Positions 1 to 64,000 of a DNA stretch of 64,000 bases are shown piece by piece. The notes below the pieces were generated by a model. The model saw nothing but the letters and a program-made list of their open reading frames with translations. It did no database searches and had not been told where the DNA came from. Where the stretch lies: the NCBI RefSeq assembly GCF_004923255.1, contig NZ_QYRT01000013.1, positions 1 through 64,000 of the forward strand, read 5' to 3'. A program made the position numbers and the translations under genes. Position 1 is the stretch's first letter; each line of letters begins with the position of its first letter. The DNA comes from Subtercola vilae (GTDB lineage Bacteria; Actinomycetota; Actinomycetes; Actinomycetales; Microbacteriaceae).

Positions 1-2
1 TC

Positions 3-1106
3 ACCGGTGGCACCACCATCACGTACCAACGCGATGCCACCGACCGTGTGATCTCGCGCACCACCGTCGTGCCCGGCAGCGGGCCGGGCACTGGCACCAC
101 CATCGTGTACTACCTCTACGCCGCCGGCGGTTCACCCGTCATGGTGAAAGACGGCGCCACCGGTACGGTCAGCCGGATGCTCAGCCTCCCCGGCGGGGTG
201 AGCATCACGATCCCCGGCACCGGAAATCAGTCATGGTCGTACCCGAACATCCACGGCGACATCGTCGTCACCGCCACCCAGGCCGGCATCCGGTCGGCGC
301 TGTACCGCTACGACCCCTACGGCCAGCCCATCAGCCCCACCGGCGTCATCGGCACCACCACCAGCGACATCACCGTGCCCGACAACCTACCCGGCACCGC
401 CGACAACGCCTGGGTCGGCGGCAGTAGCAAACTCTACGAACACCAAGGCTCGATCGCAACCATCGAAATGGGTGCCCGCCAATACGTCGCAGCGCTCGGC
501 CGTTTCCTCAGCACTGACGCCGTCGAGGGCGGCAACTCTGACTCATACACGTACCCTGGCGACCCCATCAACCACTTTGACCTCTCGGGCAACCGCCAAG
601 ACTCGGGCTCCGCGAGCGTGAACAAGGCCTACTACAGCGATTTCCACAACGCCCAAACCGGCGGCGGAGTCCCCGTTTCTCATTCCAACGCTCCTCCGGG
701 GAAGGCGAAGCCTTTTTCGTTTGAGAAGCCGTTCGCGCAATCCAGCAGCATCACAGTCGCGTCTCCAGTGTTCCGAGGTTCTTGTGGGACGCCCGGTTGC
801 ACGGTGCCACTTATCGACTTGCCCTCGAGTTCTACGGCGTCGCTCAGCGGTTCTCTCTGTCTTATTGTGATCTGCGGCGCTCTGACCTGGGACCACAACC
901 TAACGACAGGATTCTCCGTGGGGCCGAGAGTCGGGTCGTCTCTGAGCGCTGGCTGGAAACCGGAAAAATCAAGTCCGGGATGGGCCGCTACCTACGATTG
1001 CACTCTTGCAGCTGGACCGGTTGGCGTCACCGCGGGCGATTCGGGCGTTGCCTACTCCGTCGGCGCCGAAGTGGGATGCAGTGTGGGCGCTGGGTACACA
1101 TGGTAG
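3..1106 (+). CDS. Rhs-repeat protein, C-terminal part (5' end outside window)
   Basis: The open frame runs in from the left edge, so this is only the end of a larger gene. The first ~180 visible residues carry Rhs/YD-repeat core features: a YRYDPYG motif near base 305 and the closing core motif [13 protein letters not shown]...[10 protein letters not shown] ending near base 590. In the family the core forms a shell that ends at this point and is followed by a variable tip, often a toxin. Here the tip is about 170 residues, Ser/Gly-rich, with several Cys ([24 protein letters not shown]) and ends in GYTW. I recognise no toxin fold in it. A small membrane protein follows 46 bases downstream, the usual place of an immunity gene. 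Rhs identity is confident; a toxin role is inferred. Confidence 0.85.
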
Positions 1107-1152
1107 AACCTGGTAAATCTATTCGCCTACGCACTCAAGGGACAAAAGTATT

Positions 1153-1419
1153 ATGAATTGGCCGTTTTTTATCATCGGACTCGTGACCACCATAATCATG
1201 GTGCTGTTAATTATTTTCCGTCGCCAGTATGCCGAGTTGACGGCTAAAGGCCAACGAGCGATGTTCGGTTCGGTGGGCGAGCGGGTGGCGCGCAATTCGA
1301 CCCCGGCTATGGTGCTATTTATCGCTGTCGCAGGCCTGCTCTTCGCGACATTTCTGATGACTGCCAGCGTGACCAATTATGAATATGCGCCTCCGTCGCC
1401 GTCGCCTACAACTCGATGA
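1153..1419 (+). CDS. Small two-helix membrane protein, candidate Rhs immunity protein
   Basis: This 88-residue protein has a hydrophobic helix at residues ~4-22, a basic central stretch (RRQYAELTAKGQRAMFG), a second helix at ~52-71 and a short Pro/Ser tail. It starts at ATG preceded by AAGGGA. It lies directly after the Rhs tip. It aligns with the protein at 2240-2479 across its length: NW at the start, R..A in the loop, QKA/QRA, FG/FL..G.R.A, then STP before helix 2. Its first codons also match the truncated gene at 6145. Position and size suggest immunity to the adjacent tip, but this is inference. Confidence 0.6.
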   Translation: MNWPFFIIGLVTTIIMVLLIIFRRQYAELTAKGQRAMFGSVGERVARNSTPAMVLFIAVAGLLFATFLMTASVTNYEYAPPSPSPTTR

Positions 1420-1549
1420 TCGAGCGGGCCACGACCGACCGCGACTTCTATTTCCCTCGAACGGAACGGCCGTATTTCGCGGGTGCAGGATCGCGTTTTG
1501 CTCATTCTGATGTCACTCAAGCGCGGTAATCCTCCGGGATGGAGAAACG

Positions 1550-1854
1550 ATGATTCTGCTGGGGTTGATCAAGATCATCATCGGCGCAGTTTTCTTGACC
1601 GGTTGGATGTCTGTCTACCGTAAGAACAAGCCGCTCACCAAAATCAATGCCAGCGCGCGATCATGGGCTGGCCTGCGTTGACAAGAAGAAAAGTCGCTGA
1701 AGCCGTTGCTCTTGCCGTTGAAGCTGCCGACGGGCGGGCGTCACGGGGGGTTTTGCGAACTGTGACACCAACAGTCTTTGTCATCATTGTCTCGGTCTGC
1801 TCGGCGTTTGGCATTCTTCTGGTCGTTCAGGGAGTTCTAACCGGTGAAAAGTGA
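1550..1854 (+). pseudogene. Frameshifted two-helix membrane protein of the same type
   Basis: An ATG at 1550 with GGAG seven bases upstream opens a 43-codon frame encoding a hydrophobic helix (MILLGLIKIIIGAVF) and a basic stretch, which stops at 1681. A second frame, offset and overlapping from ~1663, continues with a charged linker and a hydrophobic helix (TVFVIIVSVCSAFGILLVV) ending at 1854. Joined, the two halves give a two-helix protein of about 95-100 residues with a TP before helix 2, like the products at 1153 and 2240. I read it as one gene broken by a frameshift. Two independent tiny ORFs or programmed frameshifting are possible alternatives. Confidence 0.5.
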
Positions 1855-1861
1855 TCATTGC

Positions 1862-2209
1862 CATGAGCAATTCGTCCACCTCTACGCCGTTGACGGGTCG
1901 CCGGTCATGGTGAAAAACGGCGCCACCGATGCGGAGGGCTGGTGAGCCGGCGACATCGGATGCTGAAACGAAATCTGGCGGTCGGAGAAATCACAAAACG
2001 GATCGTTGCGTGATGAAGGTGAGATAGGCGCTAAAAACTCCACAAATTCCGGTAGCCCAGTTTCTTGGGCACCGCATCCCACAAAGCTGGCCTCGATGGC
2101 AGCAGAGGGTGGGGCGTATGGCCCAGCCGGCTCGATTCAGGGATACGGCGGCGGAGTCGCGTTCGGTGCAGAAGCCGGATGCGGTAGGCAAATCGGCTAT
2201 GCGTCTTAA
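1862..2209 (+). pseudogene. Degraded second Rhs 3' end
   Basis: Bases ~1874-1930 encode FVHLYAVDGSPVMVKNGAT, a near copy of [19 protein letters not shown] from the live Rhs frame at 106-163; the DNA is clearly similar too. The frame stops at a TGA soon after. A second open stretch (~1967-2209) ends in GGVAFGAEAGCGRQIGYAS, which resembles the end of the intact tip ([20 protein letters not shown]). The two pieces bracket what looks like a collapsed Rhs core and tip, followed after 30 bases by another two-helix ORF. This repeats the arrangement at 1-1419. No start or continuous frame remains. Confidence 0.6.
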
Positions 2210-2239
2210 GTAGGAGCTGTTCTGGACTAGGGATTGAAT

Positions 2240-2479
2240 ATGCAGATCGCAAACTGGATAGCGCTGATCGCCGGGCCGGTTCTGGCTTTGGTTGGACTAT
2301 TTCTGATTAAAAACCGAGCCAAAGTCGCAAGCTGGCAGGCAGACACACAAAAAGCGTTTCTCGGAAGGCAGGGAAAACGCGCCGCTGTGCATTCGACCCC
2401 TAAACGCATGGGGTCCGTCGGATTCATTTTTATTCTCGGTGGGATTGCATTCGTGCTGACCGGAATTTTCAGACAGTAG
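2240..2479 (+). CDS. Small two-helix membrane protein, paralogue of the 1153 product
   Basis: This protein has 79 residues from ATG 2240, which has AGGG eight bases upstream; a TTG two codons earlier is less likely. Helix 1 is at residues ~5-23, then a basic loop with KASWQ/QKAFLGRQGKR-like character, STPKR, and helix 2 at ~53-74 ending in GIFRQ. It is homologous by eye to the 88-residue product at 1153 (shared NW, G, R..A, QKA, G.R.A..STP, hydrophobic end). It follows the second, degraded Rhs tip, so the two genes occupy equivalent positions. Function unknown; an immunity role is inferred from position. Confidence 0.55.
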   Translation: MQIANWIALIAGPVLALVGLFLIKNRAKVASWQADTQKAFLGRQGKRAAVHSTPKRMGSVGFIFILGGIAFVLTGIFRQ

Positions 2480-2481
2480 TG

Positions 2482-2700
2482 GTGAATCCGAAAGACTCGT
2501 ATAGGTTCTCCCGATTGTTTCGTGACTGCGACCTATTTATTGGAGCCCAAGGATTCGGAACTTCGGTTATCGGCTTCGGAAAACACGTAGCGGGTATCGC
2601 AAAGGTCGCAGCAACTGCGATAGACGCATTGGGAGTGACCAGCGACATCGCGGGGCGCGTTAATGCGTTTCAAAACTGGTTCAGAACGCCGCTCTTTTGA
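2482..2700 (+). CDS. Hypothetical short ORF, possibly an Rhs-tip remnant
   Basis: This is a 72-residue frame starting at GTG 2482 (or 2479, overlapping the previous stop). It has no convincing ribosome-binding site. The product is Gly/Ala-rich in the middle (GFGTSVIGFGKHVAGIAKVAATAIDALG) and ends FQNWFRTPLF. I recognise no domain. Since it is followed by yet another small membrane ORF, it may be what is left of a further tip domain. It could equally be non-coding sequence that happens to be open. Confidence 0.25.
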   Translation: MNPKDSYRFSRLFRDCDLFIGAQGFGTSVIGFGKHVAGIAKVAATAIDALGVTSDIAGRVNAFQNWFRTPLF

Positions 2701-2726
2701 GCTGTGAACGGAAAGATAGGGATTCA

Positions 2727-2972
2727 GTGGAGAGAACTGCAAAGTGGTTGTTTATCGTCGCTATTGCTTCTGTGGGTATCTTGCTGGGTTCAATCGGCTA
2801 CCTCGTCGTAGCGAATATGCTTGGCGGCGCCGAATACAGCGGCAAAGACTTCGGTGGAACCTTTGCCTCAATTTGTTTCATCGGCGGCTTGGTGGTGGGC
2901 TCTATCGCGGGTGTTCTTGGCGCCCTGAGTGTGCTGTTCAGCAGAGCCGAAACGAGAGAGCCATGGTTGTGA
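2727..2972 (+). CDS. Small membrane protein, unknown
   Basis: From GTG 2727 the product has 81 residues with helix 1 at ~6-27 (WLFIVAIASVGILLGSIGYLV), a short polar segment GAEYSGKDFGG, and a second long hydrophobic stretch rich in Gly (ICFIGGLVVGSIAGVLGALSVLF), then a charged tail. A weak AGGG lies upstream. It shares the size and two-helix layout of its neighbours, but I cannot align its sequence with theirs. Candidate immunity-type or orphan membrane protein; low certainty. Confidence 0.4.
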   Translation: MERTAKWLFIVAIASVGILLGSIGYLVVANMLGGAEYSGKDFGGTFASICFIGGLVVGSIAGVLGALSVLFSRAETREPWL

Positions 2973-3060
2973 CTGATTCGGGCCGCAACCCTCGCCGTAT
3001 CGCGCCAGTTGGTCGGCACCGAACTCGGCCAGAGACACACCCCGGATCTCTTGAGAGGCG

Positions 3061-3294
3061 ATGATGCCAGCCTCGTATTGGGCAATATTCGCAATCGGCG
3101 TTTTACTGATCAACGCTGGGCTACAGAAGCTCAGTCTGCCTGTCTGGATGCGATCCAAGCCGTCATCACGTCGAATCGCGAAAACACGGCGCCGAAACGA
3201 GAAGTTTGCCCTCCTGCGAGGATTCCCCCTGTGGCTCAACTGGATAGCCGTAGGCGTAATACTTTGCGCATGCACGATTTACGGAGTGCACTAG
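3061..3294 (+). CDS. Small two-helix membrane protein, unknown
   Basis: This frame encodes 77 residues from ATG 3061, preceded by GAGAGG. Helix 1 is YWAIFAIGVLLINAGL, the loop is strongly basic (KPSSRRIAKTRRRNEK), and helix 2 is LWLNWIAVGVILCACTIYGV. The topology and basic loop match the ORFs at 1153 and 2240, although direct identity is weak. The 88 bases between the previous stop and this start show nothing recognisable. Confidence 0.45.
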   Translation: MMPASYWAIFAIGVLLINAGLQKLSLPVWMRSKPSSRRIAKTRRRNEKFALLRGFPLWLNWIAVGVILCACTIYGVH

Positions 3295-3451
3295 TTGCGC
3301 TGATAGTACTTGATCCTGTTGCTGCCCCTACATCTGCTTGATCACGGCCACGAACTCATGCCAATACACGGTCTGGGTTTCCTGTCGCATCAGGTCAACA
3401 GATCGTCGCGCTCCTCGGCCGACTCCAACAACACGGTGCCCTACGGGATGC
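3295..3451. other. Non-coding gap, possible gene debris
   Basis: No intact gene is seen here. On the minus strand a short frame ends MRQETQTVYWHEFVAVIKQM and stop, and an overlapping frame ends ESAEERDDLLT and stop. They look like C-terminal scraps of one or two small genes, but I cannot identify them. Confidence 0.2.
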
Positions 3452-3838
3452 TCAGTGGTAGCTGACGAAGAACGAGCTAGGAGTGCAGGTATAGGTCGCG
3501 TTCCCGACCTGATGAACACCGTTGCCGAGCCGGCCACAGGTTTCACCGGCGTTGACAAGGGTAGGTACAGCGATCGCGGCAATCAGAAGAGTGATCGTCA
3601 CCCCGATGCCAGCAATGATGATTCCGGCCAGAGCGAACCCGTTCCTGAAGCCGTCGCGCCGAGATTTCACCAGGGCGATGATGCTGAGCACCAGTCCGGC
3701 GAGGTTCAGCAGAACGAAGAACGATAACGCGAACCCCACGATCCCAATGGTTCGCCCCCTGTTCGGGACACTCAGAGGCACCGCTGACGGCACCTCAGCA
3801 GCGGCAGGCAGGAGTGTGTGGTCGCTGGTATCAGTCAT
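3452..3838 (-). CDS. DUF4190-type small membrane protein
   Basis: The 128-residue product has a Ser/Pro-rich cytoplasmic start, then the DUF4190 pattern: helix GIVGFALSFFVLLNLAGLVLSIIALVKS, a short charged turn RRDGFRNG, and helix FALAGIIIAGIGVTITLLIAAI. A small extracytoplasmic tail with two Cys (ETCGRLG, YTCTPSS) follows. Such proteins are common in actinobacteria and have no assigned function. The gene is monocistronic and on the opposite strand to its neighbours. The ATG at 3838 has only a weak upstream site. Confidence 0.75.
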   Translation of the reverse strand: MTDTSDHTLLPAAAEVPSAVPLSVPNRGRTIGIVGFALSFFVLLNLAGLVLSIIALVKSRRDGFRNGFALAGIIIAGIGVTITLLIAAIAVPTLVNAGETCGRLGNGVHQVGNATYTCTPSSFFVSYH

Positions 3839-3851
3839 GGGTGAAATGTAG

Positions 3852-4154
3852 CGCAGAACAGCTCCAGCCAGTCAGCTCGGCCGCATTCGAGCCGCGACCA
3901 CGAGGGGTATGAGGACGAGTGCTTGGCGAATTTCGCTAAGCCGACCCTCAGCGGAACAACTCGTTGATTCACCGAGAATGGCCCCAATCGTTGAAGAGCG
4001 GCTCGCAGTCCGAACCGTCGCTGACACGTAGCTCGCTGCTCATTCGTAGCTACCTAGTCCACCTCAAGGGCTGAGCCCAATGCCACGGAAGAATAAGAAA
4101 GACTAGTATTGCTCACTATCAACGAGGAAAGTTCGGACGAACAAGGATTGGCGA
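3852..4154. other. Intergenic region, presumed promoter area
   Basis: About 300 bases between divergent genes. I see no ORF, RNA gene or clear repeat. It presumably carries the promoters of the DUF4190 gene and of the operon starting at 4155; AT-rich sequence lies near 4090-4140 (AGAATAAGAAAGACTAGTAT). Confidence 0.3.
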
Positions 4155-4478
4155 ATGCACCAGCGATTTCTGTCAACTTGGGCGCCCCGTCAGCAACTTG
4201 GGACGGAACCTGACGATGTTCGTCTCGTCGTAGAGAAACACTTCAGGTCGCGCCGACGACTACGCGTCATTTCTCTAGTGTGCTTCGTTCTTGTGTGCGG
4301 CTCGTTCGTCGGCGGCGTGGTTCTCGTCGCGCTTTCATTTTCGGTATTTCATCTTTTCTACATAGCTCCCTTCTTCATTCTGGCCGGTACGTCGTTCTGG
4401 TCCATCTCGAACCTCGAGAATCCGATTTATTTGACCAATGGAGAGTTGAGCGAGCGAAAAGAACAGGAGGCGGAATGA
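4155..4478 (+). CDS. Unknown small membrane protein, first gene of overlapping operon
   Basis: The product has 107 residues; ATG 4155 is preceded by AGGA. It has a basic N-terminal cytoplasmic part (VEKHFRSRRRLR), then two helices at ~36-60 and ~63-82 separated by FHLF, and a polar C-terminus ending in ERKEQEAE. The stop codon overlaps the next start (ATGA at 4475), so the two genes should be translationally coupled. I recognise no family. Confidence 0.65.
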   Translation: MHQRFLSTWAPRQQLGTEPDDVRLVVEKHFRSRRRLRVISLVCFVLVCGSFVGGVVLVALSFSVFHLFYIAPFFILAGTSFWSISNLENPIYLTNGELSERKEQEAE

Positions 4479-4984
4479 GCAGCTTTGCGGTTCGCTGCTG
4501 TGGCTATGCGGTCGGAGCTTCACTTTTTCTAGGCTATGTTCTTGCGATCGTCTCACTCGTCGCGGGGGGTGAGACGTGGACCGATCTTGGCCTCTACATC
4601 TACTTCTCGCTTATCTACTGCGTCATCGCGACGCCTTTCGCTTTGTTCAACGGGGTTGTTGCGGGTCTGGCGGCACGAGTGTTTCTTGCGGACAACCGAT
4701 CGCCGTCCAGCTCCTTTTTCGTTCAAAGCCTGAGCCTGCTGATCGGGACCATCCCGTGTGTTGTGCTGGCGTGGTCGGCTCTAAAGCCTGACACCGACGT
4801 ATGGATCCTGCTAGCTGCCGCCGGAATCGTGTTCTCTTTCGGGGGAGGCGCTCTCGCCTGTAGATCAGTCAGGTGGCGCGCGGTGGCGCCGATCGCGACC
4901 TCACTGTCGCGGGTAGTCGATCTTGAACGTGCAGGATCATTGCCTTCGACGCTGAATAGCTTGAAGAAGATGGGGCATCGTTGA
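4475..4984 (+). CDS. Unknown four-helix membrane protein
   Basis: The product has 169 residues from ATG 4475, which has a strong AGGAGG five bases upstream; this decides the start over the longer open frame. Helices lie at ~10-30, ~40-62, ~80-101 and ~108-127, followed by a soluble basic tail with Leu-rich segments. Two Cys lie side by side near the N-terminus (VRCCG). No family recognised. Coupled by overlap to the genes before and after it. Confidence 0.7.
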   Translation: MSSFAVRCCGYAVGASLFLGYVLAIVSLVAGGETWTDLGLYIYFSLIYCVIATPFALFNGVVAGLAARVFLADNRSPSSSFFVQSLSLLIGTIPCVVLAWSALKPDTDVWILLAAAGIVFSFGGGALACRSVRWRAVAPIATSLSRVVDLERAGSLPSTLNSLKKMGHR

Positions 4985-5448
4985 GACCGGCGACTGCTGA
5001 AGTCACGATGGTTGGAGAGCTGCATAATCAGGAACGGAAGCCGTGTGTGGTCAAGATGAGATATGAACTCGCGACACGGCAAATCAAGGTGGCCCTAGCG
5101 CTTTCGGCGCCGATAGGCGTGCTGAGCGGCTTCATCGGCGCGCTTTCAGTGGATGTGATAGCCAGGGGTGGAATAGCGCCCGTCTCCTGGACTGCGGCGA
5201 TTCTCGGCGGTCTGGTTGGTTTGTTTCTCGGGCCGTTTTCTGCGGCAGGAGGGGTGGCCGGATATGCGGTTGCATCACGCTGCGGAGCCAATTCATTCTG
5301 GGCACGCGGGCCGTTCGTTGTCTTGTTCAGTTGCGCCGCAGCTACGGTTCCATTTTTTGCTTTGGGTCTGACTTCGATGGTCGCCGGTGTCGCTTTCGTC
5401 TCGACCGTCGCGAGCGGCCTGACCTATTTCGTGGCTGCCAAGAGATGA
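4981..5448 (+). CDS. Unknown four-helix membrane protein
   Basis: The longest frame starts at TTG 4981, overlapping the previous stop (TTGA), and gives 155 residues. ATG codons at 5008 and 5056 are alternative starts; the last would begin MRYELATRQIK just before the first helix. Four hydrophobic segments follow, Gly/Ala-rich, with the pattern GGLVGLFLGPFSAAGGVAGYAVA. The C-terminus is short and basic. No family recognised. Confidence 0.6.
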   Translation: MRPATAEVTMVGELHNQERKPCVVKMRYELATRQIKVALALSAPIGVLSGFIGALSVDVIARGGIAPVSWTAAILGGLVGLFLGPFSAAGGVAGYAVASRCGANSFWARGPFVVLFSCAAATVPFFALGLTSMVAGVAFVSTVASGLTYFVAAKR

Positions 5449-5666
5449 ACTGTGCCGTGACGTATTGCGCTGCTACGCGGGAATCGATCAGTGCCGGAAC
5501 GAGACGGAAGAGACTTAGTGGCATCCTTGGGCTTTCTCGAGTTGATAGTGATAATCCCGCTGTGTATTTGTATTTCTTGTTGGCGACGTCCAACATCGTC
5601 ATCGCAGTGGCTGCAGGATGCTGGATCGTCTTCACAATCGTCAACAACTTCGTGATTCATTCCTGA
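5445..5666 (+). CDS. Unknown small membrane protein
   Basis: The product has 73 residues from ATG 5445, overlapping the previous stop (ATGA). It has a basic N-terminal half containing RRKR and a C-terminal hydrophobic half (YLYFLLATSNIVIAVAAGCWIVFTIVNNF) that could form two short helices. It continues the run of overlapping genes. No family recognised. Confidence 0.5.
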   Translation: MNCAVTYCAATRESISAGTRRKRLSGILGLSRVDSDNPAVYLYFLLATSNIVIAVAAGCWIVFTIVNNFVIHS

Positions 5667-5732
5667 GCGAGCGACTCGGTCAATAGAAGGCACCGAATTC
5701 CGACAAATCGAAGACGCAATGGGAGGTGGACT

Positions 5733-6026
5733 GTGAAAGAAATGAACCTTGGCATATTCGGGATGCTCTGCTTGCTGTGCATCCGCGGATTGGCGTTGTG
5801 GGTGATCATCCCTACGACGTTCGTAGTCTGGCTTCTTGCCTGTTACTGGTTTGTTCGTCGCGGAGCGAGCATGGGTAGATTTTTCGGCTGGGTCGATTTC
5901 AATTTCATGGTCTTTATCACCCTGACAATCCTCAGGCCCTTCTCCGAAGGGGCGCTTCCTGTGCGGGTTCCTTTTCACCGCATCCGCAGCGTCACGCATC
6001 GAATGAGCCTCATGGATCCCTCATGA
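5733..6026 (+). CDS. Unknown three-helix membrane protein, last of operon
   Basis: The product has 97 residues from GTG 5733 with GGAGG six bases upstream. Hydrophobic segments lie at ~5-20, ~22-41 and ~52-66 (FNFMVFITLTIL), with a basic C-terminal tail containing HRIRSVTHR. It is separated from the overlapping cluster by 66 bases and so has its own ribosome site, but is probably on the same transcript. No family recognised. Confidence 0.6.
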   Translation: MKEMNLGIFGMLCLLCIRGLALWVIIPTTFVVWLLACYWFVRRGASMGRFFGWVDFNFMVFITLTILRPFSEGALPVRVPFHRIRSVTHRMSLMDPS

Positions 6027-6144
6027 CCTCGGCACCGCGTGAAGTTTGGTTTGAATGTGGACGCCAATGGAAGGTTGCTGGTGGTTGCTACCAGAATCCA
6101 AACGGCGGCTCGTTTTCCTCGATGGCTCGCAGAAAGAGGAATAG

Positions 6145-6252
6145 ATGAACTGGCCGCCTCTCATAACCGGGCTGGTCATGGCCGCAGCCGACGGCGCCCA
6201 CCGAGTCGATCTGACCGACCTCGTCCGACCGATCCAGGGCCGTCAGCATTGA
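6145..6252 (+). pseudogene. 5' fragment of a two-helix gene fused to unrelated sequence
   Basis: An ATG at 6145 with AGAGGA five bases upstream opens a 35-codon frame beginning MNWPPLITGLVM. The gene at 1153 begins MNWPFFIIGLVT, and the DNA over these ~36 bases is clearly related. After GLV the similarity ends and the rest (AAADGAHRVDLTDLV...) is not hydrophobic. It looks like the start of another member of the family cut by recombination at the border of the accessory region. Confidence 0.5.
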
Positions 6253-6295
6253 GATCCGGCGACGGGCCGCCGCCACGACTGTCCTCGAAGGCCCG

Positions 6296-7159
6296 TTACC
6301 GCAAATCCAGGCTCGACACCGCGAACCGGTCAGCCAGAAACCGCCCGTTCACGAGCAGCGCATTCGCGTCGTCGGCCACGGCCGCATCGCGAAGCTTCGA
6401 GACGGCCCCCTGAAGCACGGTGAGCTGCGCGGTCAGCGCGCCAGGGGGAGTCGAGCCGTCGCTGAACACGTGCCCGAGCGCCCACTCGACGGGCAGCGCG
6501 AGGTAGGCCCGCAGGGTGTCGGGGAGGTAGACGGTCGCCGCTCGACGCACGATCAGGTCGGTTTCTGAGTTCAACCGAACCCGCGGGGCCGTATCGAGCA
6601 GCAGCTCGACGATCTGAGCAACCTGCGCCTCTGCATCGGCCGGTATGCGCCCAGAGACCCGGCTGGCCAGGCTCCGCAGATCGGCTTCGAGGCTGGCCTC
6701 GCCGACAGAGACGCCGGCCTCAGCCGAGTGGATGCCGAGGGTCTGCAGAGCCCGCGTCGATGCTGCGGCGTCACCGGCCGCGTCTCCCGCGGCGGCAGCA
6801 ACGTGCCCAGCAAACGCACTCAGCCACTCGCCGAGCGTCTGGGTGCGGCGGGCGATGACAACCCCGCCAGAGACCCGGCGGGTTTCGGCTGACCATTGGC
6901 CGCGGGCGGCTGGGCGCAGCGACAGGGTCTCGCCGCCGGCAGACAGGCTCAGCTCGGTGATGTCGCCTGGCCGGCCGGCGAGCCGGTCGCCGAGGGTGCG
7001 CGTGCGTTCGACCAGCAGTACCGTTGCCGCGACGGGCTCGGAGAGGGCCCGGGTGGCGCCGTCGACGAGGGAGGCCAGGAACGCCTGCGGGTCGGCCAGG
7101 GCGGTGGCGGCCGACGGTGCCGCGCCCGTGAGCGCAACGCTGTCAGACGGTTTGCTCAC
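6296..7159 (-). CDS. Hypothetical protein coupled to YbjQ-like genes
   Basis: The product has 287 residues and is Ala/Leu-rich, with no signal peptide or clear membrane helix. It begins GTG overlapping the stop of the upstream gene (GTGA at 7156-7159), so it is the third gene of the operon 8989-6296. Predicted mostly helical; the middle contains an Ala-rich run (AAAAGDAAGDAAAS) and the last third has a regular amphipathic pattern. I recognise no family. Coupling suggests it works with the YbjQ-type proteins. Confidence 0.7.
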   Translation of the reverse strand: MSKPSDSVALTGAAPSAATALADPQAFLASLVDGATRALSEPVAATVLLVERTRTLGDRLAGRPGDITELSLSAGGETLSLRPAARGQWSAETRRVSGGVVIARRTQTLGEWLSAFAGHVAAAAGDAAGDAAASTRALQTLGIHSAEAGVSVGEASLEADLRSLASRVSGRIPADAEAQVAQIVELLLDTAPRVRLNSETDLIVRRAATVYLPDTLRAYLALPVEWALGHVFSDGSTPPGALTAQLTVLQGAVSKLRDAAVADDANALLVNGRFLADRFAVSSLDLR

Positions 7160-7980
7160 CAGCGCCCGCCGTCGGTCAGCGGCAGCACGAGGCTCGGCGT
7201 CGCGATCACATGGTCGGGCCGCAGGGAGCGCACAGCGCTGCCGATGGCGAAGAACTCGGTGGTGTGGCCGCCCCAGCGGTGCGGCAGTGACAGAAGTTGC
7301 ACGCCCACAATGCCCTCGGCATCCAGAGCCTCAGCTTCGGTCTGCATGCGACCCATCGCGAGCTCACGAGCGTTGTAGAGCGCCTCGGTGAACTGGGTGA
7401 TCTCAACGTTGGCGCCGATGTTGTTGAGCGAGGTCATCATGCCCTGGTGGGCGATGTGGTAGACGCAGGTTCCCATCACCAGGCCGAGTGGCGCATAGCC
7501 CGACTGAATGAGAGTCCAGAAGTCTTGGCCCGACAGGTCTGAGGTGAACGGAAGCCCCTTGTTGTTACGCCAGGTGCCCTTCTCCGGAGGCTTCTCGGCC
7601 GTGACGGCCGTGCCCACGGCGATGAATTCGGCGAGGTCGTTGCCGTACTCTTTGAACTCGATCTCGAGCCGCACCCCGACCACTCCGTCGGCGCCGAGGG
7701 CGTCTGCTTCGGCTTCCATACGGGTCATCGCGAGCTCACGAGCGTGGTACATCGCGCCGCTCAGCTTGTCGAGTTCCATGTTCTTGCCCCAGCGCCGGGC
7801 CTGGATGCCGACGTGGTAGACACTCGAACCCAGCACGAGGCCCACCGGGCGAAAGCCGGCCTGCTTCACCAGTAGAAACTCGTTCACCGAGAGATCGGAG
7901 GTGAACAGGTTCTTCTTGCCATCTGCCAGGCGGGCACGCGCGTCTGCGGGGAGCGAGATACCGGAGAAGGGGTCAGTCAT
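7156..7980 (-). CDS. Tandem YbjQ/UPF0145-like protein
   Basis: From ATG 7980 the product has 274 residues. It holds two copies of the YbjQ (UPF0145, putative heavy-metal-binding) signature: residues ~35-130 with MYHARELAMTRMEAEADALG and DGVVGVRLE, and residues ~150-255 with LYNARELAMGRMQTEAEALD and EGIVGVQL. YbjQ proteins are small single-domain proteins that assemble as rings, and their function is not settled. Each half is preceded by a FTSDLSG/FTSDLSV motif, so the duplication is internal. ATG was chosen over an upstream extension because MTDPFSG fits the native N-terminus and GAAAG-like sequence precedes it. Confidence 0.8.
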   Translation of the reverse strand: MTDPFSGISLPADARARLADGKKNLFTSDLSVNEFLLVKQAGFRPVGLVLGSSVYHVGIQARRWGKNMELDKLSGAMYHARELAMTRMEAEADALGADGVVGVRLEIEFKEYGNDLAEFIAVGTAVTAEKPPEKGTWRNNKGLPFTSDLSGQDFWTLIQSGYAPLGLVMGTCVYHIAHQGMMTSLNNIGANVEITQFTEALYNARELAMGRMQTEAEALDAEGIVGVQLLSLPHRWGGHTTEFFAIGSAVRSLRPDHVIATPSLVLPLTDGGRW

Positions 7981-8038
7981 CGGTTGCACTTTCGTTCGAG
8001 AGGTGAGAGAGGGATGCGATGGGCCGGCTGCCGTGCGT

Positions 8039-8989
8039 TCACGCGCCGCCCCGCCTGGCCGGTGGTGGCGGTGCGTCGCGGAGCGGCAGAATCGTGAGGG
8101 CCGACGACCCGGATGCTCGTCGCCGCGCACCCGGCATCGCCAGCAGGGTGGTGCCCACCACCACAGATTCGGCGTGCAGGTCGCGGCCGTCTTGACCGCC
8201 GCAGGGCGTTTCGAACTCCGACAGGCTCATGCTGGTCACGGCCAGTTCGGCGCTTCCCATGTGGGTGGCGCGGGCGGCGAGGCGCTCACGGGATTCGTGC
8301 CGTGCGGCCTGAATCAGCTCGGTCATGCCCGTCACTTCGCCGTTCACCCAGCTCGAGCGTTGCTGCCGCAGCTGCCAGTCTTCGTGTTTGGTCGAGATCG
8401 ACACGCCGAGCACGATCTCACGGGGAATGTAGCCCGACAGAATCGCCGCAGCGCAATCTTCGCCGCTCAGGTTGGTGCTCCACGCGTCGGCCGCTGTGCG
8501 CGGAATCGGCGAGAGCGACGGGTCGATCGACCGAACCGCTGTGCCGAGCGCGCTGAACTCCCACGACGAGCCCTCGAGTTGACGGCGAACGATGCGAACC
8601 CCCAGCACGCCGTGTGCGCCGAGCGCCACCGCTTCGGTCATCATGCGCTTCAGCGAGCCGTACCAGCCGCGCTCGAAGGCGTTCACGTACGGCGCGAAGC
8701 TCCCGTATTTGCCGCCGGCGCCAGAGGTGGTGACGGGGGTGACCATTCCCATGCTCGCCATGCCGAACCCGCCGGTGTTCCACCACGAGCAGCCGCCGCC
8801 CGTCCAGCCGAGGTTCATGACCACGCAGCCGAACACTTCGCCCACAGGGATGAGGCCGGCGCTGTGGACGCTGGCCGCAGCGGGCGCGGAGAGCAACGAC
8901 CCGGCGGTACTGCCAGCTTTTTGACGCGCGATTCGCTCGTGCGCTGCTGGCGGGAGCCCATCGATCCATTCGTCCACGTCTTCATCCAA
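8039..8989 (-). CDS. Second tandem YbjQ-like protein, divergent
   Basis: The product has 316 residues from TTG 8989 (weak ribosome site; start uncertain). The first half carries RMMTEAVALGAHGVLGVRIV and WEFSALGTAVR; the second carries NLSGEDCAAAILSGYIP, REIVLGV, HESRERLAARATHMGSAELAV and a VVGTTL end. These match the YbjQ pattern but are more diverged than in the downstream protein. A Gly/Trp-rich loop (GWTGGGCSWWNTGGFG) interrupts the first half. It is probably the first gene of the operon with 7980-6296. Confidence 0.7.
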   Translation of the reverse strand: MDEDVDEWIDGLPPAAHERIARQKAGSTAGSLLSAPAAASVHSAGLIPVGEVFGCVVMNLGWTGGGCSWWNTGGFGMASMGMVTPVTTSGAGGKYGSFAPYVNAFERGWYGSLKRMMTEAVALGAHGVLGVRIVRRQLEGSSWEFSALGTAVRSIDPSLSPIPRTAADAWSTNLSGEDCAAAILSGYIPREIVLGVSISTKHEDWQLRQQRSSWVNGEVTGMTELIQAARHESRERLAARATHMGSAELAVTSMSLSEFETPCGGQDGRDLHAESVVVGTTLLAMPGARRRASGSSALTILPLRDAPPPPARRGGA

Positions 8990-9039
8990 CCACTCAGTGC
9001 ACTCGTTCGCCCCTTCTCGAACTGGGAGTTTTCACACCC

Positions 9040-10377
9040 TCAGAACGAGAAGACCTCCTCGTGCAGGTGCCGCCGGGGCAGACCGGTGGCGAGCAGTGCG
9101 GTGCGAGCCGCGTCAGAGAGCGCGGGTGACGCGCACAGGTACACGTCTCGCGTGCGCACGTTCGGTATGAGCTCTGTGAGGCGTTCGGCGCTGAACCTGT
9201 TTGCGGGGTCAGACGAGCGACCGATCATCCAGACGATCTCGACGCCTCGGTGCGCGGCAATCTCTTCGAGTTCGTCTCTGAAGACGATGTCGTCAACCGT
9301 CGACGCCCGGTAGAGCAGGGTGATGGCGCCGCTGTCGGCGTCGAGCGTCTCGAAGAGAGCGCGCATGGGGGTGATGCCCACGCCGCCGGCCACGAGCAGC
9401 ACGTCGGGCCGGGTTCGCCGCCGCGAGGTCATGGCGCCGTACGGGCCCTCGGCGAGCACCAGTGTGCCCGGCGTGATCGAGTGCAGCAGGCGACTGCCCG
9501 AGCCGAGGTCTTTGACCGTGATGCGAAGTCGGTTGTTCTGGGCGGGCGCCGACAGCGAGAATGGATGCGCCGACAGCCACGTGCGTCGCGTCAAGAATCT
9601 CCAGCGAAAGAACTGGCCAGGCACAGCGTGCAGGTCATCGACGTAGTGGCCCCGAAACACGATGCTCACCACCCCCGGAGCCTCAGAAAGCACCGTCTCG
9701 ACCCGCAGCCGATGCCGCCAGGTCTGCTCGAGCGGTCGCAGCACCCGATAGCGGAGAACCAAGGCGAACGCGTACACGTAGAGCAGGCTCCAGAACACCT
9801 CGGCGGGCAGGAATCCGGCAAGGTTCGGCCCCGCCAGCTCGTGCCCGAACGACAGCGCGATGGCCACGTAGGTGAGCAGATGGATGCTGTGCCACCGCTC
9901 GTACGAGAGCCGCCGGCGCGCGGCGCGAATCGAGAGCGCGCCAACGGCGACGAACAGAACGGTTGCAGCGAGGGCCGGCCAGAGCCAGGGCAGGCTCATC
10001 AGGTTGAGGGCGCCGCCGATGATGGTGTCGTGTCGCAGGGCGATCCAGGTTGCCGTGGCCGCCACGACGTGAACGATCATGGTGGCGACGAAGACCCGGC
10101 CGAGGCGGCCGTGCCACCGGGCGAGGCGGTCAGCGCCGATCTCCCGCTCAAGCAGGGGCGCGCGCGACATGAGCACGAGCATGACGGCGACGAAGTACCC
10201 GGCGAGCAGGCCGAACACGTGGGCGGCGAGCGCGAGGGTGAGCATCAGCGGGGTGGGTGCGCTCAGAACCGCGAGGGAGAGGGAGAGAACACCGCCGCCA
10301 ACGAGCGCCGTCAAAACGAGGTGGTCGGCGCGGATGCGCGTACGGGTTCGTGGCCGGGGGCCGAGTGGGCGGGTCAC
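9040..10377 (-). CDS. Ferric-reductase-like transmembrane flavoprotein oxidoreductase
   Basis: The product has 445 residues. The N-terminal half has about six helices with His residues placed as in ferric-reductase-like domains (RWHGRLGR, MIVHVVAA, ERWHSIHLLTY, SFGHEL). The C-terminal half is an FNR-type reductase: FAD site HPFSLSAPAQ, then DLGSGSRLL, EGPYGAMT, NAD(P)-binding GGVGITPMRALFE and C-terminal CASPALSD. It should pass electrons from NAD(P)H through FAD to haem or an external acceptor. The GTG start overlaps the stop of the upstream gene (GTGA), so the two are coupled. Confidence 0.85.
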   Translation of the reverse strand: MTRPLGPRPRTRTRIRADHLVLTALVGGGVLSLSLAVLSAPTPLMLTLALAAHVFGLLAGYFVAVMLVLMSRAPLLEREIGADRLARWHGRLGRVFVATMIVHVVAATATWIALRHDTIIGGALNLMSLPWLWPALAATVLFVAVGALSIRAARRRLSYERWHSIHLLTYVAIALSFGHELAGPNLAGFLPAEVFWSLLYVYAFALVLRYRVLRPLEQTWRHRLRVETVLSEAPGVVSIVFRGHYVDDLHAVPGQFFRWRFLTRRTWLSAHPFSLSAPAQNNRLRITVKDLGSGSRLLHSITPGTLVLAEGPYGAMTSRRRTRPDVLLVAGGVGITPMRALFETLDADSGAITLLYRASTVDDIVFRDELEEIAAHRGVEIVWMIGRSSDPANRFSAERLTELIPNVRTRDVYLCASPALSDAARTALLATGLPRRHLHEEVFSF

Positions 10378-10814
10378 GAGGTGGCTGGGGGTAGAGCGGG
10401 GCCGCGACCGGGTGCGTTCGAGCGGTGATCGGTGAGGTCGTCGGGTTCGTGGCCGGAGCCGCTTCGGCCTGCGGCGTCAGCGGTAGCGGTAGCTGCAGCG
10501 GCGGCAGCAGCAGTGGCCCCCGCATCCGCAGCGGCGGCGGCAATGGCCTCCGCGTCCGCAGCGTCGACCGCGTCCGCCGCAGCAGACCCAGCGGCCGGCA
10601 CGGCTGAGCTGCCCACAGCCACAGTGAGCGGCGTCGTACCGGGCGCCTCGACCGCCAGCTGCAGCCCGAGCACCGTGGCCGACACGAAGATGCCCGCCGT
10701 CGTCACTTTCGTCAGGCTCGACCACCGCTTGCTGCTGAGCCGCGGGCGTGCCGGCGCGGGCGGGTCGACATCGTCTTCTGGTGCGCGACCGTGGCGGGGC
10801 GGGGAGAGGGGCAT
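10374..10814 (-). CDS. Ala-rich membrane-anchored hypothetical protein
   Basis: The product has 146 residues. A Pro/Arg-rich start is followed by one hydrophobic segment (KVTTAGIFVSATVLGLQLAV). After it comes a low-complexity Ala/Asp/Thr stretch of about 60 residues encoded by runs of GC-rich alanine codons, and a polar tail. It could be an anchored extracytoplasmic linker. Coupled directly to the flavoprotein gene, it may be a partner or electron-acceptor scaffold. I see no FMN attachment motif or CXXCH haem motif. Confidence 0.55.
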   Translation of the reverse strand: MPLSPPRHGRAPEDDVDPPAPARPRLSSKRWSSLTKVTTAGIFVSATVLGLQLAVEAPGTTPLTVAVGSSAVPAAGSAAADAVDAADAEAIAAAAADAGATAAAAAAATATADAAGRSGSGHEPDDLTDHRSNAPGRGPALPPATS

Positions 10815-11008
10815 GACTCCATGGTGCGTGCAACTGCGCTCGACGGGGGCGATTCATCGGCGACTCTTACCGCACTGTCGCCGATTGCGGAGCCCACGCA
10901 TCCGGTCGCCGCGAACGCGCAACCCCGGTGCCGAATCGACGTTCTCTGCGAGGCTGAACACCGAGGCGGCGCTCGCCGCGGAGGTGGAGCGTACTAGATA
11001 AGGCCATT

Positions 11009-11518
11009 TCAGACGGAGTACTTGAAGCCGAGGTGCGAGCCGGTGAAGCCGAGGCGCTCGTAGAAACGGTGGGCGTCGGTGCGGGAGGCGTCTGACGTGA
11101 GCTGAACGAGGGCGGCCCCAAGTGCGGGGGCCGCGGTGTCGGTGACCCAGCGCATCATCGCGCCGCCGATGCCGTTCGAGCGATGCAGGCCGCTGACGCG
11201 GACCGCTTCGACCAGGAGACGGGTCGACCCGCGGCGGGCCATGCCGGGAATCAGGGTGAGCTGCATGGTGCCCACCACGGCGCCTGAAGCGTCTTCGACG
11301 ACGAGCAGGGCGTTCGCGGGGTCGGCGACGATCGCGAGAAGGGCCGCGAGGTAGACGGGCCGGTCGGCGGGAGAAGCGATGTCTCCGCGGGCGGCACTGA
11401 CCGGGTCATCCGACAGCAGCAGCATGACAGCATCGAGGTCGAGTTCGGTTGCCGAGCGAAGCGTCAGCGAGCCGTTCGACGCTGCAAGCTCGGTGGGCAG
11501 TGAGAGTCGGCGGAGCAT
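11009..11518 (-). CDS. GNAT-family N-acetyltransferase
   Basis: The product has 169 residues from ATG 11518. The GNAT fold is visible: LRSATELDLDAV at the start, GTMQLTLIPGMARRGSTRLLVEAVRV as the central strands, the acetyl-CoA loop RSNGIGGAMMRWV (a Q/RxxGxG/A site), then LTSDASRTDAHRFYERLGF. It transfers an acetyl group from acetyl-CoA to an unknown amine. Single gene; the 194 bases downstream show no feature. Confidence 0.85.
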   Translation of the reverse strand: MLRRLSLPTELAASNGSLTLRSATELDLDAVMLLLSDDPVSAARGDIASPADRPVYLAALLAIVADPANALLVVEDASGAVVGTMQLTLIPGMARRGSTRLLVEAVRVSGLHRSNGIGGAMMRWVTDTAAPALGAALVQLTSDASRTDAHRFYERLGFTGSHLGFKYSV

Positions 11519-11787
11519 GGATCCAGTCTGGCGCACACCGCCCGAACCGACATCTGCGCACGAGCCACCCGCCCTCCACAACCGAGGAGTTGTGGTGCGC
11601 CCAGCTGCGGCGGGGGAGGCGGGAGCGACGGGGTGTACGAGATGCGTTAACAATGCCTCCGCGGGCGTTAGAGAACCGTTAAGGCCCGAGCGCGCTGTAA
11701 CACTTCGGTGTCTACTCAGGTGCTGTGCCCTGCGAGATCGTCTGACCTGACGAGTCGCACGGCCTGTGTGAGTGGAATGGAGTTCTT
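11519..11787 (+). promoter_or_regulatory. Upstream region of the kdp operon
   Basis: This gap between the divergent GNAT gene and kdp contains three related words within 45 bases: GCGTTAACA (~11644), GCGTTAGAGAAC (~11666) and CCGTTAAGG (~11678). They could be binding sites for KdpE, whose gene ends the locus, but no published KdpE box is matched here. I see no riboswitch I can support. Confidence 0.3.
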
Positions 11788-11871
11788 GTGCTTGACGTGA
11801 TTTATGTTCTCGGCATCGTGGTCTTGTTCGCGGTTGTCGACCTCATCGCCAAGGGGGTCGGCAAGCTGTGA
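11788..11871 (+). CDS. 27-residue membrane micropeptide preceding kdpF
   Basis: GTG 11788 opens [27 protein letters not shown] and stops at 11871. It is a single helix with a short basic end. Its stop overlaps the GTG of kdpF (GTGA), which supports translation. It resembles KdpF in size but lacks the KPERF end. Short ORFs of this kind sit ahead of kdpF in other actinobacteria, to my recollection; its role is not known to me. Confidence 0.6.
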
Positions 11872-11957
11872 TCGTCTTCGACATCATTGCGGCCGCCCTC
11901 GCGGTTGCCGCCCTCGGCTTTCTGGTGTTCGCGCTCGTCAAACCCGAGCGGTTCTAG
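11868..11957 (+). CDS. kdpF: KdpF, small subunit of the K+-transporting ATPase
   Basis: The product has 29 residues beginning at GTG 11868: one hydrophobic helix ending in FALVKPERF, the typical KdpF terminus. KdpF is a lipid-like stabiliser of the KdpFABC complex in the membrane. The start overlaps the preceding micropeptide, and its TAG overlaps the GTG of kdpA, so the first three genes are translated in a chain. Too short for automatic calling. Confidence 0.85.
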
Positions 11958-13630
11958 TGGACACCCTGTTCGCCATCCTTCAGGTGGCCACCCTCGTTCT
12001 GTTCCTCGTTCTGCTCTATCGGCCGCTCGGTGACTACATCGCCCACATCTACACGGGCACAAAGAACCTGCGCGTCGAGCGCGGCTTCTACCGGATGATC
12101 GGAGTCGACCCCACCTCTGAACAGACCTGGCGTACCTACCTGCGCGGGGTTCTGGCGTTCTCGCTCGTGGGCGTGCTGGTTCTGTACGGCATCCAGCGCC
12201 TGCAGGCGGTTCTGCCGTATTCACTGGGTATGCCGGCCATTCCAGAGGGCCTGTCGTTCAACACGGCCATCTCGTTCGTGACGAACACGAACTGGCAGTC
12301 GTACTCGCCCGACGTGACAATGGGGTACTCCGTTCAGCTGGCCGGCCTCGCGGTACAGAACTTCGTGTCGGCCGCGGTGGGCATCGCCGTGGCGATCGCC
12401 CTGGTTCGCGGGTTCGCCTACCGGCGCTCGGGCACGATCGGCAACTTCTGGGTCGACCTCACCCGCGGCACGCTGCGGCTGCTGCTGCCGCTGTCGATCG
12501 TCACCGCCGTCATTCTGATCGCCGGCGGCGTGATTCAGAACTTCAACGGCTTCACTGACGTGACCACTCTCACGGGCGGCACGCAGAGCATTCCGGGTGG
12601 CCCGGTGGCCTCACAGGAGGCGATCAAGATGCTCGGCACGAACGGTGGCGGGTTCTTCAATGCCAACTCGTCGCATCCGTTCGAGAACCCCACGGCCTGG
12701 ACCAACCTGCTGCAGATCGTGCTGATGCTCGCCATTCCGTTCAGCCTGCCGCGGGCGTTCGGCCGCATCGTGGGCGACAACCGCCAGGGCTACGCGATTC
12801 TGGCCGTGATGTCGACCATCTTCGTGGTGTCGCTGTCGGCACTGTCGATCTTCGAGGCGTCGGGTGCCGGCTCGGCACCGCAGCTGGCGGGCGCGGCCAT
12901 GGAGGGCAAGGAAGACCGCTTCGGCATCTTCGGTTCGACTCTGTTCGCCACAACGAGCACGCTCACCTCGACCGGTGCTGTGGATTCGATGCACGACTCA
13001 TTCACCTCGCTCGGCGGCATGATGCCGATGCTCAACATGATGCTCGGCGAAGTGGCTCCGGGCGGCGTGGGTTCTGGTCTGTACGGGATGCTCATCCTCG
13101 CGGTCATCGCGGTGTTCATTGCCGGGCTGTTGGTGGGCCGCACCCCCGAGTACCTCGGCAAGAAGCTCGGCCCGCGCGAGATCAAACTCGCGAGCCTGTA
13201 CATTCTCGTCACCCCCACCCTTGTGCTCGCCGGCACTGCACTCAGCTTCGCGATACCGGCCGTGCGAGACGACGTCACAAGCACCTCGATCTACAACTCG
13301 GGGCTGCACGGCCTCTCGGAGGTGCTCTACGCCTTCACCTCGGCCTCGAACAACAACGGTTCAGCCTTTGCCGGCCTCACCGCGAACACGCCGTGGTTCA
13401 ATGCGGCGCTCGGGGCGGCGATGCTCCTCGGCCGGTTCATTCCCATCGTGCTGGTGCTGGCGCTCGCCGGTTCTCTGGCACAGCAAGACCGCATCCCGAG
13501 CACCGCCGGAACCCTGCCGACCCATCGGCCCCAGTTCGTCGGGCTGCTCGTCGCGGTGACCGTGGTCATCGTTGCTCTCACCTATTTTCCCGTCATCACG
13601 CTAGGACCGCTAGCGGAAGGGCTTCAGTAA
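11957..13630 (+). CDS. kdpA: KdpA, K+-translocating subunit
   Basis: The product has 557 residues from GTG 11957, matching the family length. The start [14 protein letters not shown] and YRPLGDYIA are typical. The pore loops of the K+-channel-like subunit are visible: [32 protein letters not shown], and later [13 protein letters not shown]. About ten helices. It forms the K+ path in the inner membrane, powered by KdpB. The last gene overlap is with kdpF; kdpB follows after two bases. Confidence 0.97.
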
Positions 13631-13632
13631 TC

Positions 13633-15792
13633 ATGTCGACCATCACCCCCCTCAGACCCCCCGAATCCCACCCCACCGCGCACGAGGCCACCGAGAAGAA
13701 GGCCGCGTTCGGCGTCGCCCAGCTCCTCGAGGCCACACCGGGGGCATTCCGCAAGCTCCACCCGCGTGAGATGTGGCACAACCCGGTCATGTTCATCGTC
13801 GAGATCGGTGCCGCGCTCACCACGGCGCTCGCCATCGCCGAGCCGTTCATCGGCGGCTCGGGGTCGTCGGGCGGCACCGCAGTGCCGGCCTCGTTCACCT
13901 GGGGTATCGCGATCTGGCTCTGGCTCACCGTTCTGTTCGCGAACCTCGCCGAGTCGGTCGCAGAGGGCCGCGGCAAGGCGCAGGCCGACAGCTTGCGGAA
14001 GACGCGCACGAGCACAACGGCGAACCGGGTCACCGGGTACGACCCCGCGGTCGACCCGATGGCCGAATCGACGCCCCTCGTCGCACTCTCGTCGGCAGAC
14101 CTGACGCTCGGCGACGTGGTTGTGGTCACGGCCGGCGAGCTGATCCCCGGCGACGGCGACATCGTGGCGGGCATCGCCTCGGTCGACGAGTCGGCCATCA
14201 CCGGCGAGTCGGCCCCCGTAGTTCGTGAGTCGGGCGGCGACCGCAGCGCCGTCACCGGCGGAACCCGCGTACTCTCCGACCGCATCGTGGTCGAGATCAC
14301 CTCGAAGCCCGGCGAGACCTTCGTCGACCGCATGATCGCGCTGGTCGAGGGCGCGTCACGGCAGAAGACGCCGAACGAGATCGCCCTGAACATCTTGCTC
14401 GCCAGCCTGACGATCGTGTTCGTGATCGTCACCCTCACGCTGAACCCCATCGCGGGCTACGCCGGGTCGCAGGTGAGCCTCACCGTTCTGGTTGCACTTC
14501 TGGTCTGCCTCATCCCCACCACCATCGGGGGACTGCTCTCTGCCATCGGCATCGCCGGCATGGATCGCCTCGTTCAGCGCAACGTTCTCGCCATGTCGGG
14601 CCGTGCGGTCGAAGCCGCCGGCGACGTGACCACCCTGCTGCTCGACAAGACCGGAACCATCACCTACGGCAACCGCCAGGCCGCAGAGTTCATCGCGCTC
14701 GCCGGGGTGGCACCGGATGCCCTGCGGCACGCTGCCGCTGTGTCATCGCTCGCCGACCCCACGCCCGAGGGTAAATCGATTGTCGACCTCGCCGCCCGGC
14801 AGGGTTTCGACCGCCAGATCGCGGTGTCGGGAGACGTCGTACCGTTCACGGCGCAGACCCGCATGTCGGGGCTCGACCTGCCCGACGGATCGCAGATTCG
14901 AAAGGGTGCCGGCTCGTCGATCATCGCCTGGGTCGAAAGCTCTGCGGCGCTGTCGAGCACCGTGCGCAGCGAGCTCGACGCGCACGTCGAACGTGTCTCG
15001 AACGCCGGCGGTACTCCGCTGGTTGTTGCGAGCGCAGACGCCACGGGAGTGGCTCGTGTGCTCGGCGTCATCTACCTGAAAGATGTGGTCAAGGAGGGCA
15101 TCACAGAGCGTTTCGCCGAGTTGCGTGCGATGGGCATCCGAACCGTCATGGTCACCGGTGACAACCCGCTCACCGCGGCGGCCATTGCCGCAGAGGCGGG
15201 GGTCGACGACTTTCTCGCCGAGGCCACGCCCGAGCAGAAGCTCGCGCTGATCAAGCGGGAGCAAGACGGCGGAAACCTCGTGGCGATGACCGGCGACGGC
15301 ACCAACGACGCCCCGGCGCTCGCGCAGGCCGATGTGGGGGTGGCGATGAACACGGGCACTTCGGCTGCGAAGGAGGCCGGCAACATGGTCGACCTCGACA
15401 GCGACCCCACCAAGCTCATCGACATCGTGCGCATCGGCAAGCAGCTGCTCATCACCCGCGGAGCTCTCACGACGTTCTCGATCGCGAACGATGTGGCAAA
15501 GTACTTCGCCATCATCCCGGCCATGTTCGCCGGGGTCTTTCCCGGGCTGCAGGTGCTGAACATCATGCAGCTGCACTCACCGTCGTCGGCGATCCTCTCC
15601 GCGGTCATCTTCAACGCGGTCATCATCATCGTGCTGATTCCGTTGGCGCTACGCGGAGTGAAGTACCGCCCGCTCAGTGCGTCGCGCATTCTCAGCCGCA
15701 ACCTGCTGCTGTACGGCGTCGGCGGTGTGATTGCACCGTTCGTGGGCATCAAGATCGTCGACCTCATCGTCACTCTCATTCCGGGCTTCTGA
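13633..15792 (+). CDS. kdpB: KdpB, P-type ATPase subunit
   Basis: The product has 719 residues from ATG 13633. Motifs in order: actuator TGES (ITGESAPV), a transmembrane stretch with [15 protein letters not shown], the phosphorylation site [10 protein letters not shown] (Asp ~338), KGAGSSI in the nucleotide domain, [10 protein letters not shown] and the hinge [17 protein letters not shown]. It hydrolyses ATP to drive K+ uptake through KdpA. The N-terminal ~35 residues before [13 protein letters not shown] are a longer polar extension than in E. coli. Confidence 0.97.
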
Positions 15793-15834
15793 CCGAAGCC
15801 CCCCAGAACAGAAGCCCGCAGAAAGGTCATTCAC

Positions 15835-16443
15835 ATGAGTACCTCACGAACGTTCGCCCGGCAGTACGGTGTCGCCGTACGAGCCATGATCGTCTTCACC
15901 CTCGTGCTCGGGGTTGCTTACACAGCCCTGATCACGGGTATCGGGCAGCTCGCGCTGCCCGCCCAGGCCAACGGATCGATTGTCCGCTCGGGCAACACCG
16001 CGGTGGGCTCGGCCCTGATCGGGCAGTCGTTCACCGACGCCGACGGCAACGCTCTGCCGGAGTGGTTCCAGTCTCGGCCGTCGGCCGCCGGCAACGGGTA
16101 CGACGCAGCCGCCTCGAGCGGCAGTAACTACGGCCCGGAGAATTCCGACCTGCTCGCCGCGATCGCCGACCGCCAGAGCGCCATCGCCGCGTCAGACGGT
16201 GTTTCGGTCGCGCAGATTCCGGCCGACGCCGTCACAGCCTCGGCCTCGGGGCTCGATCCGCACATCAGCCCCGAGTACGCTCAGATTCAGGTGGCACGCA
16301 TTGCTGCCGCTCGAAACCTGCCCGTAGACGAGGTGCAACAGTTGGTCAGCAACGCTACGACGTCACGCGATCTCGGGTTTCTGGGCGAGCCCACCGTCAA
16401 CGTGCTGCGCCTGAACATCGCGCTGGCCGGCCTGGCCGGTTGA
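15835..16443 (+). CDS. kdpC: KdpC subunit
   Basis: The product has 202 residues; AGAAAGG-like sequence precedes ATG 15835. One N-terminal helix (MIVFTLVLGVAYTALITGIGQLAL) is followed by the KdpC ectodomain: GSALIGQSF, WFQSRPSAAGNGYD, ASSGSNYGPENSDLL, VTASASGLDPHISPEYA and a C-terminal NVLRLNIAL. KdpC stabilises the complex and supports ATP use. Slightly longer than typical because of a ~7-residue N-terminal extension. Confidence 0.96.
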   Translation: MSTSRTFARQYGVAVRAMIVFTLVLGVAYTALITGIGQLALPAQANGSIVRSGNTAVGSALIGQSFTDADGNALPEWFQSRPSAAGNGYDAAASSGSNYGPENSDLLAAIADRQSAIAASDGVSVAQIPADAVTASASGLDPHISPEYAQIQVARIAAARNLPVDEVQQLVSNATTSRDLGFLGEPTVNVLRLNIALAGLAG

Positions 16444-16521
16444 GCACGGTGCGGCGGGCGGACATGCGGGCAGTGAAGCCGAGCGATGGCTCAGCGGCGA
16501 TGACACGATGGTGATCGCCCA

Positions 16522-19029
16522 GTGAAACGCGGGCACTTTCGCGTGCTGCTCGGTGCCGCGCCCGGGGTCGGTAAGACCTACAGCATGCTCGAAGAGGGCC
16601 GGCGCCTGAAGGGCGAGGGCGCCGACGTGGTTGTCGCGGTCGTCGAGACGCATGGCCGCGCGGGCACGTCGAGCATGCTGCTCGGTTTCGAGGTCGTTCC
16701 GCGCAGCGTCAGCGTTCACCGCGGTGTCGAGCTCAGCGAGATGAACCTCGAGGCCGTTCTGGCGCGTAAGCCGGGCGTCGCGCTCGTCGACGAGCTGGCC
16801 CACACGAACGCGCCAGGCTCGACCCACGAGAAGCGCTGGCACGACGTCGAGGCGTTGCTGGCCGCCGGCATCGACGTGATCTCGACCGTCAACATCCAGC
16901 ACATCGACTCGCTCGCCGATGTCGTCGAGCAGATCACCGGCGCCAAGCAGCGCGAGACTGTGCCCGACAGCGTACTGCGCTCGGCCGACCAGATCGAGGT
17001 CGTCGACCTCGCCCCCCAGGCCCTTCGCGACCGGCTGGCGGGCGGCTTCGTGTACCCGGCCACCCGCATCGACGCTGCCTTGTCGAACTATTTCAGGCTC
17101 GGCAACCTCACGGCACTGCGCGAGCTCGCCTTGCTCTGGCTGGCCGACGAAGTCGACAGCGCACTCAAGTCGTATCGCGCCGAGCATCGCATCCAGAGCA
17201 CCTGGGAGGCGCGCGAGCGTGTCGTGGTGGCGCTGACCGGCGGGCCTGAGGGCGAGACTCTGCTGCGCCGAGGCGCCCGCATCGCAGCCCGCTCGGCCGG
17301 TGGCCAGCTGCTGGCCGTGCACGTGTCGAGCAACGACGGCCTGCGGGGGGCCGACCCCGGTGCGCTGGCAGCCCAACGAGCGCTCGTCGATTCGCTCGGC
17401 GGCTCGTACCACCAGGTCATCAGCGACGATGTGCCGCGCGGGCTGGTCGAGTTCGCCCGGGCCGAGAACGCCACCCAGCTCGTGATCGGCGTGAGTCGCC
17501 GCAGCAGGGTGGGCGCGGCGCTCACGGGGCCGGGAATCGGTGCCACGGTCATCCGCGAATCTGGCGACATCGACGTGCACATCGTGACGCACGCGGCGGC
17601 CGGCGGTCGGTTCGCATTGCCTCGCCTCGGGGGCGCCCTCACCCTGCGGCGCCGGATGATCGGGCTCGCCGTCGCACTGGTGGGCGGCCCGCTCGTCACC
17701 TGGCTGCTCGTGGCTGTGCAGACCAAAGACTCGATCACCAGCGACGTTCTGACGTACCAGCTGCTCGTGGTCGTCGTCGCCCTGGTCGGAGGGTTCGGCC
17801 CGGCGCTGTTCGCCGCGCTGCTGTCGGGGCTCACACTCGACTTCTTCTTCGTCGACCCCATCTACACGGTGACCGTGACCGAGCCGGTGCATCTGCTCGC
17901 GCTCGGGCTCTACGTTCTGAATGCGTCGCTGGTCAGCGTGGTTGTCGACATTGCTGCGCGTCGAACCAGAAGCGCCCGGCGGGCGGCAGCCGAGTCAGAG
18001 CTGCTCGCCACGGTGGCCGGCAGTGTGGTTCGCGGGCAGGATGCGCTGCAGGCGCTGGTCACGCGTACGAGGGAGGCGTTCGCTCTGAGTTCGGTGCGCC
18101 TGCTCGTGGACGGGCAGCCCACTCACGTCGACGGCGACACTGTGCCGGCCGACAGCGTCACCGTGGTGGCGGTGGGCACCCGCGCCCAGCTCGAGTTGCA
18201 CGGCGCAGACCTGGCCGCGTCAGAACGGCGGCTGCTCAGCGTGATCGCCGCCCAGCTCGACGCCGCGCTCGAGTACAGCGACCTGGCCGAGACGGCAGGC
18301 GAAGTAGCGCCCCTCGCGCAGGCAGACCGCGTTCGAAGTGCCCTGCTGGCTGCCGTCGGCCACGACCTGCGGCGCCCCCTCACCGCGGCGACCGCTGCCG
18401 TCAGTGGGTTGCGCGCCACCGATGTGACCCTCACGCAGACCGACCGCGACGAGCTGCTGACCACCGCGCAGGAGAGCCTTGATTCACTCTCGCTGCTGGT
18501 CACCAACCTGCTCGATGTCACACGGCTGCAGGCCGGCGCGCTCGCGGTCTTCCTCAGCCCGGTCGACGTCGAAGACGTCATTCTGCCGGCCCTCGACGAG
18601 CTCGATCTCGGCCCGGCCGTCGTCGAGCTCGACCTGCCCGACGACACCTCTGCTGTCGAAGCCGACCACGGCCTGCTTGAGCGCGTGGTCGTGAACCTGC
18701 TTTCGAACGCCATTCGGTTCTCGCCCCCCGACCAGCGCGTGCTGATCTCGGCGAGCGAGTTCGGCGGCGCGGTGGAGATCAGGATCGCCGACCACGGCCC
18801 GGGGGTGCCGCCTGAACGACACAACGACATCTTCGTGCCGTTCCAGCGCCTCGGCGACACCGACAACCTCACCGGGCTCGGGCTCGGGCTCGCCCTGTCG
18901 AAGGGCTTTGTCGAAGGCATGGGCGGTACCCTCGAGGCCGAAGACACCCCTGGCGGCGGGCTCACCATGGTGATCTCTCTGCCCGCCCACCAGCGAACCG
19001 AAACTGCCGTGCCGGAGCCCGCCCCATGA
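16522..19029 (+). CDS. kdpD: KdpD sensor histidine kinase
   Basis: The product has 835 residues from GTG 16522. The N-terminal KdpD domain has a Walker A (GAAPGVGKT) and DELAHTN; a universal-stress-type domain follows (~230-370). Four helices (DUF4118 type, ~385-490), a GAF-like part, then the kinase core with His ~614 in GHDLRRPL, N-box NLLSNAIRFSPP, and G-boxes DHGPGVPP and GLGLGLALSKG complete the protein. It senses K+ limitation and phosphorylates KdpE. The gap from kdpC is 78 bases, so it may be read through or use an internal promoter. Confidence 0.95.
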   Translation: MKRGHFRVLLGAAPGVGKTYSMLEEGRRLKGEGADVVVAVVETHGRAGTSSMLLGFEVVPRSVSVHRGVELSEMNLEAVLARKPGVALVDELAHTNAPGSTHEKRWHDVEALLAAGIDVISTVNIQHIDSLADVVEQITGAKQRETVPDSVLRSADQIEVVDLAPQALRDRLAGGFVYPATRIDAALSNYFRLGNLTALRELALLWLADEVDSALKSYRAEHRIQSTWEARERVVVALTGGPEGETLLRRGARIAARSAGGQLLAVHVSSNDGLRGADPGALAAQRALVDSLGGSYHQVISDDVPRGLVEFARAENATQLVIGVSRRSRVGAALTGPGIGATVIRESGDIDVHIVTHAAAGGRFALPRLGGALTLRRRMIGLAVALVGGPLVTWLLVAVQTKDSITSDVLTYQLLVVVVALVGGFGPALFAALLSGLTLDFFFVDPIYTVTVTEPVHLLALGLYVLNASLVSVVVDIAARRTRSARRAAAESELLATVAGSVVRGQDALQALVTRTREAFALSSVRLLVDGQPTHVDGDTVPADSVTVVAVGTRAQLELHGADLAASERRLLSVIAAQLDAALEYSDLAETAGEVAPLAQADRVRSALLAAVGHDLRRPLTAATAAVSGLRATDVTLTQTDRDELLTTAQESLDSLSLLVTNLLDVTRLQAGALAVFLSPVDVEDVILPALDELDLGPAVVELDLPDDTSAVEADHGLLERVVVNLLSNAIRFSPPDQRVLISASEFGGAVEIRIADHGPGVPPERHNDIFVPFQRLGDTDNLTGLGLGLALSKGFVEGMGGTLEAEDTPGGGLTMVISLPAHQRTETAVPEPAP

Positions 19030-19709
19030 AGATTCTCATCGCCGACGACGACCCGCAGGTTCTGCGTGCGCTCAACGTGACCCTCCGCGCCCGCGGCTAC
19101 GACATCGTCACCGCGGGCGACGGGGTCGAAGCGCTCAACCGCGCCATCGAGCACCACCCCGACCTCGTGATGCTCGACCTCGGGATGCCGCGACTCGACG
19201 GCGTGGAGGTCATCCACGGCATCAGGGGCTGGAGCGACGTGCCGATCCTGGTCGTCTCGGGCCGTACCGGCGAGGCCGACAAGGTCGAGGCCCTCGACGC
19301 GGGGGCAGACGACTACGTCACCAAGCCGTTCTCGATCGATGAGCTGCTGGCGCGCATCCGGGCCCTCACTCGGCGTACGGCCGCGCCCGACGATCTGCCG
19401 GTGGTCACCTTTGCCGACGTGACGGTCGATCTCTCGGCCAAACGTGTCTACCGGGGCAGCGCTTCGGCGCCCGAGACCATCAGGCTCACCCCCACCGAGT
19501 GGGCCATTCTCGAGGTGCTGCTTCGAAACCCCGGGCGGCTACTCACGCGCGATGCGTTGCTCACGCACGTGTGGGGGCCGCACCACACCAACGATTCGGG
19601 CTACCTGCGGGTGTACGTGGGTCAACTGCGCAAGAAGCTCGAACCCGTGCCGTCGAACCCGCGCTACTTCATCACCGAGTCGGGAATGGGGTACCGCTTC
19701 AGCCCGTGA
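19026..19709 (+). CDS. kdpE: KdpE response regulator
   Basis: The product has 227 residues, with the ATG overlapping the kdpD stop (ATGA). The receiver domain has the acidic pocket ADDDP, phospho-acceptor Asp51 in VMLDLGMP and Lys in DDYVTKPFS. The OmpR-type winged helix carries LTPTEWAILEVLLRNPGRLLTRDALL and the wing YLRVYVGQLRKKLEP. It should activate kdpFABC when phosphorylated by KdpD. Confidence 0.96.
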   Translation: MKILIADDDPQVLRALNVTLRARGYDIVTAGDGVEALNRAIEHHPDLVMLDLGMPRLDGVEVIHGIRGWSDVPILVVSGRTGEADKVEALDAGADDYVTKPFSIDELLARIRALTRRTAAPDDLPVVTFADVTVDLSAKRVYRGSASAPETIRLTPTEWAILEVLLRNPGRLLTRDALLTHVWGPHHTNDSGYLRVYVGQLRKKLEPVPSNPRYFITESGMGYRFSP

Positions 19710-19818
19710 CTGTTCGGTGAGCTTTCAGCAAGCGGGAACTTTTCGAAGCCGAGCACTGTTTGATAGACAGAAGGCCCGGTGATCGCCGCGGCCTGTTCAC
19801 GATGAAGGAGGCCAGACC

Positions 19819-20334
19819 ATGGCTACTGAAACCGCAATTCTCGCCGGCGGATGCTTCTGGGGCGCGCAGGAGCTCGTGCGCCGACGCCCGGGCGTCATCT
19901 CGACCCGGGTGGGTTACTCGGGTGGCGACACCCCGAACGCCACGTACCGCAAGCACGGCGACCACGCCGAGGCTGTCGAGATCGTCTTCGACCCGTCGAT
20001 CATCTCGTACCGCGACCTGCTCGAGTTCTTCTTTCAGATTCACGACCCGTCGACGAAGAATCGCCAGGGAAACGATGTGGGGCGCGCCTATCGTTCGGCC
20101 ATCTTCTATGCCGACGACGAGCAGAAGCGGGTGGCGCTCGACACGATCGCCGATGTCGACGCATCGGGCCTCTGGCCCGGCCCCGTTGTCACCGAGGTCG
20201 AGCCCGTCGGCGACTTCTGGTTGGCCGAGGAGGAGCACCAGGACTACCTCGAGAAGTACCCCGCCGGGTACACCTGCCACTACGTGCGACCGGGCTGGAA
20301 GTTGCCGCACCGCGAAGGGCAGCTCGCAGAGTAG
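19819..20334 (+). CDS. msrA: Peptide-methionine (S)-S-oxide reductase MsrA
   Basis: The product has 171 residues; AAGGAGG lies eight bases before ATG 19819. The catalytic GCFWG motif has Cys12, followed by [19 protein letters not shown], the [12 protein letters not shown] strand and FFQIHDPST. It reduces the S form of methionine sulfoxide in proteins using thioredoxin. The end lacks the distal Cys pair seen in some MsrA, though one Cys lies near the C-terminus (TCHYVRPGW). Single gene. Confidence 0.95.
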
Positions 20335-20430
20335 CGGCAGCTGGAAGTCGTTTCGCGGCAACCGCCCCGAAACGCTCGTCGGCTACCGTCAGCTGCGAGT
20401 GTGAACCGAATCGCCCGAAAGGCCACCCCC

Positions 20431-21054
20431 ATGTCACCAGTCGAACGCCCGTTCACCGTCGCTGTCTTCTGCGGCTCGAGTACCGGTAACGATCCCGTCT
20501 ACCTCGATGCGGCCCGGCAGGTGGGCAGAACGCTCGCCGAACGGGGCATGGGGCTGGTCTATGGCGGCGGGCACGTCGGGCTGATGGGGGCGGTTGCCGA
20601 CGCCGCGCTCGCGGCGGGCGGCCACGTCACCGGGGTGATTCCGCGGGCCCTGCACGATCGTGAGGTCATGCACGACGACGTCACTGAGCTGATCGTCGTC
20701 GAGACGATGCACGAGCGCAAGACGCTCATGGCCGAGAAGTCGGATGCGTTTCTGGCGCTGCCGGGCGGGCCGGGCACACTCGAGGAGATCACGGAGCAGT
20801 GGACCTGGGCGCAGCTCGGAATCCACGAGAAGCCCTGCGGTTTTCTGAACGTGGCCGGCTACTACGACCCGTTCATCACGCTCGTCGAGGCGATGCGGGA
20901 TCGCGGGTTCACCCACCCGCGCTACACGGCGATGCTGCAGTTCTCCGCCTCGATCGACGAATTGCTCGCCGACTTTCTGAGCTACGTGCCGCCGGTGCGC
21001 GTGGCGGCGTCACCCGGTCTCGAGATGAGTACGCACCTCAGCGTGCAGCCCTGA
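20431..21054 (+). CDS. LOG-family protein (cytokinin riboside 5'-monophosphate phosphoribohydrolase type)
   Basis: The product has 207 residues from ATG 20431, chosen because GAAAGG precedes it; an in-frame GTG at 20401 is possible. The Rossmann start VAVFCGSSTGNDPVY, GLVYGGGHVGLMGAVADAAL and the signature PGGPGTLEEI with the upstream E-R-K (MHERKTLM) are all present. LOG enzymes cleave nucleoside monophosphates to base and ribose 5-phosphate; bacterial members may have a housekeeping or cytokinin-forming role. Confidence 0.92.
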   Translation: MSPVERPFTVAVFCGSSTGNDPVYLDAARQVGRTLAERGMGLVYGGGHVGLMGAVADAALAAGGHVTGVIPRALHDREVMHDDVTELIVVETMHERKTLMAEKSDAFLALPGGPGTLEEITEQWTWAQLGIHEKPCGFLNVAGYYDPFITLVEAMRDRGFTHPRYTAMLQFSASIDELLADFLSYVPPVRVAASPGLEMSTHLSVQP

Positions 21055-21097
21055 GGCGCGGCGCTGCGGCCGAATACGGGTGCGCTAACATCGGGGC

Positions 21098-22273
21098 ATG
21101 ACCGACGAGGCCGAAGGCGGCGTGACGGAGCCGGTGCCGGCACCTCGGCCGCGCTGGCGACACAGGCTCATCGTGACGGCCTCGGTCGTTGTGGCGGCTG
21201 GAGCCCTCGCGGGCGGGTTCTGGGGCTGGAGTGCGGCCAGCGAGAGCCGCTTCGATGAGGCGTCGGCGTCGCTCGCCACGCAGCAGGCGGCCGAGACGAG
21301 CGCCGTGCACGCCTACGACGCGCGGCTGCGCGATGTGAGTCTGGTCTCGCAGCGCATCCGGTCGGTCGTCGACAGCCCCGCTTTCGTCGGTCAGGGCGCC
21401 ACCGAAGCGGCAACGCTCAGCCAGGCGTTGGGCGTTCTCGAACCGCTGGCCGCGGCGCAGCCCGTTGAGGTGCCGGCCGCCGTTCACATCGACCAGAGCG
21501 CGTACCGCCCGCCCTGGCAGCTCGTGACCGAAGCCGAGCAGTTCGAGGGCCGCACGCGGGCTTCGCAGCAGACCGAGGGCAGCCTGCGCACGCTGGCGAG
21601 CGATGCGGCCGCCGCGGAGACCAGCGTCTACGCCGCTGAGACCGCGTACTTCGGCAACGCGGCGACGGCAGCCGAGCAGACCATCTCGAGCAACGCGCTG
21701 TCGAACCGCTCGGTGCAAGTGCCATTGCTTCGCCTCATCGAGCAGGCCCGAAACTCCACTCTCAGCGAGAGCCGCAACGGCGCCTTCGTCGATTCGCTCG
21801 CGAACGCCGAAGCGCAGGTCGTCGCGTCTCAAGCCACGCAGCAGTCCGAGCTCGACGACCCGGCCTGGGCCGTGCGCCGCGAGGTCGAGGCCTACGCTCG
21901 CTCGCTCAGCAACGGCGTCGCTCTCGAATTCGTCTGGGCACCCGAAGTCTCGGGGCTCGGCGACAACTGGCTGTCGGGAACGGCGGAGTCGTACGACAGC
22001 GACGGCGGGTGGTCGATCATCAGCCTCAACTACACCGTCGAACGGGAGTGGGAGAACGGCCGAAACGCCCGCGCCCTCGTGGCCCACGAGGTGGGGCACA
22101 CGCAGGTCTACCGCTGCTGGCCGCTGTTCTCGGGTGACGCCTTTCACCAGAACTCTGAGATCTGGGCGACAGCGTGGTCGATCAGCCAAGGGTTCGATGT
22201 GCCGGGCTCCGGCATCGAAGCGTACGGCCGCCCCACCGACGAGCAGATCTCTGTGGCGGGCCAGTGCCGCTGA
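21098..22273 (+). CDS. Membrane-anchored protein with HExxH motif, putative zincin
   Basis: The product has 391 residues. A short cytoplasmic start (VPAPRPRWRHR) is followed by one helix (LIVTASVVVAAGALAGGFWGW), then a long extracytoplasmic region that is Ala/Glu-rich and probably coiled (~50-260). The C-terminal part contains ALVAHEVGHTQVY, with H330-E331 and H334 forming an HExxH zinc site, and NSEIWATAW with Glu354, a plausible third ligand. Two Cys (YRCWPL, AGQCR) could form a disulfide. No family name comes to mind; a metallopeptidase is inferred only from the motif. Confidence 0.6.
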   Translation: MTDEAEGGVTEPVPAPRPRWRHRLIVTASVVVAAGALAGGFWGWSAASESRFDEASASLATQQAAETSAVHAYDARLRDVSLVSQRIRSVVDSPAFVGQGATEAATLSQALGVLEPLAAAQPVEVPAAVHIDQSAYRPPWQLVTEAEQFEGRTRASQQTEGSLRTLASDAAAAETSVYAAETAYFGNAATAAEQTISSNALSNRSVQVPLLRLIEQARNSTLSESRNGAFVDSLANAEAQVVASQATQQSELDDPAWAVRREVEAYARSLSNGVALEFVWAPEVSGLGDNWLSGTAESYDSDGGWSIISLNYTVEREWENGRNARALVAHEVGHTQVYRCWPLFSGDAFHQNSEIWATAWSISQGFDVPGSGIEAYGRPTDEQISVAGQCR

Positions 22274-22404
22274 GGTGCTGAGGTGCTGGCCGCCCAGGCG
22301 CGGGCTGCGTTGACGTACACGATGCCGGGGTTCGAGCCTCCGCAATAAGATGATCGTCAGGGCAACAGGCCCTTCATCCGGTGGGGCCAGGGGGGAGAAC
22401 GCGC

Positions 22405-24417
22405 ATGCTCGCAAACGTCGTGCTCGTGATCGTCGGCGTCGTCTCTGCCGTGCTCGTCGGCCTGGTCAGTCGCCGCGTTCTCGGCGGCCCGGTGGGTTGG
22501 CCGCGCAGCATCATCGTCGGCCTGCTCGTGTTCGTCTGCGGTTCGCCATTCGCACTGTGGGTGGGTGAGCAGACCGGTACAGTCTCGAACACCGACCACA
22601 CGTTCGAGAGTTCGTCGCTGATCGGCATCGTCGTCATCGTCGTCAGCGTGGCCTGGATCTTCGCCCTCGGGGTGGCCGTTCTGGCCGGCCTTGAGGTTCT
22701 GCTCCCCACCCGACCTCTGGTGAACCCCATCGACGTGGTTCGCGGTGCGCTTGCCCAGCGCCGTCGCACCCAGCGTTACCTGCAGATACTCGAGATCGCC
22801 TCGCGCCACGGCGCCGGTTTCGTGTTCTCGGGGCGGTCGCGACGAAGCTCTGAACTGTCGACAGCCCAGCAGCGGGCAAACGCTGTGATCGCCACGATCA
22901 ATGCCTCTGGCGTGACCTTCGTCAAGATCGGCCAGGTGCTCTCGACCCGGCGCGACCTCGTGCCCGAGCCTTACCTGAGCGCGCTCGCATCGTTGCAGTC
23001 GAGCGCAACCACGCTGCCCTGGCCCGCGATCCGCGCGGCGGTCGAGGCAGAACTGGGCCGGCCGATCGCTGAGTTGTTCCTGCACGTCGACGAAGAGCCG
23101 CTCGCCGCCGCCTCGGTGGCACAGGTTCACACGGCGACCCTGCTCGACGGCACGAGCGTCGTGATCAAGGTGCAGCGGCCCACCGCCCGCCACCAGGTGG
23201 AGGCCGACGTCGACATCATTCTGCGACTCGCCCGCCGGGCCGAGGAGCAGACCAGTCAGGGCCGGGAGCTGCGCGCCGAGTCGGTGGCCCGCGGGTTCAC
23301 TACCACTCTGCTCGACGAACTCGACTACACGATCGAGTACAACAACACCGAGATGATCCGCTCGACTCTGATGCGCATAGCCGAGCACCACGGCACGCCG
23401 GGCGTCACCATCACCGTTCCGACGGTGTACCCCGAGGCGAGCAGCGGGCGCATGATCACGATGGACCTGGTCGACGGCGTGCCGCTCAGCCGGGCATCCG
23501 ATCGCCTCGCTCTCATGACGCCCGAGCTTCGCCACACGCTCGCGGTGGGGCTGATGAACACCGTGCTCGAACAGATTCTGGTCTACGGGGTCTTTCACGC
23601 CGACCTGCACCCCGGCAACGTGATTCTGCGCGAGAACGACACGCTCGGGCTCATCGACTTCGGCGCGATCGGCATCATCGAGCGCAGCCAGCGCGAGCGC
23701 CTCGCCACGCTGCTGCTCGCCGCGTCGAACGAAGACGACATCGCGGCGACCGACGCCCTGCTGCTGATCGTCGATGTGCCACCGGATGCCGACATCGACT
23801 CGTTTCGCCACGACATCGGCATCGTGCTGACCATCGTGCGACACCGCGCGGGCGGCGGCGGGTCGATCTTCACCCTGATGCTCGACGTGATTCGCCAGCA
23901 CCACATCGCGCTGCCCGCCACGCTGGCCTCGGCGTTTCGGAGCTTCGCCACCCTCGAGGGCTGCCTGCGCGTGCTGGTGCCCGACTTCGACATGATGGGC
24001 AGCGCACTCGACCGCGTGCCAACGCTTCTTCTGCGCATGCTGAGCGTGAAACGCATTGCCGCCACGGCGCAGGCGCAGGCGTCGAACACCGCAGCCTACG
24101 CGCGCACCCTGCCTCGCCGCCTCAACTCACTGGTGTCGCAGCTCGAGAGTGGCACGTTGGGCGTGAAGGTGAGGCACTTCTCGGCTCCGGATGACCGGCT
24201 CTTCGTCAACGCGATCGTCGGCGAGATCGTGGGCACCTTCGTCTCGGTGGCCGCCATTGTCGTGTCGATCGTGCTGGTCGTGGTGGGTTCTGGCCCGTTG
24301 CTGGCCCCGAACCTGCACCTGTTCGACCTGCTCGGCGCGGTCATCGGGCTGTTCGGATTCCTCGGTGTCATGCGGGTTGTGCGCAACGCCCTCGTTCGGC
24401 GGGTGGGCGGCAGATGA
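22405..24417 (+). CDS. AarF/UbiB-like (ABC1) atypical protein kinase, membrane bound
   Basis: The product has 670 residues from ATG 22405 (GGGGAG upstream; a GTG at 22381 is less likely). Three N-terminal helices lead to the ABC1 core: VTFVKIGQVLSTRRDLVP (KxGQ motif), AAASVAQVHTATL (A-rich loop), VIKVQRP (Lys255), HADLHPGNV (Asp400) and IDFGAIG (Asp418). Two C-terminal helices close it. Family members have ATPase/kinase-like activity tied to isoprenoid lipid or quinone metabolism. The gene overlaps the next by four bases. Confidence 0.9.
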   Translation: MLANVVLVIVGVVSAVLVGLVSRRVLGGPVGWPRSIIVGLLVFVCGSPFALWVGEQTGTVSNTDHTFESSSLIGIVVIVVSVAWIFALGVAVLAGLEVLLPTRPLVNPIDVVRGALAQRRRTQRYLQILEIASRHGAGFVFSGRSRRSSELSTAQQRANAVIATINASGVTFVKIGQVLSTRRDLVPEPYLSALASLQSSATTLPWPAIRAAVEAELGRPIAELFLHVDEEPLAAASVAQVHTATLLDGTSVVIKVQRPTARHQVEADVDIILRLARRAEEQTSQGRELRAESVARGFTTTLLDELDYTIEYNNTEMIRSTLMRIAEHHGTPGVTITVPTVYPEASSGRMITMDLVDGVPLSRASDRLALMTPELRHTLAVGLMNTVLEQILVYGVFHADLHPGNVILRENDTLGLIDFGAIGIIERSQRERLATLLLAASNEDDIAATDALLLIVDVPPDADIDSFRHDIGIVLTIVRHRAGGGGSIFTLMLDVIRQHHIALPATLASAFRSFATLEGCLRVLVPDFDMMGSALDRVPTLLLRMLSVKRIAATAQAQASNTAAYARTLPRRLNSLVSQLESGTLGVKVRHFSAPDDRLFVNAIVGEIVGTFVSVAAIVVSIVLVVVGSGPLLAPNLHLFDLLGAVIGLFGFLGVMRVVRNALVRRVGGR

Positions 24418-24869
24418 CAAGGCAGCTGCCCGGCCCCGCGACGGGCCGCCCGACCGGGGCCACGGGCCCGCCGCGCCGGCCCGGTATCGTGACTCTGGTC
24501 GTGGTGCTGATCTACGTGGCAGGGTTCGTCGACATCGGCCTGGGGCTGGCGGCGATCTTCGCCCGGTACCTGCCAGAAGTCGTGGCGGCCGGCACCACCA
24601 CCCGGCTCATCGTCACACTCGTCGGGGCCGCCACCGTGCTGTTCGGCCTCCTGAGTATTGCGCTTGCGTCGGGAGTCTCCCGCGGCAGCAGGTTTGCCCG
24701 CTGGGGTGTCAGCGGTCTGCTGCTGGCCGGGCTGCTGCTCACCGTGGTGTTCGCGATCGCCGAGCCCGGCGACGGGTTCTCCGGCGTTGTCACGCAGGCC
24801 GTCGCGTGTGCGGTGGTGATCGCCCCGCTCTGGCTCGGGCGGGGTGGCCGCTACTTCGTCGACGCCTGA
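24414..24869 (+). CDS. Hypothetical four-helix membrane protein
   Basis: The product has 151 residues, with the ATG overlapping the UbiB-like stop (ATGA). Pro/Gly-rich cytoplasmic start, then four helices at ~24-50, ~62-83, ~95-114 and ~122-140. No family recognised. The 3' end overlaps the convergent P-type ATPase gene by 19 bases, so the two mRNAs are complementary at their ends. Confidence 0.65.
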   Translation: MTRQLPGPATGRPTGATGPPRRPGIVTLVVVLIYVAGFVDIGLGLAAIFARYLPEVVAAGTTTRLIVTLVGAATVLFGLLSIALASGVSRGSRFARWGVSGLLLAGLLLTVVFAIAEPGDGFSGVVTQAVACAVVIAPLWLGRGGRYFVDA

Positions 24870-27331
24870 ACCGCGTCGAGGCTCTGCAGGGCACGCAGTT
24901 CGTCGCGGGCCGTCAGCCTGCGGTGCACGAAGCGCACCACCTCGATGAGCCCGATGCTGGCCGCCGAGATGACGAGCACGAGCGCCGCCGTCGGCAGCGT
25001 CGGGTCGACGAGTTGTAAGAAGTCGCTGACGAGCGGAATCGCGTAGACCAACACCAGCCCGATCATCATGGCGCCGATCACGGCCGCCTTGATCGGGCCG
25101 ATGGGCCGTGAGAGCACCACCAGAATCCAGAGTCCGACGATGGTGAGAATGAGGGTCGATCCCGTGCGAATCTCGGCTTCGGGAATCGCCAGGTTCGCCG
25201 CGACCCGCGCGAACACGGCGAGCCCCACCGTCACCACGGCCCCGGCCGGAATGGCGAACGTCAGCGAGCGACGCAGAAAGCCGGGCACGTAGCGTTTCTT
25301 GTTCGGCAGCAGCGCGAAGAAGAACGCCGGAATGCCGATGGTCAGCCCGTCGGTGATCGAGAGCTGCCGCGGCAGAAACGGGAAGGGCAGCAGCAGTACG
25401 CCGAACACCAGCGCCAGAAACGCCGCATAGGCGGTCTTGGTGAGAAAGAGCATCGACACCCGCTCGATGTTCGCGATGACCTGCCGGCCTTCGGCGACCA
25501 CGTGCGGCAGGTGCGAGAACTTGCTGTCGAGCAGAATCAGGCGAGCCACCGCCTTGGTCGCCGCCGCGCCCGAATTCATGGCGATGCCGATGTCGGCCTC
25601 TTTGATGGCGAGTGCGTCGTTCACGCCGTCGCCGGTCATGGCCACGGTGTGTCCGGCCGCTTTCAGTGCAATGACGATACGCTTCTTCTGCTCGGGGGTG
25701 ACCCGGCCGAAGACGATGTTCTGTTGCAGCACCCTGATCAGGGCATCCTGGTCGTCGGGCAGTTCGCGGGCGTCGAAACCGTGCGGCACATCGAGGCCCA
25801 CATCGCGGGCGATCGCCGCCACGGTCTGCGGGTTGTCGCCCGAGATGACCCGCACGGCAACGCCCTGCTCCGCGAAGAAGTCGAGCGTCTCACGCGCGTC
25901 GGGCCGGATGTTCTCGCGGAACGTGAGCAGTGCAACAGGCACTGCGTCGCCGGGTACGGTCTCGTCGTCGGTGGGTGTGCCGTGCGCGAGCACGAGGGTG
26001 CGCCGGCCGGTGGCGGCGAGCTCGGCTGCCCGGTGGGTGAGGGCTGAGTGATCAGGGAGGGCCGGGTGGTCAGCGGGAAAGACCATCTCGGGGCCGCCCA
26101 GTATCCACATGCTCTCATCGAAGATGACGGCGCTCCACTTGCGTGCCGACGAGAACGGCACCGTGCCCGTGGGGGTCGCGTCAGGCGCCACCGTGAACTC
26201 CGTTGCCAGGCTGCGAGCCGTGGCATTTGCGTCGTTCTGAACCCCGTACCAGCCCAGCACCTCGCGCCAGCCGGCTCGTTCGCCGAGCGGGTGAGCCCCG
26301 TCGAAGACGATGTCACCCTGTGTGAGGGTGCCGGTCTTGTCGAGGCAGATGATGTCGACGCGGGCCAGGCCCTCGACGGCGGGCAGCTCCTGCACCAACA
26401 CCTGCTGGCGCGACAGCTTCACGGCCCCCACCGCGAACGTGATGCTCGTGATCAGAACAAGGCCCAGCGGCACGGCTGCCACGACCGACGCGATCGTCGC
26501 GACCACCGCGTCTTTCCATCGGCCGCTGGAAATGGCTTCGCCCCACCCACCCTGCGCGATCATCTGCGAGTTCAGCACGATCACGGCGAGCGGGCCGATC
26601 ACCCAGGAGATCCACTTCAGAACGCGGTTGATCGACGACCGAAGCTCAGAGGTGACGAGAGAGAACTTCTTCGCCTCGTTCGCGATCGTGTTCGCATACG
26701 AGTCGGCTCCCACCCGGATGACGGTGGCGCGGCCCTCGCCGCCCACCACGATAGAACCTGAGAGCACTTCGGCTCCGGCCACTTTCTCTACGGCGTCACT
26801 CTCGCCGGTCAGCATCGATTCGTCGAGCTGCAGCCCGCGGGCATCGAGCACACGGCCGTCGGCAGAGACCTGGTCGCCGGCGCGCAGCACGAGCAGATCA
26901 TCCATCACCACCTCACCGATGGCTATCTCGACCTCGACACCGTCACGCAGCACCCGGGCGCTCGGAGCGTTCAGCACGGCCAGACGGTCGAGCGCCCGCT
27001 TCGCCCGGTACTCCTGCACCGTGCCGATCACGGCATTGACCACCGCGCTGAAGCCGAACAGCGCGTCTTGCCAGCGACCCACCACGATGAGCACCAGAAA
27101 ACATGCCGCAACAATGGCGTTGAACAGGGTGAGCACGTTGGCGCGCAGGATGCTCCACACACTGCGGCTCGACCCCTGCACATACGCGTTGGTGCGATTC
27201 TCGGCGACGCGCGTGGCCACCTCGCTCGAGGTCAACCCGCCTGAGGTCAACCCGCCCGAGGTCAACCCGCCTGAGGTCGACCGGCCTGAGGTCGACCCAC
27301 TCGCGGTCGTGTGAACGGGGGTCGGCGTCAT
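24851..27331 (-). CDS. Cation-transporting P-type ATPase, CtpE-like
   Basis: The product has 826 residues. Motifs: LTGESDAVEK, phosphorylation site DKTGTLTQGD (Asp ~331), VISGDNPQTVAAIARDVG, TGDGVNDALAIKEADIG and the late loop FLTKTAYAAFLALVFG...ITDGLTIGIPAFFFALLPNKKRYVPGF, which is typical of mycobacterial CtpE, a Ca2+ uptake ATPase. The Ca2+ role is from that family, not shown here. The N-terminus carries a repeat TSGGLTSGGLTSGG (residues ~17-35) encoded by a 15-base tandem repeat, absent from the family as I know it. Confidence 0.9.
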   Translation of the reverse strand: MTPTPVHTTASGSTSGRSTSGGLTSGGLTSGGLTSSEVATRVAENRTNAYVQGSSRSVWSILRANVLTLFNAIVAACFLVLIVVGRWQDALFGFSAVVNAVIGTVQEYRAKRALDRLAVLNAPSARVLRDGVEVEIAIGEVVMDDLLVLRAGDQVSADGRVLDARGLQLDESMLTGESDAVEKVAGAEVLSGSIVVGGEGRATVIRVGADSYANTIANEAKKFSLVTSELRSSINRVLKWISWVIGPLAVIVLNSQMIAQGGWGEAISSGRWKDAVVATIASVVAAVPLGLVLITSITFAVGAVKLSRQQVLVQELPAVEGLARVDIICLDKTGTLTQGDIVFDGAHPLGERAGWREVLGWYGVQNDANATARSLATEFTVAPDATPTGTVPFSSARKWSAVIFDESMWILGGPEMVFPADHPALPDHSALTHRAAELAATGRRTLVLAHGTPTDDETVPGDAVPVALLTFRENIRPDARETLDFFAEQGVAVRVISGDNPQTVAAIARDVGLDVPHGFDARELPDDQDALIRVLQQNIVFGRVTPEQKKRIVIALKAAGHTVAMTGDGVNDALAIKEADIGIAMNSGAAATKAVARLILLDSKFSHLPHVVAEGRQVIANIERVSMLFLTKTAYAAFLALVFGVLLLPFPFLPRQLSITDGLTIGIPAFFFALLPNKKRYVPGFLRRSLTFAIPAGAVVTVGLAVFARVAANLAIPEAEIRTGSTLILTIVGLWILVVLSRPIGPIKAAVIGAMMIGLVLVYAIPLVSDFLQLVDPTLPTAALVLVISAASIGLIEVVRFVHRRLTARDELRALQSLDAVQASTK
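27226..27300. repeat. 15-bp tandem repeat, five units, inside the CtpE-like gene
   Basis: Five units of the form CTGAGGTCAACCCGC; the first three differ at one or two bases and the last two have GTCGAC. Being a multiple of three, they add five residues each (TSGGL-type) near the N-terminus of the ATPase without shifting frame. The number may vary between strains. Confidence 0.9.
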
Positions 27332-27515
27332 GGCTCCATTCTGGGCTGAGGGGGCGGGGCCGCGCTACTGAATCGCCTGCTGGTGTCGATTCACGAGCCG
27401 CCCTTCGCAAACTCACCCCGCGTACCGCGTCACGTTTTGCTGCGTTGATGGTCTTAACAGGTGGAGGCCCGTGTGTGGGCCGCGTACGACCCCCGAAAAG
27501 ACTAGGAAATGCGTG

Positions 27516-27845
27516 ATGAAGAAGTTCCAGACAGCCGAGCCCGTCGACGAGACGGCCGAGGGCACTGTTCGCCAAGGCCTCACTCGCCGCCAGATCGCCG
27601 CAATCAGTGGCGCGGCCTATGCCGCTCCGGTGGGCACATACCCGGCCAAGACCATCACGTTCAGCCTCGGTCTCGCCATCGCCGCGGGCAGCTCGCAGAC
27701 CTTCGCGCTCTCGGTTCTGCTCGGTGCCGGTACCGTCGACGACGGCACTGTACTCAGCTGGGACACGAGCGTGAAGATTCTCGGCAGCTACCAAGTGGGC
27801 TCAGAGAAGACCTCTGATCTCTCGTGGGTCGGCACGAGCGCGTAA
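27516..27845 (+). CDS. Hypothetical protein
   Basis: The product has 109 residues from ATG 27516, with AGGAAA upstream. The first part is acidic (EPVDETAEG), then a TRRQIAAISGAAYAAPVG stretch that vaguely recalls a twin-arginine or anchor segment, followed by a Gly/Ser/Thr-rich beta-like half (FSLGLAIAAGSSQTFALSVLLGAG). The end SDLSWVGTSA is short. It resembles a small secreted or surface protein, but I recognise no family. It is divergent from the ATPase gene. Confidence 0.45.
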   Translation: MKKFQTAEPVDETAEGTVRQGLTRRQIAAISGAAYAAPVGTYPAKTITFSLGLAIAAGSSQTFALSVLLGAGTVDDGTVLSWDTSVKILGSYQVGSEKTSDLSWVGTSA

Positions 27846-27886
27846 CGACGACAACCACCACACGACGACAGCCACGCCACGCCATC

Positions 27887-28450
27887 ATGCTCACTTCGTT
27901 CGCCCTGACCCCCTCTGCCGAGACGGTGGCCGCTCTCTTCGGCGCCGCACGCTCCCGCGGCATGGGGTGGCGGCCCTCTTCGTGGTTCCAGCCGAAACGC
28001 AAGATACTGATCGTGCGCTCGTTCGGTGACGCCGGTGCTCGCGAGGTCATCACTGCGTCATGGGGCTTTGTGCCCGCGTGGCACGACGGCGAACTCGAAC
28101 CGCTGTCGCAGGTGGGCATTCGTCGGGTCGAGACGAACGGCCTGTTTCGGGATGCCCTGCGGCACGGGCGCTGTCTCATTCCGATGAGCGCGCCTGCCGT
28201 GCCCGGGGCTCTGCCTGACGCCCTCGGCTCGGCTCCCGTCGTGGCCGCGGCCGCGCTGGCGAGCATTCGTCTCGTCGACGGGCATGAGCGGGTGAGCGTC
28301 GCACTGCTCACCGCTGAGGCCGCCGCCGGAACGGGGGAGCGGCACGGGCTGCCGGCGCTGCTCGATACGGCCGGCCGTGCGGCCTGGCTCGACCCGCACG
28401 CGAGCACCGCGGGCGCGCTGGCCGGCCTGCGCGCCGCGGTGTCACACTGA
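27887..28450 (+). CDS. SRAP/YedK-like protein lacking the catalytic residues (copy 1)
   Basis: The product has 187 residues from ATG 27887. The fold signature of SOS-response-associated peptidases is clear: FALTPSAETVAALFGAA at the start, ASWGFVPAWHDGE, NGLFRDALRHGRCLIP, a VALLTAEA strand. Active SRAP proteins start MCGRF and use Cys2, an Asn in the NAR motif, Glu in FYEW and a late His. Here the start is MLTSF, the NAR region reads GIRRVET, and FYEW is missing (SAPAVPG). It should therefore not form the usual DNA crosslink. A paralogue lies at 38072-38752. Confidence 0.75.
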   Translation: MLTSFALTPSAETVAALFGAARSRGMGWRPSSWFQPKRKILIVRSFGDAGAREVITASWGFVPAWHDGELEPLSQVGIRRVETNGLFRDALRHGRCLIPMSAPAVPGALPDALGSAPVVAAAALASIRLVDGHERVSVALLTAEAAAGTGERHGLPALLDTAGRAAWLDPHASTAGALAGLRAAVSH

Positions 28451-28556
28451 GGGGGCGCGGAGTCCGCCGCCACACTCGCCGTCGCTGACGCTCTCCGCTG
28501 AGGGTCGCTCCCGCCTGAGCAGTGAGCCCCGTGTGGGGGGCCTCTAGACTGTGTGC

Positions 28557-29201
28557 ATGAGGTGCCGAACCAGGCGACGCAGCCGAGGGCGTGTTGCCGT
28601 CGGCGCCGCCATCCTCGCGGTGGTTACAGCCGCGACGCTCTCTGGATGCGCGGGAACCTGGTTCAAACCGGCCGCACCCGCGCTGCACATCTCGGTCGAT
28701 GACTGCCCGGTTCTGCCCGGCGCCGTGCGAGATGTGAGCAATGGCAAACCGCTGACGCGGTTGTTACTGCGCGAAGATGCACGGCCCACCGCTGCGCTGT
28801 TGTGCACCTACGAGGCGACGACGAATGGTGTCGATACGGCCGATACAGCCAGTGCAGTCGATGCGGCCGGTTCGACCGAGGGGCCTGCGGGCGTCGTGAC
28901 CCTGATGCAGGGTGTACACGTGCAGGAGACCGATGCGGTGGCGCTCGCCACGAGCATCCTGACGCTGTCGCTCGCGCCGCAGTTCGGTGTTGCGGGGTGC
29001 CCGATGGATGCGGGCGGAACATTTGCCCTGATCGTCTTTCACTACCCCGACGGCGCCGACACCGACCTGTATTACCACGACACGGGATGCGAGACGCTCG
29101 ACAACGGGAGTATCGGCGCCGGTCAGGTGGACAGCACCAGCTTCAACGACTTTCAGGTGAAATTCAGCGACCTGATCGGGCCCGTACCCGGCGCGTTCTG
29201 A
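28557..29201 (+). CDS. Putative lipoprotein
   Basis: The product has 214 residues from ATG 28557. Arg-rich start, hydrophobic helix and lipobox TLSGC predict export and lipidation at Cys ~26. The mature part has three further Cys (DDCPVL, LLCTYEA, VAGCPMD, TGCET) that may form disulfides and no domain I recognise. It ends nine bases before the convergent ROK gene. Confidence 0.75.
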   Translation: MRCRTRRRSRGRVAVGAAILAVVTAATLSGCAGTWFKPAAPALHISVDDCPVLPGAVRDVSNGKPLTRLLLREDARPTAALLCTYEATTNGVDTADTASAVDAAGSTEGPAGVVTLMQGVHVQETDAVALATSILTLSLAPQFGVAGCPMDAGGTFALIVFHYPDGADTDLYYHDTGCETLDNGSIGAGQVDSTSFNDFQVKFSDLIGPVPGAF

Positions 29202-29209
29202 AGCGGGGC

Positions 29210-30391
29210 TCAGATGCCCTGAAGCGAGAACATGCGGTCAAGAAAGACGGTGCCCGCACCCAGCAGGCCGCAGTCGTCGGGGCGGGTTGCCGTGGCGATG
29301 GTGAGCCTGTCGGTGGCCAGGGGCAGGCACTCGGCGTAGAGCATCGCACGCACGCCGGTGACGAAGACCTCCGACTGGCTGAGCACGCCGCCGAGCACCA
29401 GACGGTCTGGGTTGAAGAAGTTGACGATGGTAGCGAGCACGCCGCCCGTCATACTGCCGGCCTCCCGTAGAAGGCGGGTGGCCACCGGGTCGGCGTCGCG
29501 AGCAAGGGCGATCATGTCTTCGACGGTCGCCACCTCGCGCCCTGCCGCCTGCAGTTCGCGAACCAGCGCGTTGCCGCTGGCCAGGGCGTCGAGACAGCCC
29601 GTGCGACCGCACGAGCAGGCAACGGGCGGCGCGCCGGGCACCGAGACATGACTGATGTCGCCAGCCGCCCCGCGACTGCCGGTGAACAGCTCACCGCGGG
29701 CGATGATGCCGCAACCGATGCCCGAGCCTGCTTTGACAAAAACCTGGTCGGGTTCTCTGCGATCGCTCGCGGCATACTCGCCGAGGGCCATCAGATTCGC
29801 GTCGTTGTTGACCAGAACCGGTACCCCCGCGAGTGCTCCCAGAATCTGGGCCACGTCGATGCCGTTCCAGCCGGGCATGCGCGACGGAGCGATCACTCGG
29901 CCCGTCTCGGCCGAGACCGGCCCCGGCACACCCACCGACAGCCCTCTCAATAAGAGCTGCGAGTAGGCGGTGCTCTCGGCCAGCATTGTCTCGAATTCGG
30001 CCCAGACGCGCTGCAGCACGGGGTGCGGCCCGGCGGCGACGTCGAGTTCGATGTCGATGCGCGCCACGAGTTGCCCCGAGAGGTCGACGAGCCCGATGGA
30101 GGTTCGGTCGATTCCGAGGTCGATGCACCCCACGATGCCGCCGTCGTGGCGAAGCGCCAATCGGCGGGGTCGGCGGCCGCCTCGGGAGACGCCGTCACCC
30201 ACCTCTATAACGTGGCCGAGACCGATCAGTTCGTCGACCCGGGCCGTTACCGTCGACGGCGACAGGCCCGTGATCTTCGCCAAGTCGGCCTTCGAGTCGG
30301 CAAGGCCCGCACGAAGCGGGCCGAGGATCGCCAGGTTCTGGGCCGAGAACCGGGTGAACGAGGGGGGCACTCTAGAAGCCATTCGATCCAT
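29210..30391 (-). CDS. ROK-family transcriptional repressor
   Basis: The product has 393 residues if started at ATG 30391; ATG 30382 is equally possible. N-terminal winged helix (~10-70, LAKITGLSPSTVTARVDELIGLG) followed by a ROK sugar-binding domain with NNDANLMALGEYA, GIGCGIIARGELFTGSRGAAGDISH and zinc motif CSCGRTGCLDALASG. It is divergent from the ABC transporter gene at 30479, with palindromes between, so it very likely represses that operon until a sugar or sugar phosphate binds. Confidence 0.9.
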   Translation of the reverse strand: MDRMASRVPPSFTRFSAQNLAILGPLRAGLADSKADLAKITGLSPSTVTARVDELIGLGHVIEVGDGVSRGGRRPRRLALRHDGGIVGCIDLGIDRTSIGLVDLSGQLVARIDIELDVAAGPHPVLQRVWAEFETMLAESTAYSQLLLRGLSVGVPGPVSAETGRVIAPSRMPGWNGIDVAQILGALAGVPVLVNNDANLMALGEYAASDRREPDQVFVKAGSGIGCGIIARGELFTGSRGAAGDISHVSVPGAPPVACSCGRTGCLDALASGNALVRELQAAGREVATVEDMIALARDADPVATRLLREAGSMTGGVLATIVNFFNPDRLVLGGVLSQSEVFVTGVRAMLYAECLPLATDRLTIATATRPDDCGLLGAGTVFLDRMFSLQGI

Positions 30392-30414
30392 CCATTTGCC
30401 CGAGCTTACTCCAT

Positions 30415-30468
30415 AATCAAACAAAGAAACTCGAAATATGCGTGCAACAATAGATTGTTAGTTTGATT
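30415..30468. promoter_or_regulatory. Nested inverted repeats between the ROK gene and the ABC operon
   Basis: An AT-rich 88-base divergent gap holds AACAAT-AG-ATTGTT (30446-30459, perfect) and an outer pair AATCAAAC (30415-30422) with GTTTGATT (30461-30468). ROK regulators bind such AT-rich palindromes. Being in the only space between the two start codons, they are the natural operator candidates. Confidence 0.55.
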
Positions 30469-30478
30469 TACCAGCAAC

Positions 30479-31324
30479 ATGCTCATGGATGACCGTGGGT
30501 GGGTAGATCACGATGACAGTGGCGATGCGGCCAGGCCGCATCATGATTCGAAGGCGGCACCTGTGGCTCACGCACCGACCAGTACGGCACCGGCGATGGT
30601 TCAGATGACCGCCGTGCAGAAGCACTTCGGCGATCACCACGTTCTGAAAGACATCGACCTCACCATCGCACCGCGCGAGGTCGTCGTGGTTGTCGGGCCC
30701 TCTGGCTCTGGCAAGTCGACACTCTGCCGATGCATCAACAGGCTCGAGACCATCACCTCCGGCAGCATCTCGGTCGACGGTGTCGAGCTGCCCTCCGAGG
30801 GCAAGGCCCTCGCCCGGCTCCGCGCCGAGGTGGGAATGGTGTTCCAATCGTTCAACCTCTTCGCGCATCGCACCATTCTCGACAACGTGACGCTGGCGCC
30901 CATCAAGGTTCTGGGCCAGCCCCGCAAAGAGGCCCAGGCCGAGGGTCTTCAGCTGCTCGAGCGGGTGGGTATCGCCGACAAGTCCGACCAGTTTCCGGCC
31001 CAACTCTCGGGCGGCCAGCAGCAGCGCGCCGCCATTGCCCGCGCGCTCGCCATGAAGCCGAAGGTGATGCTCTTCGATGAGCCCACGAGCGCCCTCGACC
31101 CCGAGATGGTGAGCGAAGTGCTCGACGTCATGACGTCGCTGGCGAGTGAGGGGATGACCATGGTGGTGGTCACCCACGAAATGGGTTTCGCCCGCCGCGC
31201 AGCCGACCGGGTCATCTTCATGGATGACGGTCGCATCGTCGAGCAGAACACCCCCGCCGACTTCTTCGACCGGGCGTCGAGCCCCCGCGCCCAGGCCTTC
31301 CTGTCAAAAATCCTGCCGCACTGA
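30479..31324 (+). CDS. Amino-acid-type ABC transporter ATPase (GluA/GlnQ-like)
   Basis: The product has 281 residues from ATG 30479; ATG 30596 would remove a polar N-terminal extension of 39 residues and is possible. Walker [11 protein letters not shown]-loop VFQSFNLF, signature [15 protein letters not shown], Walker [15 protein letters not shown] and H-loop [13 protein letters not shown] are those of polar-amino-acid ATPases. First gene of the operon 30479-38056. Substrate uncertain; context suggests an amino-sugar conjugate rather than glutamate. Confidence 0.9.
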
Positions 31325-31414
31325 CTCCTGAACCCAGGCCCCTGACCCCAGGCCCCACAACAGCTTCACCCTGCACCGAAAAACGAAACGCGAAACGAAA
31401 GAAAGGTTCCACCC

Positions 31415-32368
31415 GTGCCCAGCACACGAAAAACCCTCACGCGAGGCATCCCCCTGCTCGCCATCACCGTCACCGCCGCCCTGGCCTTCAGCGCGTGCTC
31501 GTCAGACAGCTCAGCTGTGCCCACCTCCAACCCGACGTCGAGCGCTTCGAACGCACTGTCGTCGGTGTACTCGAACGCGGCCGTGGCCTCGGCTGCAGAC
31601 CTGATTCCCGATTCGACAATGGCGAAGATCAAGGCGCGCGGCAAACTGATCGTCGCCGAAGCGCTCGATGCACCGCTGCTCTCGCAGCAAGACCCCTCGA
31701 ACCCCGACAATGTCGAGGGTTTTGATGCCGACCTCGCCAAGCTGCTGGCCATCTACATTCTGGGCACACCGAGCGTCGAGATCATTCCGCCCGCCTCTGA
31801 GACGCGCGAGGCGCTGCTGCAGAACGGTACCGTCGACGTGGTCTTCAACACCTACACGATCACCACCGAGCGTGACGCGCAGGTCGACTTCGCGGGCCCG
31901 TACCTGCAGTCGGGGCTGGCCGTCGCGGTGAAGAGCGACAACACGAGCATCCAGAGCGTCAGTGATCTCGGTGGCAAGACGGTCATCGTCGGTGCGAACA
32001 CGCCCGCCGTGACCGCTGTTCCCGAGCAGCAGCCGACCGCCAAGGTCGTCAGCTTCGCCACCGACCCCGAGGCCGTGCTGGCTCTCACCCAGGGCCGTGG
32101 TGACGCCTACGTTCAAGACTTCACGCTGCTCGCCAGCGATGCTGCCTCGAACAAGGCCATCAAGGTCGTGGGCCAGCCGTTCACGACCGAGTCGTACGGC
32201 ATCGGTCTGAAGAACAACGACACGCAGTTCAAGTCGTTCATCAACGCGTGGTTGACCAAAATCGAAGCCAGCGGTGACTGGGCGAAGGTGTGGAACGCCA
32301 CGCTCGGCTCAGCCGTGACGTCGTCGACGCCCACCCCGCCCGCCATCGGGTCGGTTCCCGGTTCCTGA
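31415..32368 (+). CDS. ABC transporter substrate-binding lipoprotein (GluB-like)
   Basis: The product has 317 residues from GTG 31415 (AAAGG upstream). Signal with lipobox AFSAC, Ser/Thr-rich linker, then a family 3 solute-binding domain: IKARGKLIVAEALDAPLL, EGFDADLAKLLA, TVDVVFNTYTITTERDAQVDFAGPY, DLGGKTVIVGANTPA, YGIGLKNNDTQFKSFIN. It captures the substrate outside the cell for the two permeases downstream. The 77-base gap to the permease includes a weak imperfect hairpin (GGGC/GCCC). Confidence 0.9.
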   Translation: MPSTRKTLTRGIPLLAITVTAALAFSACSSDSSAVPTSNPTSSASNALSSVYSNAAVASAADLIPDSTMAKIKARGKLIVAEALDAPLLSQQDPSNPDNVEGFDADLAKLLAIYILGTPSVEIIPPASETREALLQNGTVDVVFNTYTITTERDAQVDFAGPYLQSGLAVAVKSDNTSIQSVSDLGGKTVIVGANTPAVTAVPEQQPTAKVVSFATDPEAVLALTQGRGDAYVQDFTLLASDAASNKAIKVVGQPFTTESYGIGLKNNDTQFKSFINAWLTKIEASGDWAKVWNATLGSAVTSSTPTPPAIGSVPGS

Positions 32369-32445
32369 TCAGCACCACCTGATTCCGAAGGCAGGGCGAG
32401 AGCCCGGGCCTGACCCACGATGAGATCGACCAGCAGAGGAACGCG

Positions 32446-33090
32446 ATGAACATCTTCGCAGACAGCGCCGGCCCGCTGCTGTCGGCACTCGGCACCACCA
32501 TCATGATGGCGGTGATCGCCGGTGTCGCAGCGATCGTGCTCGGAACGATCGTGACGGCCGCGCGCATCAGCCCCATTCCGGTGCTGCGCGGCATCGCGTT
32601 CGTCTACGTGCAGTTCTTCGTGAACGTTCCCCTGCTGGTTCTTCTCATCCTCGCCGTCTTCGCTCTGCCCGACGCCGGGCTGCTGCTGCCGCTCACGCCG
32701 ACGGCCATCATCGTTCTGGCCCTCTACGAAGCGGCCTATGTCGCCGAGGCGATCCGCAGTGGTGTGAACACCGTGGGCACGGGCCAGATCGAGGCGAGCC
32801 GGGCGCTCGGGTTCACCCTCGTGCAGACGCTGCGGCTCGTGGTGGTGCCGCAGGCGCTCCGCGCGGCGGTGCAGCCGATCGGCAACGTGATGATCGCCCT
32901 CACGATGAATACGGCTCTCGCCGCGGCCATTGGTGTGGTCGAGCTCACCTCAGAGGCGAACAAACTCAACCTCGTTCAGGCTCAGCCCATTCTCATCTTC
33001 AGCGTCGCGGGCCTCGTCTACATGGCGCTCGCGCTGATCATCGGGCTGAGCGCCGGCAGAATCGAAAAGAGAGTGGCGATCAAACGATGA
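32446..33090 (+). CDS. ABC transporter permease (GluC-like)
   Basis: The product has 214 residues; AGAGGA precedes ATG 32446. Five helices with the EAA loop ALYEAAYVAEAIRSGVNTVGTGQIEASRALG, typical of HisMQ-type permeases. Overlaps the next permease by four bases, forming a heterodimeric channel with it. Confidence 0.93.
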   Translation: MNIFADSAGPLLSALGTTIMMAVIAGVAAIVLGTIVTAARISPIPVLRGIAFVYVQFFVNVPLLVLLILAVFALPDAGLLLPLTPTAIIVLALYEAAYVAEAIRSGVNTVGTGQIEASRALGFTLVQTLRLVVVPQALRAAVQPIGNVMIALTMNTALAAAIGVVELTSEANKLNLVQAQPILIFSVAGLVYMALALIIGLSAGRIEKRVAIKR

Positions 33091-33971
33091 GTGCATCTTC
33101 TTCGCACCAGCCTGCGGTCTCGCTGTACGACGAACCCGGGCCTCGCGCACAACGTGCGATCCGGCTGTGGTCGGTTGTCGCCGTCATTGTGGTCATCGCC
33201 CTGATCGTGGCCGCTGCGGTGCAGTTCGGTTCGCACGGCCAACTCGACGCCGAGCGCTGGACGCCGTTTCTGAGCGCCGGAATCTGGCAGTACCTCTTCG
33301 TGGGGCTGTGGGGCACCATTCAGGCCGCCGCCCTCGTGGCGGTGCTGGGCGGGGCCTTCGGGCTGGTTCTGGCACTCGGCCGGCTGAGTCGCAACCCGGT
33401 CATCCACTGGGTCAGCACCGCCTACATCGAGATCGCCCGCACGATTCCCGTGCTGCTGCTGATCTATCTGATGCTGTTCGGGCTGCCGCAGCTGGGTCTG
33501 AACTTCCCGCTGCTGTGGAAGCTGGTGATCCCGCTCACGGTGGCGAATGCGGCGGCGTTCGCCGAGATCATTCGGGCGGGCATCCTCGGGCTTCCCGCCG
33601 GCCAGTCAGAGGCGGCGGCCAGCCTCGGCCTCTCTCGCGGGCAAGCCATGCGACTCGTCGTTCTGCCGCAGGCCCTGCGGTTCGTGACGCCCTCGCTCGT
33701 CACCCAGCTCGTGAGCCTCGTCAAAGACACCTCGCTCGGCTATATCGTGGCGTTCACCGAACTGCTCTACCGCGGGCAGGTGCTCGCGGCATACAACCAC
33801 TTTCTGATTCCCACCTTCGTTGTCGTGACGGTCATCTACCTGGTTTTCAACGGCGCGCTGTCGACCCTGGCGTCGCAACTGCGTCGCCGACCGGGCAAGC
33901 GCAGCCTCGCAGAACCGAGTACCAGTGCGCCTGTGGTCGGCGTCCCCGTCACCGACTCGTCGATCCGCTAG
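33087..33971 (+). CDS. ABC transporter permease (GluD-like)
   Basis: The product has 294 residues, ATGA overlap with the preceding gene. A polar N-terminal extension precedes the helices; the EAA loop is NAAAFAEIIRAGILGLPAGQSEAAASLGLSRG-like, followed by LVSLVKDTSLGYIVAFTELL. The C-terminal tail is longer and Ser/Pro-rich. Its TAG stop is part of the AGGAG used by the next gene. Confidence 0.93.
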   Translation: MSASSSHQPAVSLYDEPGPRAQRAIRLWSVVAVIVVIALIVAAAVQFGSHGQLDAERWTPFLSAGIWQYLFVGLWGTIQAAALVAVLGGAFGLVLALGRLSRNPVIHWVSTAYIEIARTIPVLLLIYLMLFGLPQLGLNFPLLWKLVIPLTVANAAAFAEIIRAGILGLPAGQSEAAASLGLSRGQAMRLVVLPQALRFVTPSLVTQLVSLVKDTSLGYIVAFTELLYRGQVLAAYNHFLIPTFVVVTVIYLVFNGALSTLASQLRRRPGKRSLAEPSTSAPVVGVPVTDSSIR

Positions 33972-33980
33972 GAGCACCAC

Positions 33981-35723
33981 ATCACTACCCCCACCGATGC
34001 ACCGCGACCGACCGTCGTGGAAATCTGCATCGACGACCTCGCCGGTGCCCTCGTGGCTGAACGCGCCGGCGCCCAGCGCGTGGAGCTCTGCGCCGACCTC
34101 GTCGAGGGCGGCACCACGCCCAGCCTCGGGTTGCTGCGAGCAGTGGCTCGCGAAACATCGACCATCGGTATTCAGGTCATGGTGCGCCCGCGGGGCGGCG
34201 ACTTCGTGTATTCGGCGGCCGAGCTGGCCGTGATGTGTCTCGATCTCGAGCAGATCAGGGCGGTCTCCGAAACTATTCCGGGCCGTATCGGTGTCGTGCT
34301 CGGCGCGCTGACGACCGGTCACCGGGTCGACGTCGCCGCGATGCGGCAGCTGATCGCGGCGGCCGGCGAGCTGCCCGTCACCTTTCACAAGGCGTTCGAC
34401 GAGACGGGCGACCTGGCCGCGAGCTCCGACGTGTTGGCGGGGCTGGGGGTGACGGCCATCCTGAGCTCAGGGGGCGCGCCGACCGCCGAGAAGGGTGCTG
34501 CCGCCCTCAAACTGCTGATCGAACGTTCGGCGTCAGGCCCCCGGATGCTCGTGGGTGGCGGCGTTCGACCGCACAACGTTCGGGCGCTCGTCGCTGCCAC
34601 CGGTGCAGGCGAGGTGCACCTGCGGGCCCAAGTGCCCTCTGCCCGCGGCGACGGAACGCTCGAGACCGACCGCGCCCTCGTCGAGCAACTGATCGCGGCA
34701 GTGGGTCCTGACGCAGCGCCCGACATCGAGGCGGTGCTCGCGCTCGATATCGGCGGCACCAACCTCAAGGGCGCCGTGGTCGACTCGCTCGGCCGCGTCG
34801 TGTTGGCAGAGACGCTGGATGCGGGTGCGTCGGGCGACGAGTCTCTCGAGCTCGTGCGTACGCTGCTGCTGAGGCTCAAGCAGCACGCTTCGGAGGCGGG
34901 CTGGAACGTCATCGGCGCCGGCGTCGTGACGCCCGGCATCATCGACCCGGCCACCGGCACTGTGCGGTACGCCTCGACGCTGGAGTGGACCAATGTAGCG
35001 CTCGGCCCTGTGCTCAGCGCCGACCTCGGTATTCCCGTGGCCATCGGCCACGATGTGCGCTCGGCAGGGCTTGCCGAGGCGCTCTTCGGTGCCTCAGCCG
35101 GGGTCTCGAACTCGGTGCTCGTCGCCATCGGTACCGGGGTTGCTGCTGCCATTCTCAGTACCGACCTTCCCGTGGTGGGGCACCTGACGTCTGCCGGTGA
35201 ACTCGGTCACATTCCGGCGCTGCCGCACGGCGAAGACTGCACTTGCGGGCAGCGCGGCTGCCTCGAGGTCTACATGTCGGGTGCGGGGCTCGCGCGGCGG
35301 TACCAAGCGCTCGGCGGGCTCGACAGCCTCACCGCGGCTGAGATCGTCGAGCGGCAGGGCACCGATGCGGTTGCCCGACGGGTGTGGGGCGACGGCGTCG
35401 AGGCGCTCGCACTGGGTCTGAAGACAGTGACCCTTCTTCTAGACCCTGCCGTCATCGTGCTCACCGGCGGAGTGTCGCGTGCCGGCGCCGCTTTGCTCGA
35501 CCCCGTTCGCGAGCAGCTCGCCGCCGCGCTGGCCTGGCGCTCGGCACCGCCCGTCGAGACCTCGGTTCTCGGCACCTCTGGTAGTCGTATCGGCGCCTCA
35601 GTACTGGCCTTCCGCGCCGCTGGGCGACCTGACACGCCCGCCGAGTGGATGCTCGACAACCTGCTCGGCCACCCCACAGAGTCGCTCGTTCCCGCCCTGC
35701 CCGCTGCCTCTCGAAAGAACTGA
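33981..35723 (+). CDS. CutC-ROK kinase fusion, apparent ATC start
   Basis: A perfect AGGAG lies six bases before ATC 33981, giving TTPTDAPRPTVVEICIDD as the N-terminus (580 residues). The first ATG-like start in frame is GTG 34017, which has no ribosome site and would cut into the first strand. Residues ~10-250 are a CutC TIM barrel: EICIDDLAGALVAERAGAQRVELCADL, GGTTPSLGLL, MVRPRGGDFVYS, FHKAFDE, GVTAILSSGGAPTA, GGGVRPHNV. From ~255 to the end is a ROK kinase: LALDIGGTNLKGAV, GHDVRSAGLAEALFGA, GELGHIPAL and CTCGQRGCLEV. Such kinases phosphorylate amino sugars or glucose. The fusion and gene order link CutC to amino-sugar use. Confidence 0.85.
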   Translation: MTTPTDAPRPTVVEICIDDLAGALVAERAGAQRVELCADLVEGGTTPSLGLLRAVARETSTIGIQVMVRPRGGDFVYSAAELAVMCLDLEQIRAVSETIPGRIGVVLGALTTGHRVDVAAMRQLIAAAGELPVTFHKAFDETGDLAASSDVLAGLGVTAILSSGGAPTAEKGAAALKLLIERSASGPRMLVGGGVRPHNVRALVAATGAGEVHLRAQVPSARGDGTLETDRALVEQLIAAVGPDAAPDIEAVLALDIGGTNLKGAVVDSLGRVVLAETLDAGASGDESLELVRTLLLRLKQHASEAGWNVIGAGVVTPGIIDPATGTVRYASTLEWTNVALGPVLSADLGIPVAIGHDVRSAGLAEALFGASAGVSNSVLVAIGTGVAAAILSTDLPVVGHLTSAGELGHIPALPHGEDCTCGQRGCLEVYMSGAGLARRYQALGGLDSLTAAEIVERQGTDAVARRVWGDGVEALALGLKTVTLLLDPAVIVLTGGVSRAGAALLDPVREQLAAALAWRSAPPVETSVLGTSGSRIGASVLAFRAAGRPDTPAEWMLDNLLGHPTESLVPALPAASRKN

Positions 35724-35727
35724 TCCC

Positions 35728-36507
35728 ATGGCTGAAATCATCATCGTCGACACCCCCGCTGACGCGGGCGCGGTGGCCGGAGCGGCGATTGCGCTACTCG
35801 TCGACCGCCGACCCGACGCGGTTCTCGGGGTCGCGACCGGTTCGACGCCGCTGCCGGTCTACTCCGACCTTCGGGAGCGGTTGGCCGGGCGCGACGTGTC
35901 ACAGGTGCGTGCCTTTGCGCTCGATGAGTACGTGGGAATCGCCCGCGACCACCCCGAGAGCTACCACAGCATCATCGACGCCCAGGTGACGGTACCCCTC
36001 GGCCTCACGCGCGGGCTGGTGCAGGTGCCCAACGGCCAGGCCGACGATCTCGAACAGGCTGCGCTCGAGTACGACGCGGCCATCCGGGCTGCCGGCGGCA
36101 TAGACCTGCAGCTGCTCGGTATCGGCACCGACGGACACATCGGTTTCAACGAACCCGGCTCGTCGTTCGCCTCGCGCACCCGGGTCAAAACGCTCACGCC
36201 GCAGACCCGCAGCGACAACGCCCGATTCTTCGCCTCGGTCGACGAGGTGCCCCGGCACGCGCTGACCCAGGGCCTCGGCACTATCCTCGAGGCGCGCCAT
36301 CTGGTGCTGCTGGCGTTCGGCGAATCCAAGGCAGAGGCCGTGGCGCGGGCGGTCGAGGGGCCGATGAGTGCGCGGGTGCCGGCCACGGCCATCCATCTGC
36401 ATCCGCACTGCACGGTGATCGTCGATCGCGCCGCCGCGAGCCAGCTCGTCGACACCGCGTTCTACGAATACGTCTTCGCGAACAAGCCCGCCTGGCAGGG
36501 TATCTGA
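35728..36507 (+). CDS. nagB: Glucosamine-6-phosphate deaminase
   Basis: The product has 259 residues from ATG 35728. Family motifs: GVATGSTPLPVYSDL, FALDEYVGIARDHPESYHSI, LGIGTDGHIGFNEPGSSF (catalytic Asp/His region), RVKTLTPQTRSDNARFF, and ESKAEAVARAVEGP. It converts glucosamine 6-phosphate to fructose 6-phosphate and ammonia. Placed right after the CutC-ROK kinase, it likely receives that kinase's product. No nagA-type deacetylase is in the operon. Confidence 0.93.
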   Translation: MAEIIIVDTPADAGAVAGAAIALLVDRRPDAVLGVATGSTPLPVYSDLRERLAGRDVSQVRAFALDEYVGIARDHPESYHSIIDAQVTVPLGLTRGLVQVPNGQADDLEQAALEYDAAIRAAGGIDLQLLGIGTDGHIGFNEPGSSFASRTRVKTLTPQTRSDNARFFASVDEVPRHALTQGLGTILEARHLVLLAFGESKAEAVARAVEGPMSARVPATAIHLHPHCTVIVDRAAASQLVDTAFYEYVFANKPAWQGI

Positions 36508-36508
36508 C

Positions 36509-38056
36509 ATGTCGAGTGCGAACCTGCCGAGCCCTGCGTTGCCGAGCCCTGCGTTGCCGAGCCCTGCGTTGCCGAGCGCCGCGCTGCCGAACGTCGCAAT
36601 AGCGGGCCTCGCCATCGAGTCGAGCACGTTCTCGCCGGCGCGAACCGATGCCGCCGCCTTCCGGCCGCGGCGGGGTGCCGAGGTGCTCGAGGAGTACCCC
36701 TTCCTCGCGCCAGGCACCCCCCTTCGCCGGGCCGCCAACTGGCTTCCGGCCCTCACCGGCAGGGCTCTGCCCGGCGGCATGGTCACCGCGGCTGCGTTCG
36801 ATGAGCTCGCCGGCGAGATCGTCGAACGTCTCTCGGTCATGCCTTCGCTCGACGGCCTCTACTTCGACATTCACGGGGCGATGAGCGTCGAAGGCCTCGA
36901 TGACCCCGAAGCCGTTCTGCTCGAGCGCATTCGCGCGGTGATCGGCCCCGCCGCGGTGGTCTCTGCCTCGATGGATCTGCATGGCAATGTGTCGCGGCGG
37001 CTCGTTGAGCTCGTAGACCTGATCACCTGCGACCGCACCGCCCCCCATGTCGACACCGAAGAGACGCGCGAGCGAGCGGTCGGCAATCTCGTTCGGCAGC
37101 TCGGGTCGGGTGGCCCGAAGCCGTTCAAGGCGTGGGTTCCCCTGCCGCTGTTGCTGCCGGGGGAGAAGACTTCGACGCGCCTCGACCCGGCGAAGAGTGT
37201 CTACGCCCTGGTGCCAGAGGTCGAAGCGACCGACGGTGTGCTCGATGCGGCCGTGTGGGTGGGCTATGCCTGGGCCGACGAGCCGCGCAACCGGGCGGCG
37301 GTGGTCGTCACCGGCAGAGATGCCGCAGCCGTGGCGGCTGGAGCGGAACGCCTGGCCGCCGCCTTCTGGAAGGCCAGGGCCGACTTCGAATTCGTCGCAG
37401 CCACCGACACGTTCGCAGGGGCGCTCGACACGGCGCTCGCGAGCGATCGTCGCCCGTTCTTGATCAGCGATTCCGGTGACAACCCCACCGCGGGCGGCGC
37501 CGGCGACGTGTCGTGGGGGCTGCGGGAATTGCTCGCACGGCCTGAATTCAGGTCGGCTGACGCACCGAGTGTCATCTACGCCTCCCTTCCGGCCCCCGAT
37601 GCCGTAGCTGAGGCCGTGCGGGCAGGGGTGGGCGCTACGGTCACCGTCTCTGCGGGAGCCGAGGTCGACCGCCGCCACGCGGGGCCGGTCACCTTCGAGG
37701 GGGTTGTGCACAGCATCCGGCACGGCGACCCGAATGCGGTCACCGAGGTGGTCATTCGAACCGGCAGCGTGTTCGTCATACTGACCGGGCTGCGCAAGCC
37801 ATATCACCTCGAACGTGACTTCACCGAGCTGAACCTCGACCCGCGTTCGAGTGCCATCGTCATCGTCAAGATCGGCTATCTCGAACCGCAGCTGTTCGAT
37901 TTGTCAGAGGGGTGGGTGCTCGCCCTCACCCCGGGCGGCGTCGACCAAGACATCGCACGACTCGGTCACCGCCGGGTCGAGCGGCCCATCTACCCGTTCG
38001 ATGCCGACATGCCCGAGCCTGATCTCGGCGCGCGGCTCATCGGTGAGGCAGAGTGA
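36509..38056 (+). CDS. MlrC/M81-family metallopeptidase
   Basis: The product has 515 residues, one base after nagB. The MlrC features: VAIAGLAIESSTFSPARTD, LDGLYFDIHGAMSVEG, VVSASMDLHGNVSRRLVELVD, APHVDTEETRERA, and SDSGDNPTAGGAGDVSW in the C-terminal half, with His/Asp zinc ligands. The name member cleaves linearised microcystin; other members have unknown substrates. An N-terminal PSPAL repeat, coded by a 15-base tandem repeat, precedes the domain. The gene suggests that the imported compound has a peptide or amide bond. Confidence 0.9.
   Translation: MSSANLPSPALPSPALPSPALPSAALPNVAIAGLAIESSTFSPARTDAAAFRPRRGAEVLEEYPFLAPGTPLRRAANWLPALTGRALPGGMVTAAAFDELAGEIVERLSVMPSLDGLYFDIHGAMSVEGLDDPEAVLLERIRAVIGPAAVVSASMDLHGNVSRRLVELVDLITCDRTAPHVDTEETRERAVGNLVRQLGSGGPKPFKAWVPLPLLLPGEKTSTRLDPAKSVYALVPEVEATDGVLDAAVWVGYAWADEPRNRAAVVVTGRDAAAVAAGAERLAAAFWKARADFEFVAATDTFAGALDTALASDRRPFLISDSGDNPTAGGAGDVSWGLRELLARPEFRSADAPSVIYASLPAPDAVAEAVRAGVGATVTVSAGAEVDRRHAGPVTFEGVVHSIRHGDPNAVTEVVIRTGSVFVILTGLRKPYHLERDFTELNLDPRSSAIVIVKIGYLEPQLFDLSEGWVLALTPGGVDQDIARLGHRRVERPIYPFDADMPEPDLGARLIGEAE
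36526..36585. repeat. 15-bp tandem repeat, four units, at the start of the MlrC-like gene
   Basis: Three identical units GCCGAGCCCTGCGTT (36526-36570) and a fourth changed one. They encode PSPAL repeats that precede the conserved domain. In frame and likely variable in number; the residues are probably a disordered leader. Confidence 0.9.
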
Positions 38057-38071
38057 GCCGCCCTGCTGCTC

Positions 38072-38752
38072 TCAGCTGCCGAGCAGTCGCACCAGACGGG
38101 CACTGTCGCGCGGAACGACGGCATTGATTCCGTCGCCGATGCGGTAGCTCAGCAGCCCTTCGGCCAATGCAGCCGAGCGGGCCTGAAACTCGGCCAAGGG
38201 CAGGTCGACCGCGGTATCGACGGCTCCGTTCAACCAGAGCCGGGCATCGGCGGGGGTGAGAACAGAGGGCCACTCGCGCGACTGCGCCCCCGGGCGTTCG
38301 CCCGTGAGCAGTGCCACCGTCAGAATGGCGCGCCCATTCACGACGCGGGTCGTGAAGACGCCCATTGCCGAGAGAATCGGTTCGGTTCCGTGAACGTAGC
38401 GCGGTTCGGCGACTGCGCCCGAGCGCTGCCACGCGTAGAAACCGTTCAGCGGCACGAGACAGCGCTGGCGGGCGAGCGCGGCCGCGAACAGCCCGTTGTT
38501 GCCCACGCGGTCGACGCCGATGGCATACACCGGCTTCAGCTCGCCGGTATTCCACGCGGGCGAAAGCCCCCAGCTCGCCGTCTCGAGAGTGAGCGTTCGA
38601 AGCCCGTGCTCGAGGCGCTGCCGAACAACGACGATTTTTCTGTTGGCGGCGAAATGATACGACGGCCCCCACCCAGAAGTACGGCTGGTCGCGGCGCCGT
38701 AGAACTCGCTGATCTCTGCGGCGGTGTGGGCGAGTGCGAATGCGGTGCGCAC
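38072..38752 (-). CDS. SRAP/YedK-like protein lacking the catalytic residues (copy 2)
   Basis: The product has 226 residues. SRAP features are easy to see: FALAHTAAEISEFYGAA, ASWGLSPAWNTGE, NGLFAAALARQRCLVPLNGFYAW, VALLTGERPG, WPSVLTPADARLWL. It starts MRTAF instead of MCGRF (Cys2 lost), the NAR Asn region reads GVDRVGN, FYEW has become FYAW (Glu lost) and the late His is not visible. Copy 1 at 27887 has similar losses and shares W-PS..F...RKI..VR and PAW..GEL with it, so the two are paralogues of a distinct non-catalytic group. Confidence 0.8.
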   Translation of the reverse strand: MRTAFALAHTAAEISEFYGAATSRTSGWGPSYHFAANRKIVVVRQRLEHGLRTLTLETASWGLSPAWNTGELKPVYAIGVDRVGNNGLFAAALARQRCLVPLNGFYAWQRSGAVAEPRYVHGTEPILSAMGVFTTRVVNGRAILTVALLTGERPGAQSREWPSVLTPADARLWLNGAVDTAVDLPLAEFQARSAALAEGLLSYRIGDGINAVVPRDSARLVRLLGS

Positions 38753-38912
38753 GCTATTTCTTCCGTGATACCCGTGGTGGCGGGGTCAGCGTCTGAAACA
38801 CGAGGGGATAACTGCGGCTGCGGCTGCAGAATCGGGCATAATGGCCATTCGTTTCTATGAAAGCTGTCGCGCTATCGCTCAGCACTGGTGCATACGTGGG
38901 AAATCGATCACA

Positions 38913-38929
38913 TCATACACGCCGTATGA
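38913..38929. promoter_or_regulatory. Palindrome upstream of the truncated TetR gene
   Basis: TCATAC-ACGCC-GTATGA is a perfect 6+5+6 inverted repeat 23 bases before the GTG of the TetR gene, the usual place and size of a TetR-family autoregulatory operator. Confidence 0.5.
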
Positions 38930-38951
38930 CGAGTGCGTGAGAGAGGTCTAA

Positions 38952-39335
38952 GTGGTCGAAAAACGCGTGAATCCGCGGGTCGAACGCACAAAGACACGTG
39001 TTCTCGAGGTGGCGCACGAGCTGCTCGACGAGCTTGGCCCAGCGGGGCTGACCTACACCTCTCTTGCGAGCCGCAGCGGCGTGACCCGCCAGACGATCTA
39101 CCAGCACTGGCCTGAGCGCGACGCACTGCTCGCCGATGTCATTCTCACCGGCCCTGACGTCGGGTATCCGGTGGCGGGCCCGGATGCGCGCATCATCGTC
39201 ATCGACTTCCTGGCCAGTCTGCGTGATGACGCAGCGGGCCGATCTGAACGAACAAAGCCAATGCCCAGCAGAATGAGCACTCCGCCGGCCAATTGCGCCG
39301 GCGTGAGCTGTTCGCCGAGCAGCAGCCACGCGTAG
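38952..39335 (+). pseudogene. TetR-family regulator truncated by deletion
   Basis: From GTG 38952 (AGAGG five bases upstream) the first ~95 residues are a normal TetR N-terminus: RTKTRVLEVAHELLDELGPAGLTYTSLASRSGVTRQTIYQHWPERDALLADVI, then DFLASLRDD. At about base 39235 the coding sequence passes into the antisense of the EamA gene and runs on with unrelated residues (RSERTKPMPSR...) to 39335. The ligand-binding domain, normally another ~90 residues, is gone. The DNA-binding domain might still fold. Confidence 0.8.
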
Positions 39336-40138
39336 AAGGTCGCTGCCACGACTTCGAGCAGCCCCACGAATGAGGCCAGTCGCGAACCGAGAATCTCGCT
39401 CGCCGAAATACTCGCGGCATACGCCACGGCGGTGCTCACCACACCCACCACGACGAGGGGCAACCACCACGGGCTCTGGGCGCCGAACATGCTCACGTCG
39501 GTGAATGTCAGGGTGAAGGGCACCAGCCCGGTGAGGCCTACCGCGCCCAGAAGCATGCCGCCGAGCAGCAGCCCGAACCCCGCGAAGGCGACCGCGGGCA
39601 GCCCGTCACTCGGGCGGGCGGCGACCACGTAGTAGAGAGCGCAGCCGACCATGGCGATGAGGGCGAGGATGATTCCCAGGGCATCCACCCCGCCCGCGCC
39701 GGTGGGCGACACCACCAGCACCAGGCCGATCAGCGCCACGGCAGACCCGATGAGCACTGCCGGTTTCGGTCGGCGGCGGGAGATCGCCCACACACTCGCC
39801 ACCAAGAGGAGCGGTGCCATGTATTCGATCAGAATGCCCGTACCCACCGGAATGCGCTGAATGGCACCGAAGTAGGCCAACTGTGTTCCGGCCACACCGA
39901 CGGCCGCCATGGCGAGTACACGCCACCGGGCGCGCCAGAGCGCCGACCACCGACCGCGAAGCGAGTATGCCGCCACCGGCATGAGTACCACGCCGCCGAC
40001 GAGAGCACGAATGGTGACGGCAGCAGCCGGGCTCCAGCCCGCCTCGAGTAGCGGCTTCACCAGCGCGCCAGACGTGCCGAAGGTGGCGGCGGCGATCACA
40101 GCGATGACCAGACCGGTCGACGTCGACGGGTTCTTCAC
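39098..40138 (-). CDS. EamA/DMT-family transporter with altered C-terminus
   Basis: From GTG 40138 (AGGAG five bases upstream) the product has 346 residues with ten helices in two EamA repeats: LVIAVIAAATFGTSGALVKPLL, IPVGTGILIEYMAPLLL, then ALYYVVAARPSDG, VVSTAVAYAASISASEILGSRLASFVGLLEVVAATFYAWLLLGE and a last helix VLILLGIGFVRSDRP. The family ends soon after; here ~45 extra residues read antisense through the truncated TetR gene. The helices are intact so transport may persist. Divergent from the CGNR regulator, a common pairing. Confidence 0.85.
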   Translation of the reverse strand: MKNPSTSTGLVIAVIAAATFGTSGALVKPLLEAGWSPAAAVTIRALVGGVVLMPVAAYSLRGRWSALWRARWRVLAMAAVGVAGTQLAYFGAIQRIPVGTGILIEYMAPLLLVASVWAISRRRPKPAVLIGSAVALIGLVLVVSPTGAGGVDALGIILALIAMVGCALYYVVAARPSDGLPAVAFAGFGLLLGGMLLGAVGLTGLVPFTLTFTDVSMFGAQSPWWLPLVVVGVVSTAVAYAASISASEILGSRLASFVGLLEVVAATFYAWLLLGEQLTPAQLAGGVLILLGIGFVRSDRPAASSRRLARKSMTMMRASGPATGYPTSGPVRMTSASSASRSGQCW

Positions 40139-40251
40139 GGGCACTCCTGACCATTCTCGGGGTGTGGCTCCGGTTTGTTGCAGAGCGGTGCGGGCCGCTC
40201 TTGCGGGCCCTTCGAGATCGACGGTAGTCTCACGAGGAGTAAGGAGTCAAT

Positions 40252-40803
40252 TTGCATTTTGCCCCTGACACCGAAGACACTCTGGCGTTCACCGTGGCGC
40301 TGGCCAATACGGTCGCCGGAGCTACGCGAACCGGCACCGACGAGCTGTCGAACGTGGCGCAGCTCTCGCTGCTGCTCAGCCGCTTCCAGTACTCGGGGCG
40401 CATCGATCACGACGAGCTCGAACTGGCCAATGTTCGACAGACCCGAGGCCGGCTCAGGAGCGTCTGGATGCTCGAGCGAGACCTCGCCGTCACCGAGGTC
40501 AATGCAATGCTCTCTGACGCGGGGGCTTTGCCGCACCTGGTTCGCCACGACGACTCCGACTGGCACCTGCACGCCACCGACCCGGCTGCGCCCTTGGCAG
40601 AGCGCATTCGGGTCGAGGTCTCGCTGGCTCTGGTCGACGTGATCCGCACCGATGAGAACGGTCGGTTGCGAGCCTGCGCGGCGGATGACTGCGAAGGTAT
40701 TCTCGTAGATCTCTCCCGCAACGGGTCGAAACGGTTCTGCAGCATCCGGTGCGGAAACCGAATGAACATGATCGCTTTTCGCGAACGCGCGCTTCTCGAC
40801 TAA
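40252..40803 (+). CDS. CGNR zinc-finger regulator (ABATE domain)
   Basis: The product has 183 residues from TTG 40252, with AAGGAG six bases upstream. The N-terminal ABATE-like region (DTLAFTVALANTVAG) is followed by a C-terminal finger RACAADDCEGILVDLSRNGSKRFCSIRCGNRMNM, which is the CGNR zinc ribbon. Family members are thought to bind DNA. Divergent from the EamA transporter, it likely controls that gene; the shared gap is 113 bases. Confidence 0.9.
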   Translation: MHFAPDTEDTLAFTVALANTVAGATRTGTDELSNVAQLSLLLSRFQYSGRIDHDELELANVRQTRGRLRSVWMLERDLAVTEVNAMLSDAGALPHLVRHDDSDWHLHATDPAAPLAERIRVEVSLALVDVIRTDENGRLRACAADDCEGILVDLSRNGSKRFCSIRCGNRMNMIAFRERALLD

Positions 40804-40877
40804 CGCCACGCGGCGCACCTCCAGCGGTCATAGATAGCATGGCCCTCGAGAGTCAGTCGAAGAGAAAAAGAGAACCC

Positions 40878-41282
40878 ATGTCTGTCGTCAAGATCAATGC
40901 CATCAGTGTTCCCGCACAGGCCGGTGCCGAGCTCGAGAAGCGCTTCGCGGCCCGCGCCCGCGCCGTCGACGGGTTCGCCGGCTTCGAGGGCTTCCAATTG
41001 CTTCGCCCGGTGAAAGGCGAATCGCGCTACTTCGTCGTGACCACGTGGGACACCGAAGAGAACTTTCAGGCCTGGCTCTCGAGCCAGTCGATGGCGACTC
41101 ACGGCAGCGGTGCGACGGCCCCTGCAGGCCATGGCGCTGCCACTGCTGCCGGCAGCGCGCCTCACGCTGCGCCCGCGCACGAGGGCGGGTCGACCCCCGG
41201 CCACGGCGGCAGCGCCAAGCCCGTCGCGACCGGTGCAGAGCTCCTCGAGTTCGAGGTCGTCGACCTCTCCGCCGCCAGCTGA
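40878..41282 (+). CDS. MhuD-like haem-degrading monooxygenase with His-rich insert
   Basis: The product has 134 residues from ATG 40878. It matches the mycobacterial haem-degrading enzyme MhuD as I know it: VVKINAISVP, FEGFQLLRPVKGESRYFVVTTWDTEENFQAW, PVATGAELLEFEVV. The three key residues are in register: Asn7, Trp66 and His75. Directly after His75 there is an extra segment of ~30 residues (to PVATG) rich in His, Ala and Gly, including several His (GHGAA, PHAAPAHEGG, GHGGS). The role would be iron release from haem; the insert may bind haem or metal. Confidence 0.85.
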   Translation: MSVVKINAISVPAQAGAELEKRFAARARAVDGFAGFEGFQLLRPVKGESRYFVVTTWDTEENFQAWLSSQSMATHGSGATAPAGHGAATAAGSAPHAAPAHEGGSTPGHGGSAKPVATGAELLEFEVVDLSAAS

Positions 41283-41285
41283 CCG

Positions 41286-41303
41286 CAGCGCAGCGCTGCG
41301 CTG
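41286..41303. repeat. 18-bp perfect palindrome after the MhuD-like gene
   Basis: CAGCGCAGCGCTGCGCTG reads the same on both strands, three bases past the stop codon. It could form a hairpin but lacks a loop and a T-run, so it is at best a weak terminator. Confidence 0.4.
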
Positions 41304-41339
41304 GCGCTAAAGTCGAGTTGACGCCACCGGAGGCCACCC

Positions 41340-41750
41340 ATGACCGATCAGTCCGCCGACAACACTCGGTTCGCCGCCCTCGGTGACGAGTCGTTTGTTT
41401 TGCTCACCACGTTCCGGAAGACCGGCGTGCCGGTGTCGACACCGGTGTGGGTGGCCCGCGACGGCGACGCACTCCTCGTTATCACCCCCAGCGAGAGCGG
41501 CAAGGTCAAGCGGCTCCGCAACAGCGGCCGGGTGCAGCTACAGGCGTGCGGGCGGCGCGGAACGGCCAAGGCCGGCGCCCCGGTGGTCGACGGTGTGGCC
41601 GAGATCCTTCCCGACTCAGAGACCGCACGGCTGCGTGCGAACTTCCGAGGGAAGTACGGCTTTGAGTTTTCGATTGTGAACTTCATCGAACGGCTGGTCG
41701 CCCGACAGCAGAAGCCGCGCCTGATCGTGCGCATCACGGGCGGCGTTTGA
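41340..41750 (+). CDS. PPOX-class flavin/F420-dependent protein
   Basis: The product has 136 residues with the split-barrel pattern of pyridoxamine-phosphate-oxidase-like proteins: FVLLTTFRKTGVPVSTPVWVARDGDALLVITPSESGKVKRLRNSGRVQLQACGRRG. Actinobacterial members bind FMN or F420 and reduce varied substrates. No substrate can be named from sequence. Confidence 0.85.
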   Translation: MTDQSADNTRFAALGDESFVLLTTFRKTGVPVSTPVWVARDGDALLVITPSESGKVKRLRNSGRVQLQACGRRGTAKAGAPVVDGVAEILPDSETARLRANFRGKYGFEFSIVNFIERLVARQQKPRLIVRITGGV

Positions 41751-41759
41751 GGCGACCAG

Positions 41760-42734
41760 CTACATCGCAGTCGCTCGATCGGGCAGCCACTCGTGCACCA
41801 TGAATGCCCCAACCGTCGCTGCAACGGCCACGCATTCGGTGCCCAGCAGGGTGAGCCCCGCCGATCCGGTGTCGACGACGAACGCCGCTACGAAGCTCGC
41901 GGCCGCCGCGGCCAGCGCCGCGACGAAGCCAGCCATCAGCACCCGTATGCTCACGCGCCTCAACGTGGCACTGGCAGAACGGCCTGAGCCTGAACGGCCC
42001 CCGCCGCTGCCGCGCGCGCTTCGGCGGTCGGCGCCAAGTGGGAGTCGAACGAAGGTGGAGACCGCCAGCACGAGGGCAACGGCCCCCACAACATCGCTCA
42101 GCCGATGCCAGCCGAAGGCGAGCAGCTGCACGACAACGATGGAACTGATGACGGCCCCGGCGATGCTGGCTAGAGCTCGAAGCGCAGCGGGAAGCACCAG
42201 CAGCAGGGCGATGCAGACGGATACGTACGCTGTCATATGCCCGCTCGGGAATGTATTGTCTCCAGACGGTGACTGAAACATCGGGCGATCGAATACGACG
42301 TATTTCAGTATCTGCGTGAGCGCGTTCGACACGGCGATGACGAGCACGGCTGCAACTGCCCGGCCTCGCCGCCTTCGAAACAGCGCGATTCCCGTGATGA
42401 AAGCGGCGGCGACGGCCAGGCCCGGAATCGACACGAGCTCGAGCAGCACCGTGGCGTTCTGTACGAGACCGGCGGCCGCGAGCGCTTTGTCTTCGAAGCT
42501 CTGGCCGGTACGGGTGAGCACCGCGAGCAGGTACACGCACAGTAGAACGGTTGTCGAGGCCAGTGGTATGAACAGCCGCATCGCTGTCGTCGAGGCGGCG
42601 GCGATGTGGGAGCTGCGGGCAGCATCAAAGGTGCGGGAGGGTGGGTCGGTGACGGGAGCGCGGCCGGCGGCCGCAGTGGTGGCAAGAGCAGTACTGGCGG
42701 AGACAGTGGTCGCGGAGACAGTGGTAGCCGACAT
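41760..42734 (-). CDS. PAP2-family membrane phosphatase
   Basis: The product has 324 residues. An N-terminal Ser/Thr/Ala repeat (SATTVSATTVSAS) precedes several helices; the phosphatase motif is KYVVFDRPMF, then FPSGHMTAYVS and GWHRLSDVVGAV, with the catalytic His of PSGH and of the HxxxD-like part. More helices follow and the C-terminal region has a Ser/Gly/Arg-rich linker (SARGSGGGRSGSGRSA) between two helix sets. It should remove phosphate from a lipid phosphate outside the membrane. Confidence 0.88.
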   Translation of the reverse strand: MSATTVSATTVSASTALATTAAAGRAPVTDPPSRTFDAARSSHIAAASTTAMRLFIPLASTTVLLCVYLLAVLTRTGQSFEDKALAAAGLVQNATVLLELVSIPGLAVAAAFITGIALFRRRRGRAVAAVLVIAVSNALTQILKYVVFDRPMFQSPSGDNTFPSGHMTAYVSVCIALLLVLPAALRALASIAGAVISSIVVVQLLAFGWHRLSDVVGAVALVLAVSTFVRLPLGADRRSARGSGGGRSGSGRSASATLRRVSIRVLMAGFVAALAAAAASFVAAFVVDTGSAGLTLLGTECVAVAATVGAFMVHEWLPDRATAM

Positions 42735-42920
42735 GCTTACACGCTATGCAGTGAACCGGGGAGCGGGCCGAATGAACGCTCGGTGCCTCCTATGAAGCGT
42801 TCGTTGTCTGAAGCGCCCCTGTCGCTGGCCGCACAGTACACGCTCTTCGCTCGCTCGTCACGCCTTTGATTGGTGCGTTCGCCGGGCCTACAGTCGTGCT
42901 CTGAGCGACGAGGAGAAAGC

Positions 42921-44378
42921 GTGTCGACTGTGAGCAATGCCGCGAGCAACAGTACCGAAGGTGTCAAGAGCATGGTTTCGGCCCGTATGGACCGACTGCC
43001 ATGGACCAGGTTTCACTGGTCGATCGTCGTCGGCCTCGGATTTTCGTGGGTGCTCGACGGGCTCGAGATTCAAATCGTGGCCTCGGCCGGTTTTCAGAAG
43101 GAACTGCACATGTCGGCCGCCGAGGTGGGCCTCGCCGGCACGATCTATCTGCTCGGCCAGATTGCGGGGGCGATCATCTTCGGGCGGCTCTCCGACAAGC
43201 TGGGCCGCAAGAAGCTCTTCATTCTCACCCTCGCCATCTACCTCGTGGCGAGCGCAGTGGCCGGGCTCTCGCCGAACATGTACTTCCTGTTCTTCTTCCG
43301 CTTCTTCGCCGGCATGGGTATCGGTGGTGAGTATGCGGCCATCAATTCGGCCATCGACGAGCTGATTCCCGCGCACTACCGGGGGCGCGTCGACATCGCC
43401 ATCAACGGCACATACTGGGGAGGTGCTGCCCTCGGGTCGGCCGCCAACCTCTTTCTGCTGAACCCCGACATCTTCACCGAGAACATCGGCTGGCGCATCG
43501 GCTTCTTCATCGGCCCGGTGCTGGGCCTTGCCATCATCTATCTGCGCCGGCACATCCCCGAGAGCCCACGCTGGTTGATGACCCACGGTCGAGAGAAAGA
43601 GGCCGAAGCGACGGTCGATGACATCGAGGGTCGCGTCGAGCGCGAGGGCGGTGTGCTGACGCCCGTCGACCCGAAACTCGCGATAACGGTGAAGGCTACG
43701 GCGAGCATCCCGTTTCGGCAGATTCTGCACATTCTGTTCAAGCAGTACCCGAAGCGCACCCTCGTGGGTGCCACCATGATGGTCACCCAGTCGTTTCTGT
43801 ACAACGCCATCTTCTTTACCTATGCGCTGGTCTTGCAGAACTTCTATGGCACGAGCCCGAGTTCGACGCAGTACTTCTTCTTTCCGTTCGCCCTCGGCAA
43901 CCTGCTCGGGCCGCTGCTGCTCGGTCATCTCTTCGATGTGTGGGGTCGGCGGCGCATGATCTTTCTCACCTATGGCATCTCGGGCGTCGTGCTCGCGGTG
44001 TCGGCCATTCTGTTCAGTGCTGGCACGCTGAACGCCGCCACGCAGACGATCTTCTGGTGCGTCTCGTTCTTCTTCGCCTCAGCCGGTGCCTCGAGCGCCT
44101 ACCTGACGGTCAGCGAGATCTTCCCGCTTGAAATCAGAAGCCAGGCCATCTCGTACTTCTTCGCCCTCGGCCAGATCGCCGGTGCCGGCGCGCCGCTGCT
44201 CTACGGCATTCTGATCGGTGACGGTTCAGACCGCGGCCCGCTCACCTTCGGCTATTTTCTGGGGGCCGGCATCATGATCGTGGGCGGTATCGTCGCACTC
44301 GTCTTCGGTGTGGATGCTGAACGGCGCTCACTCGAATCGATCACTCGGCCGCTCTCTGTTGTTGACGCCCCGAAGTGA
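42921..44378 (+). CDS. MFS transporter, sugar-porter-like
   Basis: The product has 485 residues from GTG 42921 (GAGGAG seven bases upstream). Twelve helices; GRLSDKLGRKKLF between helices 2 and 3, FFAGMGIGGEYAAINSAIDELIPAHYRGR, PESPRWLM, and LFDVWGRRRMI in the second half. This fits the metabolite:H+ symporter branch; the substrate is unknown. The 3' end overlaps the convergent AraC gene by 38 bases. Confidence 0.92.
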   Translation: MSTVSNAASNSTEGVKSMVSARMDRLPWTRFHWSIVVGLGFSWVLDGLEIQIVASAGFQKELHMSAAEVGLAGTIYLLGQIAGAIIFGRLSDKLGRKKLFILTLAIYLVASAVAGLSPNMYFLFFFRFFAGMGIGGEYAAINSAIDELIPAHYRGRVDIAINGTYWGGAALGSAANLFLLNPDIFTENIGWRIGFFIGPVLGLAIIYLRRHIPESPRWLMTHGREKEAEATVDDIEGRVEREGGVLTPVDPKLAITVKATASIPFRQILHILFKQYPKRTLVGATMMVTQSFLYNAIFFTYALVLQNFYGTSPSSTQYFFFPFALGNLLGPLLLGHLFDVWGRRRMIFLTYGISGVVLAVSAILFSAGTLNAATQTIFWCVSFFFASAGASSAYLTVSEIFPLEIRSQAISYFFALGQIAGAGAPLLYGILIGDGSDRGPLTFGYFLGAGIMIVGGIVALVFGVDAERRSLESITRPLSVVDAPK

Positions 44379-45312
44379 GTGTGGAATCGGCTATCTGACT
44401 GAGCAGCACCTCTTTCACGGTGAGCCCGTAGGCGTTCTTCAGGGCCCGGCCGAGCTCACGTACACTCGAGAAACCCGCCTGCTCGGCGACCTCGGCGCTG
44501 GTGCGGTGGTTCTCGGCCGGCGATTGCATGCCAAGCATTGCCATCATGATGCGACGGTCTCGAATGGCGTCGGTGGGCGTCGTTCCCACGCTCGTCGAGA
44601 CGAAGTTCTTCTCCAACTGGCGAAGCGAAATGTCGAGCTGAGTAGCCAGCGAATGGGCGCGAAAGCTGGTGTCGGCAGAACCGAGGGCGATCAGAGACTC
44701 TGCTTGAGCGCGCAGACCGAGGTCATGTTGGTTTGCGCGCAGATGGTAGTTCTCGTCTTCGAGAAACAGTGCGCCGACGAGCTGTGCCACCACGCTGGCG
44801 GTGGGTTCGGCCGGTATCGAGTGGTTTTGCACGATGTCGATCAGGGCGCTCAGAAACGAGAGGATGGGCGAGCGCCTCGCCGTGGAGTACGCAAAGCTGC
44901 CGAACGTGTTCGCCAGCACCACATTCTGTTCGGTGAGCCGCGTGCGCGGGATCGAGACAATGGTCAGATGGGTGTCGACGGTCGAAGCGACACGTACCTC
45001 TGCCTCACCCGTGAAGTAGGCGACCGAGCCTTCGAGGAAGCGCAGCTGACGGCCTGCATGGTGAACCGTGAAGTCACCGCTTCGCACGAATGCCGCGGTC
45101 ACCGTATCGGGGCCGGCATCGGGAACCAGTGTGATGGCAGAGGTGAAGGCGGTCTGAACGCAGTCGACGAGAGTGACGTCGTCGAAGCTCCAGCGAGCGC
45201 CGGTCATCGAGAACGCTGCCGGGTCTGTAGCCGGAGTCACGGTAGCAGGAAGGCGGCCGATGCCGATGGCGCCTTTCAAGACGAACGAAGATCGCCTACT
45301 GCTGCCGGTCAT
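44341..45312 (-). CDS. AraC-family transcriptional regulator
   Basis: The product has 323 residues. N-terminal ligand domain with DFTVHHAGRQLRFLEGSVAYF of the AraC-binding-like type; C-terminal double helix-turn-helix: AHSLATQLDISLRQLEKNFVSTSVGTTPTDAIRDRRI and SAEVAEQAGFSSVRELGRALKNAYGLTVKEVL. It probably controls the convergent transporter or its own gene. Upstream lies the palindrome at 45391. Confidence 0.88.
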   Translation of the reverse strand: MTGSSRRSSFVLKGAIGIGRLPATVTPATDPAAFSMTGARWSFDDVTLVDCVQTAFTSAITLVPDAGPDTVTAAFVRSGDFTVHHAGRQLRFLEGSVAYFTGEAEVRVASTVDTHLTIVSIPRTRLTEQNVVLANTFGSFAYSTARRSPILSFLSALIDIVQNHSIPAEPTASVVAQLVGALFLEDENYHLRANQHDLGLRAQAESLIALGSADTSFRAHSLATQLDISLRQLEKNFVSTSVGTTPTDAIRDRRIMMAMLGMQSPAENHRTSAEVAEQAGFSSVRELGRALKNAYGLTVKEVLLSQIADSTLTSGRQQQRAAE

Positions 45313-45390
45313 TTTCGCGCTCGCTTCGAGAGTTTGCGGTGACCGGGGTCTTGGGCTACCTGGATTCGTCTTTCACCGTAGCTCGTTTTC

Positions 45391-45404
45391 GACCGCATGC
45401 GGTC
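45391..45404. promoter_or_regulatory. Perfect 14-bp palindrome upstream of the AraC gene
   Basis: GACCGCATGCGGTC lies 78 bases before the AraC start within a 205-base gap between the AraC gene and the end of the Dpp operon. It may be a regulator site. Confidence 0.35.
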
Positions 45405-45518
45405 ACGATCTGAGAATGGGGTTGATTGTGCCCTCAGCCAACGAGCGGCTTCTCGCCGTGGGCAGCCCCGCTCTGGCCGCATCACCGCCACCGGCCAAGC
45501 CCATCCAGCTGCCAGCAG

Positions 45519-47258
45519 TCAGCTGCTCACTTCGGGCGCAGCCGCGAGGAGGGCTCGGGTGTAGTCGGCCGTCGGAGCTGAGAAGACCGTCTCGGTGGGG
45601 CCACTTTCGAGAACGCGCCCGTCTTTCATGACGAGAACATCGTCGCTGGCGTGCCGAACCACGCCGAGGTCGTGGGTGATGAAGAGGTAGCTGAGCCCGA
45701 GGGTCGACTGCAGGTCATCGAGCAGGTCGAGAATCTGGGCCTGCACCGAGACGTCGAGACTCGAGACCGGCTCGTCGCACACGATGATCGCCGGGCGCGC
45801 GGCAATGGCGCGGGCGATGGCCACCCGCTGCTGCTGGCCGCCCGACAAGAACCTCGGCCGACGGGTGGCCGTGGCTTGGGGCAGGTGCACCGCGTCGAGC
45901 AGGCCCGCCAGGTCGGTGCGCCACGGGTTGTCACCACCGGCCGCTCTGCTGGCTGGCGTGCGGGTTGCTGTCTCGACAGCAGCCGCTTCGCCCACACCCG
46001 CACCGACCCTGAGGGCGTCGCCCAGAATCTGACCCGCCGTCAGCCTCGGGTCGAACGAACTCAGCGCGTCTTGGTAGATCGCTCCGATCAACGGGCGTCG
46101 GCTGCGGCGCTGCCCCTCGGGGGAGGTGCTCCACTCTTCGCCGAAGAGTCGAACCTCTCCGGCATCCGGATGCTCCAGAGCGAGTACCAGCCTCGCCAGC
46201 GTGGTTTTGCCCGACCCCGACTCGCCGACGATGCCGAGGGTCTCGCCGCGGCCCAGCGTGAAGCTGACGCTGTCGACGGCCTGCCGTTCGCCGAACCGAC
46301 GGCTGAGGCCTCTGGCTTCGAGCACGATCTCGCGCGGTGGCGCTGTGGGTTCGGCTACGGGCGGGGTGTAGACGGGCAGAGCGACGGGCAGAGCGACGGG
46401 CAGGGCAGAGGGGGAGAGGCGGCGGCCGCGAGGCTGGCTGGTGGGCACCGCCGCCACCAGGCGGCGGGTGTACGGGTGCTGTGGGGCATCCAGAACCCGG
46501 CGGGTGGGGCCGAACTCGACGAGTGAACCGGCTTGCATGACAGCGACGCGCGAGGCGAGCCGGCTCACGACGGCAAGGTCGTGGCTGATGAGCAGAATGG
46601 CCGTGCCCTCGCTCTGCAGATGGTGAAGCAGGTCGAGGATCCCGGCCTGTACGGTGCTGTCGAGCGCGGTCGTCGGCTCGTCGGCGATGAGCAGTCGGGG
46701 GCCCAGGGCGATGGCGGAGGCGATCAGCGCGCGCTGGCGAAGGCCGCCCGAGAGCTCGTAGGGGCGCTGCCCCGCCCGCAGTTCGGGCTCGGGCATACCG
46801 ACAGCCGTGAGCAGCTCGATGACGCGGGCCGCACGTTCGGCGGCTGACGCACGCGTGTGCAGCCGCAGGGTGTCGGCGATCTCACGGCCGACCGGCCGCA
46901 GCGGATCGAGCCCCACGAGCGCGGCCTGCGGAATGTAGCCGATGCCCCCCGCGCTGCCGCGGAGCGCTCGCCAGCGGCTTCGCGAGAGACCGCGCAGATC
47001 GGTGTCACCGAACCGCAGCATGTCGGCGTCGACGCAGGCACCGCTCGCGAGCCCGAGCAGCGCCCGCGCCGTGACGCTCTTGCCCGAACCCGATTCCCCC
47101 ACCAGCCCTACGCACTCGCCCGGCTCGATGTCGAACGAGATGCCGGCGACGGCCGGTGTCTCCTGCCGGGCGAACCGCACGGTGAGAGCGCCCACCTCGA
47201 CCAGCGGTCGCACCATCTGCGGGCTCACGACCGGTGAGCCCGCCACCCGCGGGCTCAC
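45519..47258 (-). CDS. Peptide/nickel ABC transporter, fused double ATPase (DppD-DppF type)
   Basis: The product has 579 residues from GTG 47258, whose GTGA overlaps the permease stop. Two complete ATPase units in one chain: Walker A GESGSGKSV with LSGGLRQRALIASAI and ADEPTTALD; then GESGSGKTT with [15 protein letters not shown] and CDEPVSSLD. Between them a Pro/Ala linker repeats LPVA. The first half ends with PQHPYTRRLVAAVP, the usual oligopeptide ATPase end. It powers import through DppB/DppC. Confidence 0.92.
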   Translation of the reverse strand: MSPRVAGSPVVSPQMVRPLVEVGALTVRFARQETPAVAGISFDIEPGECVGLVGESGSGKSVTARALLGLASGACVDADMLRFGDTDLRGLSRSRWRALRGSAGGIGYIPQAALVGLDPLRPVGREIADTLRLHTRASAAERAARVIELLTAVGMPEPELRAGQRPYELSGGLRQRALIASAIALGPRLLIADEPTTALDSTVQAGILDLLHHLQSEGTAILLISHDLAVVSRLASRVAVMQAGSLVEFGPTRRVLDAPQHPYTRRLVAAVPTSQPRGRRLSPSALPVALPVALPVYTPPVAEPTAPPREIVLEARGLSRRFGERQAVDSVSFTLGRGETLGIVGESGSGKTTLARLVLALEHPDAGEVRLFGEEWSTSPEGQRRSRRPLIGAIYQDALSSFDPRLTAGQILGDALRVGAGVGEAAAVETATRTPASRAAGGDNPWRTDLAGLLDAVHLPQATATRRPRFLSGGQQQRVAIARAIAARPAIIVCDEPVSSLDVSVQAQILDLLDDLQSTLGLSYLFITHDLGVVRHASDDVLVMKDGRVLESGPTETVFSAPTADYTRALLAAAPEVSS

Positions 47259-48151
47259 GATGAGCGCTTCCGCTGCTGCAGGGCACGCCCGAGCAGCGTC
47301 GTCGCGGCGGCGCTCAGCACGATGAAGAGACCGGGAAAGAATGTCATCCACCAGAACGACGAGATGTAGGTGCGGCCCGCTGACAGCATGGCGCCCCACT
47401 CGGGTGCGGGAGGCACCGCGCCAAGCCCCAGATAGCTGAGCGAGGCAGCCCACACGATCGACTGCCCGATGCCCAGGGTTGCGATGACGAACAGTGCGCC
47501 GGCGACGTTCGGCAACAGGTGGCGCACCAGACGTGACGCGGGGCCGTGCCCGAGCACGGTAGCGGCCTCGATGTAGGGCGCTGCCCTCACCTGCCGCACC
47601 TGGCTGCGGATGAGCCGGGCATATCCCGGTGCTGTCGAGAGCCCCACCGCGATGGTCGACGTGACCACCCCCGGCCCGTAGATCACAATGAAGAGCAACG
47701 CCAGCAGCAGCCCAGGAAAAGCGAACAGCACTTCGAGCAGCCGGGTCGTCGAGAAGTCGAGCCAGCGCGGCCCGAGGCCCGCCAGCAGCCCGAACACCAA
47801 CCCCAGTCCGATACCGATGGCCGTGGCAGTGAGCCCGATGGTCACGGATGCCCGGGCACCGTGTATCACCCGTGTGAAGATGTCGCGCCCCGATTCGTCG
47901 GTGCCGAAGAGGTGGTTGGCCGATGGCGGCTGAAAGCTCTGCAGCGGGTTGATGCCGAGCGGATCACCCGGAGCGATCAGCCCCGGCGCCACCGCCGCCA
48001 CGACCAGCAGCAGAATGACGGCGCCGGCGAGCACTTCGGCCACGCTCACACCGCGGGCGAGACGGTGGCCGCGACGATGCCTCCGTTGGCTGCTGCGCTG
48101 CCGGCCGCGCTGGGCGGCAGGCGGCTCTGTCAGGCTCGGCGAGATGATCAT
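47255..48151 (-). CDS. Peptide/nickel ABC permease (DppC type)
   Basis: The product has 298 residues. Basic N-terminal leader, then a helix followed by GDPLGINPLQSFQPPSANHLFGTDESGRDIFTRVIHGARASVTIGL, the DppC signature, EAATVLGHGP as EAA loop, and helices to the end. ATG overlaps the DppB stop by four bases. Confidence 0.93.
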   Translation of the reverse strand: MIISPSLTEPPAAQRGRQRSSQRRHRRGHRLARGVSVAEVLAGAVILLLVVAAVAPGLIAPGDPLGINPLQSFQPPSANHLFGTDESGRDIFTRVIHGARASVTIGLTATAIGIGLGLVFGLLAGLGPRWLDFSTTRLLEVLFAFPGLLLALLFIVIYGPGVVTSTIAVGLSTAPGYARLIRSQVRQVRAAPYIEAATVLGHGPASRLVRHLLPNVAGALFVIATLGIGQSIVWAASLSYLGLGAVPPAPEWGAMLSAGRTYISSFWWMTFFPGLFIVLSAAATTLLGRALQQRKRSS

Positions 48152-49104
48152 CGCGACACCGCCCGAGCGGCCAGCCGGGGGTCGATGAGTCGCTCGGCAA
48201 GGTCGGTCGCGGTCGTGACGAGCATGTAGCCGAGCGCCACGACGATGACGACACCCACCACGAGGGGAACATCGCGCCCCTGTACCGCCTGCAGCAGGCT
48301 GCGACCAAGGCCCGGCCGGGCGAAGATGGTCTCGACCACCACCGCGCCGCTGAGAAGCGAACCGAACGCCCAGCCGGCCAGGCCGATCGCAGGAATCGCG
48401 GAGTGCCGCAGCGCGTGCCTCCAGAAGACGCCGTTCTCGTTCTCGCCACGGGCGCGGGCCGAGAGCGCGAACGGCGACGACATCGCATCGAGCAGCGCCT
48501 CGCGCATCACCTGGCCGAGAAACCCGGCGAGGGGAACGGCGAGAGTCAACGCCGGCAGAATGAGCCCGCTGGGGCCTGGCACGCTCACCGGGGGCAGCCA
48601 GCCGAGCGCTGTGCTGAACAGCACGATGCCGAGAATGGCCAGCCAGAAGTGTGGCACGGCCGCGGCCACCACCTCGAGAAACGAGGCAACGGCCGAGGCG
48701 GCACGGCCGCCCCGCACAGACCAGGCGGCCACTGCAAGAGCGATGACGACAGCCACGCTCAGTGCAACCACGGCCAGGCCGAGCGTGGGTGGCAGTGTGT
48801 CGGCGATCACGCTGGCCACGCTCTGGTGCAGGGCGTACGAGCGACCGAGGTCGAGGCTGGCGAGTCGCCCGAGAAAACGGAGGTACTGCAGAAGAAGCGG
48901 CTGGTCGAGGCCGTACTCGGCCCGGGCATCCGCCAGTGCGTCGGCACTCGCCTCTGAACCGGGACCCCCGACGATGGCTTCGGCGGGGTCGCCCGGGATG
49001 AGCCGGATAGCGAAGAACGTGACCGTCGACACCGCCCAGAGCACAAAGACCACGCCGCCCAGGCGCAGCAGCAGCCAGCGCAGCAGGGGAGCGGCGGGTG
49101 TCAT
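48148..49104 (-). CDS. Peptide/nickel ABC permease (DppB type)
   Basis: The product has 318 residues from ATG 49104. The DppB start LLLRLGGVVFVLWAVSTVTFFAIRLIPGDPAEAI is followed by YGLDQPLLLQYLRFLGRL, DLGRSY, the late loop RARGENENGVFWRHALRHSAIPAIG, and VVVETIFARPGLGRSLLQAV. First permease of the operon. Confidence 0.93.
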   Translation of the reverse strand: MTPAAPLLRWLLLRLGGVVFVLWAVSTVTFFAIRLIPGDPAEAIVGGPGSEASADALADARAEYGLDQPLLLQYLRFLGRLASLDLGRSYALHQSVASVIADTLPPTLGLAVVALSVAVVIALAVAAWSVRGGRAASAVASFLEVVAAAVPHFWLAILGIVLFSTALGWLPPVSVPGPSGLILPALTLAVPLAGFLGQVMREALLDAMSSPFALSARARGENENGVFWRHALRHSAIPAIGLAGWAFGSLLSGAVVVETIFARPGLGRSLLQAVQGRDVPLVVGVVIVVALGYMLVTTATDLAERLIDPRLAARAVSR

Positions 49105-49130
49105 GCTCCGACCGTAGCGCGGCAGAGCGC

Positions 49131-50765
49131 CTACTTCTGTAACCACGTGTCGTAGAGAGTGGGGGTCGAGACCGTGGGCATCGCCCGCAGACCCTTCACG
49201 ACCGAGCGCTGCAGGTAGCCGTTCTGCTGGTCGTACAGCGGCAGAATGTAGAACCCTTCGAGCACGATCTTCTGCGCCTGCGTGTAGAGCGAGGCGCGTT
49301 CGGTGGCATCAGAACTTTGGCTGGCACGGGTGAGAAGGTCGTCGAGCGTGGGGTTCGTGACCTGCGCGTGGTTGGCGAAGTAGCCGCTGGGTGCGGGCTT
49401 CGTGCTGGCCGAGTCGAAGAGGGTTCGCAGCACGTCTGGGCCGACCTTCGTGTAGGGCGCGCTCACAAGGTTGTAGCTGTTGGAACCGAGCGCTCCGTAC
49501 CAGCTCGAGAGGTCGAGCGGCTCGAGGTCGACTTTGAAGCCGGCTTGCTTAGAGGTGGCCTGCAGCTGTTCGAACAGTGACTGCTCGGCGGGAATCGACT
49601 GGTTGGTGCTGACCGGAAACTTCAGTTCGAGCACCTGGCCGTTCTTCACGCGGTAGCCGTCGGTGTTGCGGTCGGTCCAGCCGGCCTTGTCGAGCAGTGT
49701 GGCGGCGGCAGCCTGGTCGTACCCGAAGATACCGGGCTCGGAGTAGCCCAGGGGCTCGATGCTCGACAGCGCCGAGTACGAGCGGGTTGCGGTGCCGAAG
49801 AACAGGCTCGTCACGGCGTCGTTCACATCGGCCGACCGAATGAACGCTTCGCGCACGTTCGCGTCGTCGAACGGCGCGATCGACGAGTTCAGTTCGATGC
49901 GGTCAGAGGCGCCCGGCCGCGGTGCGGAGAGATAGCTGAGGTCGCTCGACTTCTGCGCCTGAACGATGGTGTCGGGCTGCACATTGTCGATCACGTCGAC
50001 TGTGCCGGCCTGCAGAGCTGCGTAGCGCGAGGCGGAGTCGGGCAGAAAGCGCCACTCGATGCTCTGCAGGTACGCCGGGCCCTGGTGGGCTGCGTCAGCG
50101 GGCGGGGAGTTGTAGGCGTCATTGCGGGTCAGCGTGATCGACTGCTGGCGGTTCCACGTGGTCACGGTGAACGGGCCGGTGCCGATCGGCGAGGCGCAGT
50201 TGTCGGCCTGCGAACGCTTCAGCGCGGTGGGGGACTCCATGGCGACCCATGGCATCGAGAGCGATTCGAGCAGGGCGCTGTCAGGCTGGCTGAGCGTGAA
50301 GTGGGCGGTGTGGGCATCCGGAGCGGTGACAGATGTGACCTTCGCCAGAGCGAGGTAGCCGGTCGACGAGGCCGTACTGGGGTTCTGCACGTGGGCGACG
50401 TTCGCGGCTACGGCTGCGGCGTCGAAGGGGGTGCCATCGGTGAAGGTCACATCGTTCTTGAGCGTGAAGTCCCAGCTCAGGCCATCGGCTGAGGTCGTCC
50501 ACGCTGTGGCGAGCCACGGGATGATCTTGCCGGTCGAATCGCGGGAGACCAGCGATTCGAGGTACTGGGTGGCCACCAGCGCCTGCGGGTAATTGCCGCC
50601 CACGTGCGGGTCGAGGCAGGTGGGTTCGGCGTCTCCGGTCGCGTAGACGAGCGTGCCGCCCGCGACAGGGGTGCTGGTCGCGGTCGAAGCGGGGCTGGCG
50701 GTGCAGCCGGCCAGCACGGCGGTGACGGCTGCGGCGGCCAGGAGGGGCATGAAAAGGCGGTTCAC
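49131..50765 (-). CDS. Peptide/nickel ABC substrate-binding lipoprotein (family 5)
   Basis: The product has 544 residues from GTG 50765 (GAAAG seven bases upstream). Lipobox AVLAGC. The mature protein carries the family 5 pattern: ATGDAEPTCLDPHVGGNYPQ, WDFTLKNDVTFTDGTPFDAAAVAANV, NCASPIGTGPFTV, and LPLYDQQNGYLQRSVVKGL near the end. It is the first gene of the operon 50765-45519. The ligand is a peptide, nickel chelate or similar molecule. Confidence 0.92.
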   Translation of the reverse strand: MNRLFMPLLAAAAVTAVLAGCTASPASTATSTPVAGGTLVYATGDAEPTCLDPHVGGNYPQALVATQYLESLVSRDSTGKIIPWLATAWTTSADGLSWDFTLKNDVTFTDGTPFDAAAVAANVAHVQNPSTASSTGYLALAKVTSVTAPDAHTAHFTLSQPDSALLESLSMPWVAMESPTALKRSQADNCASPIGTGPFTVTTWNRQQSITLTRNDAYNSPPADAAHQGPAYLQSIEWRFLPDSASRYAALQAGTVDVIDNVQPDTIVQAQKSSDLSYLSAPRPGASDRIELNSSIAPFDDANVREAFIRSADVNDAVTSLFFGTATRSYSALSSIEPLGYSEPGIFGYDQAAAATLLDKAGWTDRNTDGYRVKNGQVLELKFPVSTNQSIPAEQSLFEQLQATSKQAGFKVDLEPLDLSSWYGALGSNSYNLVSAPYTKVGPDVLRTLFDSASTKPAPSGYFANHAQVTNPTLDDLLTRASQSSDATERASLYTQAQKIVLEGFYILPLYDQQNGYLQRSVVKGLRAMPTVSTPTLYDTWLQK

Positions 50766-50810
50766 TCGAAAACTTTCGTCGATGCTGCGATTGATGGACT
50801 CAGTCCACAA

Positions 50811-51320
50811 TTACATCACGGCTGAGACGCGCCCCGGCCCCTGCCCGCCCTGTTCGCTCTGTTCGAGCAGGGCAGTGAGCGCGTCGAGGGCCGGCACCTG
50901 GCCCGTAACCAGCTTGCGAAGGGCATCAGCTCGGGCGACCCAGCGCGCGTCGTCGATTTCGGGAAACTGCTGCAGGCGGCCCGAGCCGCGCGGCCACTCC
51001 AGCTCGAAGGTGTTGCTTCGGGCGAACGCGATCGGCTGCTCGCAGCGGGCGGTGAACAGGCGAACGACCTTGCCCGAGCGCTGCCGAAAATCGCCGAGCA
51101 GAACGTAGGGCAGGGCGGGGGCATCCACCCCGATCTCCTCACGAAACTCGCGCCGCGCGGCCGCCAGAGGGTCTTCGATGGTGTACTCACCCTTCGGCGC
51201 CGACCACGCCGCAGCGTCTTTCTTCGCCCAGAACGGGCCGCCCATGTGCGCGATGAACACCTCGGTCGAATTCGCGTCGCCGCGATAGAGCAGGATGCCC
51301 GCGCTCGTCGTGCCCGCCAT
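50811..51320 (-). CDS. NUDIX hydrolase
   Basis: The product has 169 residues from ATG 51320 (GAGAGG upstream). The Nudix box is GEYTIEDPLAAARREFREEIGV, with the RE..EE metal ligands. Flanks AGILLYR and FWAKKDAAAWSAPKGE resemble the NUDIX domain of ligase-associated or Ap4A-type proteins. It hydrolyses a nucleoside diphosphate linked to some group. Confidence 0.9.
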   Translation of the reverse strand: MAGTTSAGILLYRGDANSTEVFIAHMGGPFWAKKDAAAWSAPKGEYTIEDPLAAARREFREEIGVDAPALPYVLLGDFRQRSGKVVRLFTARCEQPIAFARSNTFELEWPRGSGRLQQFPEIDDARWVARADALRKLVTGQVPALDALTALLEQSEQGGQGPGRVSAVM

Positions 51321-51449
51321 AGTGTGTTCCTCTCTCCCGTGTTTCGCAGGGTCGTTCGAATCAGCCCCGCTGCTCGAGAAACGTGCTCGCGCGCGCCGCC
51401 CGCGCAAGCAGCTTAGGCTGGGAACACGTCTTCTGAAGAGGGGTCTGCA

Positions 51450-51692
51450 TGATCGTCGTCATCGCTTTCATCGCCAACATTCTGGTGGCCCTCGCCACAC
51501 CGGTGGCCGCTGGCGGCCATCGGCGTGTTCACAGTGGGCGCCGTCATCTCGGTCATGCACGGGGTGCAGCAGCTGTTCGCCCCCGAACCGGCCAGTGACT
51601 TCGCGATCGCCTATGTCGTGCTGGGTGTCTCTGCGGTACTCGAGGGCGTCTCGCTGGTGCAGTCGCTCGTGGAGGTTCGCCGCACCAGCTGA
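51450..51692 (+). pseudogene. Cation diffusion facilitator remnant with internal deletion
   Basis: ATG 51450 opens MIVVIAFIANILVALATPVA, the typical first helix of a cation diffusion facilitator; the frame then breaks. In another frame PLAAIGVFTVGAVISVMHGVQQLFAPEP and YVVLGVSAVLEGVSLVQSLVEVRR match helices 4-6 of the same family. The middle (metal-binding helix 2-3) and the C-terminal domain are lost. Total length is 243 bases against about 900. Confidence 0.75.
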
Positions 51693-51694
51693 CG

Positions 51695-51814
51695 GGTGAT
51701 GCGGCGTACGACTCGATCGGCTCGATTGAGACCGACGAGCGGGTCGAACAGACGGTACTCACCTTGTCGGTCGACGACGAGCCCTCGCTGGTGTTCGACC
51801 AGCTCACCGCTTGA
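51695..51814 (+). pseudogene. Orphan C-terminal fragment
   Basis: An open frame encodes AYDSIGSIETDERVEQTVLT and then LSVDDEPSLVFDQLTA with a stop at 51814. It has protein-like codon use but no start. It follows the broken transporter and may be the tail of another deleted gene. Confidence 0.35.
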
Positions 51815-51832
51815 CGCCTGCTTCACCGGGTA

Positions 51833-52438
51833 TCACGCGCCGGGAAGCACCACTCCGTCGCCCGAGCGGGCGTTGTACACGAGCGTCTCGGCTTCGCCGT
51901 AGCCCCGGAACACGGCCAGCGCCTCGTCTCGACCCACACCCTGCGTCACGGTGATGCCCCGAGCCTCGAACTGCTCGGCCCAGTCATCGCGCATCGGGCC
52001 CTCGTCGAAGCCGGTGAGGCGTTCGAGCTCGGGGCCAGAACCTGCAACGACGAGATGCCGGATGCCCGACCACATGGCCGAGCCGTAACACATGACGCAC
52101 GGCCGCCAGTTCACCACCAGTTCGAGCTCACGGTCACGGTCGGCGCCGAGATCCCAACTGCCGGTCTCGACCTGCGCCAGGCTCAGCGCCATGACTTCGG
52201 CGTGGGCAGACGCGATGCCGCTCTGCAGCACGACGTTCACCCCGACTGAGATGATCTCGCCGGTGGCCCGGTCGGCCACCAGAGCCGCGAATGGCCCGCC
52301 ATTGCCTTCTCGATAGTTTCGGTCGGCGAGCGCATTGACCAGGGCCATGCGTTCGCCGGCCGTACCGAGCTGGGTCGGCATGGCCGGCAGCTCGGTGACG
52401 AGCCAGGCGGGCAGTTCGAGGCTGAGGCGGGTTCTCAT
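51833..52438 (-). CDS. Nucleoside/cytidine deaminase-family protein
   Basis: The product has 201 residues; GGAGGAGA precedes ATG 52438. The zinc site HAEV with the catalytic Glu, and PCVMC with the two zinc Cys (NWRPCVMCYGSAMW), define the fold. NGGPFAALVADRATGEII is the strand before. The N-terminal ~30 residues are an extra. Likely substrates are guanine, cytosine or related bases; not decidable here. Confidence 0.9.
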   Translation of the reverse strand: MRTRLSLELPAWLVTELPAMPTQLGTAGERMALVNALADRNYREGNGGPFAALVADRATGEIISVGVNVVLQSGIASAHAEVMALSLAQVETGSWDLGADRDRELELVVNWRPCVMCYGSAMWSGIRHLVVAGSGPELERLTGFDEGPMRDDWAEQFEARGITVTQGVGRDEALAVFRGYGEAETLVYNARSGDGVVLPGA

Positions 52439-52455
52439 CGGTCTCCTCCGGATGA

Positions 52456-53475
52456 TCAGCTTGCGGCTGTGGCCAGAATATCAACCACGAACACCAGGTC
52501 GTCGGTTCCGCTGATGCCAGCCGAGCTGTTGCCCGCCGAGCCGTAGCCCTGGTCGGGCGGAATCACGACGATGACCTGCGAGCCGACCGTGCTGCCCACG
52601 AGAGCGGCTGAGAATCCCTTGATGACCTGGCCGGTTCCGAAAGTGGCCGGCGACTTGCCCCAGCTCTCGTCGAACACCTTGCCGGTCGACCAGATGACGC
52701 CCTGGTACTGCACGGTGACGCTGTCGCCGTCGGCAACCGTTTTGCCGTCACCCTTCTTCAACAGACCGATCTGCAGTGCGGTGGGCTGCGGGGTGCTGGG
52801 AATGGTCACCGTCGGGGTTCCGTCGGCCGCGAGGGCAACCGTGGGGAACCCGGCCGGAGCCGGCTGGTCGACGCCGGTGGCCTTGGTGGGCATGTTCGGG
52901 TCGAGCGTGGCCGACGGCGACGAGGTGGCAGTCGAGACCGGCGCGGGCTGGTCGTCTTTCACATCGATGACGAAGACCACGGTGTCGCTGGCGGCCACGC
53001 CGAGCGTGGTGTTGCCGTTGGTGCCCCACGCATCTGACGGGGGAACGACCGCGACGATGCGCGACCCGACGGTGGCGCACGAGACGGCCTTCACGATGCC
53101 CGGCAGAAACTGTGTGGCGTCGACCGTGACGGCCTGGGCGCCGATCTCGGCATCGGTCGTGGTGAAGAGCTGCGCACCCGACGTGCCGTTGTAGAGGGTG
53201 AAGTCAACCGTGGCGATGGAGCCGACGGCAACCTCTGTGCCGGTGCCGACGAAGTTGACTGTGCGCTCGGTGGCGGTTGTCGTCATGGGTGCCGTGAACG
53301 TGGTGGTGGGCAGGGCATCCAGTGCCCCCGTCACCTGCACGGCGGCGGAGTTCGCACCCGCTGCGGTCGGAGTGCACGGAACGGCGCTGGCGGTGGGGCT
53401 CGCGGAAGAGCCACTGCACCCTGCGAGGGCGAGAGCTACGGCGGCTGCAGCCGCGAAAAGGGCGATTTTGCGCAT
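52456..53475 (-). CDS. FKBP-type peptidyl-prolyl isomerase lipoprotein
   Basis: The product has 339 residues; GAGGA precedes ATG 53475. Lipobox ALALAGC. Two FKBP-like repeats are visible: a degraded first (residues ~70-170, VVPPSDAWGTNG) and a complete second (~230-335) with VTVQYQGVIWSTGKVFDESWGKSPATFGTGQVIKGFSAALVG and VIPPDQGYG. It should catalyse proline isomerisation outside the membrane. Confidence 0.92.
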   Translation of the reverse strand: MRKIALFAAAAAVALALAGCSGSSASPTASAVPCTPTAAGANSAAVQVTGALDALPTTTFTAPMTTTATERTVNFVGTGTEVAVGSIATVDFTLYNGTSGAQLFTTTDAEIGAQAVTVDATQFLPGIVKAVSCATVGSRIVAVVPPSDAWGTNGNTTLGVAASDTVVFVIDVKDDQPAPVSTATSSPSATLDPNMPTKATGVDQPAPAGFPTVALAADGTPTVTIPSTPQPTALQIGLLKKGDGKTVADGDSVTVQYQGVIWSTGKVFDESWGKSPATFGTGQVIKGFSAALVGSTVGSQVIVVIPPDQGYGSAGNSSAGISGTDDLVFVVDILATAAS

Positions 53476-53662
53476 GAATCCTCAGATCTGAGTTATAACC
53501 AAACCCGTTCAGTTTGGTGCAGGCGGCTATGAACAAGCTGAACGAGGGGCTCGCTGACAGTCGTGAGATGGATTGTGTGACGATCTGCCCCCGACGTACG
53601 TCTTACCTGAGTACTGGGCGCAGCCTGCGACCGACGACAGACAGAGGAATCACACACACGTC

Positions 53663-53956
53663 ATGGGCATGCTCACTTACGGATCACCCGGCACAGATCT
53701 TCACTTCGACGACCGGCTTCTCGCTCACCTGCAAGCGGTGATCACGGCGAAGCTGCGTCGCGACGAGAAGTTCGGGTTCACCTGCTCGGCGGGCGACGGC
53801 GGCGGATACGTGTCGGTCTGGGTGCACCCGGCCATTCCGCTGGTATTCCGGTTCGATGGAGCCGAGCGCCCGACGCTCAACCGAGCATGGATCGAGGCGC
53901 TCATGCAGAGCGCCAACAGCGGGGGAGGGCTGTCGGCCGTCGCTGAGCCGGCGTGA
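53663..53956 (+). CDS. DUF7882-like small protein
   Basis: The product has 97 residues from ATG 53663. The pattern MGMLTYGSPGTDLHFDDRLLAHLQAVITAKLRRDEKFGFTC matches a short family that I associate with Microbacteriaceae. A stranded middle and PTLNRAWIEALMQSANSGGGL end. No function known. The ribosome-binding region is poor, so a start further upstream (53573) cannot be excluded. Confidence 0.75.
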   Translation: MGMLTYGSPGTDLHFDDRLLAHLQAVITAKLRRDEKFGFTCSAGDGGGYVSVWVHPAIPLVFRFDGAERPTLNRAWIEALMQSANSGGGLSAVAEPA

Positions 53957-54001
53957 GGGCCTCCGCCGGGCATCCGGAACCGCTGCCGTAGGCTTGAGGC
54001 G

Positions 54002-54361
54002 ATGATCACGCGACGAGAAGCAGCACTGAGGCTCGATATTCCGCTCGAGATGGCCTCGCGGCACGGCCTGCCCTCGCGTATGAGCGAGGCTGAGCTTGCC
54101 GCTATCGACGCCGACCCACCCGCGTGGCTCGTTCAGTCACGAGCGAACAGAACCGGGGCCAAACCGGTGTGGATTCAGCTGACATGCTCGATCTGCGGCT
54201 TCTCAGAGGCAGCGAGGCCCAAAAAATGGTGGCCCGCCTTCACCTACCTCAGCTGCGACTTTCACAACCCTGACGAACTGCCGCCCGTCGCACCCTCTGC
54301 AGTTCGCAGAGAATACGACGGGGTCGGCAGCCGCTTCGTCGGCGTCGTCGACGAGGTGTAG
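54002..54361 (+). CDS. Actinobacterial hypothetical protein with putative zinc site
   Basis: The product has 119 residues. The N-terminus (ITRREAALRLDIPLEMASRHGLPSRMSEAELAAI) looks like a helix-turn-helix. A central part has TCSICGFSEAARPKKWWPAFTYLSCDFH, with three Cys and a His that could bind zinc. I do not recall a named function. Could be a small DNA-binding protein; this is a guess from layout. Confidence 0.65.
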   Translation: MITRREAALRLDIPLEMASRHGLPSRMSEAELAAIDADPPAWLVQSRANRTGAKPVWIQLTCSICGFSEAARPKKWWPAFTYLSCDFHNPDELPPVAPSAVRREYDGVGSRFVGVVDEV

Positions 54362-54364
54362 TTC

Positions 54365-54580
54365 TTACTTCTTCTCTTCGAGCTTGAGGGCGATGCCCAG
54401 GGCGAAGAACGTGGGTGCCCAGTGCCCGATGAAGATTCCCCAGCGGTCAGACTGAGCCTTGTCGTCGCCTTTGCGTGCCCGGCTGATGAAGTACGTGATG
54501 AACGACAGCAGGATGGAGCTGAATCCACCGGCATACGCCCACTCGCTCTTGAAGCCGAGTTCGTTCAGTTTCTCGATCAT
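54365..54580 (-). CDS. Small membrane protein, unknown
   Basis: The product has 71 residues; AAGGAG six bases before ATG 54580. Two hydrophobic segments (AGGFSSILLSFITYFIS and FIGHWAPTFFALGIAL) flank a charged loop RARKGDDKAQSDRWG. Similar short proteins occur in actinobacteria; no function known. Confidence 0.7.
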   Translation of the reverse strand: MIEKLNELGFKSEWAYAGGFSSILLSFITYFISRARKGDDKAQSDRWGIFIGHWAPTFFALGIALKLEEKK

Positions 54581-54664
54581 GGTGACTCCTTGTGTGTTGG
54601 CATTCGTGTCAAGTGAAGTCTCCTTTGCTACTGACAGCGAAGGAAGGCCTTGACTTACGTGTGC

Positions 54665-55918
54665 CTACGCCTGACCGTGGCTGGCGCGTGAGCGCCGAGA
54701 CAGCGAGTCGATGATCACGGCGAGAAGAAGCACGGCGCCGGTGATCATGTAGCGAATCGACGAGTCGAGGTTGAGCAGCGTGAGTCCGCTCGAGATCGAC
54801 TGGATGACCAGAATGCCGAGCAGCGCAGACCAGGCGCTGCCCCGACCGCCGAAGAGGCTCGTACCGCCGATGACAGCTGCTGCGATGGCGTTGAGGTTGG
54901 TGTCGCCACCACCGCTCGACAGGCTGGCTGAGGTGAGCCGTGCCGACGCGAGCAGACCACCGAGAGCGGCGAACGTCGAGGTGAGGATGAACACCGAGAT
55001 GTAGACGCGGTTGACCCGGATACCGGCGCGGCGTGCTGCTTCGACAGACCCACCGACGGCGAAGACCGAGCGGCCCCACTTGGTGCGGGTGAGGAAGTAG
55101 TTCATCACGACGACGAGCACAACGAAGAGCAGGAACATCGCGCCGAGCCCGCGGTCGGTGGCCAGATACGACACCGCGAGGAGCAACAGAATGAGCAGCA
55201 ACACGGCCTTCAGCAGCATGACCGACAGCGCGCCGGTTGACAGGCCCGCCTTGCGGCGGCGACGTGACCGGCTGTAGTCAGACAGGAACAGCGCTGCTGC
55301 GGCGATCACCGCTAGGGCGTATGCCGCCCACGGTGGCAGAAAGGTCGCCTGGGCGAACTGAACGATCCATGAGTCGTAGGGCAGGTTGATCGAGCCGTTC
55401 GGCCCGAGCACCTTGAGCTGCAGGCCGAGGAAGGCGAGAAGCCCGGCCAGGGTGATCACGAAGCTCGGAACACCGAACCGGGTGAAGAGCAGACCGTACA
55501 GGTAACCGATGGCGGCACCCACCACGAGAGCGACGATCACCGCGAGGGCGACGGGCCACTTCAGCTGGGTGAGACCGACGCCGAGAATGGCGGCGGCGAG
55601 GCCGCTCACTGATCCGACGGAAAGGTCGATCTGGCCGAGCAGTAGTACGAGCACGATGCCGATGGAGATGGTTCCTACGGCGGCACACTGCAGGGTGAGG
55701 TTGACCAGGTTGTTCGCCGAGAGGAAGTTCGGGTTGAGAATCTGGAAGATGACGCAGATGACAACGAGCCCGATGATGACCGGTAGCGACCCGAGGTCTC
55801 CGCCGCGCACCCGCTGGCGGAACGCCAGTACGGCGCCGCGCAGGCCTTCGGTTCTGACCAGTCGTTCGTCTTGCAGGTCTGCGGCGCGTTCGGCCGGGGT
55901 TTCTGAGGGGGAGGTCAT
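54665..55918 (-). CDS. Sugar ABC permease (XylH/RbsC type)
   Basis: The product has 417 residues with a polar start then ten helices. Signature parts: [89 protein letters not shown] and LNAIAAAVIGGTSLFGGRGS. These belong to the ribose/xylose-type permeases. ATG overlaps the ATPase stop by four bases. Confidence 0.93.
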   Translation of the reverse strand: MTSPSETPAERAADLQDERLVRTEGLRGAVLAFRQRVRGGDLGSLPVIIGLVVICVIFQILNPNFLSANNLVNLTLQCAAVGTISIGIVLVLLLGQIDLSVGSVSGLAAAILGVGLTQLKWPVALAVIVALVVGAAIGYLYGLLFTRFGVPSFVITLAGLLAFLGLQLKVLGPNGSINLPYDSWIVQFAQATFLPPWAAYALAVIAAAALFLSDYSRSRRRRKAGLSTGALSVMLLKAVLLLILLLLAVSYLATDRGLGAMFLLFVVLVVVMNYFLTRTKWGRSVFAVGGSVEAARRAGIRVNRVYISVFILTSTFAALGGLLASARLTSASLSSGGGDTNLNAIAAAVIGGTSLFGGRGSAWSALLGILVIQSISSGLTLLNLDSSIRYMITGAVLLLAVIIDSLSRRSRASHGQA

Positions 55919-56844
55919 GACTGCGGGTTCTCCTCGGTGCCGGGTGCAGGCGTCTCGTGGGTGCGGAAATCTTCGGTGATGCCGGATTCGACAGTGCCGG
56001 TGCCCGAGGCATCGGCTGCGGCTGCAGCGGCGGAGGCTGACCCTGCGTGTGCGCTTGCGCGGCGGGTGACGACGTTGTCGGTGGCTCCGGTGATTGCGGA
56101 GATGATCTCTTCGTAGCTCACATCGGCCACGTGGAAGTCACCGTTGTTGCGGCCGAGGCGCAGCACCACCACGCGGTCGGCGACAGCCTGCACATCGGCC
56201 ATGTTGTGGCTGATCAGCAGTACGCCGAGCCCGCGTTCGCGGAGTCGCTCGACGAGGTTCAGAACCTCAGCGGTCTGGGCCACGCCGAGGGCGGCGGTGG
56301 GCTCGTCGAGAATGACGACGCTGGGTTCGCCGATCAGTGATCGTGCGATGGCGACAGTCTGGCGTTGGCCACCCGAGAGCGAGGCGACCGCGATGCGCAC
56401 CGAGGGAATCTTGGCTGAGAGCTGGCGCAGGAGGCTCCACGCGCGCTGCTCCATCTCTTCTTCGTCGAGCGAGAGCCCGTTTCTGATCTCGCGACCGAGA
56501 AAGAGGTTCGACACGACGTCGAGGTTGTCGCAGAGGGCGAGGTCTTGAAAGACGGTGGCGATTCCGAGCGCACGCGAGGCCGTAGGGGTGGGGATGCTCA
56601 CCACCTGGCCGTCGAACATGATGGTGCCCGAGTCTTGCGGGTGCACACCCGCGAGGATCTTCACCAGGGTCGACTTGCCGGCCCCGTTGTCGCCGACGAT
56701 GGCGACGACTTCGCCCGGATAGATGTCGAGATTGATGTCTGTGAGGGCGCGAACAGCGCCGAAACCTTTTGATACGCCTTTGAGCGAGAGAACGGGCTCG
56801 CGGGTAGCACCTTCGGTATCGGCGACGGCGGATTCCATCGTCAC
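55915..56844 (-). CDS. Sugar ABC ATPase, single domain (XylG/RbsA type)
   Basis: The product has 309 residues with one ATPase domain: LKGVSKGFGAVRALTDINLDIYPGEVVAIVGDNGAGKSTLVKILAGVHPQDSGTI, signature LSGGQRQTVAIARSLIGEP, DEPTAALGVAQTAEVL. RbsA-type ATPases normally have two such domains (~500 residues). This is the one-domain form, as with FrcA. The C-terminal ~60 residues are Ala/Ser/Thr-rich. Confidence 0.93.
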   Translation of the reverse strand: MTMESAVADTEGATREPVLSLKGVSKGFGAVRALTDINLDIYPGEVVAIVGDNGAGKSTLVKILAGVHPQDSGTIMFDGQVVSIPTPTASRALGIATVFQDLALCDNLDVVSNLFLGREIRNGLSLDEEEMEQRAWSLLRQLSAKIPSVRIAVASLSGGQRQTVAIARSLIGEPSVVILDEPTAALGVAQTAEVLNLVERLRERGLGVLLISHNMADVQAVADRVVVLRLGRNNGDFHVADVSYEEIISAITGATDNVVTRRASAHAGSASAAAAAADASGTGTVESGITEDFRTHETPAPGTEENPQS

Positions 56845-56899
56845 GATTTCTCCTTTGAATTGCGGTGGTGGGGTGTGAACAAACGTGTTACGCCAAAGT

Positions 56900-56939
56900 A
56901 AACCCGGCCGGGGGTGTCAAGACACCCCCGGCCGGGTTT
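56900..56939 (-). terminator. Strong 19-bp hairpin between the binding-protein and ATPase genes
   Basis: Bases 56900-56918 and 56921-56939 are perfect inverted repeats with a two-base loop (core CCCGGCCGGGGGTGTC), flanked by A/T on both sides. Read on the minus strand it follows the binding-protein stop at 56952, with a poly-T tail of the AAAC type. It should end some transcripts so that more binding protein than ATPase and permease is made. Confidence 0.85.
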
Positions 56940-56951
56940 TTACTTACGGGG

Positions 56952-58058
56952 TTACTTGACTCCCGCGGCGGCGCACTTGGCTGCGTAGTCTGCGGTGCAG
57001 ATGTCAGAAGCCTTGTACAAGCCATCGGCCACGACGGTCGACTCGATGTTGTCGACCGTGACAGCCACGGGCACCAGCAGAACGGAGGGAATGGAAGCCC
57101 CGCCCTTGGTCGTGGTGGTCGCGCTGGCAGCAGGCTTGGTGCCCTGGGCGAGACCGACGGCCAGCGTGGCAGCCTGCTCTGCTTCGGGCTTGAACGCCTT
57201 GTAGATGGTCATGTACTGGTCGCCGGCAAGAATGCGTTGGATGCCTGCAAGCTCAGCATCTTGACCGGTGACGGGGGGCAGGGGGCTGACATTCGCACCC
57301 TTGAGGGCGGCGATGGCGCCACCGGCGGTACCGTCGTTGGCTGCGTACAGACCGGTGATCTGGCTGCCGAACTGGGTGATCTGGCCGGCAACCCAGGTCT
57401 GGGCCTGAGCCGGGTCCCATCCGGGTGTGTCGTACTCGGCGAGGATCTTGTAGCCCGAGGTGTCGATGACCGAGTGGGCGCCCTTCTTGAACAGCGTGGC
57501 GTTGTTGTCGGTCGGTGAGCCGTTGACCATCAGAATGCCAGCGCCAGCTGCGACGCCGTCTTTCTTCAGTTTGTCGACGAGTGCCTGGCCCTGCAGCTGG
57601 CCGACCTTCTCGTTGTCGAACGAGATGTAGTACGACGAGTCGGGGCTGTTGATGAGCCGGTCGTACGAGATGACCGGCACGTTCTTGGCCTTCGCCTCAG
57701 CAACGATGGATGCCGCGGCCTCACCGTCGAACGGGTCGAGTACCAGCACGCTGACGCCCGAGGTCAACATCGACTCAGCCTGCTGCTGCTGCTTCGATGC
57801 GTCGCCGTCGGCGTTGGAGTAGAGAACCGTGCAGCCGGCGCAGAGCGCTTTGACCTTGGCCTCGAAGTAGGGCTTGTCTGCGCTTTCGTACCGTGCTGTC
57901 ACGGAGTCGGGCAGAAGCAGACCGATCTTGGCACTCGATGCGCTGGCGGTCGAAGCAGAGTTACTGTTCGACGACCCGTTCGAACACGCGGTGAGTGAGC
58001 CGGCTGCGAGCAGGATTGCGGCTGTGGCAATGACCGCTCTCGTGGTGGCGATCTTCAT
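56952..58058 (-). CDS. Sugar ABC substrate-binding lipoprotein (XylF type)
   Basis: The product has 368 residues from ATG 58058 (GGGAGG eight bases upstream). Lipobox SLTAC. The periplasmic-binding-protein fold with AKIGLLLPDSVTARYESADKPYFEAKVKAL, PVISYDRLI, YYISFDNEKVGQLQGQAL and GWDPAQAQTWV is close to xylose-binding proteins. First gene of the operon read towards 54665. Confidence 0.93.
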   Translation of the reverse strand: MKIATTRAVIATAAILLAAGSLTACSNGSSNSNSASTASASSAKIGLLLPDSVTARYESADKPYFEAKVKALCAGCTVLYSNADGDASKQQQQAESMLTSGVSVLVLDPFDGEAAASIVAEAKAKNVPVISYDRLINSPDSSYYISFDNEKVGQLQGQALVDKLKKDGVAAGAGILMVNGSPTDNNATLFKKGAHSVIDTSGYKILAEYDTPGWDPAQAQTWVAGQITQFGSQITGLYAANDGTAGGAIAALKGANVSPLPPVTGQDAELAGIQRILAGDQYMTIYKAFKPEAEQAATLAVGLAQGTKPAASATTTTKGGASIPSVLLVPVAVTVDNIESTVVADGLYKASDICTADYAAKCAAAGVK

Positions 58059-58121
58059 TGAGAAACCTCCCGTAAATGTCGCCCTCATTGGCGACTGGAG
58101 CGAGCTTTGCATCTTTCAAGT

Positions 58122-58144
58122 TTGTCGTCAAGTCTTGAAGACAA
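58122..58144. promoter_or_regulatory. Operator-like palindrome upstream of the XylF-type gene
   Basis: TTGTC-G-TCAAG-T-CTTGA-A-GACAA is an 11+1+11 inverted repeat with a single mismatch. It lies 64 bases before the binding-protein start, and the ROK repressor gene lies just upstream. Half-sites of the same type (CTTGAACAA and TGTCAAG) recur just upstream of the repressor start at ~59341-59366. Confidence 0.65.
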
Positions 58145-58159
58145 GCATTAGATAACAAG

Positions 58160-59341
58160 TTAGACACTTCTGTCGTCGGGTACGATGTTCACTCGGTCGA
58201 TGGCGAATATCGCCGCCCCGAGAGCGGCAGCGCGTGCGCCGAGCTGGCCCTGCACGATATCGGGCATCAGGTCGCGTCCCACGATGATCGATCGTTCGAC
58301 CGCATGGCGCAGCGGGCCGAGCAGAAGCTCGCCCGCGCGCGAGAGCTCGCCGCCCACCACGATGCGTTCGGGGTCGAGCAGGTTGCAGAGATTCGCCGCT
58401 GCAACACCGATGTGCCGCCCCGCGTCGGCGATGGCGCGCATCGACACGGGGTCACCGGCCATCGCGCGCAGCACGATGTCGTTGAGTTTGAGCGAGCCGA
58501 GCTGGTCGCGCAGGCCGTCGAGTAGCGCGGGACCGCCGGCGATGGCCTCGAGGCATCCCCGGTTTCCGCAGCGGCAGAGCGGGCCGTCCTCGAGGATGGT
58601 CGTGTGCCCGAACTCGCCGGCGACACCGTTGTGCCCGCGAAAGATCTCCCCGTTCAAGATGAGGCCGGCCCCGATACCGTCGCCGATGTCGAGCGTCACG
58701 GAGTTTCTCTTGCCGCGCGCCGCGCCCAGCCGAAACTCCGCCAGAGCCGCCAGATTCGCCGCATTGTCGACGTAGACAGGCCTCTTGAGGCGGCGCTCCA
58801 TGACGTCGGCGACGGCCACGCCGTCCCATCCGCGCATGATCCCGCTGCGGGCGGTGGTACCGGTCTCGGCATCCATCGGCGCCGGTACGGCGATGCCGAC
58901 CGCCAGCAGGTCTTGCATCGACGCGTCGACCGAGTCGAGCATGTCGGCCAGCAACAGGGTCGTCTTGTCGAGCTCGTTGTCGGCGCGATGGTCTTTCGCC
59001 AGTGGCATGTGGTGCTCCGCGACCACGGTGTGGGCGGCATCGGCGAGGGCGATGCGCATGTGTCGGGTGGAGAAATGCACACCGACGAACAGCCCCAGGG
59101 CGTGAGCGAGAGTCACGTGCTGGGCCCGGCGACCACTGCGAGTGCTCGGGGCGGTGTGCAGCAGACCAGAACTCGACAGCTCTTTCACGATGTTCGAGAC
59201 CGTGGCGGGTGAGAGCCCGGTTGCGCCGGCGAGCTCGACCTGGGTCAGGCCGCCGTGCTTCTTGATGGCGTCAACAATGCGCGCCCGGTTGGCTTCACGA
59301 AGTGAAGTCTGTGATCCGGGAGTGCGCCTTTGGTCTTCCAC
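58160..59341 (-). CDS. ROK-family repressor, probable XylR
   Basis: The product has 393 residues. HTH (REANRARIVDAIKKHGGLTQVELAGATGLSPATVSNIVKELSSSG) then ROK domain with VDNAANLAALAEFRLGAARG, GDGIGAGLILNGEIFRGHNGVAGEFGH and CRCGNRGCLEAIAGG. It lies directly upstream of the sugar ABC operon on the same strand. Repression of that operon, relieved by sugar, is the likely role. Confidence 0.9.
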   Translation of the reverse strand: MEDQRRTPGSQTSLREANRARIVDAIKKHGGLTQVELAGATGLSPATVSNIVKELSSSGLLHTAPSTRSGRRAQHVTLAHALGLFVGVHFSTRHMRIALADAAHTVVAEHHMPLAKDHRADNELDKTTLLLADMLDSVDASMQDLLAVGIAVPAPMDAETGTTARSGIMRGWDGVAVADVMERRLKRPVYVDNAANLAALAEFRLGAARGKRNSVTLDIGDGIGAGLILNGEIFRGHNGVAGEFGHTTILEDGPLCRCGNRGCLEAIAGGPALLDGLRDQLGSLKLNDIVLRAMAGDPVSMRAIADAGRHIGVAAANLCNLLDPERIVVGGELSRAGELLLGPLRHAVERSIIVGRDLMPDIVQGQLGARAAALGAAIFAIDRVNIVPDDRSV

Positions 59342-59395
59342 TTGAACAACATACAGCGCGTGTCAAGCCGCCCCGCCCGGATGCGCGGTTCAGTG

Positions 59396-60070
59396 TCAGG
59401 CTCCCAGCGTGGGAACACCGGTGCTCTGCGGGCTGAGGGCGAGCGCGATTCTGACGGCCGCGACCACCCAGCCGAGCACGACGAGCGCCGACCACAGCCA
59501 GATCGGGGCCATTCCGCGCCCGGCGCGGCGCTTCATGACGATCGAGCGGCCGAAGACATAGACGCCGGCGGTGAGGAGAAACGCCCAAGCCCAGTGGAAC
59601 GGCCTCTCGAACCCGCGCCGCCGGAGCGTCTTCCAGTCGAAGTAGGCCAGCACCACCGCAGCGCCGTAGACCAGCAGACCGAGCAGCGACAGCCCGACGT
59701 TCGCCGTCGACGATGCGCTGGCAGGAACCCGACCCGGGTGGGAGAGCGCAGTGACCGCGCGGGCGACCCCGGAGTAGTCGTTCGTGAGCGCCGACAGAAT
59801 CGACACCACGGGGAGAAGCGTGATGATCCAGATGAAGGCGTTGTAGACGGCCCGGCCGGGAGCGCCGGCTACAGCCCCGGCCGCAGCCCCGCCCAGAGCC
59901 GCGGTGCCGGGGCCAGCGGCGAAACCCGCCTGCGGGGCCGCATACGCGCCGGAAGTATCGGGGAACACATGCTCGGTCCACACCGACCCGTTCCACCAGC
60001 GCTGCTGGGGGTGGCCCGCGGGGTCGGGGTACCAGCCCGCCGGCGCGATCGATGCGTCTGGTGTCGTCAT
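59396..60070 (-). CDS. DUF2510 membrane protein
   Basis: The product has 224 residues; GGAGGAG precedes ATG 60070. The DUF2510 motif is APAGWYPDPAGHPQQRWWNGSVWTEHV (residues ~10-36), followed by a Gly/Ala-rich linker and four helices with FDWKTLRRRGFERPFHWAWAFL between them. Common in actinobacteria; function unknown. Confidence 0.9.
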   Translation of the reverse strand: MTTPDASIAPAGWYPDPAGHPQQRWWNGSVWTEHVFPDTSGAYAAPQAGFAAGPGTAALGGAAAGAVAGAPGRAVYNAFIWIITLLPVVSILSALTNDYSGVARAVTALSHPGRVPASASSTANVGLSLLGLLVYGAAVVLAYFDWKTLRRRGFERPFHWAWAFLLTAGVYVFGRSIVMKRRAGRGMAPIWLWSALVVLGWVVAAVRIALALSPQSTGVPTLGA

Positions 60071-60166
60071 GTCTCCTCCGAGCGCCAGCGCAGATCGGGC
60101 GCTCGCGGTGGTTATCCTATGCGAGATCGCCGCCGCTCATTCAGGCTTGCGGTCGATAATGAATGC

Positions 60167-60649
60167 ATGATCTCTCCTCAGCTCGCCCGCGCCCTCGGTG
60201 TTGCCGGCCTGCGATGGCGGCCGACCTCCGGCGACATGTTTGTCATCGATCAGTCGGGTTTCGAAGGCGACGTCTTCACACTCAGCGACATGACCATCGA
60301 AGCGCACGAATTCGCAACGGGCACGGTGCTCGGTTTCAATGGCACCACCGAGTGGGCGCTCGACTCAGTCGCCCTCGACGACGCCCTGTGGCTGCCGGCC
60401 GAACACCAGCTGCGAGCGTTGCTGGGGTCGACCTTTCGGGTGCTCCGTCGTATCGCGGCCGGCGCGGCCGGTGACGGCTCTGACGACTCGTTCGGGCTCG
60501 GAGACGATGGTGGCGACGAGTACGAGGTCGAGATCGTTCTCGCCGGCCAGACCCGAGTGTTCGCCGCCATCGACCCAGCCGACGCGTATGCGGGAGCGCT
60601 GCTGGTGCTCATCGGCGCATCGAGCGACTCGGTCGAGCCCTCGCTCTGA
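60167..60649 (+). CDS. Small conserved protein, sometimes annotated pilus-assembly CpaE-like
   Basis: The product has 160 residues from ATG 60167. MISPQLARALGVAGLRWRP, SGDMFVIDQSGFEGDVFTLSDMTIEAHEF and GTVLGFNGTTEWALDSV make a compact domain that I recall in Microbacteriaceae with a CpaE-like label. That label gives no function. The Asp/Gly-rich loop ~103-118 is likely flexible. Confidence 0.7.
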   Translation: MISPQLARALGVAGLRWRPTSGDMFVIDQSGFEGDVFTLSDMTIEAHEFATGTVLGFNGTTEWALDSVALDDALWLPAEHQLRALLGSTFRVLRRIAAGAAGDGSDDSFGLGDDGGDEYEVEIVLAGQTRVFAAIDPADAYAGALLVLIGASSDSVEPSL

Positions 60650-60656
60650 CGAGTCT

Positions 60657-60701
60657 GACGCCGGTGACGCCGGTGACGCGGGTGACGCGGGTGACGCGGC
60701 T
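60657..60701. repeat. 9-bp tandem repeat, five units
   Basis: Units GACGCCGGT (twice), GACGCGGGT (twice) and a final GACGCGGCT fill the gap between two convergent genes and touch the GH76 stop. Confidence 0.85.
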
Positions 60702-61900
60702 CAGCGCGTATCGGCGACTCGCGCCTCGAACCGGGCTCGCGCCTCGACGGCGAGCACAGCGCTCAGCTGCGTGGCGAGAAACGTGGTGGGGGCGGCGGGC
60801 GTTGTCCAGGTGTCGTTCGCCAGAAAGCGCGGCGGCGTGAGGTTCTGCCAGAGCAGGTCGGTGCTGACGGTGAGAAACCCGGCGGGCATCCGGAGCCCCT
60901 CGCCAGAGACAGCGGCGAGGGCCTCGATGAGGCGCTCGAGGGAGCGCACGAAGATGCCCTTGAAGAGGCCGATGTCACCGCCGCCGTGCGAATCGAATGA
61001 CACGTTCTCGCCGGTGAAGACACCCGAGGGTGCCAGGGTGCCGATGGTGGTTCGGGCGGTCTGCAGCGCGCGTTCGATCAGTGCCGGCTCTGCGGTACGG
61101 TCGAAGGCTTCGATCAGTGCACCGATGTAGAGGCCCTGGTTGTAGCTGAAGCGCCAATCCAGGTCGAGTGTGTGGTCTCCGGTGCGGTTGAGGCCGTCGG
61201 CGACCAGCCCGGTGTCGGCATCGACGAGCGTGGTCTCGAGAAAGTGCAGGGCCCGCTCGGCGTAGTCGAGGTAGCGCTGCTGTCGGGTGCGACGAAACAG
61301 CCGTGCCGAAAGTAGGGCGAACGCTCCATTGCTCGGGGCGTTCTTATAGTCGAGCTGCTGGGTGCGCCACGCCAGGCTCGGGCCGCCCGCGTCGTTCCAG
61401 CCGCGGTCGACGAGGTGCAGCCAGAGGGCCTGGGCGTCGATGAGGTACCGGTCACCCGGCTCGCCGGCCACCGTCGGCAGGGCGTCGAACAGCCGCAGGG
61501 CTGCGAGCCCGAGCCAGCCCATATCGTCGAAATAATGGTTGAACAGGCTGCCGTGATTGCGCGACCGGATGCCCGCGTAGGTCTTCTGGGCGGCCCGCAG
61601 CGGCCCCGTGCTGCCGCTGCGCTCGGCCGCGTCGACCCGCACCTCCACGGCGTGGGCCAGCCACCAGTAGTTGAACGCCGCGACCTGTGAGAGCCGCAGC
61701 GGAGCCGTGTTGCGGAGCCGCCCGCCGTGATGGCTGCCAGAGCGGCTGCCGAACAGGATTCCGAAACGGCCACCGAACTCGGTGCTGAGGGCGTTCTGCA
61801 GCAGATCGGCGCGGTCGGCCCACTGTTCGGCCGCGGTTGGCGGAGAAGTCTCGGCAGAGGGCGTGTGCGAGGGCGTGTGCGAGGACATCGGCGTGCTCAT
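60701..61900 (-). CDS. Glycoside hydrolase family 76 protein (alpha-1,6-mannanase type), no signal peptide
   Basis: The product has 399 residues. The GH76 catalytic Asp pair is in HYFDDMGWLGLA, and WRFSYNQGLYIGALIEAF and GVFTGENVSFDSHGGGDIGLFKGIFVRSL are in the usual positions of the alpha/alpha barrel. The start MSTPMSSHTPSHTPS is polar and shows no signal peptide or helix, so the protein should stay in the cytoplasm. Substrate would be an alpha-1,6-linked mannan or oligosaccharide. Confidence 0.85.
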   Translation of the reverse strand: MSTPMSSHTPSHTPSAETSPPTAAEQWADRADLLQNALSTEFGGRFGILFGSRSGSHHGGRLRNTAPLRLSQVAAFNYWWLAHAVEVRVDAAERSGSTGPLRAAQKTYAGIRSRNHGSLFNHYFDDMGWLGLAALRLFDALPTVAGEPGDRYLIDAQALWLHLVDRGWNDAGGPSLAWRTQQLDYKNAPSNGAFALLSARLFRRTRQQRYLDYAERALHFLETTLVDADTGLVADGLNRTGDHTLDLDWRFSYNQGLYIGALIEAFDRTAEPALIERALQTARTTIGTLAPSGVFTGENVSFDSHGGGDIGLFKGIFVRSLERLIEALAAVSGEGLRMPAGFLTVSTDLLWQNLTPPRFLANDTWTTPAAPTTFLATQLSAVLAVEARARFEARVADTR

Positions 61901-61904
61901 CGGG

Positions 61905-64000
61905 TCAGCGCAGCGCGGGCGCCACGTATCTGACCCAGGCCCAGACCGACACGCTCACGGCCGCGAAGGCGATGGCCGCCAGCAGCACGGGCACCGCGGT
62001 CGGCATGACGCCGGCGCGCTCGATCGACGAGCAGAGTACGGCCGCGAGCAGTGTGAATGAGACCACGGTGCTGGCGAGCCAGACGCCCCGTGACCAGGCG
62101 AACAGCGCCCGGCCGGCGAGGGGACCCAGGGGAATGAGCGCGATCGCGGCGGCGCCGAACGACCCGAGGGTCAGGGTGCTGAGAACTTCGGCGACGAAGG
62201 AGCTGAAGGCACCCGACGAGGCATCGACCAGACCACTCGAGGCCCATGCGGCGCCGCCCAGAACGAGCAGCGAGACCGTCTGCACAAGCGCCAGCTGGCC
62301 CTGGATGCGCCGCGAGGCTTCAACAGCACCGCCCACCGCGAGCACAAGCCCGAAGAGCAGGGCAGGGTCGAGGTCGAACAGACGTGACACCCCGGTTGCG
62401 GCGGCGGCAAGCAGGAGGTACTTCGGCGCGAAGACTGCCGTGATGGTCACACCCAGGGCGCGCCGCGCGAACACTCTCGGCACCACCACCGAGACGAGGT
62501 TCAGTACGGTGAACGACACGATGATCGCGCCGAACAGGCGAAGGTAGGCGGGCTGATTGTCGATGGGGCCCGACAGCATTCCGATGGCAGCCGACGCCAC
62601 GAGCGCCAGAACCGCTATCACCCTCGGGCTGACCGCGATGTCGGGAACGCGGTCGAACTCGTCGCGAGACCGGTTGCGGCCGGTGAGTGCGCCGCGACGT
62701 TCGGCCCGCTGGCGGAGGGCCACGGCTGCCCCTGACGAGGCAAGGGCAGAGCGCGCCTGGCTTGCTGCCGTCGTGGAGGCCAGCGCCGATCGAGCCGAAC
62801 CGAAGGCGTTGGCCAGCAGCCGTGCCGGTGCCGCCACGAGCACGAGAGCCGTCATCGCCACGATCAACGCGATCCACCAGTTCGACGCAGTCGCCTGGCC
62901 GAAGACCGGCTGCAGCGCAGAGGTGTACCGCGTGGCCCCAGCCCACGTGCCGGGGGTGTGGCCTGCCGCTGGGGGAGCAGCGCTGCCGGAGTCGCCCGGG
63001 CTGCTCGGCGCGGTGGGGGTCGCCGGGGTCGAGGGGGCGCCGGCGCCGGGTGCTGCGCCGTCGCCGTAGCCGCTCGAGCCGGTCGGCGGCGTGCCGGCCA
63101 CCCCGGGTGATCCGGTCGCCGAGGGGGTCTGGCCGGGCGTGGGAGGGGTACTTCCCGCCCCGGGTGCGGGCGTGCCGCTGGGCGTTCCCGTTCCGGCTCC
63201 CGTCGGTGCTGTCGGGGTGGTGGATGCCGCACTGAACGTGAGCGCGAACGGAGTGCTTTCGCTGCTGATGTTGCCCGCCGCGTCTTGCTGCAGCGCCGAC
63301 ATCTGGGCTGTACCCGCTGCCACCGTTCCCGCAGTGCAGCTCCAGAGGGAGTCGACGACGGTTGCCGTGCAGGCCGCGTAGGCGCCTGCGAAGACGGTGA
63401 CCAGAGCGCCGGTCTCGCCGCCACCCGAGATGAGTGCTCCGGTGAGTGCGACGGTTCCGCCAGTGGTGGGCGAGGTGATCGTGGGCGGCTGAGGCGACTC
63501 TGAGTCAATCGTGATGGTCACGCCCGCGCTCGACGGCGATGAGCCCCCGCTCCACGAAGTGACCTGACTGGCACGCAGCACCAGCGTTCCGCTGGGAATG
63601 TCGGCCCCCAGGTTGCACGCCCAGCCGCCGCGTGCGTCGGCGATCGCCGAGCAGCTGTAGGCACCGGCCGTGGCCGTGACGGTGGCCTGCGGATACCCGT
63701 TGCCGCGCACGGTGCCGTACCCGGTGGTGACGCCGCCACTCGAGCCTGAACCGGCCGTCGGGGCGTTCAGAAGGTTCACGCTCACCGATGCGCTCTGGTT
63801 GTCGTGGCCCGCGACGAGCTGCGTGATGCGTAGAACGACTCCCGGGCCGCTCGGCAGGCTCCCGCTCGAGCAGCTGAACGAGCCGTCGGCGGCCGCCGTG
63901 GTGAGGCAGAGCGGATCGGTCTGCGTGTTCGATGACAACTGGATGTCGCTTCGCGGCTCGGCGGTGCCCGTCACGATCACTGAGTCGCTGAGCAGTGATC
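61905..64000 (-). CDS. Ig-like-domain surface protein with C-terminal helices (5' end outside window)
   Basis: The frame is open to the right edge (codons before the GTG at 63980 read SLLSDSV and fit the domain), so the N-terminus is missing. The visible ~697 residues hold three Ig-like repeats (ending VTGTAEP.., GTVRGNGYPQATVTATAGAYSCSAIADARGGWACNLGADIPSG, PTITSPTTGGTVALTGALISGGGETGALVTVFAG). A Pro/Gly/Thr-rich linker of ~100 residues and about six helices follow. The Ig-like part is probably exported and held to the membrane by the helices. Confidence 0.85.
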   Translation of the reverse strand, partial: SLLSDSVIVTGTAEPRSDIQLSSNTQTDPLCLTTAAADGSFSCSSGSLPSGPGVVLRITQLVAGHDNQSASVSVNLLNAPTAGSGSSGGVTTGYGTVRGNGYPQATVTATAGAYSCSAIADARGGWACNLGADIPSGTLVLRASQVTSWSGGSSPSSAGVTITIDSESPQPPTITSPTTGGTVALTGALISGGGETGALVTVFAGAYAACTATVVDSLWSCTAGTVAAGTAQMSALQQDAAGNISSESTPFALTFSAASTTPTAPTGAGTGTPSGTPAPGAGSTPPTPGQTPSATGSPGVAGTPPTGSSGYGDGAAPGAGAPSTPATPTAPSSPGDSGSAAPPAAGHTPGTWAGATRYTSALQPVFGQATASNWWIALIVAMTALVLVAAPARLLANAFGSARSALASTTAASQARSALASSGAAVALRQRAERRGALTGRNRSRDEFDRVPDIAVSPRVIAVLALVASAAIGMLSGPIDNQPAYLRLFGAIIVSFTVLNLVSVVVPRVFARRALGVTITAVFAPKYLLLAAAATGVSRLFDLDPALLFGLVLAVGGAVEASRRIQGQLALVQTVSLLVLGGAAWASSGLVDASSGAFSSFVAEVLSTLTLGSFGAAAIALIPLGPLAGRALFAWSRGVWLASTVVSFTLLAAVLCSSIERAGVMPTAVPVLLAAIAFAAVSVSVWAWVRYVAPALR

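Follow-up and report, generated by a model that had tools for sequence, protein, structure and literature searches.

The window, a 64,000-nucleotide stretch of the Subtercola vilae genome, carries at positions 29210–38056 every part that the first-pass annotation had named: a ROK regulator, an amino-acid-type importer, a CutC-ROK fusion, NagB and an M81/MlrC protein are all present in profile matches and open reading frames (Table 1). The two permease genes overlap by 4 bases, and the intervals that follow are 45 bases to CutC-ROK, 1 base to NagB and 1 base to MlrC. Between 29000 and 38300, no sigma-70-like promoter was found by a consensus scan and no terminator-like site by a scan of the + strand, nothing scoring above shuffled sequences. 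The conserved gene order that the first-pass annotation had proposed to look for was recovered: the order is identical, at 66–94% protein identity, in L044, L045 and L046, which are all three of the other same-genus genomes drawn by the family search. The gene set is therefore not a product of chance.

Table 1. Genes and candidate operator of the locus, in coordinates of the window.
Feature	Coordinates	Strand	Evidence and remarks
ROK-family transcriptional regulator	29210..30424	-	PF00480 1.9e-48; start codon uncertain
Palindrome AACAAT-N2-ATTGTT, candidate operator	30446..30459	.	divergent intergenic region
ABC importer ATPase, GlnQ-like	30596..31324	+	PF00005 1.1e-36; longest ORF from 30479
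Substrate-binding protein, family 3, extracellular	31415..32368	+	PF00497 (SBP_bac_3) 3.5e-21
ABC importer permease 1	32446..33090	+	PF00528 (BPD_transp_1) 3.7e-17; TIGR01726 above cut-off
ABC importer permease 2	33087..33971	+	PF00528 (BPD_transp_1) 3.7e-17; TIGR01726 above cut-off
CutC-ROK fusion	34017..35723	+	PF03932 9.1e-56, residues 1-204; PF00480 4.3e-54, residues 241-531
NagB, glucosamine-6-phosphate deaminase	35725..36507	+	above NF001684 and TIGR00502 cut-offs
M81-family (MlrC-like) metallohydrolase	36509..38056	+	PF07364 4.5e-102, PF07171 3.3e-54; start possibly 36569

The regulator scores 165.9 bits for its ROK domain and 21.8 bits, against a cut-off of 21.9, for the winged-HTH model HTH_24. 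Counterparts occupy the same position in 13 related loci with 49–81% identity, although the gene calls in L052 and L056 cover the match only partly; most relatives are ~390–400 aa long. The candidate operator is kept in L044, L045 and L046 with a single spacer base changed, and takes the form TAACAAT...TTGTTA in L047, L049, L050 and L051. It was not found in L048 or L052–L056.

The importer is of the PAAT type, combining an SBP_bac_3 binding protein, BPD_transp_1 permeases with the HEQRo three-TM signature (TIGR01726) and a GlnQ-like ATPase. Relatives favour a start at 30596 for the ATPase (242 aa), 9 of the 13 being called at 241–242 aa; its best NCBIfam match is GlnQ at 326 bits, under the cut-off of 379. 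Among the importer matches listed (for the ATPase, 25 of 190), none reached an equivalog cut-off specific to one amino acid. A plain amino-acid importer is also compatible with the family models. In the binding protein, Arg153 and Asp235 are invariant across 18 sequences, including that of the window, and align with an Arg and an Asp in solved Glu/Gln-binding proteins. In this family, the Arg and Asp presumably hold a free alpha-amino acid.

NagB scores 363.9 bits with NF001684 (cut-off 326) and 239 bits with the TIGR00502 equivalog (cut-off 236.9). The nagA model places NagA outside the operon in the window's genome, on contig C33, and the amidohydrolase at C1:157396, considered as NagA of a canonical nag cluster, was rejected on the same model. 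In genome G185, the sole NagA sits inside the operon.

The MlrC protein matches both M81 domains, PF07364 and PF07171, and is 74% identical to its counterparts in the three same-genus genomes. Residues E37, H122, D156, H158 and H180, which we take to be the catalytic or metal-binding residues of MlrC, are invariant in 13 proteins, including that of the window, and in the solved microcystinase 7ylq. The protein thus resembles microcystinase MlrC in both Pfam domains and five key residues; however, it is set in a sugar operon, and it reaches 108.7 bits with the microcystinase exception model NF041767, far below the cut-off of 999. The Adda-Glu bond cut by microcystinase is the amide of a 3-amino acid and in this respect is like the side-chain amide of Asn. 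Other actinobacterial MlrC clusters combine MlrC and ROK, mostly with CutC, and a dipeptide-type importer, and one also holds aspartate dehydrogenase. Of the five MlrC matches in the phylum, that in G376 lacks a CutC gene within the 20 kb analysed.

The same importer and CutC/ROK genes occur in 10 genomes of eight other genera, and in all 10 an L-asparaginase II gene lies between permease 2 and CutC. No M81 protein is found anywhere in these 10 genomes. Conversely, each of the four genomes of the window's genus has one M81 protein (4 of the 14 operon genomes overall), and the operon-type asparaginase is missing from all four. The sole asparaginase II of these four genomes is a paralogue with 37–40% identity to the operon type, located at G000:C55, outside the operon, in the window's genome; the same paralogue is kept beside the operon copy in 9 of the other 10 genomes. 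This outlying enzyme could itself perform the amide cleavage proposed below. Gene order is conserved across the 14 operon genomes, which span nine genera, as well as at loci of Microbispora and Leifsonia, and CutC and ROK are fused in 10 of 13 related loci and adjacent in the remaining 3. For 5 of the 10 asparaginase-II operons, no NagB was detected nearby.

The CutC half of the fusion matches PF03932 and has the CutC fold, for which solved structures exist from bacteria and humans. Its 14 invariant residues are confined to the strands and beta-alpha loops of the barrel. Beyond its own family, CutC has TrpF and HisA among the solved folds near it, both acting on N-glycosylamines, and many other TIM barrels match at the same Z; the conserved Cys4 of CutC appears to lie at the position of the TrpF catalytic residue Cys7. 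NanE-NanK fusions join a small TIM-barrel amino-sugar enzyme to a ROK kinase, and the window fusion differs in having CutC in place of the NanE epimerase; NanE is not among the 50 structure matches listed, which carries no evidential weight. The copper-homeostasis annotation of CutC appears to be thinly founded. The copper phenotype of E. coli cutC was reportedly later assigned by Guo et al., in 2014, to the sRNA MicL. Excerpts from the literature place MicL at cutC (PMC8216713) and describe CutC as poorly characterized (PMC6769254).

CutC neighbourhoods were compared across many phyla in 80 loci, the best 80 of at least 590 confirmed stretches. Within this set, 18 amidase matches fall within 10 kb of CutC and 15 of them within 253 bases, the adjoining enzymes being eight of the glycosylasparaginase family, four MlrC and three asparaginase II. 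A binomial estimate for 15 of 18 adjoining is 9e-12, an order of magnitude at best, given a rough 0.12 per match and kinship between loci ignored. Distances were measured between open frames, with CutC given a nominal length. Some of the sequences behind the neighbour HMMs came from these very loci (AGA 5, MlrC 4), an overlap that bears on detection and leaves distance unaffected. High-GC loci were re-called with a codon score, the simple ORF caller being poor at high GC, and neighbour cluster 3 (8 loci) was dropped as antisense frames over CutC. In the same best 80 of at least 590, 65 loci have no adjacent amidase, the NagB profile matches within 10 kb of none and ROK occurs in 9. The tie between CutC and the pathway may thus hold for only part of the CutC family.

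A Pfam-wide scan of CutC neighbours placed Asparaginase_2 and GH20 at the top, with fucosidase and ROK also recurring. The scan left out 12 of 85 same-strand neighbours (10 short, one of 212 aa and one of 1252 aa) and added three from the opposite strand (L081, L119 and L104) that were chosen for being amidases. Without these three, the counts among 73 neighbours are Asparaginase_2 6, GH20 5, and MlrC, asparaginase II, fucosidase and ROK 3 each. The S49 peptidase, outer-membrane barrel and transglutaminase core families also have 3 members each in the scan and have no place in a pathway reading. Plasmids were sampled as eight regions selected among 40 of 67 records listed, with enterobacteria left out; six of the eight came without listed genes, and our own HMMs were applied to all eight. 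A Hymenobacter plasmid is annotated with consecutive genes for GH92, ROK, N4-(beta-N-acetylglucosaminyl)-L-asparaginase, CutC, LacI and NagB.

Taken together, these observations make it probable, at roughly two in three, that the operon imports and degrades an N-glycosyl-asparagine. The likeliest substrate is GlcNAc-Asn, which remains as a stump from digested N-glycoproteins. Import would proceed through the family-3 binding protein with the two permeases, via the free alpha-amino-acid end of the substrate. MlrC would then cut the beta-aspartyl amide to yield aspartate and 1-amino-GlcNAc, a step that the exchange of genes would assign to asparaginase II in related genera. In the least certain step, the CutC domain may release free GlcNAc and ammonia from the 1-amino sugar, a reaction that would otherwise be non-enzymatic. 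From family knowledge, the fused ROK domain would phosphorylate GlcNAc to GlcNAc-6-P, NagA and NagB, whose genes are present, would carry it to fructose-6-P, and the divergent ROK regulator would repress, sensing the sugar or sugar phosphate. The asparaginase operons are laid out as amidase-CutC-ROK-NagB(-NagA), in parallel with these proposed steps; MlrC is the last gene in the window's operon, so the order there does not mirror them. A GH92 mannosidase was found in 5 of the 14 operon genomes and not in that of the window, where a local source of N-glycans is therefore not evident.

The relatives suggest that CutC, a widespread protein annotated for copper, in fact belongs among the enzymes of a glycosyl-asparagine pathway. 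More tentatively, and at somewhat less than an even chance, CutC may be at heart a glycosylamine-processing TIM-barrel enzyme and not a copper protein, converting 1-amino-GlcNAc, perhaps as a phosphorylated sugar, into GlcNAc and ammonia and so completing the degradation of N-glycosyl-asparagine that one or another of three unrelated amidases (glycosylasparaginase, asparaginase II or M81/MlrC) begins, with MlrC as a new kind of glycosyl-asparaginase.

The idea in the first-pass annotation of an amino sugar amide-linked to an amino acid is well supported by the exchange of asparaginase for MlrC and by the CutC neighbours in other phyla. Its 'muropeptide-like or glycoconjugate' substrate narrows to N-glycosyl-asparagine. 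Recycling of peptidoglycan fragments, with MlrC splitting an imported amino sugar-peptide, has only a slim chance: NagB and ROK kinases are known from their families to serve cell-wall sugars too, but MurNAc-6-P etherase (TIGR00274) is over its cut-off in 4 of the 14 operon genomes and in none of the four of the window's genus, which disfavours a muropeptide. Furthermore, relatives have asparaginases as the partner enzyme, from families that act on the Asn side-chain amide, and the binding protein retains the Arg and Asp whose role in its family is to hold a free alpha-amino acid. Asparaginase partners are likewise at odds with an Amadori linkage. Fructosyl-amino acids are used by the frl and soc systems through amino-acid-type importers, and the ABC importer and sugar kinase of the window recall them; however, a profile search found no SIS-type deglycase among the operon proteins, and NagB exceeds the equivalog cut-off for glucosamine-6-P deaminase. 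Amadori use is the least probable reading of all.

It is unlikely, though less so than either of these, that the importer takes glycosylated dipeptides or glycosyl-asparagine, that MlrC is a peptidase trimming the peptide bond and that the general asparaginase II at G000:C55 removes the sugar. Peptide cleavage is known for M81, MlrC cutting Adda-Glu (PMC12474180), and several MlrC clusters seem to have Opp/Dpp-type importers. Against this, the importers of the window and of the asparaginase-II operons share one amino-acid type; across the 14 genomes, M81 is found in all those that lack the operon asparaginase and in no others; and genomes of either type retain the general asparaginase II. Each part also has an ordinary annotation alone, as would suit a loose cluster in which glutamine/asparagine-type nitrogen uptake, a copper protein and a sugar operon simply adjoin and share no single substrate. 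Such an arrangement is hard to credit given the order kept across nine genera and in the Microbispora and Leifsonia loci, the fusion of CutC and ROK in most relatives, and the related CutC neighbours in other phyla.

The N-glycosyl-asparagine reading has a precedent that qualifies the earlier claim of no described pathway: GlcNAc-Asn breakdown is known from the alf-2 cluster of Lactobacillus casei BL23, reported in the excerpted text to catabolise fucosyl-GlcNAc-Asn (PMC6960285). As outlined there, alf-2 resembles the window operon in taking up the whole glycoamino acid, hydrolysing the Asn amide inside the cell and having its own repressor and a ROK kinase that phosphorylates the sugar, such a kinase being present in the window (PF00480 4.3e-54). 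Found only in alf-2 are an MFS permease, an alpha-fucosidase, the Ntn glycosylasparaginase AsnA2, an aspartate decarboxylase and a GntR repressor, and the cluster as excerpted has neither CutC nor MlrC (PMC6960285). No Ntn glycosylasparaginase (PF01112) occurs among the window operon proteins, so the operon is not classed in the alf-2 type and would only work like it. The same excerpts describe non-enzymatic decay of 1-amino-GlcNAc and call it not metabolizable in the L. casei work (PMC6960285). In the nix N-glycan cluster of Xanthomonas, a CutC (XAC3091) is reported as a member, with an asparaginase (XAC3092) nearby; unlike the window operon, nix handles whole N-glycans by means of glycosidases and TonB receptors, and its CutC was read as copper metabolism (PMC6718126, PMC5700972). 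These two nix reports were the only ones found in the open-licence literature to link CutC with glycosylasparaginase, amino sugars or N-glycan breakdown, and no description of the window's set of parts including CutC, or of this role for MlrC, was found there.

Glycosyl-asparagine catabolism is thus already known in L. casei with other parts, and the window set amounts to a further, new version of it. What is chiefly new is an enzymatic role for CutC that can be tested: its fusion to a sugar kinase, and in relatives its position directly behind an amide hydrolase, open a concrete enzyme function to experiment with a compound as simple as GlcNAc-Asn. If true, this role would explain how cells near neutral pH handle 1-amino-GlcNAc, and the MlrC-family 'microcystinases' would gain a natural role in recycling the last piece of N-glycoproteins.

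The operon of the window, which lies on contig C9 of a 4.04 Mb genome in 103 contigs, is real and conserved, and its gene set is present as the first-pass annotation described it. Among the matches listed from a search of 199 genomes of the family, CutC and ROK were fused or side by side in at least 14 genomes, including that of S. vilae. The surroundings of 13 further loci were fetched and their genes labelled by BLAST against the window proteins. The divergent ROK regulator is present in all 13, and the importer genes, for ATPase, binding protein and both permeases, are ordered as in the window. The three loci from the same genus (L044, L045 and L046) share the fused CutC-ROK, NagB and MlrC. 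In ten loci from eight other genera (L047–L056), a gene encoding 329–367 residues lies between the second permease and CutC. In the four loci scanned with Pfam it matched Asparaginase_II (PF06089), and the other nine copies are 65–97% identical to that of L047. In these ten loci CutC-ROK is fused in seven and separate but adjacent in three; NagB adjoins it in four, is found at the regulator's side of the operon in another, and was not seen in the remaining five. The L048 operon additionally contains NagA (TIGR00221, above cut-off), the sole NagA match in its genome, G185. NagA is present in all 14 operon-bearing genomes (at C33 in S. vilae).

Sequence comparison suggests that the operon asparaginase II was replaced by MlrC in the window's genus. 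A genome-wide search of the 14 genomes for M81 (PF07364) gave a single match in each of the four genomes of this genus; the ten asparaginase-operon genomes gave none. The single asparaginase II of S. vilae, at C55, is 37–40% identical to the operon type and was used as a query against the same 14 genomes. The operon-type copy was found in all ten asparaginase-operon genomes, nine of which also hold a C55-type match (52–65%) outside the operon; none was found outside the operon in the tenth, G143. The four M81-bearing genomes hold asparaginase II of the C55 type only, and therefore the operon-type enzyme is missing exactly where M81 occurs.

The operon is best read as a system for glycosyl-asparagine catabolism, a pathway of a kind already known, of which it would represent a new version. 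In the binding protein, Arg153 and Asp235 do not vary across 18 sequences, and they align with an Arg–Asp pair of glutamate/glutamine-binding proteins of solved structure; in Escherichia coli GlnH this pair grips the α-carboxyl and α-amino groups. A ligand with a free amino-acid end and an altered side chain would fit the importer. A palindrome between the regulator and importer genes is a candidate operator: it is kept within the genus, four loci belonging to three other genera have a similar one, and none was found in this intergenic region of six other related loci. Of the 'muropeptide-like or glycoconjugate' substrate proposed earlier, the glycoconjugate part is favoured, as glycosyl-asparagine. 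The alternative that the operon serves cell-wall recycling is weakened, as no MurNAc-6-P etherase exceeded the cut-off in the window's genus. A weak point of the glycosyl-asparagine reading is that no GH92 was found in the S. vilae genome.

Coordinates of the operon and of other loci in the window and genome
Feature	Record	Position	Strand	Observation
SRAP-family (SOS response associated peptidase) gene	window	27824-28450	+	one of a pair flanking the operon in opposite orientations
Operon	window	29210-38056
SRAP-family gene	window	38072-38752	-	second of the pair
Oligopeptide-type importer	window	45519-50765	-	second importer; Pfam gives a family-5 binding protein and a fused double ATPase, with two genes between them
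kdp potassium uptake genes	window	11957-19029	+	KdpA, P-type ATPase subunit, KdpD sensor kinase
Locus of a further NagB paralogue	L063 (G000:C38)	7095-12317		NagB adjoins a Gfo/Idh-type dehydrogenase and a protein that matches neuraminidase weakly (35 bits; cut-off 900); perhaps an additional amino-sugar locus

Of 396 genomes searched in the phylum, five held a match to the window MlrC at E ≤ 1e-60, a strict cut-off of our choosing. CutC lies beside MlrC or in a shared operon in four of these (the window, L150, L152 and L153), and none was found in the 20 kb fetched for the fifth, L151; L153 lacks the importer of a second layout, which is seen in L150, L151, L152, L154 (with L057) and L083. 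This layout combines a ROK regulator, MlrC, a ROK kinase and an importer (binding protein, two permeases and double ATPase), with CutC in every locus except L151. The importer looks like an Opp/Dpp type, an assignment checked by Pfam in L057 (binding protein SBP_bac_5) and based elsewhere on gene sizes and ATPase similarity. An aspartate dehydrogenase (PF01958) precedes CutC in L057; aspartate would be the expected second product.

A single scan of GTDB genomes, based on 15 aligned CutC proteins, gave 80 loci, the best of 590 confirmed stretches; judging by their titles, these span Actinomycetota, Bacteroidota, Pseudomonadota, Acidobacteriota, Spirochaetota, Verrucomicrobiota and others. HMMs for the three amidase families gave 18 matches within 10 kb of CutC at these 80 loci, 15 of them within 253 bases of CutC (three on the opposite strand: L081, L119 and L104). 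All eight glycosylasparaginase-type matches adjoin CutC (Pontibacter, Fibrella, two Hymenobacter, a Flavobacteriaceae MAG, two Lysobacter and a Luteibacter MAG), as do all three asparaginase II matches (an actinomycete MAG, Microbispora and a Leifsonia MAG) and four of seven MlrC matches (Phycicoccus, Spirochaetales, Bacteroidales and Sphaerochaeta); the other three MlrC matches lie 3–9 kb away. PF01112 occurs in 19 of 50 of these genomes examined genome-wide. The seven copies placed at CutC by coordinates begin their match at profile position 25–33, unlike isoaspartyl-peptidase-like copies, which begin at 1–3. In a Pfam-wide scan of CutC neighbours, which includes the three opposite-strand amidases added as such, Asparaginase_2, GH20 and MlrC rank highest; next, at three each, come asparaginase II, fucosidase and ROK, along with some unrelated families.

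A further weak point is that 65 of the 80 loci have no adjacent amidase of the three families; ROK is near CutC in nine and NagB in none. The same search found no amidase neighbour in the enterobacterial loci L078 and L102, and E. coli-type CutC may differ or depend on unlinked genes. YecM accounts for two of the scanned neighbours, presumably, by position, in these two loci. A related protein of about 890 residues (cluster 1) lies near CutC in ten Bacteroidales loci (L087, L095, L118, L128, L131, L132, L134, L135, L141 and L143); that of L087 has a transglutaminase core.

Eight of 67 CutC-bearing plasmid records were fetched. An amidase adjoins CutC in four (L161, L162, L163 and L167), and in L166 the two are separated by about 1 kb. 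In L164 the neighbour is ROK, and in L165 and L168 it is neither. The annotated order in L163 (Hymenobacter tibetensis) is GH92, ROK, N(4)-(beta-N-acetylglucosaminyl)-L-asparaginase, CutC, LacI regulator and NagB. The function of CutC is the main prize of the operon finding.
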